A stretch of 45,489 nt of DNA, taken from NCBI GenBank assembly GCA_014238225.1, contig JABABL010000006.1:1-45489 (forward strand), given 5' to 3'. Numbering within the stretch: the stretch's first letter is position 1; each line of letters opens with the position of its first letter. Source of the stretch: Mycoplasmatales bacterium. Lineage in GTDB: Bacteria > Bacillota_I > Bacilli_A > Mycoplasmatales > JABAAY01. This document shows, piece by piece, positions 1 through 45,489 of this stretch. The position numbers and the translations under genes are program-made. The notes beneath the pieces were generated by a model that was given only the letters and a program-made list of their open reading frames with translations, searched no databases and was not told the DNA's origin.

Positions 1-105
1 TACACAATAGATGGTTCAATTCAGAAACTGTCTCCAGGCTTATATTTGTTTGCACCTAAAACAATGAATATAACCTCTCATGATGATTTAATCAAAGGTG
101 AGTAA
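1..105 (+). CDS. C-terminal end of an unknown gene (5' cut by window)
   Basis: An open frame enters from the window edge and stops with TAA at 103-105, giving 34 residues that end in DDLIKGE. The last A of the stop is the first A of the next gene's ATG (TAATG), the coupling typical of an operon, which is the main support for this being a real gene end. The fragment is too short to assign to a family. I considered exonuclease VII large subunit and found no convincing match. Confidence 0.5.
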   Translation, partial: YTIDGSIQKLSPGLYLFAPKTMNITSHDDLIKGE

Positions 106-479
106 TGTTTTCTAAGAAAAACAAAAACAATCAATCTAGCCGTCTTTTAAACGAGACGGCTAGTGATTTTAGAAAAAATATACCAGCAATCAACAATAAA
201 AAAATCAAAATGTTAGAGAGTGCTGAAAGAGCTAAAATAAAGGCTGATGAACTTAAACAAAAACAAAATGAATTTTTAAAGATAGATTTATCAAAACATG
301 ATGAGATAAAAAATAACTTAGCAACAGAAAATCTTGTTTTATCAACAACATTAATAAAAACAGTACAAGACGAGTTTTCAAAAGGCATTGACCAGATTCT
401 AAGTGATCTCGATGGTTTGAAGAAATTATTGGAAAACATTCTAGATATTAACGATAGATTGAAAAAAATAAAAAAGTAA
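105..479 (+). CDS. Hypothetical coiled-coil protein, 124 aa
   Basis: A highly charged Lys/Glu/Asn-rich protein with no membrane segment or signal peptide. From about residue 35 to the end it has the heptad-like spacing of Leu/Ile (SERAKIKADEL, then LDGLKKLLENILDINDRLKK) expected of alpha-helical coiled coils. It overlaps the preceding stop by one base (TAATG), so it is probably translated by coupling. A 58-base gap separates it from ileS, which has its own promoter. I do not recognise the family; a structural or scaffold role is possible but unsupported. Confidence 0.65.
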   Translation: MFSKKNKNNQSSRLLNETASDFRKNIPAINNKKIKMLESAERAKIKADELKQKQNEFLKIDLSKHDEIKNNLATENLVLSTTLIKTVQDEFSKGIDQILSDLDGLKKLLENILDINDRLKKIKK

Positions 480-525
480 CATAGTTTATTTTTTTAACTC
501 TTATATTTTCGAATAATTGGTAAAA

Positions 526-531
526 TATAGT
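526..531 (+). promoter_or_regulatory. -10 box for ileS, leaderless arrangement
   Basis: TATAGT at 526-531 ends exactly 6 bases before the ileS ATG at 538. Initiation at the usual distance would place the transcript start at or next to the start codon. There is no Shine-Dalgarno sequence between them. Confidence 0.45.
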
Positions 532-537
532 CTAATT

Positions 538-3255
538 ATGGATTACAAAGACACACTATGTATGCCAAAAACCAGCTTTTCCATGAAGGCAAATTTACCC
601 CGCAAGGAACCAATTATTCAGGAAAAATGAAAACAAGACGAGATATATAAATGAATTTTGGAGTCAAGAAAGGATAAACCATTTTTTCTTTTACTTGATG
701 GTCCACCGTATGCAAACGGAGACGTTCATGTTGGTCACGCACTTAACAAGACATTGAAAGACTTTGTCATCCGTTATAAAATTCTTAAAGGGTACAATGC
801 TCCTTTTTTCCCTACATGAGACACTCATGGCTTACCTATAGAGAATGCTGTTGAAAAAAAAGGATTAGTCGATAAGCATGATAAAAAAGACACTTCAAAA
901 TTCAGAATTTTGTGTAAAGAATATGCTGAGTCACAAATCAAAAATCAAAAAATTAATTTTGGTAAGTTAGGATTAGTTACAGACTTTCACGACTACGAAG
1001 CATCTTATGAAAAATATCATGAATATACACAGATAAGAGCATTATCTTCATTTGTGGAAAAAGGCTTGGTTTTTCGTGATTTTAGACCTGTTATGTGAAG
1101 TTGAAGCAGCCATAGCGCACTAGCAGATGCTGAAATTGAATACAAGGACATACACTCACCGTCTTTGTATTGTAAATTTTCTATCTTGAACAACAAGAAA
1201 TTTGAAGATACATCCTTTTTAGTTTGAACAACAACACCTTGGACCCTAATTGGTAACCAAGCAATCGCAATAAACAAAAGTTTCGAATACCTTCAATTCG
1301 AAAGAGATGGTGAAAAATACATTTGTTCTTTAGAGTTGTTTGAAAATATAAAAAACCAGTTTCCACAATCAACATTCAAAAAAATCAATACTTTCAAGGG
1401 AAAGGAATTAATTGGAATAGAAACAAATAAACCACTTTCTGAAGGCATCAGCGAAGTTCTTCATTCTGATCATGTAACAAACGATGCAGGAACAGGGGTA
1501 GTTCATATCGCTCCTTGCCATGGGGACGATGACTTCTTAATTGGTAAAAAAAATAACCTAAAAATTATCACCGTAGTTAATGATTATGGACTAATGGTTA
1601 ACGCCGGTGAGTTTGACAATATTCATTATCTTAAGGTCAATAAGTTAATAATAGAAAAAATGAAGGAGAATGGAAAATGATTTCATGACGAAGATTTTCT
1701 TCATTCTTTTCCCCATGACTGAAGAACAGGCAAACCAATCATTATTAAAGCCACCAAACAGTGATTCATAGATATTTCTGCAATTGCTCCTAAAATTTTA
1801 AAATTAATACAAAAAGTGAACTGACAATCAGGCAAGAATAAGGAAAAAATTATTTCCATGATTGAAAGTCGCGATTATTGATGTATATCAAGACAAAGAA
1901 AATGAGGAGTTCCTTTGCCGTTCTTTTTTGACGAAAATGCAAACCCAGTAGTGGATGTTAAACTAATTACTCATGTTGCTGAACTGTTCAAAAAACACGG
2001 TTCCAACATTTGATATGAACGTGATGTAATAGATTTAGTACCAAATGAGTACAAAAAGAAAGCTGCTAATTGAACAAAAGAAATAGACATCATGGATGTT
2101 TGGTTTGATAGCGGAGTTTGTCACTCATCAGTTTTAAAAAAACAATTCAACACATTTCAAGCTGATTTATATCTTGAGGGGAAGGATCAATATAGAGGGT
2201 GGTTTAACTCTTCATTATTGACTTCCACAAGTATGTACGATGACACACCTTATAAAGAAGTCGTTACTCACGGGTTTGTTGTTAATGAAAATGGAACCAA
2301 GATGTCTAAATCTAAAGGTACAACAATTAAACTAGATACAATATTTAAAACCATCGGATCCGATATTCTAAGAACGTGAATTGCAAATGTTGATTATCGA
2401 AACGATGTTAAGATTGGTGACATAATTATGCAGCAGAGTATGGAATCATATCGAAAAATCCGAAATACCATCAGATTTATTTTAGGAAATTTGTATGACT
2501 ATGACGTTTCAAAAAGCAAAGAATACCAATTACGTGATTTTGATGTTTACATTTTAAACAAGTGAAAAGAAACTGTTAAGTTGTTTCACGAATCATTTGA
2601 AAAGTACAATTTTCAAAACGCATACAAAATTCTTCTGCAATTTTCAATTAACTTTTTGAGTGCGCTTTATTTCGATAGTAACAAAGATGTTCTTTATGTT
2701 TCGTTACCAAACGATGCTTCAAGAAAAGCTGTTCAAAAAACTATACACATTATTTTAGTGGAAATGGTAAAGATGATAACCATCTTCACACCACATACTG
2801 CTCAGGAAATTTATGATTTGATGGTAGAAAACAAACTATGTGATAACAAAAAGACACCCCAGGCAGAAGTTTTCCAAGAAATTAAAGTGCAAGATGTCGA
2901 TATTGAGAAGTGAGACACTATATACGAGATTAAGAAAATATTTAATAAAAACATTGAAAGAATGAAAGAATTGGGAATTTTAAAGCAAAGTTTGGAAGCT
3001 AAACTTACTTTTTTTGTAAGTGAAAGCTGACAAACACTTAGCGAAAAGGACTTGAGCAATATATTTTTGGTGTCCCAAATTAACATCGAGGGTTATAATA
3101 AGAGAAACCCAAACAGCATAGAGATATTTGAAAATGAAATTTCTATTTTGGTGGAAAAAGCTCAAGGAGAGAAATGCGAAAGGTGCTGAAATATCTGTTT
3201 CGAAATCAGCAAAAACTCTCTTTGCAATAAGTGTGAAAAAATAATCAATGAATAA
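538..3255 (+). CDS. ileS: Isoleucine--tRNA ligase
   Basis: Class I aminoacyl-tRNA synthetase charging tRNA-Ile. Under code 4 it is one 905-residue frame, the usual bacterial length. It opens with [20 protein letters not shown] as expected for the family. The HIGH motif is HVGH at residues 64-67 and the KMSKS motif is intact at 588-592. The C-terminal zinc site is KCERCW (Cys880, Cys883) followed by CNKC (Cys896, Cys899). About a dozen in-frame UGA codons fall at Trp positions, strong evidence for UGA=Trp. It overlaps lspA by 8 bases. The ileS-lspA-rluD order is standard for Firmicutes-derived genomes. Confidence 0.97.
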
Positions 3256-4084
3256 TCCTAACGAAATAAACAACACACACAAAGGTGTGAAAAAAAATAT
3301 AAAAAAAACTTCTAGTAAAAAAGTAAACAAGAACGATAAAAAAGTAAGCAAAACCTCCTGGGAAAACAAGGGTTTTGTGGAAATTGTCAATAAAAATAAG
3401 GAAAAAGAACTAACCACGTGGGAATCAATGAAACAACACACACACGATTATTTTTATGTACGAAGATTTATTCCAAAATACTTTGCTTGAAAGGCAGGCA
3501 TGATTCTTTTTTTGGTTGGACTTTTCATTGCTTTACGAGTTATTACATCCTTCGTAATTTTACGCGGCAATAATCCTGATTTGCTAAACCACGGTATTCC
3601 TTTTGCAGATGGTATAGCTGGTGTTAGTGCAGCCATTGCTGTAGAATACAATAATGGTTTGTTTTTTGGAATTAGTTCCAGCGATGACTTGGAGTGATTG
3701 GTTTGACTCTCCGGCGCTCTGATTATTTCTGCAGCTTTTGTTGCAATTATATTTGTGGAATCACGTTCTTTGTTTTTCTTAATAGGTCTTTTCCTAGTTG
3801 GCTCATTTAGTAATTATTTTGACAGAATTATTTTTAGACATGATGGACAACCTGCTGTTATTGACTTTATTTACTTGAATTTTAATCAAATATTAAACAC
3901 TGACTTTTTTACAGGCGCTTCTATATCCAATCCTGCAGACTTTCTAATTGTAATTTCTTTACTAACTGCTTGATTAATATTTATTATTAAACTATTCACC
4001 GGAGATAAAAAGAAGGAAATCTCCAAAAAAAATAAAGAAATAAATGCAAGACTTAACAATACAAAAACTGAAATACAAAAATAA
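3248..4084 (+). CDS. lspA: Lipoprotein signal peptidase (signal peptidase II)
   Basis: Membrane aspartyl protease that cleaves prolipoprotein signal peptides after lipidation. The catalytic pair sits in GSFSNYFDRI (around residues 185-194) and NPADFLIVI (around 228-236), matching the family pattern N-x2-DR and N-x-AD. Four hydrophobic segments follow a roughly 80-residue, strongly Lys-rich cytoplasmic N-terminus that ordinary LspA proteins lack; the protein is 278 aa against about 150-160 usually. The start overlaps ileS by 8 bases and the end overlaps rluD by 41. Its presence implies lipid-anchored surface proteins. Confidence 0.9.
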
Positions 4085-4988
4085 ATTCTACGAAAAAGAA
4101 AGATTTGACAAAGCAGCAATAAACTTTATTGAAAATACAACTCGCTCACAAATTAAATATTTGATTCAAAATGGTTGTTTATTGCTGAATGATAAAAAAG
4201 TTAAACCCAGCGATCCCCTTGTGGAAGGAGATGAAATTTCCATAATGGAATGTTGTTTATTTGAAAATGAACAGAAACTAAGAGTTAATAAAGATCGAAA
4301 AATCTCAGTATTATTAGAAACAGCAAATTACATTATTGTAAATAAGCCTTTTAACTGTGTAACACATCCCGATGCTTCGCATCAAGATAATAGTTTAGTT
4401 AATTATGTTTTATCTAATACTGAACTATATGTAAATAAAAATAATATTGAAAGATCGGGGATTGTACATCGCCTAGACAAAGATACTACCGGAGCTATCA
4501 TTCTTGTAAAAAATATCGAGGCTCATAATTTGTTTGTCAATATGTTTAAAAACCAAACAATAGTGAAAAAATACATTGCCATCACTGATGGTATTTTACC
4601 TAACGATGAACTTCTAGTAAAACTTCCGCTCGCTCGCTCTTCTCAAAACAGAATAAAGATGATGGTTGATGGCAAAAAAGGGAAAAAAGCAATAACGAAG
4701 ATTAAATTACTGGAGAGAAAGGCAGAGTACTGTCTTGTTGAATGTGAACTAAAAACCGGGAGAACGCATCAAATTCGAGTTCATTTAGAATATGTCAAGG
4801 CACCTGTTTTAAATGACCCTACATATGGAAAAATTATCGAAAAAACAAATTTTGGTCAATATCTTCACTCCAAATTTTTAGAGTTCATTGATCCCTTTAC
4901 CAATAAAAAAATAGAGATTGAAGCACCATTCCCACCAGAATTTAAGAATAAAATGAAAGAGATAGGATTTACATGAAAAAAGAAATAG
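4044..4988 (+). CDS. rluD: RluD/RluA-family 23S rRNA pseudouridine synthase
   Basis: An N-terminal S4 RNA-binding domain (about residues 20-75, SRSQIKYLIQNGCLL-like) is followed by a pseudouridine synthase domain with the catalytic HRLDKDTTG motif and GRTHQIRVH. It isomerises uridines in large-subunit rRNA. A standard-code reading stops at the TGA at 4974. With UGA=Trp it runs on four codons (W-K-K-K) to TAG at 4986, giving 314 aa. The first ATG overlaps lspA by 41 bases, and I see no better internal start. It overlaps the dCMP deaminase start by 16 bases. The symbol is by family; RluA/RluC-type specificity cannot be excluded. Confidence 0.9.
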
Positions 4989-5479
4989 TAGGACCAAGAA
5001 AAGACGTAATAGAATGGGAAGATTACTTTATGGTAATTACAAAGTTAGTAGCACTTAGAAGCAAAGACCCCAACCATCAAGTTGGTTCAATTATTGTTGA
5101 TAAAAGACTAAGAATTGTTGGAACTGGGTATAACGGCCTACCGCGAGGTTTAGATAACGAGGATTTTCCTTGAAACAGAGATGGAAATTTTAGCGACACT
5201 AAATATGCATATGTTGTTCATGCTGAGCAAAATGCCATTCTAAACTCTTTTGTTGAGTCATTGGAAGATTGCACCATTTATTCAACACTTATGACATGCG
5301 AAAAGTGTGTAAAAATGATAATACAATCAGGCATCAGAAAAATCGTCTTTTCTGAATACAATTATCGTGAAAAAGAACAAAACAAGGCAGCTCAAAAAAT
5401 GCTTGTTTCCGCAGGAATAGAAGTTGTCCACAAAGAGAAAATCTCTGAAGATGTTATTAAAAAAATTAACCTATTTTAG
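4973..5479 (+). CDS. Deoxycytidylate (dCMP) deaminase
   Basis: Zinc hydrolase converting dCMP to dUMP, the substrate of thymidylate synthase (thyA at 11416). The cytidine-deaminase zinc site is visible as HAEQNAI and TCEKCVK; the usual PC of the second half is TC here, but both Cys ligands are kept. The N-terminus (WEDYFMVITKLVALRSKDP) and GYNGLPRG are typical of the ComEB/dCMP deaminase family. It is 168 aa with one in-frame UGA as Trp. It is translationally overlapped with rluD and converges with the ferritin gene, overlapping it by 14 bases. Confidence 0.9.
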
Positions 5480-5969
5480 TTTCTTTGTCTCGTTTACCCA
5501 ATTCATTATCTAAAACGTAAATACCACCGCCATTTTTGGCCAGTTTAAATTTATCTTCTAACTCATTGAATAAATCTACTTCTTCAACTTGTTCTCTTAC
5601 GAACATTTGAAGAAATTCCATCGTTGCGTAATCTTTTGATTTATGAGAATAATCAACAATTTCGTGAATATCCCGAGTTGTTTTTATTTCAAATTCTTTT
5701 CCTTCCATTGTAATAGCTAAATAATCTTTAGCTTTTACTTCTGGGTAAGGCATTGCCGTGACTATAGGAACTTCATCTTGGGAAAGCATATAATTGTAAA
5801 ATGCCTTTGCATGCAGAAGTTCTTCTTCAGAATGACAATTTAATCAATGAGAAAAACCCGGCATTCCTCAACTTGCAACTAATGCACTCATATTACGGTA
5901 CAACGAAGACGAATATAACTCCTTGTTAAATTGCACATTTAATAAATCATAAGTTTTTTTATCTATCAT
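5466..5969 (-). CDS. ftnA: Ferritin (non-haem, FtnA-like)
   Basis: Iron storage and detoxification protein: oxidises Fe(II) at a ferroxidase centre and stores the mineral in a 24-mer cage. The 167-residue four-helix protein matches bacterial FtnA along its length. Ferroxidase ligands visible are the Glu in KELYSS, the Glu and His in SEEELLHAKAF, the Glu before IKTTRDIHE, and EQVEEVDLF with Gln and Glu. The end GGGIYVLDNELGKRD matches the FtnA E-helix region. Two UGA codons encode Trp. The start overlaps the end of rnhC by 11 bases, so both are probably on one transcript. Ferritin is unusual in mollicutes. Confidence 0.93.
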
Positions 5970-6816
5970 TTTGCTCCTTTACTCTTATTGTATTCTTAAA
6001 ATGTTTTTTTGTGTAGAAATTCAGAATTTCTTCCCCATGTTTTTTGTATAATTCTCGCACTTGTTTATCTACTAAATTTGAAGCTCCTAAAGCAGTTTCA
6101 ATGTTTAATTTTTTATTTTGTTCTTCAATAAACATTAAGAAATGATATCTTGCTATTATCGATGCTATTGACGCTCCTCTGAAAAGCGAATCAGCTTTTT
6201 CTATTAATAAGTAGTTTTTTGAGAAGATAAAATTTTGTGTCTCCATTTTGTTTATTTTTTCCGTATATTCCAGCATTTTTTCTCTCGCTGCATATTTGTC
6301 AATTATAGTTTTTCCTTCTGGTTTGATATTTTTTAAATTCAACAAGTGAATGTAGGTTTTAATGACATGAGCATTAAAACCTCGTGAAATTAAATCGTTA
6401 TATTTTTGGTTTGTCAAAATTATGGATTTATGTTTCACAATTTTAGATAGTGATTTTCCCAACGAAAGAATTGTATTTTGGCTAAGTTTTTTAGAATCAA
6501 ACGTTCTTCAAAGATCTAAATTCTCATAATCAGATGACTTAAGCTTCACAGTGGTACAAACCAAAGGAGCAAAATAGTCACCGACACCAACCTCATCCGA
6601 ACAAGTATTAACTAAGTAGTTTTTATTTTTTTGAATTCACTTGTTGATTGTAAATTTCAGTATTTTTTCTAATTCACGTGAGTTTTTTATAATGTTTAGT
6701 TGAACAAATTCTTTGTTCATTTTGATTATGTGAACAGAGTCATTTAAATCAGTATCGTAATCGTGTACATTCCTTAAATATAGAAAGCAAACATTCTTCT
6801 CTAAAAAGTAAGTCAT
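5959..6816 (-). CDS. rnhC: Ribonuclease HIII
   Basis: Cleaves RNA in RNA/DNA hybrids, removing R-loops and primers. The catalytic domain begins with SDEVGVGDYFAPLV, close to the family signature DEVGxGDYFGPLV with one Gly-to-Ala change, followed by DSKKLS and a late ADSLFRGASIASIIARY block carrying the remaining acidic residue. The N-terminal domain (about 75 aa) has the length of the RNase HIII substrate-binding domain. It is 285 aa with several UGA=Trp codons. The start is preceded by a -10 box only 8 bases upstream and no Shine-Dalgarno. It is co-oriented and overlapping with ferritin. Confidence 0.9.
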
Positions 6817-6824
6817 AAAATAAA

Positions 6825-6834
6825 ATTATATAAT
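6825..6834. promoter_or_regulatory. Palindromic -10 element shared by rnhC (-) and the 6854 gene (+)
   Basis: ATTATATAAT is its own reverse complement. It presents TATAAT to the right at 6829-6834 and TATAAT to the left at 6830-6825. To the left it lies 8 bases from the rnhC ATG. To the right it lies 19 bases from the ATG at 6854, with a GGAG ribosome binding site at 6841-6844. Symmetric -10 elements are known to fire in both directions. Confidence 0.55.
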
Positions 6835-6853
6835 AATAGTGGAGAAAAAATAA

Positions 6854-7879
6854 ATGATTCCAGAATTACCCATTCCATTTAATACTACAATTCCCTTTTT
6901 TATAATCCCACTAGTTTTTGGGGTCGTAGTTGCAATTTTAAGCATTGTAGGATTATTGGTTGGATTTTATTTTTCTGCATACTTTTTGATCATTGAATTG
7001 TTATTTGTAATTATTGCTAGTGCAACCGTAGTGACTGCATTAAATGGAGGTGACAATATTCTCTCCAATGGAATAAACACAGGACTCGAAGCATTGCTCA
7101 CAAGGTTAGTAACGGTTTCAGATACCAACGTTGCAGCATTAATTTCTGGTCTTTTGGAGTATGTGACATTAATTGTTTCAGAGCTTGTGTACTATGTTCT
7201 TTTTCTTCTTGGTGGAGCTATTCTTGCAATAGTAACCTATTTATTTCCGTTGCGCTTTTTTCTAAAGAGAGCGAAATTACCATGAACAGTTAACCGAATA
7301 GGTGGAATATTAGCAGGAGCCGCAATCGGTGCAGGAATTGGTTCATATGTAATTCTTCCTTTTTCATACTCCTCCCTTATTGTTGGTGGAGACAGCGAAG
7401 CTGGTGAGTCTTTCACTGATAACAGTGACATTTTGCAATTTTTAACTGAGACTATAGGAATACAATTTCCAGCATTGCCAAGTCAAGAAGACTTAGACTT
7501 AATTTTATCTGCAGCAACTTCTTTTCTTGATCTTGGAACCAATATTCAAAATCTTGTTTCTGATGGAGGAGAAGATCAGTCTGCATTTATTGAATCGTTT
7601 TTCTCTCCACAAGAATCTGGATTTACATTAGAACAGCAGCTTGTTAATTCCCTTGTTCTGGTTGTGGATGCACTTACTTTCAACAACGATAGATTTTTAA
7701 TAGATATAGTTGTTGGAGTGATTGAGGCATTCGGTGGACAATTATCAAACGGAATTCGCATACCAGAATTTATTTTTCAGGGAGTTTTAAGGCAAGTTGT
7801 AGAGCAAAGATCACAAAACATTCCTAGCAATATAATAAATACATTTAGAAATATTTTTGTTACTCCCGCTGCCTCTTAA
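6854..7879 (+). CDS. Multi-pass membrane protein of unknown function
   Basis: A 341-residue protein, continuous only with the TGA at about 7282 read as Trp. Four hydrophobic segments cover roughly residues 13-38, 42-64, 112-140 and 150-175. A soluble C-terminal domain of about 160 residues follows, rich in Gln, Asn, Ser and acidic residues (SQEDLDLILSAATSFLDLG). There is no signal-peptide cleavage site and no motif I recognise. The layout is faintly reminiscent of CvpA-type membrane proteins, but I would not assign it. A GGAG ribosome binding site sits 9 bases upstream, and acpS follows after 7 bases, suggesting co-transcription. Confidence 0.75.
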
Positions 7880-7886
7880 GGATATT

Positions 7887-8201
7887 ATGAAAATAGGATG
7901 TGATATTCAAAGTATTTCTGATTTTACCAACCTAAAGTTAGCATTTAAAATTTTAAGCGAAGAAGAGTTAAAAATTTTTGATTTAATCAATTCTACACAA
8001 AGAAAAACTGAATTTCTTGCCGGAAGATGGTGTGCAAAAGAAGCCATTTTGAAAGCTATCGATAATAAAATAAAGTTCAAGGACATTTCCATAGTTTATC
8101 AAGACAAAAAGCCTTTTTGAAAAAATTCTGCGGAACACAAAACATCTATTTCCATATCACATTCCAAGGATTATGCGATGGGCGTGGCAATAATTGAATA
8201 G
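7887..8201 (+). CDS. acpS: Holo-[acyl-carrier-protein] synthase
   Basis: Transfers 4'-phosphopantetheine from CoA to the serine of acyl carrier protein. The 104-residue protein starts MKIGCDIQSI, placing the metal-binding Asp where the family has GxDxxxI. It contains FLAGRWCAKEAILKAI, equivalent to the catalytic FAAKEA helix, and ends with SISHSKDYAMGVAI, the ISxSH motif. The ATG at 7887 is chosen because AAGG lies just upstream and the product then begins exactly at the family N-terminus. One UGA encodes Trp (FWKN). ACP is kept in most mollicutes even where fatty acid synthesis is lost. Confidence 0.92.
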
Positions 8202-8211
8202 CTTATTATTT

Positions 8212-8220
8212 TGTTATACT
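8212..8220 (+). promoter_or_regulatory. Extended -10 promoter for the mannosidase gene
   Basis: TGTTATACT is an extended -10 (TGn plus TATACT at 8215-8220). It ends 7 bases before the ATG at 8228 with no Shine-Dalgarno between, so the mRNA should start at or beside the start codon. Confidence 0.5.
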
Positions 8221-8227
8221 TTTATTG

Positions 8228-10927
8228 ATGAAAAATAAAATATTTGTTATTCCTCATACGCATTGAGACAGGGAATGATATTTTGCTAAAGACGATATTG
8301 ATATTTTAATGGAGGATAATTTACAAGTTATTGTGAATTTTGGAACAAAAACAAGACTTAAAAATTTCTTATTGGATGGACAAACGTCTTTATTAGAAGA
8401 ATTTAGAGACGGTTGTCCAGTTCTTTGAAATAATATTAAAGAACTACTGACAAACCAAACACTTCTTACTGGACCATGATTCTCCCAACCAGATTTTTTT
8501 AGCACATTAGCAGAATCAACTATTCGTAATCTAGAAATTGGAAAAGAGTTCATGGACAGATACGGGTTATCAACAAAAACCATTTATAGTCCTGATTCCT
8601 TCGGCTTTCCTGAAAATTTACCCAGCATTTTTAATCACCTTGGTTTCAAGGAATTTGTCTTTTGAAGAGGAGGTTCTTACGATGAACTACAAAAAACAGT
8701 TATTCAAAACTGAACATCACCTGGTGGTGAATCAGTAAAAAGTTTTTGTTATTATTACGGATATTTCATGTTGGGAGCATATTTTCCGTACTCAGAGTTA
8801 AAGGAAGAACTTGCTACCAAAAGAGATAATCTTGAAAATGTTGAAATATTGGACGAATGAGTTGACAGATTTATTTTAGAAGCTAAAAACATGATTGATA
8901 ATATTTCGGAGAAGACCGCAGATGTTGAGCACAAAATGCTTGTTCCATTAGGCGGAGACCAAGCACCCATAACATCCTTAATTCCTAATTTTATAGAAAA
9001 AGTAAATGAGAGAGATCCTGATAATGAATGAATTGTTTCCAATTTCACAACCTATTTCAAGGAAATTAAAGACGCAAAATTAAGCAGCTTTAGTGGTGAA
9101 TTAAAAACTCCATATCGCGGACGTATTCACAAAACCATCACTTCGCATAGATACGACATTAAAAGGGAAAATAGATATATTGAAATTTTGTTATATAACG
9201 TTTTAGAACCCTTGGCAGTTATTTATAAGCAGATTTTCACAAAATTTGAATTAAAAGGAAACTTCGAAAGAGCTGTCAGGTTCTTGCTTCTTTCTCAAGG
9301 TCATGATAGTATGGGGTCTTGTTGTACTGATTCAACAAACGAAGATATATTATTGCGTTTGAAGAGATCCAAGGCAATTATCGGAAGTTATGTTGAGTTA
9401 ATGAAAAAGAAAATTGCGGAAGCCAGTAGGGCGAAAGGGAACGACTTGTTTCTTTACAATTTTTTACCCACTAAGCGTGATGTTATTGCAAGAGTTAATG
9501 TATTCAGCAGGCTTGAAAATTTTAAAATATTTGCTGATCAGAAAGAAATTGACTACTTAATTTTGAAAAAAGTCGCCATTAAAGAAGGTTTTGATTACGA
9601 ATACTATGATAACTACAACGAATATGATGGATTCAAAACGAGAATTTTATTGAAATACCCTTTTGATGGCTTAGGTTATAAAAAACTGAAAATTATAGAA
9701 CACAAAAGCAAAGAGCGAAAATACTTAGGGGAGAAGGCCAAGCATATCGAAAATTCTCATTATAAAGTTTGAGATGACGGTGAGCAACTGTATATTAAGT
9801 TTAAGAAGGAACAAAGGACAATTTCCTTGAAGTTGTCTTGTGTCTTTAACGAAGGAGATGCGTACGACTTTTCTCCCTCAAAAAAATACAGCAAAGAAAT
9901 TGTAAGAAGATTGCATCTTCACCAAGCAGAATACAGAACAGCAAATGAATATGGATATGTTAAATTCGATTGAGATGCTAGCTATTACCGTGAACCCGAT
10001 TTAGTCACAACAAATTTCCAAACATACTTCGTTAGAGTAAAAGTTGTTGATGACCAAATATTTTTTGACATGGATACTTACAACGCTTCTAAAAATTCAA
10101 AATGAACACTAGATGTAACACATTGAATTCCAAATCCTAAGAACTCTTATGCTTCTCAACATCTCGTTTATTCTAAAAGAAAAGTCAATGACCCGCAAAC
10201 TAAAACCTGAAAGCAACACAAATACACAGAGTACCCCGTTGAGATTAACACAAATGACGGAATTATTTTTCTTAAAGATAAAGCTTTAGGGAAAGCTCTT
10301 ACGGTATTTACCTTTGGAAATAACGAATATGAAATTTGCAAAAAGACAGGAAAAATAAAATTAACATTATTCAGAACCTGTGAAGTGCTTGGTAAATCTA
10401 ATCTATTGTGACGTCCAGGGCGTGCATCGGCTTCAGAAGCTAAATATAATCACACTCCTGATGCGCAATTAAACAAAAAACTAAAATTTAGAATAGGTTT
10501 TGGACTATGTAAGGAAAAAGATTTAACAAGGAGATATCAAGGAATAGCTGTTCAAGGAAAATATTATCAAAAGCAAAATATATATGACATGTACAATCGT
10601 CTCGATCGTTTCTTCACATCCAGCACAACATACATAGACCCCAAGTATTCTTCGGGAATGAAACTATTTTCTTTTTCGAAAAATACCTTTGGAATCTCTG
10701 CTGTGAAACCCATTGATAAAGATTCCTGTTTGGTAAGAGTTTATAACCCTACAAACACTGCGGTAACCAATGTCGAGGTAAATAATGGTTTTATAATGCA
10801 AGAGAACGGTCAGCATTTAAGATGTTTTTCTCTTGACAAATACCAGTTTAAAACTCTAACCATAAAAAGAGCAAGCGATAACTTGGAGGAAGAAGAGATA
10901 ATTAGTACCTCTACTTTCATTATTTAA
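8228..10927 (+). CDS. Alpha-mannosidase, glycoside hydrolase family 38 (MngB-like)
   Basis: Zinc-dependent glycosidase releasing terminal alpha-mannose. The N-terminus carries PHTHWDREWY, with the zinc-binding His and Asp. YSPDSFGFPE holds the catalytic nucleophile Asp, and the later QGHDSMGSCCTD matches the conserved QHHDa/ZnHis region. The protein is 899 aa, like E. coli MngB (877), with no signal peptide, so a cytoplasmic enzyme acting on imported substrate is likely. More than ten UGA codons are Trp. It stands alone with its own promoter; no PTS or mannose-6-phosphate gene is nearby, so the substrate is unknown. A host-derived mannoside is an inference. Confidence 0.92.
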
Positions 10928-11040
10928 AGTAACAAAACACAATTTAATAAATTATTTAAACTGCAATCCTTTAAGAAACATCTGTATATACTGAAACAAA
11001 ATGAATACAAATTTGAAACTCACAACACTTACAGTGTATT

Positions 11041-11046
11041 TATAAT
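11041..11046 (+). promoter_or_regulatory. -10 box for the SSB-like gene
   Basis: A perfect TATAAT lies 12 bases before the ATG at 11059, implying a leader of only about 5 bases. The 131-base gap after the mannosidase gene (10928-11058) otherwise holds no ORF, tRNA or clear hairpin. TTGAAA at 11013 is too far (22 bases) to be a good -35. Confidence 0.5.
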
Positions 11047-11058
11047 TTTATTGTAGAT

Positions 11059-11412
11059 ATGATTAACAACATTGTTTTATTGGGAAAAATTTCCCAAAAG
11101 CCAAAAACCAGTAATGAGCGTATTCAAAAAGGAACGGAACAAGAACTATTATTCTTTTATTTAAAAATTGAGAAACCTTTCTTTCAACAGGAAAAACAAA
11201 ACGATATTTATTTTGTCAAATGTTTGATCAATCAAAATTTAGCAAAATATAGAATACCTCTAATGCACGAAAATAGTGTAGTTTGCGTAAAAGGAAGACT
11301 TACATCGGAATCCTCCAATGTAGATGAAGAGATTCTTAACAAAACATTAGCTGTTACCGTGGAAAGAATAACTATAATTAGCGAAAATAGCGACAATATA
11401 ACATACAATTAA
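11059..11412 (+). CDS. Single-stranded-DNA-binding (SSB/OB-fold) protein
   Basis: A 117-residue protein beginning MINNIVLLGKISQKP, the strand-1 pattern of SSB proteins (MNxVxLxGRLxxxP). A middle section (FVKCLINQNLAKY, then VVCVKGRLTSE) matches the OB-fold strands KxAEx...G...xVxGRL. It lacks the long disordered tail with acidic tip found in canonical SSB. It may be a second SSB or a PriB-like protein; the principal ssb, usually beside rpsF/rpsR, is not here. It lies 3 bases upstream of thyA and so leads this operon. Confidence 0.7.
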   Translation: MINNIVLLGKISQKPKTSNERIQKGTEQELLFFYLKIEKPFFQQEKQNDIYFVKCLINQNLAKYRIPLMHENSVVCVKGRLTSESSNVDEEILNKTLAVTVERITIISENSDNITYN

Positions 11413-11415
11413 TTT

Positions 11416-12285
11416 GTGAAAGAATATATAAACCTTTGTAAAACAATCCTAGAAAAAGGAGAGGAAAGAGACGACAGAACAGGAACAGGAGTTAGGTCGT
11501 ATTTTGGTGTTCAAAATAGATATAACTTGGAAGAATCTTTCCCCTTACTAACAACTAAATTTCTCTCATTTCGCTTGGTTCTTCGCGAATTATTATGATT
11601 CATAAGCGGAAATACAAACATTAAGTATTTGATAGATAATAACGTTCATATCTGAAGTGCGTGACCTTACCAAAAATTTTTGAAGGAAAATCCTTCTGCC
11701 AATGTTTCTCTAGAACTATTTGAAGAAAAAGTCAAAAATGATGATTCTTTTAGTAACAAATGAGGCGAAATTGGCCCCGCATATGGTAAGCAATGAAGAG
11801 ATTTTCTTGGTGTAGACCAAATAAACGAACTCTTGCAGAACTTAAAGAATAATAAGTTTTCACGAAGACACATTGTAACTGCCTGAAATCCTACTGAAAT
11901 TAAAAAAATGCTGCTTCCTCCGTGCCATTCGTTATTTCAATTTTATGTGTCATCTTCTAACGAATTATCATGCCAACTATACCAACGAAGCGGCGATGTT
12001 TTTTTAGGTGTTCCCTTTAATATTGCCAGCTACTCTCTCTTGACGCTGATTATTGCGAAGACATTAGACTTAAAGCCAAAAGAATTTATCCACACAATTG
12101 GCGATGCTCACATCTATAGAAATCATTTAAAGCAAGTGGAGGAACAAATTTCTAGACTTCCCAAAAAACTACCAAATGTGCTCATTAAAGCGAAATATTC
12201 ACGTTTAGAAGATTATAAATACGAAGACTTCGAACTTCAAAACTATGAACACTGACCACGAATTAAAGGAAAGATTAGCGTCTAA
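11416..12285 (+). CDS. thyA: Thymidylate synthase
   Basis: Methylates dUMP to dTMP using methylene-tetrahydrofolate. The GTG start at 11416 gives the family N-terminus and early substrate loop ([15 protein letters not shown]). The catalytic cysteine is in [31 protein letters not shown] and the terminal [10 protein letters not shown] are the dUMP and folate sites. It is 289 aa including a family-typical insertion, with many UGA=Trp codons. The stop TAA overlaps the folA ATG by one base, so thyA and folA are translationally coupled, as expected because ThyA turns its cofactor into dihydrofolate. Confidence 0.96.
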
Positions 12286-12749
12286 TGATTAAAATTATTA
12301 CAGCTATGACAAGTCAGAAAATTATTGGAAAAGGAAAAGTATTGCCTTGAAGAATAAAAGAAGAGTTGGCTCATTTTAAAAAAACAACACTTAACAACAC
12401 GATTATTTTCGGACAAACCACTTATCAAAATATTCCTTCACTAAAAGAACGAACAATAATAGTTATGAGCAATGATGTGTCGTTTATTCCAAACAAAAAC
12501 GATACAGTGCTAAGAAGATTGGATGAAACATTCCTGAATCAATACAAAGGAGAAAAAGACCTTTATGTTTGTGGTGGTGCAACAATATATAAACTGTTTT
12601 TACCCCACACAGACGAGTTAATAATTTCTTATATAAAACACAATTACCCTGGTGATGTACTTTTTCCTAATTTTAATACAGAGCAGTTCAAATTAATTCG
12701 TAGTGAAAACTATAGTGAGTTTGTTGTAAAATATTTTCAAAGGTTATAA
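12285..12749 (+). CDS. folA: Dihydrofolate reductase
   Basis: Reduces dihydrofolate to tetrahydrofolate with NADPH, recycling the ThyA product. [18 protein letters not shown], then LPWRIKEELAHFKKTT, FGQTTYQNIP, RTIIVMS and YVCGGATIYKLFLP are the classic folate- and NADPH-binding blocks in order. It is 154 aa, a normal length. Two early UGA codons are Trp or near-Trp positions, including the conserved LPW. The start is the ATG formed by the thyA stop (TAATG). Confidence 0.95.
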
Positions 12750-12751
12750 AT

Positions 12752-13543
12752 ATGAATTTCTTCAGACAAATTATTGGAACAGTTTTTCTTCTTTCCAAAC
12801 TTATAAAAGCAAAAAAATGAAAAAAGAAGTTAATTGAGAATCCCGACTTCAAATCGATTCAGGACATTGATAAATTACTGCTAACTGTTTACAAAGGAAT
12901 CGTTTGAACAAAAGGAATTAGAATAACAATAACCGGAAAAGAAAACATTCCCAAAAAAGCCAGTGTTATTTGTGCTAATAATCAAAGTCCATTTGATGCA
13001 ATTATTATTTCTTCAATTTTCGAATACAATTGCACATCATTTTTGATTAAGGAAAATTCTGTTAATAAAAAAGTTAACTCTTTGTTGGGTGCTGTTAAAT
13101 TGTTAGGTTGTGTAATATTTATAGATCAAGATCAAAAAAACGATAGCGTAATGATTTTAAAGTCCATCAAGAAAACAATAATAGACTTAAGAAAATCCAT
13201 GATTGTTTTTCCGGAAAAGAAAATGAGTTCGGGGAAAAAAGTAAACACTTTTCAATCTGGTATTTTACAAATTGGTTACGATTGCTACTCACCAATTATC
13301 CCAACAGCAATCAAGGGATCTGACGCTTTAATGAAAAAAGATTCTAAAAACAGAGATATTGAAATAGTATTTCATAAACCAGTTGTGCCACAACGCTTTT
13401 TAAATATGCAGCGCACACATCTAACAGAAATAATACAAAGAACTATTAAAGAGGAATTAAAAAAAGAAAAGAAGCCTTTTGTTAAACCACGCAAAAAAAA
13501 CAAAGTAAATAACATTAAAAAGAAGAATGCACAAAAAAGATAG
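12752..13543 (+). CDS. plsC: 1-acyl-glycerol-3-phosphate acyltransferase homologue with altered active site
   Basis: The fold matches PlsC: a short N-terminal hydrophobic stretch, then an acyltransferase domain in which CANNQSPFDA (residues 74-83) stands where the family has NHxSxxD. The catalytic His is Asn77 (codon AAT at 12980-12982). The second motif, normally FPEGTRSR, reads FPEKKMSSG (153-161), keeping the Glu but not the Gly-Thr-Arg. The C-terminus is a long Lys-rich tail. It is 263 aa. It lies 3 bases after folA and overlaps scpA by 17. It may be inactive, may use another mechanism, or may have a different role; the fold assignment is firm, the activity is not. Confidence 0.8.
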
Positions 13544-14315
13544 CAAGGTTTTCCGTCAAAAACAAAATCTTGATTTGAACATTGATAACTACAGTGGGTC
13601 CTATGAAAAATTACTAGATCTTGTTCAAGAGAAAAAAATTGATTTACTTAACATAAACTTACTAGAAATAATTGAACAGTTTATAGAGTTTGTTAACGAA
13701 CTCAGCGCTAAGGATTTGGATGGAGCTTCGGAGTATCTTGCCATGTCTGCATATTTGCTACAAGTTAAAAGTAAGTATTTAATTCCAAAAGAAAAGTTGG
13801 AGCTAGAGGATCTTGAAACAGGATCATCAGAAAAGGAACTTTTCAAAAGAATCATGATTATGAAAACATATCGTGAGATTACTGATATATTCAGAGTTTC
13901 AGAGAAGGAAAGAGCCAAGCTTATCGACAAACCAGTGAGCGATTTAACCCCATATAATGTCAAAACAACCGATGAGGAAATTCTTTTTCATCAGAACTTG
14001 AGTATTGCGACTTTATACAGTTCGATTGAAAAGATGCACGGGCGTATTCGTGAAAACTTTACACCACCTGCCACAGTTAAAATCGATATGATTTCACCAG
14101 AGGAAAGAACAGCGGACATTATGAAAATTCTTCAGCAAAAAAAAGGTGAGAAAATTTTCTTTTCTGAGCTATTTGTAACGAAAACCAAAGCTTATGTAAT
14201 CGCTACATTTCTAGCTCTCTTGGATCTTGTAAAAAATAGAATAATCGATGTATTTCAAGCTGCAGTATTTGATAAGATTTATGTTGTTTACGGAGAGGAA
14301 GATAATGAACTATAA
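13527..14315 (+). CDS. scpA: Segregation and condensation protein A
   Basis: The kleisin subunit bridging SMC heads in the bacterial condensin. The N-terminus shows the ScpA pattern YSGSYEKLLDLVQEKKIDLLNINLLEI, followed by YLAMSAYLLQVKSKYLIPKE. The C-terminal winged helix (FFSELFVTKTKAYVIATFLALLDL) binds the second SMC head. It is 262 aa and uses no UGA codon. It overlaps plsC by 17 bases and scpB by 11, the usual scpA-scpB arrangement followed by rluB, as in Bacillus. Confidence 0.95.
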   Translation: MHKKDSKVFRQKQNLDLNIDNYSGSYEKLLDLVQEKKIDLLNINLLEIIEQFIEFVNELSAKDLDGASEYLAMSAYLLQVKSKYLIPKEKLELEDLETGSSEKELFKRIMIMKTYREITDIFRVSEKERAKLIDKPVSDLTPYNVKTTDEEILFHQNLSIATLYSSIEKMHGRIRENFTPPATVKIDMISPEERTADIMKILQQKKGEKIFFSELFVTKTKAYVIATFLALLDLVKNRIIDVFQAAVFDKIYVVYGEEDNEL

Positions 14316-14925
14316 AGCCGGAATCGAAGGACTATTATTTTTGGTTGGTGATGAAGGTGCAAGCCTTAAGGAAATTTCAAAAATTTTTGAAATTAAAATT
14401 GCTGAAGTAAAAGGAATAATAGAAGAATTAAAAAATGACTTAGAATCAGAAGATCGCGGTCTTGGCATAATAGAATACAACGGTAAATTAAAATTCACCA
14501 CCAAACAACAGTATTTTGATTTTTATACAAAACTTGTTGAGGAGAAGAAAAAAAGAGGACTAAGTCAAGCAGCATTGGAAACATTAGCTATTATTGCTTA
14601 CAATCAACCGTTTTCAAGAAGTGAAATCGAAAATATCAGAGGAATCGCTGCAGATGGAATGATTTACAAACTTAAAAACCTGGGTTTTATAAAAGAAAGT
14701 GGCAGAAGTGAAAAACCAGGCAAACCAATGATGTACGAAGTAACGGGTAAATTTTTTGATATTTTTAAATTAAAATCTTTAAAGGAACTTCCACCTTTAA
14801 CTAAGTTGTCATTAGAGCAAGAGAGCGATTTATTTGGTTCTGAAGAACTAGAAACAGTAATCGAAAACAATGTCGAGGGGAAAAAAACTTTGCCTTTAGA
14901 AGATGTTGAACAGGAAGATCAATAG
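14305..14925 (+). CDS. scpB: Segregation and condensation protein B
   Basis: The partner of ScpA in the SMC condensin complex. It consists of two winged-helix domains: MNYKAGIEGLLFLVGDEG opens the first, and LSQAALETLAIIAYNQPFSRSEIENIRG is the hallmark of the second. The ATG at 14305 is chosen over the upstream in-frame TTG at 14248 because it gives the family start MxxKxxIEgLLF and overlaps scpA by only 11 bases. The acidic C-terminal tail (about 40 aa) is disordered, as in other ScpB proteins. It is 206 aa. Confidence 0.95.
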   Translation: MNYKAGIEGLLFLVGDEGASLKEISKIFEIKIAEVKGIIEELKNDLESEDRGLGIIEYNGKLKFTTKQQYFDFYTKLVEEKKKRGLSQAALETLAIIAYNQPFSRSEIENIRGIAADGMIYKLKNLGFIKESGRSEKPGKPMMYEVTGKFFDIFKLKSLKELPPLTKLSLEQESDLFGSEELETVIENNVEGKKTLPLEDVEQEDQ

Positions 14926-14940
14926 AAGGAATTTAATACT

Positions 14941-15684
14941 ATGAGACTAGGAAAATTTATTGCCAATTCAGGATTTTGCAGCAGGAGAAAAGTTAAGGAG
15001 TATTTAGAAAATAATAAAGTTTTGGTAAACGGTAATTTAACAAAGGACTTTTCTTTAGAAATCAGTAGTAGAGACAGAGTCATTATCAATAAAAAAACAC
15101 TACGTTTGCCTGACTTAGTAACATACATATTGAATAAACCTGAAAAGTGCATCAGCACAACCAACGACGAAAAGGGTCGAAAAACAGTTGTGGAGTGCAT
15201 TAGAACAAGAGACAGCATATATCCAGTGGGAAGACTAGATTACAACACCAAAGGACTTATTTTGTTAACAAATGATGGTGATTTCGCCAACAGAATGATG
15301 AAACCCAACAACGAGATTCTAAAGGTGTACATGGCCAAATTTAGTGGGTTTTATAACGAAAGAGAGATCAAAGCATTTGTAAAGGATAAGAAAACAAAAG
15401 AAAATGGATTTATCGGTAAAATTAAAATTGAACTTGTTTCCTTTAACCAACCAAAAAGAAATGGATATCTAAAAATTTATATATATTCTGGGAAAAATCA
15501 TGTTATCAAAAATATTTTGTCTGATTTGAATTTAAGTTGTTTGAAATTAAAAAGAATCCAGTACCATTTTCTTGGTTTGAATAATTTGTCGGATGGACAA
15601 TACATAAAGGCCAATAGAAAAATTATCGACGTGTTAAACAAAACTCCAGAAGAAGAGTTTTACAGACCATTAGTTTGAGTCTAA
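14941..15684 (+). CDS. rluB: RluB/RsuA-family 23S rRNA pseudouridine synthase
   Basis: An N-terminal S4 domain (MRLGKFIANSGFCSRRKVKEYL) precedes the synthase domain with YPVGRLDYNTKGLILLTNDG, containing the catalytic Asp, and ends with SGKNHVIKNIL. The standard-code stop at 15676 is a UGA. With UGA=Trp the protein gains W-V and stops with TAA at 15682, giving 247 aa. It lies 15 bases after scpB in the conserved scpA-scpB-rluB order, and its tail converges with ppa, overlapping it by 15 bases. Confidence 0.93.
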
Positions 15685-16230
15685 TAATTTCGTAAGTTTC
15701 TTAACTAACGCAGGTTTTCCGTTTTTTTGCAAAAATTCAAAATATTCATTGTTAAATTTTGTACAAACTTCTAGGGTATCGATTGCTTTTGCTGTATTAG
15801 ATCAGCCATTTATTTGAACAATATCTTTTCCCTTTTCAATATTCTTGTAATTTTCTAAAAAATCAGTAAATTTTTGCTTTGTAAAAACAGGAATACTTTC
15901 TAGATCGGTGTAATGTTGAAATTCTGGATCAGAAGATATCACACCAACAAGTTTAGTGTCTATTTCTCCTGCATCAATCATGTTTATTTGTCCAATAAGT
16001 CTCACATTAACAAATACTCCAACGGCTAGGGATTCGTTGCTAATTATTACAACATCTAAAGGATCACCGTCGTAGTCTAGGGTATTTTCTACATATCCAT
16101 AATTAAATGGATATCGCATTGCAGAATGTAATATTCTATCCACCACTATTTTATTTTCTATCGGGTCATATTCATATTTAATTTTTGAGTTTAGGGGTAT
16201 CTCAATACGCACATCAATATTTTTTTTCAT
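15670..16230 (-). CDS. ppa: Inorganic pyrophosphatase (family I)
   Basis: Hydrolyses pyrophosphate from biosynthetic reactions. Family I residues are clear: IEIPLNSKIKYEYDP, then RYPFNYGYVENTLDYDGDPLDV with the metal-binding DxDPxD, and GVISSDPEF. Translating through the UGA at about 15813 as Trp (INGWSNT) extends the protein past the core by about 45 residues to TAA, giving 186 aa, the normal bacterial length; GW is conserved there in homologues. AAAGGAG precedes the ATG. The gene overlaps rluB tail to tail. Confidence 0.95.
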
Positions 16231-16255
16231 TTGTTTCTCCTTTGTTTATATAATA

Positions 16256-16263
16256 ATTATAAT
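16256..16263. promoter_or_regulatory. Palindromic -10 element between ppa (-) and the 16291 gene (+)
   Basis: ATTATAAT is its own reverse complement. It reads TATAAT rightward at 16258-16263 (27 bases before the ATG at 16291) and TATAAT leftward at 16261-16256 (25 bases before the ppa ATG). The near-equal spacing suggests one bidirectional promoter. Another rightward TATAAT lies at 16249-16254. Confidence 0.5.
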
Positions 16264-16290
16264 ATTAATAAAAAGTAACGACAACAAAAC

Positions 16291-16995
16291 ATGAAAATTT
16301 CAAACAGAAAAGAAACACCACAAGAAACTAGAAAATTTTATTATCGAGAATTACGAGAACAAATCAGGACGGAGAACGAACAAAATAAGTTCACATTACG
16401 AAGTGAAAAAATTTTGGAACAGTATCAAGAAAAGTTAAAAAGTTTTAACTTGGTCATTAGAGAAGGAAATGCAGTTATTCCAGAGACCTTAGATGTTTAT
16501 GGTCGTAAAATTTACGATAAAAAAAACAAAAATCAAGACTTACTAACTTTATTCAAAGAAAACTCAATAGTTGATCGTTATTTTGAATCCAACTTAAATC
16601 AACTGCAGTTTTGTAAAAGTAGTGAATTGGATTTAACAAATTCATTAATGTCCAAATACGAAAAAATTAAGAACCCAGAGATTTCAGAAATTCAAAAATT
16701 TCTGGAGGAAAACATAATTACTGACAATTCACAAAACACAATAAGCGTGAATGAAAAAGTTAAACGAATTTTGGAAAGTACTTCTCCTAATATCGGATCT
16801 GATTTTAACAAAGAACTGAAAACACAAAAAGAGATTACGCAAACCATAACTCAAAGATTAAATATTACAGGACCAATTAAACCAAGAAATGAAAAAATAT
16901 ATGCTGCTAAATATTTTGTTTTGGCATTTTTTGTTTTTTCATTATTTACCTTAGTTATACTTGCAATTCTTTTTGTAGCAGGAGTTATTTCCTAA
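16291..16995 (+). CDS. Hypothetical protein with C-terminal membrane anchor
   Basis: A 234-residue protein: a long, charged, helix-rich cytoplasmic region (residues 1-205, starting MKISNRKETPQETRKFYYRE) and one hydrophobic segment near the C-terminus (about 208-232, FVLAFFVFSLFTLVILAILF), so it is tail-anchored or single-pass. I recognise no enzymatic motif. It directly abuts cmk (the stop is followed at once by the cmk ATG), so it is co-transcribed with cmk-der. Its function is unknown. Confidence 0.75.
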   Translation: MKISNRKETPQETRKFYYRELREQIRTENEQNKFTLRSEKILEQYQEKLKSFNLVIREGNAVIPETLDVYGRKIYDKKNKNQDLLTLFKENSIVDRYFESNLNQLQFCKSSELDLTNSLMSKYEKIKNPEISEIQKFLEENIITDNSQNTISVNEKVKRILESTSPNIGSDFNKELKTQKEITQTITQRLNITGPIKPRNEKIYAAKYFVLAFFVFSLFTLVILAILFVAGVIS

Positions 16996-17627
<632 letters not shown>

Positions 17628-17637
<10 letters not shown>

Positions 17638-18932
17638 CAATTATAGGAAAACCTAATGTAGGTAAATCCACTCTCTTTAACCGATTAATAGGTAAAAGAG
17701 TTGCAATTACAGAAAAAGTTGCGGGAGTTACAAGAGACAATAATAAACGTGCCTTGGTATGAAAAAATAAGTCAGTTAATATTTGAGATACCGGAGGATT
17801 GTTTGATGATGGTGTATATTCCGAACACATATACAATAAAATAAATGAATTACTAAAAGACATTAATCTAGTATTTTTCGTTATTGACGGAAGCAGACCG
17901 TTGGATAAAAGAGACGAAGCAATCTCTAACCTTCTTAGAAAATGTGGTGTCAATGTTTGATTAGTAATAAACAAGTCAGATAAAATTAGTGATGCAAGCG
18001 CATATACAGATTTTTATACATTATCTTTTGATAACCATTATTTCATAAGTTCAGCACACGGCAACGGTACAGGACTTTTGTTGGATGATGTTTTCAATTC
18101 TGAAACTTACCTTTCGCAATCCAAGGATATTGATAGAAATTTCTTCAGAATTATAATTTGTGGGCAACCGAACGCCGGCAAATCTTCTATTTTTAATATC
18201 TTGATTAAAAACGAATTGTCAATTATTTCTGAAATACCCAACACAACAAGAGATAGCATTGCCGCACAGTACATGTTGCCTGATCAAAGTATTGTTGAAT
18301 TTGTCGATACCGCAGGAATGAAAAGACCAGGTAAAGTTAAAGAAAAAGTTGTGAAGTACAGCGTTTTAAGAACTTTGGAAAATTTACAAAAAAGTGATCT
18401 TGCTCTCTTGGTAGTGGATTGTACACAAGGAATGACACATCAAAATCTACGAATTCTAGGATATGCAGAAGAGCACAAAGTAGCAACTGTATTAGTTTTC
18501 AATAAATTTGATTTATTAGAGTTCTCCCCCAAAGAGAAGAAAGAAATTACTGATAATTTTAGAAGAAATTATCCAAATTTAGTTTGAATGCCAGTTATCT
18601 TTGTTTCAACTTTCAATGTGAAAAGTGTTTCGAAGATTACAAAGTTGATTATGGAAATTCGAGAAAATCTCAATACAAAAATTCCAAAAAATGTTCTTAA
18701 TAGATTAGTGAAAAAGATTTTGTTTTTACAAAGCGCGGTTAATCCTGCTAATAGTACAACTATTAGTCACGGATATCAAATTGATGAAAAAAACAGGATG
18801 AAGTTTTTGTTTTTCGTTAGAGGCAGAAAAGAAATGCATTTTAGTAGAAAGCGTTTTGTTGAAAACGAAATGCGAAAAAACCTCCAAATCAAAAATATTC
18901 CTTTCATCGTTAAATTTAAAAATTCTAGATAA
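17628..18932 (+). CDS. der: Ribosome biogenesis GTPase Der (EngA)
   Basis: A double-GTPase needed for 50S assembly. The first G domain begins [16 protein letters not shown] with DTGG and NKSD. The second begins [17 protein letters not shown] with DTAGM and NKFD. A C-terminal KH-like domain ends with [13 protein letters not shown], matching the family's PI-x-F end. It is 434 aa, a normal length. Several UGA codons are Trp, including one in the first G2/G3 region (IWDTGG). It overlaps cmk by 10 bases. Confidence 0.96.
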
Positions 18933-18958
18933 CACCTTTCAAACAGTTGTTTATGTAG

Positions 18959-18964
18959 TAATAT
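18959..18964 (+). promoter_or_regulatory. -10 box for gpsA, leaderless arrangement
   Basis: TAATAT at 18959-18964 ends 7 bases before the ATG at 18972. No Shine-Dalgarno is present, so a leaderless transcript is likely. Confidence 0.4.
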
Positions 18965-18971
18965 AAATTTT

Positions 18972-19964
18972 ATGATTAACGACAAAATTTTATTTGTTGG
19001 GTTTGGCGCATACGGAAGTGTTTTAGCAAATGTTGCTTCCCAGAATTGCGATAATGTTTATGTTTGAGACATAAATAAGAAAAAATTAAATGACTTCAAA
19101 AGTACAAGACTTTTGCCAAGTCTATTTGACTATTACGAATTTAGAAGAAATATTAATGTTATCGAAGATTTTGAAGAAGCATTGAAGGGATCGAAATATA
19201 TAGTTTTATCAGTTCCTTCTAAAAACATTATTGATGTCATTGAACAACTAAATAAATCGCTACACCACAAAGTACACATAATATCAATCGCTAAGGGATT
19301 TGTTCCAAATACAGAAGAATCGGTTTATAGTTTAACAAAAAACAATTTAAAAAAGGAACTACTAGGTAGTTTTTCAGTTTTATCAGGACCAAGTCATGCA
19401 AGAGAAATAATCGAGAATAAACTTACTGGGGTGAATGTAGCTTCTGATAGCAAACAAGTGGGGAATGTAATATGCAACATTTTTGCAACTGATAATTTCT
19501 ATGTAAAACAAATTCCAAACATTCAGGAATTAATTTTTTGCGGTGCCTTAAAAAATGCTTATTCTGTTGGTGCTGGATTAATAAGAGCTTTGTATAATTC
19601 ACGAAACACAAGTGCTTTATATTTAAATAAAGCGTTCAACGAAATGAAACATATTTTGAGAGTCTTGGGTATGAATCCAGAAGTTGCTTCTGAATTGTGT
19701 GGATTGGGAGATTTAATTGTTACTGGAACAACTAAAATGTCTAGAAACTACCGAGCAGGTTTTGAATTCGGTATTCACAAATCCGCTATAAGAATATTTG
19801 AAGAAAGTCAAAGAAGCACAATTGAAGGAATACACTCGATAAGTGTTTTACGTAAAATTTTAAAGAAAAGAAAAGAAAAAGCAGTGATAATCGACGCTCT
19901 ATTTGAAGTGTTGTTTCAAGGCAAAAATACAAACATTTTTAATGTAACTTTAGTAAAAAAGTAG
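18972..19964 (+). CDS. gpsA: Glycerol-3-phosphate dehydrogenase [NAD(P)+]
   Basis: Reduces dihydroxyacetone phosphate to glycerol-3-phosphate for phospholipid synthesis. The Rossmann motif is VGFGAYGSVLAN near the start. LSVPSKNI, ISIAKGFV, LSGPSHAREI and the catalytic Lys in FCGALKNAYSVGAG are in family order, and LGDLIVTGTTKMSRNYRAG completes the signature. It is 330 aa. The ATG at 18972 brings in the whole nucleotide-binding motif and requires reading a UGA as Trp (VWDINK). Confidence 0.95.
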
Positions 19965-19981
19965 ATACATAAAGCTTTTTA

Positions 19982-20017
19982 TGTTAATATACCTAATATA
20001 AATATATTCAAAAGGAG
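19982..20017 (+). promoter_or_regulatory. Extended -10 and ribosome binding site for the HU gene
   Basis: TGTTAATAT at 19982-19990 is a possible extended -10. AAAGGAG at 20011-20017 is a strong Shine-Dalgarno 6 bases before the ATG at 20024. Together they give a normal short leader, unlike the leaderless neighbours. Confidence 0.5.
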
Positions 20018-20023
20018 AAAAAA

Positions 20024-20299
20024 ATGAATAAAAAATATTTAATACAAGAAGTAGCAGAAGCTACAAACATGTCTAAAGTGGACACAACAAAAGTAATTGA
20101 TTCCTTTCTTGAGTCAATTGAAAAATGCCTAGTAAAAGATGAAAAAGTTGCACTAGCAGGTTTTGGAATATTTTCTGTTACAGCAAGAAAAGCACGTATG
20201 GGAGTTAATCCTAAAACTGGTGAAAAAATTAAAATCGCCGCTTCTAACGCTGTTAAGTTCAAATCATCAAAGAATTTAAAAGAATTAGTTAACAAATAA
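20024..20299 (+). CDS. hup: DNA-binding protein HU
   Basis: A small nucleoid protein that bends and compacts DNA as a dimer. The 91 residues show the HU/IHF layout: two N-terminal helices (LIQEVAEATNMSKVDTTKVI), VALAGFGIFSVTARKARMGVNPKTGEKI, where GFG and NPxTGE are the signature and the arm contains the minor-groove Pro, and a final helix. It has the best Shine-Dalgarno in this part of the window, consistent with high expression. No UGA codons are used. Confidence 0.97.
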   Translation: MNKKYLIQEVAEATNMSKVDTTKVIDSFLESIEKCLVKDEKVALAGFGIFSVTARKARMGVNPKTGEKIKIAASNAVKFKSSKNLKELVNK

Positions 20300-20341
20300 T
20301 CTGATTTTTCTCTACTAAAAACATTCATATTTCATAGTTTT

Positions 20342-21061
20342 ATGGGTTTAGGAACAAATGCATTAATAGTCATTGGTGTATTTGTTTTTGTATTTGTACT
20401 CACTATTTTAGCAAGTGTAGGCTCGCATTATTTCTTCCGCAATACATACGATAAATTTACTAAGTACACAACAATATTTGCTAAATCTGGTCAAAAAGTC
20501 GCAGAAGAAATTTTAAGTTTGAAAGGTGTTTTTGATATTCAAGTAGAAAAAGTTGACAGACATTTAAGCGATAATTTCAATCCTAAGTCAAAAATCATTT
20601 CTTTATCTCCAGAAGTGTTCGAGAATAACACAATTAGCTCACAGGCAGTGGCATCACACGAAGCATTTCATGCTATTCAATACAAAACACAATCCAAATT
20701 ATTAAGGTTTAGAACTTGACTTGTTCCGTTTGCGGGAGTTGCTAACTTTTTACTAGTAGGAATAATAGTGATATCAATATTATTTACTCCTTTTTCACTA
20801 TTTCAAAACACCCCTTTAATTTCTGCTTTTATCGTTGTTGATTGTGTTTTGATATTGTTTCAAGGAGTAAGTGCGATTACCGAAATAGATGCCTCAGCAA
20901 GAGCGATTAGATACTTTAAAGAGACACGATCTCTTACAAAAATAGAAAGAGCAACATTTAAAAAAGTATTGATTGCCGCGGGCAGCACTTATGTTTCAGG
21001 ATTTTTTAGTGCCTTACTTACATTGATTCCTTTTATTATTATAATAAGTCTGAACAATTAG
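20342..21061 (+). CDS. Membrane zinc metallopeptidase, YugP family
   Basis: A 239-residue membrane protein with the zinc site HEAFHAIQ around residue 103 (HExxHA of the neutral zinc metallopeptidase family that includes Bacillus YugP) and a downstream EIDASARA segment supplying the third ligand. Hydrophobic segments lie at about 8-28, 128-150, 155-175 and 215-237. The substrate is unknown. It reads through one UGA=Trp (FRTWLVP). It stands between HU and the DnaD-like gene, with a 42-base gap upstream. Confidence 0.85.
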
Positions 21062-21073
21062 CCAAGATTTATT

Positions 21074-21079
21074 TAAAAT
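21074..21079 (+). promoter_or_regulatory. -10 box for the DnaD-like gene, leaderless arrangement
   Basis: TAAAAT at 21074-21079 ends exactly 6 bases before the ATG at 21086, with no Shine-Dalgarno. Confidence 0.35.
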
Positions 21080-21085
21080 ATATAT

Positions 21086-21664
21086 ATGTTAAATTTAATT
21101 GATTATGTAGATCTTAAAAAAGCATTGATTGAAATTTATACTAAACTTGGGATTGTGGAAGATGAATTAGTATTTATCTTACTTACGTATTCCAACAATC
21201 AAGAAAAAGGATTTAATATAAATGATGTTGTTAAGAAAATGTCTTGTTCAAAAATACAAGTTGATGCAATTCTTTCCCGTCTTATGAAAAGAAAAATTGT
21301 CAATCTGACTAAAAACAAAAGTAATAAAATAGTTTTAAATTATGAAATTTTAAGAAAGAAAATTATTGATTGTTTGAATATTCAAGCTCAAAATAACATG
21401 TCATTAACAATATTTCAGAAAATAAAAAAACTTTATGATTTTGAACCAGAAGAAAAACTTAAAAAGCACATTCAATACTTAATTAAGCAAGGGGTGACTG
21501 AACGTAAAGTACTAGATGCCATCAGTGCTTTGATTTTAGAAAACAAAGTAGTTAGCATTGAAACATTAAACACATATTTTTCGTACGATGTTTCAATTAA
21601 AGCAGATCAAAAAACAGACAAACTTAAAACCATTAAACTGACAAAAGTAAACTGATTAAAGTAA
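21086..21664 (+). CDS. DnaD-like replication protein
   Basis: A 192-residue protein. The N-terminal part (about 1-95) looks like the DnaD winged helix: LGIVEDELVFILLTYSNNQ, then VVKKMSCSKIQVDAILSRLMKRKIV. The C-terminal helical part resembles the DnaD/DnaB DDBH2 region (about 105-170) but is diverged. DnaD acts in DnaA-dependent helicase loading. The standard-code stop at 21653 is UGA; with Trp it extends three codons to TAA at 21662. The adjacent recU and gpsB supports this, since these cluster with dnaD in Bacillus. It overlaps recU tail to tail by 9 bases. Confidence 0.7.
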
Positions 21665-22153
21665 TTTAATAAAATTAATTATTCCTGGATATTCTATATT
21701 TAACACAACCCCAACTTTTTCCATTTTACTAAACGAAATATTTTTCATTTGTTTTGTTTTTTCTTCATTTATCCTGACTACATCTAATCAAAAAAATAAA
21801 TTTTTTTCATGCGAATAAATAAGTAAAAATGCTCTTCCACCATGATTATTGACTTTGTTTAAATACAACAATTGGTGCTCCTTAATATTAGATAATGGAA
21901 AACACTTTTTCTCTCAAGTTTCTTTGCATTCTATTTCCACATGTAATCCCTTGTACAATCCATAATAGTCAACAGTAGATTTGGAAGAAAAAATTGCTTT
22001 AGAAACATACTTAACATTTTTTAACTCACTGCTTTGTAATACTTTCAAGGGTGTTTCTTTTCTAGTGAAGATTGCTAAATCGTTAGTATTGTAAAAATCT
22101 ATGGTTTTATTAACGATTGTTTCAAGATACCTTCCTCTTTGCGACTGTTTCAT
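21656..22153 (-). CDS. recU: Holliday junction resolvase RecU
   Basis: Endonuclease resolving recombination intermediates. The N-terminus RGRYLETIVNKTIDFYN matches the RecU GxxFExxIN region. The catalytic core is STVDYYGLYKGLHVEIECKET, containing the PD-(D/E)XK residues Asp, Glu-x-Lys, and then the conserved tail WEKKCFPLSNIKEHQLLYL and GGRAFLLIYS. It is 165 aa, somewhat shorter than Bacillus RecU (about 200). Two UGA codons are Trp. TATTTT (22165-22160, minus strand) ends 6 bases before the ATG, a leaderless arrangement. Confidence 0.92.
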
Positions 22154-22202
22154 ACTAAAAAAATAGGATTTTCCAAAACAACTTTCAAAAAATATATGTC
22201 TG

Positions 22203-22211
22203 TGCTAAAAT
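22203..22211 (+). promoter_or_regulatory. Extended -10 for gpsB
   Basis: TGCTAAAAT (TGn plus TAAAAT at 22206-22211) lies 9 bases before the ATG at 22221. There is no Shine-Dalgarno. Confidence 0.4.
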
Positions 22212-22220
22212 TAACATGCT

Positions 22221-22583
22221 ATGAAAACCAAATTAAAAAAAGCACACTTTACTAGTGAAAATGTACTTAAAAAAGAATTTAAGGTTGCATACAAGGGTTA
22301 TGACGCTGACGATGTGGATGCTTTTCTCGATTTAATTTTGGATGACTATCATTCTTTTGAAGAGCAAACAGAGAGCTATTTAAGAGAAATTTTATCATTA
22401 AATGAAAAAAATGAACAGTTGAAAAAAAACATCAACAAATTGATTTTTCGTATTGATAAAATAGACACTGATAATAAAAATGATAAAAAACACACATCCG
22501 ATAGTGTCAGTGTTGACTTAATCGAAAGATTTTCGAGAATTGAAGGAATAGTATTAGGGAATAAAGACAAAAATAAAAAATAG
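22221..22583 (+). CDS. gpsB: DivIVA-domain cell-division protein GpsB
   Basis: A 120-residue protein. The N-terminal DivIVA domain reads FTSENVLKKEFKVAYKGYDADDVDAFLDLI, with the membrane-binding start and the YxxDDVDxFLD signature, followed by a coiled coil (YLREILSLNEKNEQLKKNINKL) and a short Lys-rich tail. GpsB links septum and peptidoglycan machinery in walled Firmicutes; a role in a wall-less mollicute is unclear. The RNase P RNA begins at its stop codon, the same neighbour as in Bacillus. Confidence 0.88.
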   Translation: MKTKLKKAHFTSENVLKKEFKVAYKGYDADDVDAFLDLILDDYHSFEEQTESYLREILSLNEKNEQLKKNINKLIFRIDKIDTDNKNDKKHTSDSVSVDLIERFSRIEGIVLGNKDKNKK

Positions 22584-22888
22584 AGATTATGACCAGTCGC
22601 TGTCTTTTTTAAAAAGGCAGAGGAAAGTCCGTACTCGCGCAATGAGCAGTGTTTGTGCGTAATGAAAGTTACGACGGGTGACCGATGGCGAATTGATGCC
22701 TAAAGCTTTGCTATGGCTAGATTCTGAAAGTGCAACAGAGACGAGTTTCTTGGAAACAAGGAAGTGGAACGATGTAAACCCCACAAGCGAGCAACCCAAA
22801 TAATGGTAGGGGCACCCTAACGGGTCACTAATGTGAAGATAAATGGCTGGACCTATTTTAGGTAACAGAATGCGGCTTACTAATCTCT
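22582..22888 (+). ncRNA. rnpB: RNase P RNA (ribonuclease P catalytic RNA)
   Basis: Catalytic RNA maturing tRNA 5' ends. The universal GAGGAAAGTCCG is at 22620-22631, and the ACAGARAC-like ACAGAGAC lies near 22735. The 3' part contains GGGTCACTAATGTG and ACAGAATGCGGCTTAC. The ends AGAGATTA (22582-22589) and TAATCTCT (22881-22888) pair to form helix P1 and are followed by a six-T run (22890-22895), so P1 may double as a terminator stem. It is about 307 nt. The 5' end overlaps the last two bases of the gpsB stop; the exact ends are inferred from the pairing. Confidence 0.93.
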
Positions 22889-22905
22889 ATTTTTTGTCTC
22901 AGGAA

Positions 22906-23418
22906 ATGAAAGACTTAAAATCAGCATTTAAAAAAGCAGAACACAAAAGGACAGAAAAATACCTAAGATATTTTTTCTATGCACTTATTTTACTTTTTTT
23001 AATTGTGACGTGAGCTATGGCGATTGAAATCCAAAGTTTTTATAATTTTAATAACACAACCAACACTTTTTTGTTGAGCTTTTTTAGTTATTTCTTAATA
23101 AGCTTTTTTAGTGTTTTTATTCTTACACTTACCGTTTCCATATACTTATGTAAATTTAAAAATAAGAAAAAAGCAGCCGATGTAATTTCTTATGTTGTTG
23201 TTTTTCTTATTGTGGTGGTTACTCTTGCGTTTCTAATTTACATTCTTAACTTGGTGTTTAGCTTTAATTCAACATTTGGAACAAATCCAATTAACTTGAG
23301 CATTTATAACAGAAGTCTCTACACGACAACAATTCTTCCCATCGGCATCACTTTAGTTATTTTAGGAATCATTGCGTCTGTTATTGGTATTTTTAATTTA
23401 AATTACAGAATAAAATAA
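22906..23418 (+). CDS. Hypothetical membrane protein, 170 aa
   Basis: Four hydrophobic segments at about residues 24-46, 55-85, 98-125 and 143-165 (for example YVVVFLIVVVTLAFLIYILN) follow a short Lys-rich cytoplasmic start (MKDLKSAFKKAEHKRTEKY). It is continuous only with the UGA at about 23011 as Trp. AGGA lies just before the ATG. It sits 17 bases after RNase P RNA and 19 before hpf. No family recognised. Confidence 0.75.
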
Positions 23419-23425
23419 TTTTTAC

Positions 23426-23431
23426 TATAAT
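23426..23431 (+). promoter_or_regulatory. Consensus -10 box for hpf, leaderless arrangement
   Basis: A perfect TATAAT at 23426-23431 is followed by exactly 6 bases and then the hpf ATG (23438). There is no Shine-Dalgarno. This is the clearest leaderless example in the window. Confidence 0.55.
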
Positions 23432-23437
23432 AGTCAT

Positions 23438-23725
23438 ATGAAAATAGAAATTAACTGCAAAAACATAAATTTAACACCCGATCTTCAGAGAACAATCGAT
23501 AAGAATACAGAAAAAATGGATAAATTAAAATTCTTTAGAGAAGAAGATGTACTTCATGTTGTAGCTAGAGAGTATAAGGAAAAATTGTACACCGTTACAT
23601 TAAATATTTTGAATAGAGGAGATAATTATAAATGCGAAGCTAGTCATGAATATTTAATTACTGCAACAAACATTGCATTTAAAAAACTTATTAATCAAGT
23701 TAGAAAACACAGAAGAACCCGTTAA
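23438..23725 (+). CDS. hpf: Ribosome hibernation-promoting factor (short HPF/YfiA type)
   Basis: A small ribosome-binding stationary-phase factor that blocks the decoding centre. The 95 residues match the S30AE domain: MKIEINCKNINLTPDLQRTIDKN, then YTVTLNILNRGDNYKCEASHEYLITATNIAFKKLINQVRKHR. The short form lacks the C-terminal dimerisation domain of long HPF, so it would not form 100S dimers by itself. It is preceded by a leaderless-type promoter and followed closely by pgsA. Confidence 0.9.
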   Translation: MKIEINCKNINLTPDLQRTIDKNTEKMDKLKFFREEDVLHVVAREYKEKLYTVTLNILNRGDNYKCEASHEYLITATNIAFKKLINQVRKHRRTR

Positions 23726-23734
23726 TCATTGTTA

Positions 23735-24451
23735 ATGGACAAAAAACAAAACTTTATTCACAATCTTCCAAATGCTTTAACACTATTTAGAATAGTTATA
23801 GCCTTTTTAATATTTATTTTGTCTTTTGTCTACATAGGCTTCTTATATAGTTCAGATAGTTTGAACGTTGCTTCTTACAATGATTTTAACTTAGACAGAC
23901 CTTTGTTTTTGGTGCTTTGAATATTTATTTTACTGCTGTTTATAGTGGGGGTTGTTACAGATTGACTAGATGGTTATATTGCTCGTAAATTCAATGTAGT
24001 GACGAAATTTGGAAAATTTTTAGATCCAATTGCTGACAAAATTTTAGTAAACGGTGTTTTAATATTTTTCAGTATCATTAGAGTTGTCCCAGCGTGAGTA
24101 ACGGTTCTCTTTATTGTAAGAGATATTTTTGTCAATGGAATGCGACTTGTTTTGGCTGAACAAAATATTGTTGTTTCGGCATCTAAATGGGGAAAAATTA
24201 AAACAGTTGCACAGTTCGTAGGTATAGTAGTTATTTTCCTTCTTTCTCCTATTTACGGGGTTAACATGGACGTTTTGGGAACAACAGGAACAATCCAATA
24301 TCGAACCGATGGCAGTTTTTGATTTCCATGGTTAACAAACATCCCACTCTTAATAGGTTTATTTTTCAGTTTGTTCAGCGGGACGTTGTATTTAAAATCG
24401 GGTTTTGTATCTTTAAAGGGAATAAGTGTTTTTAGTAGCAAGCAAAAGTAA
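23735..24451 (+). CDS. pgsA: CDP-diacylglycerol--glycerol-3-phosphate 3-phosphatidyltransferase
   Basis: Makes phosphatidylglycerol phosphate from CDP-diacylglycerol and glycerol-3-phosphate (supplied by GpsA at 18972). The CDP-alcohol phosphatidyltransferase motif is complete: [11 protein letters not shown] followed by [10 protein letters not shown], giving D-x2-DG-x2-AR-x8-G-x3-D-x3-D. The N-terminus [15 protein letters not shown] is family-typical, and there are five to six membrane segments. It is 238 aa, with an insertion near residues 30-60. ATG at 23735 is preferred to the in-frame TTG at 23729. The 3' end overlaps holA by 26 bases. Confidence 0.93.
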
Positions 24452-25406
24452 CTTTTGAATTCAAAAACAGATTGCAAAAATACAAAAAACAAAGAAAATA
24501 GATACATTTTTGTGAGAAAAATTCAATCTATCAGAAATTAAATTCTCAGATATAATTTCTGATTTACAAACCGTAGGAATGTTTGACGAAAGAAAATATA
24601 TAATTTTTGATAAATGTGAATTTTTACATCAAACAGAAAACCTATTTCAAAGCGATAAAGAAATTGCTGATTTTTTTAATTTTATCACTGCTACTAACGA
24701 TAGCAACACTATTGTTATTGTCGTTAGAGAGTTCCCCGTAATAGGTAATCAATATTGAGACAAAATTGTTCCGTTATCGCATAATTTATATGAGCAAGAA
24801 CTAACAGAAGAGTTTTTTTTCGATCTTTGCCACAGGTATGGAAAAACACACAAACTCACTTTTAATCAGAAGGCTATTTTTACCATGTATAAGCTGCTCC
24901 CACATGATCTAGATATTGTTTTAAGCGAATTAAACAAAATTGGTAATTATTTTCAAAGTAAAGACATACCTATTAGTAGTGAAAAAATAAAGGAAATTAT
25001 TTGCTATTATCCGCAAAACGATAGTAAAGATTTTTTAATATACCTGCTGACCAAAAATTTTAAACATATGAAAAATATTATTGATAAACTACAACATTTT
25101 GGAATCGAAAATTCTAGTTTTATAAATCACATTTATAATTCGTGAAAAACAATTTTTCAAATCAAAGTATTATCCAAAAAGTCTAACACTAGCATTATGA
25201 TTAGTAGGAAATTGTTTATTCCAGAGCATGAAGTTAAAGAATTAATGAAAATCGTCTCTGACTTTTCGATTGAGTTTTTAACCAAAATTAGAGATTTAAT
25301 TCTAATCGTTGAAAGAGATTCTAGAACAAATAATGAAGGAAATAAAACTTTTAGATTTTCATCGTTAAATTTATTTATAATCAATAGGAACGAAATTCAT
25401 GAATAA
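24426..25406 (+). CDS. holA: DNA polymerase III subunit delta
   Basis: Clamp-loader subunit that opens the sliding clamp. The frame begins at a GTG (24426) inside pgsA, with AAAGGG at 24415-24420 as Shine-Dalgarno 5 bases upstream. This start gives [16 protein letters not shown], matching the family's xYLxxGxxxFLI start. LQTVGMFDERKYIIFDKCEFL is the conserved DnaX-contact region, and the helical C-terminus contains KNFKHMKNIIDKL and FTKIRDLIL-like helices. It is 326 aa with four UGA=Trp codons. It is followed by rpsT two genes on, the Firmicutes holA-rpsT neighbourhood. Confidence 0.85.
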
Positions 25407-26721
25407 AATTTATATTGAAATCAGAAACTCGATACTTGGCATTTTTGACAATTATCTTTTGAATGCTGCTATCAAAAGAGATCAAGAATTATTAGGAGCA
25501 GTGTTAAAAAGTTTGGGTTGTTTATACTACATCGAGACAGAATATTCAGATGTTATTACAAAGAAATACTTTAAAAAGATCTCAAATTTTATAGCAACTT
25601 TTTTAAGACATGAAATTGATGTTCCTTCGTTTAACAACGAAAAAATGGATGAAGATGAAATAGTTGCAACACATAACTTTTTATATGTGTACATCAAAAA
25701 TATATACAAATTGTCAAAATCTTCCTTTTGCAAAGAATTATCCAAAGCAGAAATAGAACGTATTTTTAGCGGAAAGAACAAAGATTCATTTGATTTTGAT
25801 TCCAAAACAAGCAGCATTGATGCTGAAAAAACAACTATATTGAGACCAGCAGGTGAACAACCTTACAACCGTCCTTCCAACATTCCAACAGGAAGTGGAT
25901 ATAGTGAAAATGAAAACGAAGTTTTAATTAAAAATGCTCAGGGAAGCATAGTACTAAATACAAATTTTTACCCTTATGATAAAAAACCTAAAATCGTTCC
26001 AATTTTAAAAACTATTTTTGCTAGCATTAGTGCTCTTATTTCTGTGTTCTTTTTTATAACTTTGATATTTTACATTGCTGCGCAAACACTTTTAGCGCCG
26101 CTTGATACTGCCGGGATGAATGTTAATTTTATAACCGCATATTTGTGACCAGCATTTGAAAGTCTGATTTTTGGTTATTTTGCCTTTGTATTTTTCAAGC
26201 CAACTAAAATAAGTCGAACAAAATACACCATTTCTATTCTCTGAGGAGTTTTCATAATAATGAATTGTATTTTCAGTATTTTAATAGTTGCGATACCTAC
26301 AGGCCAAGAGTTTTTTCGTCAATCCGCAGATGCTAACCCACAAGAAATGTCAACAATTACAGGATTTAATGTTATAAATATTCTTTTATTGATTTCCATA
26401 GTTGCATCTATCTTAGTAATTGGAGTAACAATGTTGAACAATCCAAAAATTAATAGAGAAAAACTAATGAAGTTGGTTGAAGGACAAAACCAACGTAATA
26501 ATTTTCCAAACCCATTCAATAATTTTGGTCCTCCTCCATCCGCACCTCCACCTTCTACGAGAAATGAAAATAAGGAAGTAGAACAAAAGACTTCTGAAAA
26601 ACCAAAAAAAAGTCCTAAAAAAACTTTAGATCCTAAATCTGACAGCAAAAGCAAGTCACCAATATCTAAAAAAAGTTCCGTCATTAAAAAAGAGAATAAT
26701 AAAAAATCTGATAAAAATTAG
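25399..26721 (+). CDS. Large hypothetical membrane protein with Pro/Lys-rich tail
   Basis: 440 aa. Residues 1-195 are soluble and mostly helical with a polar linker. Four membrane segments lie at about 200-230, 248-268, 276-300 and 318-342. The C-terminal 95 residues are disordered, with a proline run (PPPSAPPPS) and then a Lys/Ser-rich tail, all predicted on the cytoplasmic side. Two UGA codons are Trp. The start overlaps holA by 8 bases, so it is in the same operon. I recognise no family; the tail could bind nucleic acid or ribosomes but that is speculation. Confidence 0.75.
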
Positions 26722-26722
26722 A

Positions 26723-26977
26723 TTATTTTAAAGAAGCTAAATGTTTTGCTAATCTCGATTTTTTACGAGAAGCGGTATTTTTTTTGTAAACGCCTTTTGT
26801 AACAGAAGCGTCTATTTTCTTTTGTGCGTAGTTAAAAATTTCTAAAGCGTCTTTTTTCTTTGTTTGTGCTAAAGTATTTTTTATACACGTTTTGATTTCG
26901 GATTTAATGCTTTTGTTTTTAGCTTCGCTTTTAGCGTTTGTCTTGGTTCTTTTAATTTTCGATTTAATTTGTGGCAT
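26723..26977 (-). CDS. rpsT: 30S ribosomal protein S20 (bS20)
   Basis: A primary 16S rRNA-binding protein made of three long helices. The 84 residues are very basic, starting MPQIKSKIKRTKTNAKSEAKNKS (family: MANIKSxxKRxxTxxKxxxxN) and ending with GVYKKNTASRKKSRLAKHL, the conserved KGxxHKNxAARxKSRL region. The last base lies one base from the end of the opposite-strand gene at 26721. Neighbouring holA is conserved in Firmicutes. Confidence 0.94.
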   Translation of the reverse strand: MPQIKSKIKRTKTNAKSEAKNKSIKSEIKTCIKNTLAQTKKKDALEIFNYAQKKIDASVTKGVYKKNTASRKKSRLAKHLASLK

Positions 26978-26987
26978 AAGTCTTTTA

Positions 26988-26993
26988 ATTATA
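26988..26993 (-). promoter_or_regulatory. -10 box for rpsT
   Basis: TATAAT on the minus strand lies 10 bases upstream of the rpsT ATG, leaving a leader of about 3-4 bases without a Shine-Dalgarno. Confidence 0.45.
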
Positions 26994-27025
26994 TTAAATT
27001 AATTTCAAAATGGGTAATTATTTAA

Positions 27026-27052
27026 TATAATTTAATTTAGAACACTAAGGAG
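27026..27052 (+). promoter_or_regulatory. -10 box and ribosome binding site for the 27057 gene
   Basis: TATAAT at 27026-27031 and AAGGAG at 27047-27052. The spacing favours the second of two adjacent ATG codons (27057, 4 bases after AAGGAG) over the first (27054, 1 base after). Confidence 0.55.
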
Positions 27053-27056
27053 TATG

Positions 27057-27362
27057 ATGAACGACAACAAATCAAACAAAAATAATGAAACAGAAGCAGC
27101 CCCTCTAAAACAGGTAGTAAGAGGACTTACTGATGCAAGCCTAGGGGTGGTTAATTTATTCAAGAGCACAGTTAAGGCAACTACAAAGTGAGCCAAAAAA
27201 AATCACGTAAAGGAAAAAGCTTTAGTAGTTAAAGATAAAACCATGGATTTTTCTAGAAGCACGCAAGATAAAATCAAGCACAAAACAGAGGACATCAAAG
27301 AAAAAAACCGCATAAAGAAATCTCAAAAAGCTGCGAAGAAACAAGAAAAACAGGATAAATAG
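27057..27362 (+). CDS. Hypothetical basic protein, 101 aa
   Basis: A Lys-rich, soluble protein (about a quarter Lys) with an N-terminal Asn/Lys segment and an amphipathic middle (VVRGLTDASLGVVNLFKSTV). A long charged helix forms the C-terminal half (KDKTMDFSRSTQDKIKHKTE). It needs one UGA as Trp. The good Shine-Dalgarno and own promoter support a real gene. The alternative start at 27054 adds one Met. It could associate with nucleic acid or membrane surface, but no family is recognised. The next gene follows after 5 bases. Confidence 0.65.
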
Positions 27363-27367
27363 GTATT

Positions 27368-27589
27368 GTGAAAAACACACCTTTACCAAAGAAAATAAAA
27401 AAAACCCAAGAAGTACCTAATACAACACCTTATCCGGTACAGTTAGACGTTGATGTTATATACACAGAGGAGCACAAAAATCACGCTCCTAACAAAGTTT
27501 ACAAATTTAAAACCAAATTAAGTAACAGTTATAAAAAAAATCAAAAACTAATTAAAAAATTGGAAAACATTTTAGAAGAAATTGAATAA
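27368..27589 (+). CDS. Hypothetical protein, 73 aa
   Basis: A GTG-initiated small basic protein (MKNTPLPKKIKKTQEVPN) with a probable C-terminal helix (SYKKNQKLIKKLENILEEI). The final TAA shares its last A with the ATG of the next gene, and the gene begins 5 bases after the preceding stop, so it fits a tightly packed operon. No motif is recognised. Confidence 0.55.
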   Translation: MKNTPLPKKIKKTQEVPNTTPYPVQLDVDVIYTEEHKNHAPNKVYKFKTKLSNSYKKNQKLIKKLENILEEIE

Positions 27590-28230
27590 TGCCTGAGAAA
27601 AAAAGGAAGTCACGCCGAATAAAAGTTTGGATGAGTGGGAAAGGAATTCAACCCAAAAAAAGGTTTTGTATTACTAATGTAATTTTCATTGCCGTTATTT
27701 TTGGTTTTTGAATTATAAGCAGTACAGTTTCGCTAACGGCACTAATTGTATTATTTAGCGAATACATAGCGGTGCCCAACAACACAGGGAGTGTTCTTTT
27801 TTTTCTTAATGTTTTTGTTTTAAACTTGTTAGTTTATTGAATTGTTTCATCAGCCTTGTTTTATTACATGTTAAATATTTTGAGACATAATTTTTTCTTT
27901 TTAACAAAAAAAGTTGACCATCTGAAAGAGGGTACCATACTTAAACTTCAATCAACTGTTTTCCTGTATTTAATTTTAAATGCATTGTGAATACCCATTA
28001 TGTTCACAACATTTCAAGAGGAAGCCGTAAGAGCAATAAATGAAGCTAATGCGATTAGCGGGAGCACAAGTCAATTTGGGATTTCTCTAGCACGTTCGTT
28101 CAGTTATGTATTTCTGTCATTTCATGTAGTTGATGTTTTACTTGCACTTGGATTATTAATTAATAATATTTTTGAAAAAACCGATATTTCAATAAGTGAA
28201 ACATTGAGTCAGAAAGAAAGCAAAATTTAA
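27589..28230 (+). CDS. Hypothetical four-helix membrane protein, 213 aa
   Basis: An Arg/Lys-rich start (MPEKKRKSRRIKVW) is followed by membrane segments at about residues 25-57, 64-94, 122-143 and 165-193. It depends on three UGA=Trp codons (FGFWIIS, LLVYWIV, NALWIPI). Upstream and downstream junctions are both TAATG, so it is translationally coupled to the genes on each side. The function is unknown. Confidence 0.75.
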
Positions 28231-28346
28231 TGGAAACAGCATACATAATACTGGCAATTTTTCTATTTGTCTTTTCCATTCACCGAATAGTTAGTGTGGT
28301 AGCAGTTATTTCTTACTTCATTTTGTTTGTAACCGAAAATGAGTAA
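28230..28346 (+). CDS. 38-residue single-pass membrane microprotein
   Basis: METAYIILAIFLFVF begins one continuous hydrophobic helix, with a single His-Arg in the middle (IHRIVSVVAVI) and an acidic end (TENE). The ATG is formed by the preceding stop (TAATG), and the TAA at 28344 lies inside the start region of fmt (ATG at 28339). Exact coupling at both ends argues for real translation rather than chance. Too short for family recognition; it may partner the membrane protein encoded just upstream. Confidence 0.55.
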   Translation: METAYIILAIFLFVFSIHRIVSVVAVISYFILFVTENE

Positions 28347-29265
28347 CTTTGTTTTTATAGGTACCGGAGTTTTTGCCGGACAAATTGTCCAAGGGTTGAT
28401 AAAAAGTGGCCACAAACCAGAGTTAATTATTTCTAAAACTTCGTCTCCTAAAGAAGGCAAACAAAATAGTGTTAGGAAAATTGCTTTGGAGAATAAAATC
28501 CCTTTTTTGGAGTGTCAAAGTAATTCAGAATTTAAAGTCATTATAAAAGCCATGCCTGCTAATCCAGATAAGTTTGCAATATTGTGTTCCTTTGGTCTGA
28601 TTATTTCATCAGATGTCATTAGTTTTTTCAATAAAAGGGTATACAACGTTCATCCTAGTCTGTTGCCAAAGTATCGTGGTTCTAATCCAATATGCTCTGC
28701 CATAATGAAAAACGAATTTAGAACCGGTATTTCAATTATTCTTCTAAATGAAAAAATGGATGCCGGCAACATCATCTACCAAAGATCCATTACCATAGAG
28801 GAAAATGATGATTATGAAATTGTTAGTAGTAAATTATTGAAAATAACAAATGATTTTCTTCGCGAAGAATGAAAAAGCATCGCAGATTTTGAAAGTGATG
28901 GCATGGAACAAAATCATGAATTAGCTACTTTTACTTCCAAGATTTCAAAGGATTCAAGAAAAATTTATTGAAATAATAGTTCTATCGAAATAAAGAATTT
29001 AATTAGATCATTGCCACCCACTGATAGGGCGTTCACATATTGAAATGAGAAAATGATATTTTTTGAAAATGTGTCTGTTTCAAGCGAAAGTCCCAACATA
29101 CCTTTCGGTGTTGTTTTTAATGTATCAAAAAAATCCTTTCAAGTAAAGTGTGGCCAAAACAGTATTTTGATTCCCAACATAATGATAGAAGGTAAAAAAA
29201 TGAATAAGTTCGGTGATTTTTTAAACGGACATAAAGAATTTCAAGATGGAGAAAAATTTGGATAA
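28339..29265 (+). CDS. fmt: Methionyl-tRNA formyltransferase
   Basis: Formylates initiator Met-tRNA using 10-formyl-THF, tying initiation to the folate pool that ThyA and FolA serve. FVFIGTGVFAGQIVQGLI is the N-terminal Rossmann region. The catalytic block is YNVHPSLLPKYRGSNPI, with the essential His, followed by TGISIILLNEKMDAGNIIYQ with the conserved Asp. The C-terminal tRNA-binding barrel is diverged. It is 308 aa with several UGA=Trp codons. It overlaps the microprotein by 8 bases and lepA by 20. Confidence 0.95.
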
Positions 29266-31045
29266 TATACGTAATTTTTCAATCATTGCGCATATTGATC
29301 ACGGTAAAAGTACACTTGCAGACCGTATTTTGGAATTAACCAATGCTCTTTCAAAAAGGGAAATGAAAGATCAATTTCTTGACGAATTAGAAATAGAAAG
29401 AGAAAGAGGAATAACTGTCAAACTTAATACTGTAAGACTATCTTATAAGTACGAAGGAAAGGAATGGATTCTTAATCTAATTGATACACCAGGCCATGTT
29501 GATTTCAATTACGAGGTGTCAAGAAGCTTGCAATCATGCGAAGGAGCACTTTTGCTTGTTGATGCTTGTTCCGGAATCAAGTCTCAGACGCTAGCAAATT
29601 TATATCTTGCCCTTGAGCAGAACTTAAAAATAATACCCGTTATAAACAAAATTGATTTACCTAACGCTAACATCGAAGTCGTAAAACATCAAATCATGAA
29701 TTTATTGAATTGCGAGGAAGAAGAAATCGTTCTAATTAGTGCTAAAAACGGCACTAATGTCGATAAATTGATTCATTCCATAATAAAGAACATTCCTGCT
29801 CCTAAAGCTCAATCTAATGACTTTAAGGCGCTTATTTTTGACACTTATTATGACACCTTTAGAGGTACTGTATTGTTAATTAGGGTTTTCCAAGGCGAAA
29901 TCAAAAGAGGGCAAAAAGTTAAGATTTATAATTTGAATAAACGCTTTAGCATTCAAGACACTTATTATAAAATGCCAAAGGAAGAAAAATGTGAAAAAAT
30001 ATCTGCTGGAGAGGTTGGTATAATCACTATTAAAAATAGAAATCCCAAGCTTTCCTTGCTAGGTGACACCGTTATGGATGAAGATAACGATTCTTTAGAA
30101 CCATTCGGTGGTTATCGTGAAATAAAACCGTTTGTCTTTTCTAGCCTTTATTCCATTGACAGCAATGATTTTAAGGCTTTACAAGATGCGATTTTAAAAA
30201 TTCATGTTGCTGACTCAAGTTTTACTTATGTGAGAGAAAATTCCAGGGCATTGGGATATGGATTTAGATGTGGATTTTTAGGAACACTACATATGGAAGT
30301 TATAAGAGAAAGACTTGAAAAAGAATATAACTTGGATCTTATTATCAGTACTCCGCAAGTTGTTTATAAGATTTTGCTTACTAACGGAGAAACAGTTATG
30401 CTCGATAATGCTTATAAATTTCCAGATCGAACTTCAATTGCAGAAACATTAGAACCCATTATTAATGCGAAAATATTTGTTAGAAACGAATACATTGGTA
30501 AAATTATGGAACTTTGTCATTATTCACGAGGAGAATACATTGATAGTGAAATTTTTGATGAAAACAATACGATTCTTAATTTTTACTTACCGCTCGGCGA
30601 AATTATATATTCCTTTTATGATCAATTAAAATCCTTATCGCAAGGATATGCTTCTATGGAATATTCAATATCAGATTATAAAAAAAGTGATTTAGTAAAA
30701 TTAGATATCTTGTTAAACGGAGAAACCATCGATGCACTAAGTTTTATTGTTCATAAATCAAAATCTTACCAATTAGGAAGAGGGATAGCTGAAAAATTAA
30801 AAGGTTCCATTCCAAGACAAAATTTTGAAATTCCTATTCAAGCAACAATTGGTTCTAAAATTATCGCTAGAGAAACCATTAAGGCTGTTAGAAAAAATGT
30901 TACAGCCAAACTATATGGTGGAGATGTAACTCGAAAAAAGAAACTTCTTGAGAAGCAAAAAAAAGGTAAAAAAAGAATGAAACAAGTTGGAAAAGTTTTT
31001 ATACCGCAAGAAGCATTGTCAAATGTTTTTGTGATAAAAAAATAA
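29246..31045 (+). CDS. lepA: Elongation factor 4 (LepA)
   Basis: A translational GTPase that acts on stalled or assembling ribosomes. The 599 residues contain IAHIDHGKSTLADRILE, the switch region ERGITVKL, DTPGHVDFNYEVSRSL and NKIDLPNA, then the EF4-specific C-terminal region (EYIGKIMELCHYSRGEY and AKLYGGDVTRKKKLLEKQKKGKKRMK). It has a full-length canonical structure with no in-frame UGA. It overlaps fmt by 20 bases and is followed by a 72-base gap. Confidence 0.98.
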   Translation: MEKNLDNIRNFSIIAHIDHGKSTLADRILELTNALSKREMKDQFLDELEIERERGITVKLNTVRLSYKYEGKEWILNLIDTPGHVDFNYEVSRSLQSCEGALLLVDACSGIKSQTLANLYLALEQNLKIIPVINKIDLPNANIEVVKHQIMNLLNCEEEEIVLISAKNGTNVDKLIHSIIKNIPAPKAQSNDFKALIFDTYYDTFRGTVLLIRVFQGEIKRGQKVKIYNLNKRFSIQDTYYKMPKEEKCEKISAGEVGIITIKNRNPKLSLLGDTVMDEDNDSLEPFGGYREIKPFVFSSLYSIDSNDFKALQDAILKIHVADSSFTYVRENSRALGYGFRCGFLGTLHMEVIRERLEKEYNLDLIISTPQVVYKILLTNGETVMLDNAYKFPDRTSIAETLEPIINAKIFVRNEYIGKIMELCHYSRGEYIDSEIFDENNTILNFYLPLGEIIYSFYDQLKSLSQGYASMEYSISDYKKSDLVKLDILLNGETIDALSFIVHKSKSYQLGRGIAEKLKGSIPRQNFEIPIQATIGSKIIARETIKAVRKNVTAKLYGGDVTRKKKLLEKQKKGKKRMKQVGKVFIPQEALSNVFVIKK

Positions 31046-31117
31046 CTTAGATTAACCAAAAGACATTTTTTTAGTATATTATTAGTAGTGAATAATAATT
31101 AAGGAAAAGGATAAACA

Positions 31118-32395
31118 ATGGCTAAAAATGATCAATTTATATACGATTTCAACATAAGACACTACTTGTCAAAAGAGGAAATTGCACAAAAACTAGGAAG
31201 TAATTTTCATGAAGATATTTGAAAAAAAATAAAAGAATATCGTAAAAATTATGCAATGCCAGTCGGAGACTTAAAAAAGAACGATGACGGCCCTATGTTT
31301 ATAGTTTTGTCTCCGTTCTTAATGCAAAAGGAAATCTCAGTCCACATGAAGTTATTGAAACTTTGAAAAACTGTTTATAATGTGGAAATAAAAACATTAT
31401 TCGCTAAGGATAGTAAGATTATAAATGATTATGAAACATCTCACATTGCAGATGAAGTTATTAAAATCGCTCATAATTACGGCTATTCGATTAATAAAAA
31501 AATTCTTTTGAATGCGTATTGCGAACACAATAGAGAAGAGTTAGGCCAAGACTATATATTCTCTCTTGGGTTGTTTGAAGCCTTCGAGACAATGGATCAA
31601 TCAAGAGATGTGAATTTTGATGAAAACCTTGTGTATGGATGATTGTCTAAAATAGATAAAAGCATCAAAAAAGATAAAATGTTTAGATTATCTAATGCTG
31701 AAGGGATCCCTGGTTCCTACACAGACAAGTACATGGGATTTAAAACTACTCAACTACAAACTAGATTTTCTACAATTGCTAAATTCGTTAACAGTAGCAT
31801 TGATTATCCTGTAATCATGAAGGCTGCTTTTGTTTTTTATTACATTAAGTATGGTTTGTTTTTTGAAAAGTACAACGATCTTATTGCTATTTTATCGATG
31901 TATTACGTTGTGGGGCATGAATTCGGCGACATCATTAAATTATTGGGAATTATAGGAACAGCAATCAAACAAGAGAAAAAGTTTGACGTTGCGTACAGAA
32001 ACAGTTTGAATAGCAATTCTGATACCACATACATTGTATGAGAAATTATTGATGTTATTTCTGAATCCATAAATAATGTTAATAGCATTATTCTAAAAGA
32101 TTCTGATAAGTATAATATGCCTACTAAAAAAGAAGGCGATTATGCAAAAAAGAAGAAAGCAAACATCGCAAGAATTGAGTTTCCTCAACTTTCAAAGAAA
32201 GCTTCTTTGTTCCTTATCACACACAACAAGCCCTCTAGCAAATATACGTTAGAAAACTATCAAGACTTTTGTCGTTGTAGTTATGAAACCTCTCGTTATT
32301 CAATGGAATTGTTGACAAAACTTGGTTTTTACAGCAAACTTAAACAGGGGAAAAAATTTATTTATTCTCCAACCGATAAAATAAAAGAAATTTAA
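31118..32395 (+). CDS. Fic-fold-like protein with degenerate catalytic motif
   Basis: A 425-residue soluble protein continuous only in code 4 (four UGA=Trp). An N-terminal region of about 170 residues precedes a Fic-like core. DKMFRLSNAEGIPGSY, then IDYPVIMKAAFVFYYIKYG, resembles the Fic lead-in (hPvikAa-lHyxFexIHPF), and GLFFEKYNDLIAILS aligns without gaps where Fic has IHPFxDGNGRxxRLL. Only Phe and Asn survive, and the catalytic His and Arg are gone. A C-terminal winged helix (ENYQDFCRCSYETSRYSMELL) is also typical of Fic proteins. The ribosome binding site AAGGAAAAGG lies about 8 bases before the ATG. Family membership is inferred from pattern, not a search. AMPylation activity is not expected. 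Confidence 0.6.
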
Positions 32396-32398
32396 TAA

Positions 32399-33256
32399 AT
32401 GTGAGACCAAGAGCAAACACAACCGATAAATTTCTCTTCCTCTGCACCTGAACAAAAAAATCATATTGTCACAGAAAAAGAACAATCTTCGTTGCACGTT
32501 CAGATTTCCAATTTTAAATTTAGTAATGATTTTTTAATTAATTACTTACCCTCTAATTATTTCGGAGAAGTAAAAAAAGAAAAGAGATTCTATTATACTT
32601 TTCTGATACTCTTTTTGACTGTTACGATTGCAAGTGGAATCTATGTTTTAGTAGTAGGATTGTTAGAACAATTCAACCTTCCATTTATTTTATCCTCTGT
32701 GTTTTTTGCTATTGTGCTAATAACATCTTCAATACTGATTTGAAAATTTCAATATTTTAGAATAACGATAAAAAGATATTTGGAACACAGAGCTCATTTT
32801 GACAAGAACCGGATTTTTCCGTTTTTCATCTACAATATCTACAAAAGACTAAGGTTAAATTTAACACACATTGCTTGAATATCAGCTTATATATACGCTG
32901 TGTCGTTTATAAGTTCCTTATTTTTTCTGATTGCTCGATTTGATTTTAATTGAGATTTTCTCTTTATAACAGTTAATTGACAGTCTCCTGGAGATTGAAT
33001 TACAACTGTGCTTGTTGGTATCTCTGCTATTTTTATTATTACCATTGTTGTTCAAGTAACATTAAATATAATTATTAGAAAAAGACTTTCTTTATTTCTA
33101 CAAACATATGGCGCCCTTCCAGCTGAAGAAGAGATAATTACACAACTTAAAACCACATTGAATAAAAACTACCGTCTTGTTACAATAGGTATCTTTTTTA
33201 TTGTTACAATACCACTTCTTTTGTTTGTTAAGTATATTCTTAGACGAAAAAGATAA
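32399..33256 (+). CDS. Hypothetical membrane protein following the Fic-like gene
   Basis: 285 aa with about five hydrophobic segments (around residues 64-86, 92-117, 155-180, 200-222, 250-272) and a polar N-terminus (MWDQEQTQPINFSSSAPEQK). Six UGA codons are Trp, several beside membrane segments. It starts 3 bases after the Fic-like stop, so the two are co-transcribed and may act together. No family recognised. It converges with the flavodiiron gene. Confidence 0.75.
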
Positions 33257-33262
33257 TTTGAA

Positions 33263-35947
33263 TTAAGTTAACTTATTTAAAATATTAGTAGAACATTCGC
33301 CTGGATTGCGTGCTGCCTTTATTAATAATTTTTGGGTGTTTTTAACATTTATACCAACACCTCACATTAGGTGACCATCACGGAAAATAAACTTAGTCAT
33401 TTCGTCTTTCGCAACGTCTTGATTAAAGAAAACTAGGTGTTTATTAGTAACAGCTAAATGTTGAGTGTAATCACCCATTGCCATCAACTCAAAACCAAAA
33501 GCAAACAAAGTCAAAGGGTAATCCTTAATTTTATCGAAAATTAAATCATCTCCTGCAGCATTTGCTCCAGCTACGTTTCCTTGATCAAGAGCAGGTGATC
33601 ATAAAAGTTTGTTTGCGTATTCTTTTAGTTCTACAACATCACCACAGGCATAAACATCTTTAACACTTGTTTTCATGCGATCATTTGTTCTAATGCCGTA
33701 AGCGATGTTTATTTTTTTCTTGTCTAGAAAACCTAAATTCCTTCTTACACCAACACTTAAAACCACAAGTTGACAATTTATTTTTGAACCGTCTTGTATT
33801 GAAACAGAAGTTAAAGGTGAAAAATCATCACCTACCACAGAACCATGAATTCTTGTTAGTTGAGAACTTGTGTGCACAGACGCACCCTTTTTTTGAATGA
33901 TTTCTGTTATTAGTTCTGATGACTCCTCGTCTAATTGTCTGTTTAAAATTCAAGGAGACATTTCAACAATGTGAGTTTTTAAACCTTCCTCATTAAAATC
34001 TGATGCGTGTTCTAAACCAAGAGGACCAGAACCAACAACCACAACTTCTTTTACATTATGTGTTTTGATAAAATCTTTGATTTGTTTTACATCATCAATG
34101 GTATTTCAAACAAAAACACCTTGGTGATCAATACCTACAATCGGAGGTTTAGCAGGGCGTGAACCTGTTGCAACAATCAGTTTATCATAATAGTAAGTTG
34201 TATTTGATTCTCCCAAAACAGTTTTTTGATCAAAATCTACACTGATTATTTCCTCATTTGTTATTAAATTAATGTTATTATCTTTAAATCAACTCTTTTC
34301 CCGTAAATAGAGTTCTGTATCCGGTATTTTGTTGTTCAGAAGATCAGAAACAGCAGGTCTGTTGTAAGGGTGATAAGATTCTTTTATTAAAATTGTAATC
34401 TCTGCGTTTTTGTTTCTCATGCGAGCAGCTTCAGCTGCATTTGTTCCGGAGGCCCCGCCCCCTAATATTAGTATTTTTCTTTTGTCCGTAGATTGTTCGG
34501 CAATCTCGATAGCACTGTTCGATATTTCGAAGAAATCCCTTCCTGCACCACAAACTGGGCAAATTTCAGGAGGTAGCACCGCCATAATTGTATAGTCACA
34601 AGCAGTACATCTTCATAGAACCATTTCTCCAGAAGGATTCATGTTCTCGATATCTTCGCTTTCATCCGTTTTCAATAAACCAGAACATGCTACTAAACTA
34701 CCAACAATTTCACCAGCATTTAAAGAACGTGCAAAGTCAGCACCAAACGATTTAGCTTTTACCAATTCAATTTCAGAAGGTTTGAATTTTATTCTAAGAC
34801 CTTCCATAACGCTCATGTTAAGTTGATTAAGACGAGAAGTGATGTTTCCAACTCCCTCTCCACTCCATCCGTAACTACCAAATGCACTTGCAAACTTGCC
34901 GGCGTGAATAACAGGACTTAAGGAAATTGCAATATCTCAAATAACAGGCAGTGCGTCGCCATTTATTGTAGAAGTGCCAAATAACAAACCATCCGCTCAA
35001 TATATTTCATTCATGATTTGTTCTTTTAATTCATGATAGTTTGAAACATCAATTTGGAATTTCTTAACAATAATCGAATCATCAACGCTTTTAATTCCTT
35101 CCTCAATTGCTTCCGCAATTTGTTCGGTATAACCATAGGCAGTAACATAGGGAATTACAACCTTTTTGGCTTCACTGTCATTTTTCTCTGTTGACCAGTC
35201 AACATATTTTTGAATTCATTCTTGTGGATTTTCGTCCAAAATAGCACCATGACCAGTGAAAATTTTTGTTATTTTTAAATCTTTAATTTTTTCATAAGCA
35301 GACAGAACATACTTCTTAAATGGAGAAAATATACATTGATAATAATAAAGATATGAGTCGTTATATTCAGCTAATTTTTCTTTTGGTAATTTTGATATTA
35401 AAAGGTCGTCATGTGAATAATGAGCCCCAAAAACATCACATGTAAACAATCATCCTGTTTCTTCTATATAAGAAAACATTGAATCTGGTCAATGTAAGAA
35501 GGGCGCAGCAATAAATCTAATTGTTTTATCACCAAGACTTAATCTTTGATTATGTTCAACAACCATGGAATCGAAGTCCCTATTAGTTATTTCTTTCAAA
35601 TATTCAATTGCTGGTCTAGTTCCTACTACAGTTATATGAGGAGCAAGTTCTAGTAATTTTTCCAAACTACCCAGATGATCTGGTTCGGTATGATTTGCCA
35701 CTAGATATTTAATCTTATTTAAACTTCCCAATACTGATTTCAATCTTTTGACATAATCGTCAAAATATTTAGCTTTTACAGTTTCAAAAACTGCTGTTGC
35801 TTCCGATCCTTCTACAACATATGAATTATAAGAAGATCCGTATTTAGACATCATGACAATATCAAATACCCTTAAATCTCTATCGATACTTCCAACTCAA
35901 TGTAATTTATCATCTATTTTTTTTGCTTGTATATTTTCTTCTGCCAT
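33263..35947 (-). CDS. Flavodiiron protein-rubredoxin-NADH:rubredoxin oxidoreductase fusion (class F FDP)
   Basis: A single 894-residue chain predicted to carry electrons from NAD(P)H to O2 or NO. Domains in order: a metallo-beta-lactamase-type diiron domain (about 1-250) with NHTEPDH (His86, Glu88, Asp90, His91), FLHW (His152), CDVFGAH (Asp171) and TGHG (His233). Next come a flavodoxin domain (about 255-400, VVIPYVTAYGYTEQIAEAI), a rubredoxin with Cys447-x2-Cys450 and Cys463-x2-Cys466, and an FAD/NAD(P)H oxidoreductase (about 488-894) with ILGGGASGTNAAEAAR and VYACGDVVEL. All metal ligands are present. AAGGGAAGCAC precedes the ATG. This matches the class F architecture known from anaerobes such as Syntrophomonas and Trichomonas. 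About eleven UGA codons are Trp. Confidence 0.95.
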
Positions 35948-35997
35948 GTGCTTCCCTTTATTTTTATTTTAACTCAAAAAAAATTATTTATTTTATC

Positions 35998-36004
35998 TAT
36001 TATA
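35998..36004. promoter_or_regulatory. Overlapping divergent -10 boxes (MazF-like gene + / flavodiiron gene -)
   Basis: Rightward TATTAT at 35998-36003 ends 6 bases before the ATG at 36010, a leaderless arrangement. On the minus strand TATAAT (36004-35999) lies 51 bases before the flavodiiron ATG, giving that gene a leader of about 45 bases with a Shine-Dalgarno. Confidence 0.45.
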
Positions 36005-36009
36005 AAGTA

Positions 36010-36279
36010 ATGCAATACAATAAAAACCACCCTAATGTTGGAGAAATATGATGAGCAGATAACAATTCCTTGTATGGTGGAGAAGGACTGCGACCTGTAA
36101 AGATTTTGAAGGTTAATGAAGAAAAAGAAGAATGCGTTGTTTCTTCTTACACCCATTCCTCCTTCAATAGCGATGTTGTCCAAGACGTTAGCTTAGCTGA
36201 GGAAAAAAAAGGATTACGATACACAAATCGTTATAAAACATATAAAATTAAATTCAAAAGTCTATCACACGAATTCTAG
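36010..36279 (+). CDS. Small MazF/PemK-like protein, 89 aa
   Basis: Read with two consecutive UGA=Trp codons it begins with a block HPNVGEIWWADNNSLYGGEG then LRPVKILKVN. This resembles the opening of MazF/PemK RNases (GDIWWVDL...GxExxxxRPVVIL), including the Arg-Pro that supplies the catalytic Arg. SSYTHSS could supply the second active-site Ser/Thr. At 89 aa it is shorter than MazF (about 110). No antitoxin gene is adjacent: upstream is the divergent flavodiiron gene, and pepA follows after 8 bases. It may be a domesticated housekeeping relative rather than a toxin. Confidence 0.6.
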
Positions 36280-36287
36280 GAGAAAAA

Positions 36288-37682
<1,395 letters not shown>

Positions 37683-37704
37683 CAAATTACAAGTCAGTAT
37701 ATAT

Positions 37705-37710
37705 TAAAAT
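37705..37710 (+). promoter_or_regulatory. -10 box for the exported 511-aa protein, leaderless GTG start
   Basis: TAAAAT at 37705-37710 is followed by exactly 6 bases and the GTG start at 37717, with no Shine-Dalgarno. Confidence 0.4.
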
Positions 37711-37716
37711 AGTTTA

Positions 37717-39252
37717 GTGAAACACAAAAAAAGAAAAATACAAGCCATATTGGGGACTTCCGTTATTGGTGCGAGTATTGCTGTTGGAGCTGTTGCTCAG
37801 ATGTGCGGCAACGCACCGACCACTACCGAAATCATTGCAAACGCCGAGGAGAGAATAGTTGAAGTTTTTGAAGAATTATTTATTTTTAATATCACAAATG
37901 GTTTAATAATTGATGATTTAACAAACGATGTTTTGAATACAATTGAAGCAAATGTGCTTGCGGAATTGAACCCTGTTAACCCAGGATTGGAAACCTTAAC
38001 TTTCAATAACTTTTCATTTTCTAATACCATTTCTCGTAGTGAAATCGAATATACATCAGCTTTGAGGAGTTTTGAAGTTATAATCTTTAATGCAAATATT
38101 GCTTGATCTTCTGATTCTAGTCCTTCAGATAATGGTTTAATATCAAGTAATTTAATTTTTACATTCGCTTTTAACAATAATAATGAATTAACAATTAACG
38201 GAGAAAACGCAATACAAGGAATGGAATTAACTAATACCGCTGCACAAATAGAAATTGCCACAGGTGTCAATGGAATGTTGAGAAGCAATGGTGTAACCAA
38301 TATCAATCCCATCGGGGCTAGTATTTACAGTTCATTGTTAGAAAACGCTAACAGGACCGTTCCTGTAGTGATTGTACCAGATAGCACAACCATTGATTCC
38401 GCCGCCACAGAGATTCTTAATTTGTCATTTAGACCGATTGAACCATCACGAGTTTTAATACAAGACCCTTCTGCTGCAGGAGGAGCCATTTATAGAATTG
38501 ACATTGGAAATGAAGATAATCCAGATGATGACAATTCATTTTTTATTTTGACATCCACTAATTTTGCAAACTCAGGAACATTATTGTCTTTTATTTTGTC
38601 ACCTACATCGATTTTTATTCAAGACGTTGGAAATGGTAATTACAATCTTGTCAATGAGGACGTTTTAACTCCCTCAGGACTAGATAGACCCATTAACACC
38701 TCACTTATTACTGTTCCTCAAGAAGTTAGCGGAATTATAAACTCCGATGTAATCAATCTTTTTACTAGATTTATTTCAGGCGATGCAACAAGTGCAATCA
38801 CTGGCCTTAACGAGCTATATCAATATTCATTTGCCGGATTAGAACCACCAATTTTAAGCGGTGCTGGCATAACACTTAGTTTATTGGAAATCGCTATTCG
38901 AGACTTACTGAATGCAGCATTGCCACCAGAAACAACACCAATTGAATTTGTCTTTGTTACCTCGGTCACTAGTTTAAACCCAGTCGTTTTAAATTCCATT
39001 GACTCTATAATTGGAACTGATGGAATTTTTGATATTAATAACCAAAGACTATCGTTTGATTTGAGTGGATTAGAAGGAAGTTTTGCTATGACAAACGAAA
39101 ATGGAGTGATAGATTTATCAGTTCAAAGAACATTCAGTATTCCTGAAAGTGCTGATTCCAATATTGCTTTTGGTATACCAACCGATAATATTTCCTTTTC
39201 CTCAATTGTTGCAGAAATTGAAGGACAAGAAAACATTGTGATTTCAGCGTAA
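37717..39252 (+). CDS. Large exported surface protein, possible atypical lipoprotein
   Basis: 511 aa from a GTG start. Residues 1-30 form a signal: basic MKHKKRK, then a hydrophobic core ending AVGAVAQMCGNAPTTT. The Cys at about residue 29 is in the right place for a lipoprotein, but Met at -1 and Gln at -2 depart from the lipobox (Leu-Ala-Gly/Ser-Cys), so a lipid anchor is uncertain. The remainder is acidic, Ser/Thr/Asn/Ile-rich with no Cys and no membrane segment, as in mollicute surface proteins of beta-rich type. One UGA is Trp (ANIAWSS). No family recognised. Confidence 0.75.
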
Positions 39253-39254
39253 AC

Positions 39255-40307
39255 TTAACTATTTTGAACTAGTGGTTTTCAAGAATTAAACATTTTCGTA
39301 AATGCTTCATCTTCCAAGGCATCGCATCCCAAATTTTTATAAACAATAAATTGATTTCAACACTCAATGAAATTGCTTTCTATTAATAATGATTTACCGT
39401 GCAATACTGTATTGTAAAGCATCATAAATTGAAGAGCTAAGAGAAAACTTTTTTCTTTTGGATGCTCATTGACTTTTTGTCAAGGGTTTTTACAAAAGAA
39501 AGATTCTAAGTTATTTAACTTTGCCTGATAATCTTTTAAAGTTTTGGTCGTTAAAGGAGTCATAATTTTTTTGTTTTGTAAAATTAAAAATTCTATTTTC
39601 TTTGCTAATCCCACAAAGTAATACGCAGTATTGTGTGCTACACCTTCCTTTGAAGGAACATCATCGTATAAAAATAAATTAACATCATCAGTAATTTTAT
39701 AATTACGAAAAGATATATGGCTTATACCTAAAGTGTTTTCAAATGTTAGATCCACTGGTTCAATTTTTAATGATGAACCCTTAGAAGAATAACGAACTCT
39801 AACATAGTAATTTTTGTTTTGATATACAGCAGGAACTAGCATGTATTTACAGATCTTATTACCAGTTAATCAAGGAATAAATCCGTTTAATACTCAAGCA
39901 CCCTTTTTGTTTTTTTCTAAAGTTAAGGGTTTTTTGGTGTCATTGTTTGCAGTATAAAATGCAAAAGTATCTTTGTTATCTACTATGCTTTTCACTAAAA
40001 CTTCTTTTTTATTAACATCTTTTATTCTTTCAATTATTAAATACGAGTGATGTAATAAAGAAATCAATCAATTTAAGGAAAAATTATACTCAGTTAATAA
40101 TATTTTTGTTTGAACTTCTTCAGCTCTTGAAATTTCAATACCACCGTATTCTTTTTTTATTGCTAATTTTAAAATAAAATTTTCTGCATATTTTTTATAT
40201 ATTTTTTTTAGTTTGTTTTTTTTGTGGTCAAGAGTCATTCTCTTTTCTCCCACTTTTTCTTCAAGAAATGATTTTACTTTCTTAGTATAGTCTGTTTTTG
40301 TATACAT
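39255..40307 (-). CDS. Acyl-CoA dehydrogenase-like protein
   Basis: 350 aa, read through five UGA=Trp codons. LAIKKEYGGIEISRAEEVQT matches the N-terminal ACAD motif (LxIPxEYGGxGxSxxE), and SLNWLISLLHHSYLI fits the following helix. KKGAWVLNGFIPWLTGNKI, then YMLVPAV, corresponds to the central beta-domain signature (dGxyxlNGxKxWxTxGxxAdxxlv). LGISHISFRNYKITDDVNL corresponds to LRxSxtxxlxFxdVxVP. I cannot identify the catalytic Glu or the terminal FAD region with confidence, and the protein is slightly short. A GGAGG ribosome binding site lies within the YitT end; the ATG overlaps the YitT stop (TAATG), so the two are coupled. Function and electron acceptor are unknown. Confidence 0.7.
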
Positions 40308-41380
40308 TATTGTTCTCCTCCGTCGGGTCGTTTGAAATAACCATCAACTCCCATATTTTCAGTATAAGTTATAAATGCAGTTGGTGCAACTTTATTAATA
40401 TTTTTTATTACAAAGTCTTTTTCTAGAAAGGAAATTGTAAAGATTAAAAGTGACTTTTTCATCTTGTCTCGACCACTAGTTGCAGGAAGAACAGTATAAC
40501 TTCTTATATAGCCTGCTTTTGATAATTGGTCTTCAATTGGTAAAATGTGTTCTTCATTTGTAATAACGTTGACGGATAGTTTCTTGTTAATAGGAAAGTA
40601 TTTATCCACAAAAAATGATGACAAAAGTATATATATTATTGTGGCGGCCACTTCAGATGAGAAGGCTTCGAGAAATTCGTTGTCGTTTATTACTTCTAGT
40701 AAAAAGTAAAGCAAAAATACACCAAAAGCCACTATACTTAAATTAATAATTGTGCTTCATTTTCCAATACTACCTTCTTTTTTTCTGCTTACATAGGCAA
40801 CAAAAAAGTCTGTTCCGCCTGCACACCCTCCGGCCTTAAATGTTAAAGCGATTGGTATTCCTACGAAAAAGGCACCAAGAACACCTGCAATTACACGTTC
40901 AGCATCCGCACCTGCTCCCGTTATAATCTCATTGTTACCATCGGTTATTTGTAATATACTTAAATCTCGCAAGCCAGGAATATATGTTCAGCCAATTCCT
41001 CAAGCTGTTTGAAAAAGCATAAAATACAAAGTATAAAAAGTGAATTTTTTCCCTACTTTAATAAATCCAAATATTACGATTGGTATGTTTATTAAGACCC
41101 AAAATACATAGAAAAATGCTTCTAGTGGTATACCAAAAAGTCTGTCGGTTGTACTTAAAGATGTGCCGGTGGCAGGAGCTTGAGTCCTAGTTAAAAGTTG
41201 AACTATAGTCTGGGCTATTCCCGAAGTCCCCGCTGGAATAATACCAGCAGGCAAAACAAAAACATTCAATCCAAACACTATAATGACACAAGCAACAGTA
41301 ATGAGTAAAAGCGATTTAGCAGTGTGTAATTGTTTATAAGGATTTACGATTTTATCTAATTTGCTTTTAGACTCTTTCAC
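40307..41380 (-). CDS. YitT family membrane protein (DUF161/DUF2179)
   Basis: 357 aa: five to six membrane segments including LPAGIIPAGTSGIAQTIVQ and IPIALTFKAGGCAGGTDFF, the two YitT hallmarks, and a C-terminal cytoplasmic DUF2179 domain (VNVITNEEHILPIEDQL through ENMGVDGYF). YitT proteins are widespread in Firmicutes and of unknown function. The start codon is GTG at 41380. A minus-strand TATAAT lies 8 bases upstream with no clear Shine-Dalgarno. Its stop overlaps the ATG of the acyl-CoA-dehydrogenase-like gene. Two UGA=Trp codons. Confidence 0.88.
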
Positions 41381-41388
41381 CTCTAAAT

Positions 41389-41394
41389 ATTATA
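41389..41394 (-). promoter_or_regulatory. -10 box for the YitT operon
   Basis: Minus-strand TATAAT lies 8 bases upstream of the GTG start at 41380, a near-leaderless arrangement. Confidence 0.4.
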
Positions 41395-41444
41395 TGAATT
41401 CAACGGTTTTAAAATAATTTTTAGAAAAATATTAAAGTTATTGT

Positions 41445-42971
41445 TTATGAGCCTGCTGTTTCAGCTTTTCCAAGCCTAGAACGAACCAGTCCAATTGCTA
41501 CAACAGTTAACGTCATTAGAATTCCAATAACTACAATAGCAGCTGTGTAACCAAGAAGACCTGTTTGTGAACTTCCAGCCGAAGGAGACACAGCGCCTAA
41601 TTGAGAAAGTGTAATTAAAATTCCTGTTGTGAATCCAGAAGAAAGCATCAATCCAGGAACAATTTTTACAACATTAGGGTTTTTGGTTGCTTTACTTGCG
41701 TAAGTTAAAATAGCTGGGAAAATAGGTGCACCAAAGAATCCTAACATTCCTGCAAATATGATTGCGATGGCTAGCGAACCACTGCTTACTAAATTACCAC
41801 TAGAATCAGTTATTTCAGATGCAATTGCTCCATTTGAATTAAGCAAGAATAGTCCTGCAGCTAACGACACAAACACACCACAAACACCTATAACTTTTAG
41901 TTCCGATATCTTATGTGAGAAAAAGGCATAGATAATTCTACCAAGTGTTTCGCAAACTCAGAAGGATCCTATAACAACACCAACCAATTGAGCACTAAGG
42001 TAGGCACCCGCACCCACTCCAAAAATTCCTCCACCAAAACCAGTGTCACCATTTTCTTGCATTCCTGTTGATCAAGTGGCAGTTACGGTATTTTCAATAA
42101 AAATGAAACTCGCAGATGCTACAACAAACAATAGTAAAACAAGAATAAGTGATTTTCTTCCTTTTTTTACTGTTTCAGGATCAAGAGTTTTCGCGATTTG
42201 TAAATTTTCAAAATTCTCGTGTTTGTTTTTTTCCATGTCTAAAAACACCCTATGTTTTTCATGAAATTTAATAATGAAGAACAATAACAACAAGAGGACA
42301 ACTATACCGATGATTGCAAGATAGTACCATTGTCAACTAGGTCTAACATCTTCTCCTCCTGCTGCAGCAACAACAGGTCCAATGAAGGCAGAAACTGAGA
42401 TACCAATCCCGTACATGGACTGCGATAAGTTTAAATATTTATTTATCCCACCAGTAGTTTTATTGTTTTCTATTAGTGCAAACGTTAAAGAAGAAACTAG
42501 CATTCCTGCTGCAAATCCAATTACAAATTGCCCAATTGCAAACATTGCAATTGCTATTCCCAAACTAAAGTTAGCTTTATTAGGGATTGCAAAAGCTATA
42601 AGTCCAAAAATAAAAATAAGTCCGCTACCAATCAAATTCAAAATTAATGAGATTTTAAGAGAATTGATAACACCAATTTTCTTTAAGAAGATAGGACTTA
42701 AGAGCCCCGATAAAATTAATCCAACAGAAAACAAAGCAATGGTTGCAATGGTTACACCACTTGCTAATGTTGTGTTTTGTGAATCTGCTAAACCTGCAAG
42801 AGTTGCACCAATTTGTACAGCAGCAATTCCGCTTATTCCAGAAACCATCCCTGAAACTAATTGTGCTAATAAACACATTATGTTAAGAGAGAATCTTTTT
42901 TTAGTATCGAATAATTCAAAAGAGCCGCTATTAACTTTTGTGTTTGTTTTTTTAGCAACTGCTTCTGACAT
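41445..42971 (-). CDS. Major facilitator superfamily transporter
   Basis: 508 aa with about twelve hydrophobic segments split by a central cytoplasmic loop (about residues 240-270, HEKHRVFLDMEKNKHENF), the MFS 6+6 layout. FLKKIGVINSLKISLILN after helix 2-3 fits the position of the MFS loop 2-3 signature, loosely. It is continuous only with four UGA=Trp codons. The substrate cannot be told from the sequence; sugar or nucleoside uptake is possible given the nucleoside phosphorylase and udk next to it, but that is inference. It is monocistronic, with 306 bases of non-coding DNA upstream. Confidence 0.85.
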
Positions 42972-43110
42972 ACTATATAAAGAATAATAAAATTTTCACA
43001 AAATAAAGCACTTTTACAAAAAACAATTTATTAAAGCGGATATATTTAGTTATTTGACTTTAATTTACTACTATAATGCTTTTAACAATGGATTTTAATA
43101 AAATAATGTT

Positions 43111-43188
43111 ATGCAACACCCTATTCCAGTAAAATGTTGTACTATCCCAACAAAATGTTATGTTGTTCCAGACAAATGTACCCACTAG
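43111..43188 (+). CDS. Possible 25-residue Cys-rich micropeptide (speculative)
   Basis: ATG at 43111 to TAG at 43186 reads MQHPIPVKC, then CTIPTKC, YVVPDKC, TH: a heptad unit xxPxKCx three times with four Cys in total. A consensus TATAAT lies 33 bases upstream, though an out-of-frame ATG (43088) intervenes and there is no Shine-Dalgarno. The Pro-x-Lys-Cys spacing would suit a metal- or thiol-binding peptide. The alternative is that the repeat acts as DNA (operator sites) and the frame is incidental. Confidence 0.25.
   Translation: MQHPIPVKCCTIPTKCYVVPDKCTH
43123..43185 (+). repeat. Three tandem 21-base repeats
   Basis: Units at 43123-43143, 43144-43164 and 43165-43185 share the core CCAnnnAAATGTnnnnnn (CCAGTAAAATGT, CCAACAAAATGT, CCAGACAAATGT). 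The 21-base period equals two helical turns, as for tandem protein-binding sites. The same repeat is also in frame with an ATG at 43111. Confidence 0.6.
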
Positions 43189-43277
43189 GTATTTGAAAAC
43201 AAATAACCGAAATAACAAAATATTGCTTCCGCTTTATCAAATCACCACAGGTAACTTTTATCTTGCAATCTTTCTCT

Positions 43278-44066
43278 TTAATTAATTCTTTTTAAAACTT
43301 CTATTGAAAAAGCGATAAGGTTTTTGGTTCTCTTTGCTTCTTCTTCTGGCTCAATATGTTCATCTTTTCCTAAAACAGAAATTGCCAGTGCAGCTGTATC
43401 AATATCGTAGTATTGTCCAAACATAAATAGCATCGATGCTTCCATTTCACCGCCTATTGTATTGAACTTTCTCACCAAGGTCATATATTCTTTGTTCTTG
43501 GTCTCTTTTGGAGCAGTCTCGAATTTTCGGGCATATAATGCTGACTTAGTGTGAAAGACACCTATTTTTATTTTGTCAAACATTTTCAATTCAACAGCTG
43601 TTTGTTGAATGTCGGAAATAAGTGAGAAAGACGCCACAGAAGGAAATTCTTTTGGAAAATAAGCATCAGTTGCGTGTTCATCCCTTATTGCTGCAGTAGC
43701 AACCAAAATATCGTCACCTTTTATTGAGTCTTGCATGGCACCGCACGTTCCTACACGAATAATTTTAGTAGCTCCCATTCTAATTAATTCTGTAAGAATA
43801 ATTTCAACACTAGGAGTGCCCATTCCAGAACTTACAGACGCAACATCAATTTTTTTGCCATTATGTTTCAAGTGACCATAATGAAAATTATGTCCTCGAG
43901 GATGGGTAATGACTTTTGCATCCAGAAAACTCTCACTAATTTCCTTCGCTCTAGCAAACGCTCCCGGCAATAAGATATAGCGTCCTCTTCCATTATTCCC
44001 TTCCATGTGTTTATGAGTGATATTCATGTGAAGTGGTGTGAATTCTAGGTCAATGTTTTTATTCAT
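43278..44066 (-). CDS. Nucleoside phosphorylase (uridine phosphorylase-like)
   Basis: A PNP/UDP-family enzyme splitting nucleosides with phosphate. LTELIRMGATKIIRVGTCGAMQ, then GDDILVATAAIRDEH, and GGEMEASMLFMFG (ribose-binding Met-Glu) are the family blocks in order. The phosphate loop, usually LPGDPxRA, is LPGAFARA here, so the conserved Asp is Ala. It is 262 aa and uses no UGA. A minus-strand TATAAT (44089-44084) lies 18 bases upstream. Its neighbour udk phosphorylates uridine, so the two are probably alternative pyrimidine salvage routes. Purine specificity cannot be excluded. Confidence 0.85.
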   Translation of the reverse strand: MNKNIDLEFTPLHMNITHKHMEGNNGRGRYILLPGAFARAKEISESFLDAKVITHPRGHNFHYGHLKHNGKKIDVASVSSGMGTPSVEIILTELIRMGATKIIRVGTCGAMQDSIKGDDILVATAAIRDEHATDAYFPKEFPSVASFSLISDIQQTAVELKMFDKIKIGVFHTKSALYARKFETAPKETKNKEYMTLVRKFNTIGGEMEASMLFMFGQYYDIDTAALAISVLGKDEHIEPEEEAKRTKNLIAFSIEVLKRIN

Positions 44067-44189
44067 GTCTCTCTTTCACTTGAATTATAACAGTTGTATT
44101 ATTTCAGTCAGAGACACCAGTTGAATAACCAGAACAATTTATTAAAAACACTAAGACAATAATTTACAATCATTATTTTTTAACATTAA

Positions 44190-44240
44190 TTGCCACTAAT
44201 TAGCAAAAAAGATTATTATGAATATAAGATAAAAAAAAGG
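44190..44240 (+). promoter_or_regulatory. Sigma-A-type promoter and ribosome binding site for udk
   Basis: TTGCCA at 44190-44195, an 18-base spacer, and TATTAT at 44214-44219 form a -35/-10 pair. AAAGG ends at 44240, 6 bases before the ATG at 44247. This shows that the in-frame TTG at 44190 is part of the -35 box, not the start codon. Confidence 0.6.
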
Positions 44241-44246
44241 ATGCAA

Positions 44247-44900
44247 ATGAAAAAAGAAAGACACTTAATATGTATTGCTGGAGCAAGTGGGAGCGGCAAA
44301 ACAACATTTGTTAAAAAATTAATTTCGTCACTTCAAAACAAGAAAACAAGCAAAACATACGGATTACTTTCTTTAGATCATTATTACCACGACTTAAAAG
44401 ATAAAAGTTTAATAGAGAGATCACTTCATAATTTTGATGCTCCTGAGGCACTTCAATGAGAATTAATTGAAAAGCATGTCGGTAAATTGCTGAAAGGCGA
44501 GACAATAACATGTCCTTATTATGACTTTGCAACTCATACAACAATTCCCGCAAATGAATTTAAAATTCAACCACCAGATATTTTGATAATTGAAGGAATA
44601 CACGGAATGTATTCTAAAATGTTTAGAGATGTAGCAACACTTAAGATTTTTGTGAAAACAGATTCAGATATTTGTTTATGCAGAAGACTAATGAGGGATA
44701 TTACTGAAAGAGAAAGAACAGCAGAATTCGTTATTGATCAATACCAACGCACAGTTAAACCAATGTATGAGAAACACATTGAACCAATGATTAATCTTGC
44801 GAATATTATTATTCCAGAAGGTGGCTTTAATAACGTAGCGTTGAAAGTAATAAAAGAAGCAATCTTAAGGATTGACAATTTGAACGATACAGAAGAATAA
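44247..44900 (+). CDS. udk: Uridine kinase
   Basis: Phosphorylates uridine and cytidine with ATP or GTP. The P-loop is IAGASGSGKTTFVKKL at residues 9-24, followed by LSLDHYYHDL (substrate-binding DxYY), FDAPEALQ (FDhPdA motif), YDFATHTTIP and IIEGIHGMYSKMFRDVA, then RLMRDITERERTAEFV (lid). It is 217 aa. I choose the ATG at 44247 from the ribosome binding site spacing and because promoter elements occupy the upstream frame. One UGA is Trp. Confidence 0.95.
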
Positions 44901-44939
44901 CAATTCAAATTGGTAATTTTGTAATAAACTTGAATATGT

Positions 44940-45489
44940 ATGACACTCTCCAAAGCCAAAGAAACACGCTATAAGAAAATCCTAAATAACCTTTTAGACA
45001 TTAAAGGAAGAGATCAAGCATTATTCACATCAGTACACAGCACAGTTTCTTTTGATGTTAATACTAAGTTTGGTGAAAATACAGCCTTAAAACTTTTAAC
45101 AAACAAATCATTTTCCTTTACTTTAAAAGAGGACGATATAAAGGAATTGCTTGCTGAAATTAAGAAGGAAACCGATTATCAAAGAATCATTGCAGCATAT
45201 GAAAAATATAAGATAAGACTTTTCAATACAAAAAAGCTAGCATTGGAAAATCCAAAAACTTTTGGTGAAACTAAAAAACTACTAATAAACGATTTAAAAG
45301 AACGTATTCAGAAGAAAAATAATCGCTGAAAAATATTCATTAGCAGAGGTAGAGAAATAAACGATCAAAAAAACATTTGACCCATTCACATTGCTACAAT
45401 GTTTATTTCCGTTAAAACAGATAGGAAAGTGGTTTATGCACCGTTACTAATAAAAGAAGTACAACTGTACAGTAGCCCAACCGAATTAA
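44940..45489 (+). CDS. N-terminal part of an unknown protein (3' cut by window)
   Basis: The open frame runs to the window edge (at least 183 residues) with two UGA=Trp codons near 45328 and 45378. The first 130 residues are charged and helical. The later WPIHIATMFISVKT and APLLIKEVQLY resemble, in a general way, the start of large superfamily I helicase-like ATPases in mollicutes, but no P-loop is within view, so I do not assign it. TAATAA lies 12 bases before the ATG, and udk ends 39 bases upstream. Confidence 0.6.

Follow-up and report, generated by a model that had tools for sequence, protein, structure and literature searches.

A class F flavodiiron protein gene in a UGA-recoding mollicute

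The window (the whole stretch of DNA analysed, 45,489 nucleotides of a Mycoplasmatales contig) carries on its reverse strand, at 33263–35947 with the stop codon included, what we regard as a genuine and intact class F flavodiiron protein (FDP) gene of a mollicute. Its product is very probably a soluble, self-sufficient NADH:oxygen oxidoreductase, which would reduce O2 to water and, at the level of the cell, scavenge O2 and simultaneously regenerate NAD+ for glycolysis. Class F proteins are common in Clostridia and present in Fusobacteria and some Bacilli; they have been reported mainly from Firmicutes (Clostridiales), with some Fusobacteria, Fibrobacteres and Bacteroidetes and two trichomonads (PMC6033852). 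The enzyme type itself is already known; its range now takes in the UGA-recoding Mollicutes, a group with few FDPs and thus a modestly surprising taxonomic home. A literature search gave no report of class F in Mollicutes, though one may exist.

Domain architecture and integrity of the gene

The gene is a single open frame of 894 codons (translation table 4) with no frameshift, in which 12 in-frame TGA codons encode tryptophan. The β-lactamase-like diiron domain (about residues 10–254; 35186–35920, reverse strand as for all parts of this gene) is matched by Pfam ODP (40–234) and Lactamase_B (39–233), and its alignment to E. coli flavorubredoxin starts at residue 12. Directly after it, as in the FDP superfamily at large and by both Pfam and Foldseek, comes the flavodoxin domain, which would bind FMN (about residues 262–411; 34715–35164; Flavodoxin_1, 267–394) and carries Tyr271 at the position of E. 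coli Ser262. The two features that characterize class F follow in the same chain: a C-terminal, rubrerythrin-type rubredoxin (residues 445–474; 34526–34615; RUBY_RBDX, 445–474), whose four cysteines (Cys447, 450, 463 and 466) are conserved in all 59 rows with a whole rubredoxin, and an FAD/NADH rubredoxin-reductase domain (residues 490–894; 33266–34480; Pyr_redox_2, 491–777), which has two Gly-rich dinucleotide motifs and matches NirB/NorW-type NADH:rubredoxin reductases and the NADH:rubredoxin oxidoreductase (NROR) of C. acetobutylicum (3klj). Each of these Pfam matches lies above its cut-off. Class F proteins share about 39% or more identity (PMC6033852), and the window protein reaches this level, being 39–47% identical to 26 non-sister class F proteins, that of C. 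difficile among them. An earlier note, made from the letters alone, had read the gene as one 894-residue code-4 frame with diiron ligands, a flavodoxin, a four-cysteine rubredoxin and an FAD/NAD(P)H oxidoreductase, and had assigned it to class F; both readings hold. No standalone rubredoxin was found with PF00301, a search of little weight, as the same model also misses the fused rubredoxin.

The AlphaFold2 model (mean pLDDT 85, pTM 0.51) predicts the single domains confidently, their mutual arrangement not reliably; its Foldseek matches are E. coli flavorubredoxin, FprA, D. gigas ROO and rubredoxin/ferredoxin reductases, the clostridial 3klj among them. Domains, ligands, fold and the intact gene are established directly. 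A promoter and terminator scan returned sites no more numerous than in shuffled sequence.

That a clostridial or fusobacterial gene was joined to a mollicute contig, as a contaminant or an assembly chimera, would suit a family that is mostly clostridial, but has negligible probability here. Twelve in-frame TGA codons are not expected from code-11 donors, and the codon use of the gene, its TGA:TGG ratio (12:2) and its G+C content (0.339) are like those of the neighboring genes. An independent sister MAG (Mycoplasmatales bacterium bin29s, JABAAY01) encodes a 96% identical protein between the same neighbors, its contig JABAAY010000013 aligning to window positions 28910–40412 as one collinear block of 11,505 bp at 88.8% DNA identity. 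The collinear contig and the TGA use rule out a chimera, which the earlier note had named as one of two findings that would overturn its reading.

The same pair of MAGs bears on the possibility that the protein is a relic that has lost its function or taken on another, such as that of a mere diaphorase. Its branch in the tree is fairly long, as would befit a relic; against this, the protein is full length, shows no frameshift, keeps all ligands and is 96% identical between MAGs whose contig DNA differs by 11%, so that a relic is very improbable. Because protein identity (96%) so exceeds DNA identity (about 89%), purifying selection on the gene, and with it selection for function, is likely.

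Two conserved proteins of unknown function, at 32399–33256 and 31118–32395, adjoin the FDP gene and are retained in the sister MAG. Elsewhere in the window (37717–39252), and at 6236–9648 of locus L036, lie members of a secreted or lipoprotein-like ORF family with a common signal type (...GAVAQMC / ...AQAC); several are consecutive on contig C3 of the window genome (G000:C3), and the window copy has no Pfam match.

Diiron site, electron route and substrate

All seven diiron positions are invariant across the 72 aligned rows, as expected of the FDP superfamily: the motif H86-x-E88-x-D90-H91 (35675–35692), His152 (35492–35494), the bridging ligand Asp171 (35435–35437) and His233 (35249–35251). 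His91, the second conserved histidine of this motif, is not an iron ligand in some of the solved FDP structures. By analogy with characterized class F homologues, from which we infer the electron path, the preference for NADH and for O2 over NO, and water as the product, NADH would reduce the FAD of the C-terminal reductase domain; the electrons would then move through the Fe(Cys)4 rubredoxin of the same chain to the FMN of the flavodoxin domain, and from there to the diiron site, where O2 would be reduced to two waters. FDPs form head-to-tail dimers, and the diiron site that receives the electrons usually belongs to the other subunit. NADH use fits an acidic residue, E662, that closes the second Rossmann strand and dinucleotide motif and is invariant in the 28 class F proteins aligned. 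The redox cysteine of NADH oxidases (NOX) is missing from the reductase domain, which reads SYHPYNRPAVSD where a CoA-disulfide reductase/NOX-like protein encoded on G000:C3 reads FGNCGMPYY (by inspection of the sequences only), so that the oxygen chemistry should sit at the diiron site.

The protein might instead be chiefly an NO reductase, NADH-fed and NorV-like, directed against host-derived NO. The core has its best PDB match, and one of its two top NCBIfam models, in the NO-reducing flavorubredoxin of E. coli, and the first-sphere ligands are identical in O2 and NO enzymes. Neither of the two top NCBIfam models, however, anaerobic NO reductase flavorubredoxin and NirB, comes near its equivalog cut-off, the scores in the NorV equivalog test being 273 and 243 bits where 635 and 711 are required, and Lys58 and Tyr271 stand in place of the E. 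coli Asp and Ser. The C. difficile enzyme (FDP_F) turns over O2 at 16 s-1 and NO at 0.2 s-1, with NADH preferred (PMC6033852), and T. vaginalis FDPF3 shows less than 2% activity with NO (PMC9364112). Because these characterized class F enzymes are O2-selective, NO reduction as the main job of the window protein is unlikely, and we give the NO-reductase reading a low probability. The earlier note's suggestion that the bacterium can detoxify O2 or NO should thus be shifted strongly toward O2, in keeping with the negligible NO activity of the two published enzymes and with Lys58/Tyr271.

At these second-sphere positions the O2-selective enzyme of E. histolytica has a pair equivalent to Lys58/Tyr271; the NO-selective E. 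coli FDP has Asp52/Ser262 (PMC13133992). Lys58/Tyr271 is supporting rather than decisive for O2 selectivity, and no proven switch, because introducing a Lys/Tyr pair into the E. coli FDP left its substrate preference unchanged (PMC13133992) and the C. difficile class F row of the alignment has His at the position of Tyr271, even though that species' enzyme prefers O2.

Distribution and ancestry

An FDP core match is present in 25 of the 320 genomes of the order and the class F fusion in three: the window genome (G000), its sister (G001) and a genome of another family (G002), whose protein is 39% identical to that of the window. The fusion is thus rare, though not unique to the window genome, which agrees with the earlier description of it as not a standard mycoplasma trait. 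In G002 (L034 = G002:C1:128000-146000, positions 1316–10268) the gene lies near dnaA and is immediately followed, on the same strand, by ackA, pta and a 1205-residue PFOR, a placement that suggests protection of the O2-sensitive PFOR; this cannot be the role of the window FDP if PFOR is truly absent from the window genome. A further genome (G004) has a split version (L005 = G004:C1, 234–2736), in which a 439-residue FDP core gene overlaps a 396-residue NADH reductase gene beside rplS/trmD: the core is 47% identical to that of the window and the reductase gene is adjacent, but there are two genes and the core protein has no rubredoxin domain. Most of the remaining matches come from many genomes of one genus in a third family (g47, family f3; G262–G297); the eight copies aligned are plain class A-like FDPs without the fusion, which form a separate starred clade and have His rather than Lys at position 58. 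Gene neighborhoods differ among LepA/M17-peptidase (window), ackA-pta-PFOR near dnaA (G002) and rplS/trmD (G004), several of these names being read off the sequence. With the G002 fusion and the split form of G004, the window gene marks out a set of reduced Mycoplasmatales that apparently manage O2 by diiron chemistry, and offers a concrete test case for the handling of O2 and NADH by soluble enzymes in wall-less symbionts.

The closest proteins outside the order are those of Propionigenium maris (46%) and of a Bacilli family (f21; 50–51% over the FDP core). The class F proteins of P. maris/Fusobacteriaceae and of f21 are without in-frame TGA, unlike the window gene, and have no well-supported sister relation to it. 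No relative of the window protein was found in viral contigs.

In the full-length tree the window and G002 proteins are grouped only at 36/13. The FDP-core tree places these two and G004 amid sequences of Fusobacteria and Bacilli (80/71), a group that lies inside a starred set with one spirochaete and one Negativicute sequence (95/91). The reductase tree unites the mollicutes weakly and on long branches, with support of 55/15 when G004 is left out and 92/72 when it is included. The data do not reject a mollicute clade (p-AU 0.27) or one that joins the window protein with Fusobacteria (p-AU 0.42), and a single origin with the g47 FDPs is borderline (p-AU 0.052). The gene may have been acquired once, long ago, and then moved and split, or it may have been acquired several times; no one named donor is singled out by these trees. 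The earlier note's idea of an inflamed-host niche finds no support, the nearest named relatives coming from P. maris and anaerobic Clostridia.

Redox physiology and comparison with known systems

We infer the NAD+-recycling role from gene content. All four genomes tested have GAPDH, and none of four families, LDH (Ldh_1_N), PFL, PFOR and PDH E1, was found above cut-off in the window and sister MAGs, which are 88% and 77% complete. On this pattern, though it comes from incomplete MAGs, O2-dependent NAD+ recycling is plausible in the window genome and may matter. PFOR is found in G002 and G004, and a PFL-like gene in G004. A stronger proposal, that the genus regenerates its NAD+ chiefly through the class F FDP, with O2 a required electron sink rather than just a poison, we consider rather doubtful; if true, glycolysis would be kept running by soluble, non-energy-conserving O2 reduction, given no LDH or pyruvate-dissimilating enzymes. 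The CoA-disulfide reductase/NADH-oxidase-like gene of G000:C3 (L036, 21–1730), which has the active-site cysteine and a C-terminal extension and whose 5' end lies at the contig edge, may share the role of the FDP. A non-heme ferritin gene, which the earlier note had paired with the FDP, is indeed present at 5466–5969 (reverse strand), but within this genome, some 0.7 Mb in size, it lies about 27 kb away, with no common operon, and this position does not support a joint role.

Among known systems, C. difficile FDP_F (CD1623) matches the window protein in its four domains, their order and its ligands, at 38–39% identity over the full length; it differs in its standard-code host of another phylum and in the His at the position of Tyr271. 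T. vaginalis FDPF1–3, likened here by their published description alone (PMC9364112), share the fusion and the soluble route from NADH to O2, in a host that, unlike the window organism, is a eukaryote. E. coli NorV/NorW shares the FDP core, the rubredoxin and the NADH reductase chemistry with the window protein, but divides them between two proteins and is NO-selective, with Asp52/Ser262 in the second sphere (PMC13133992).
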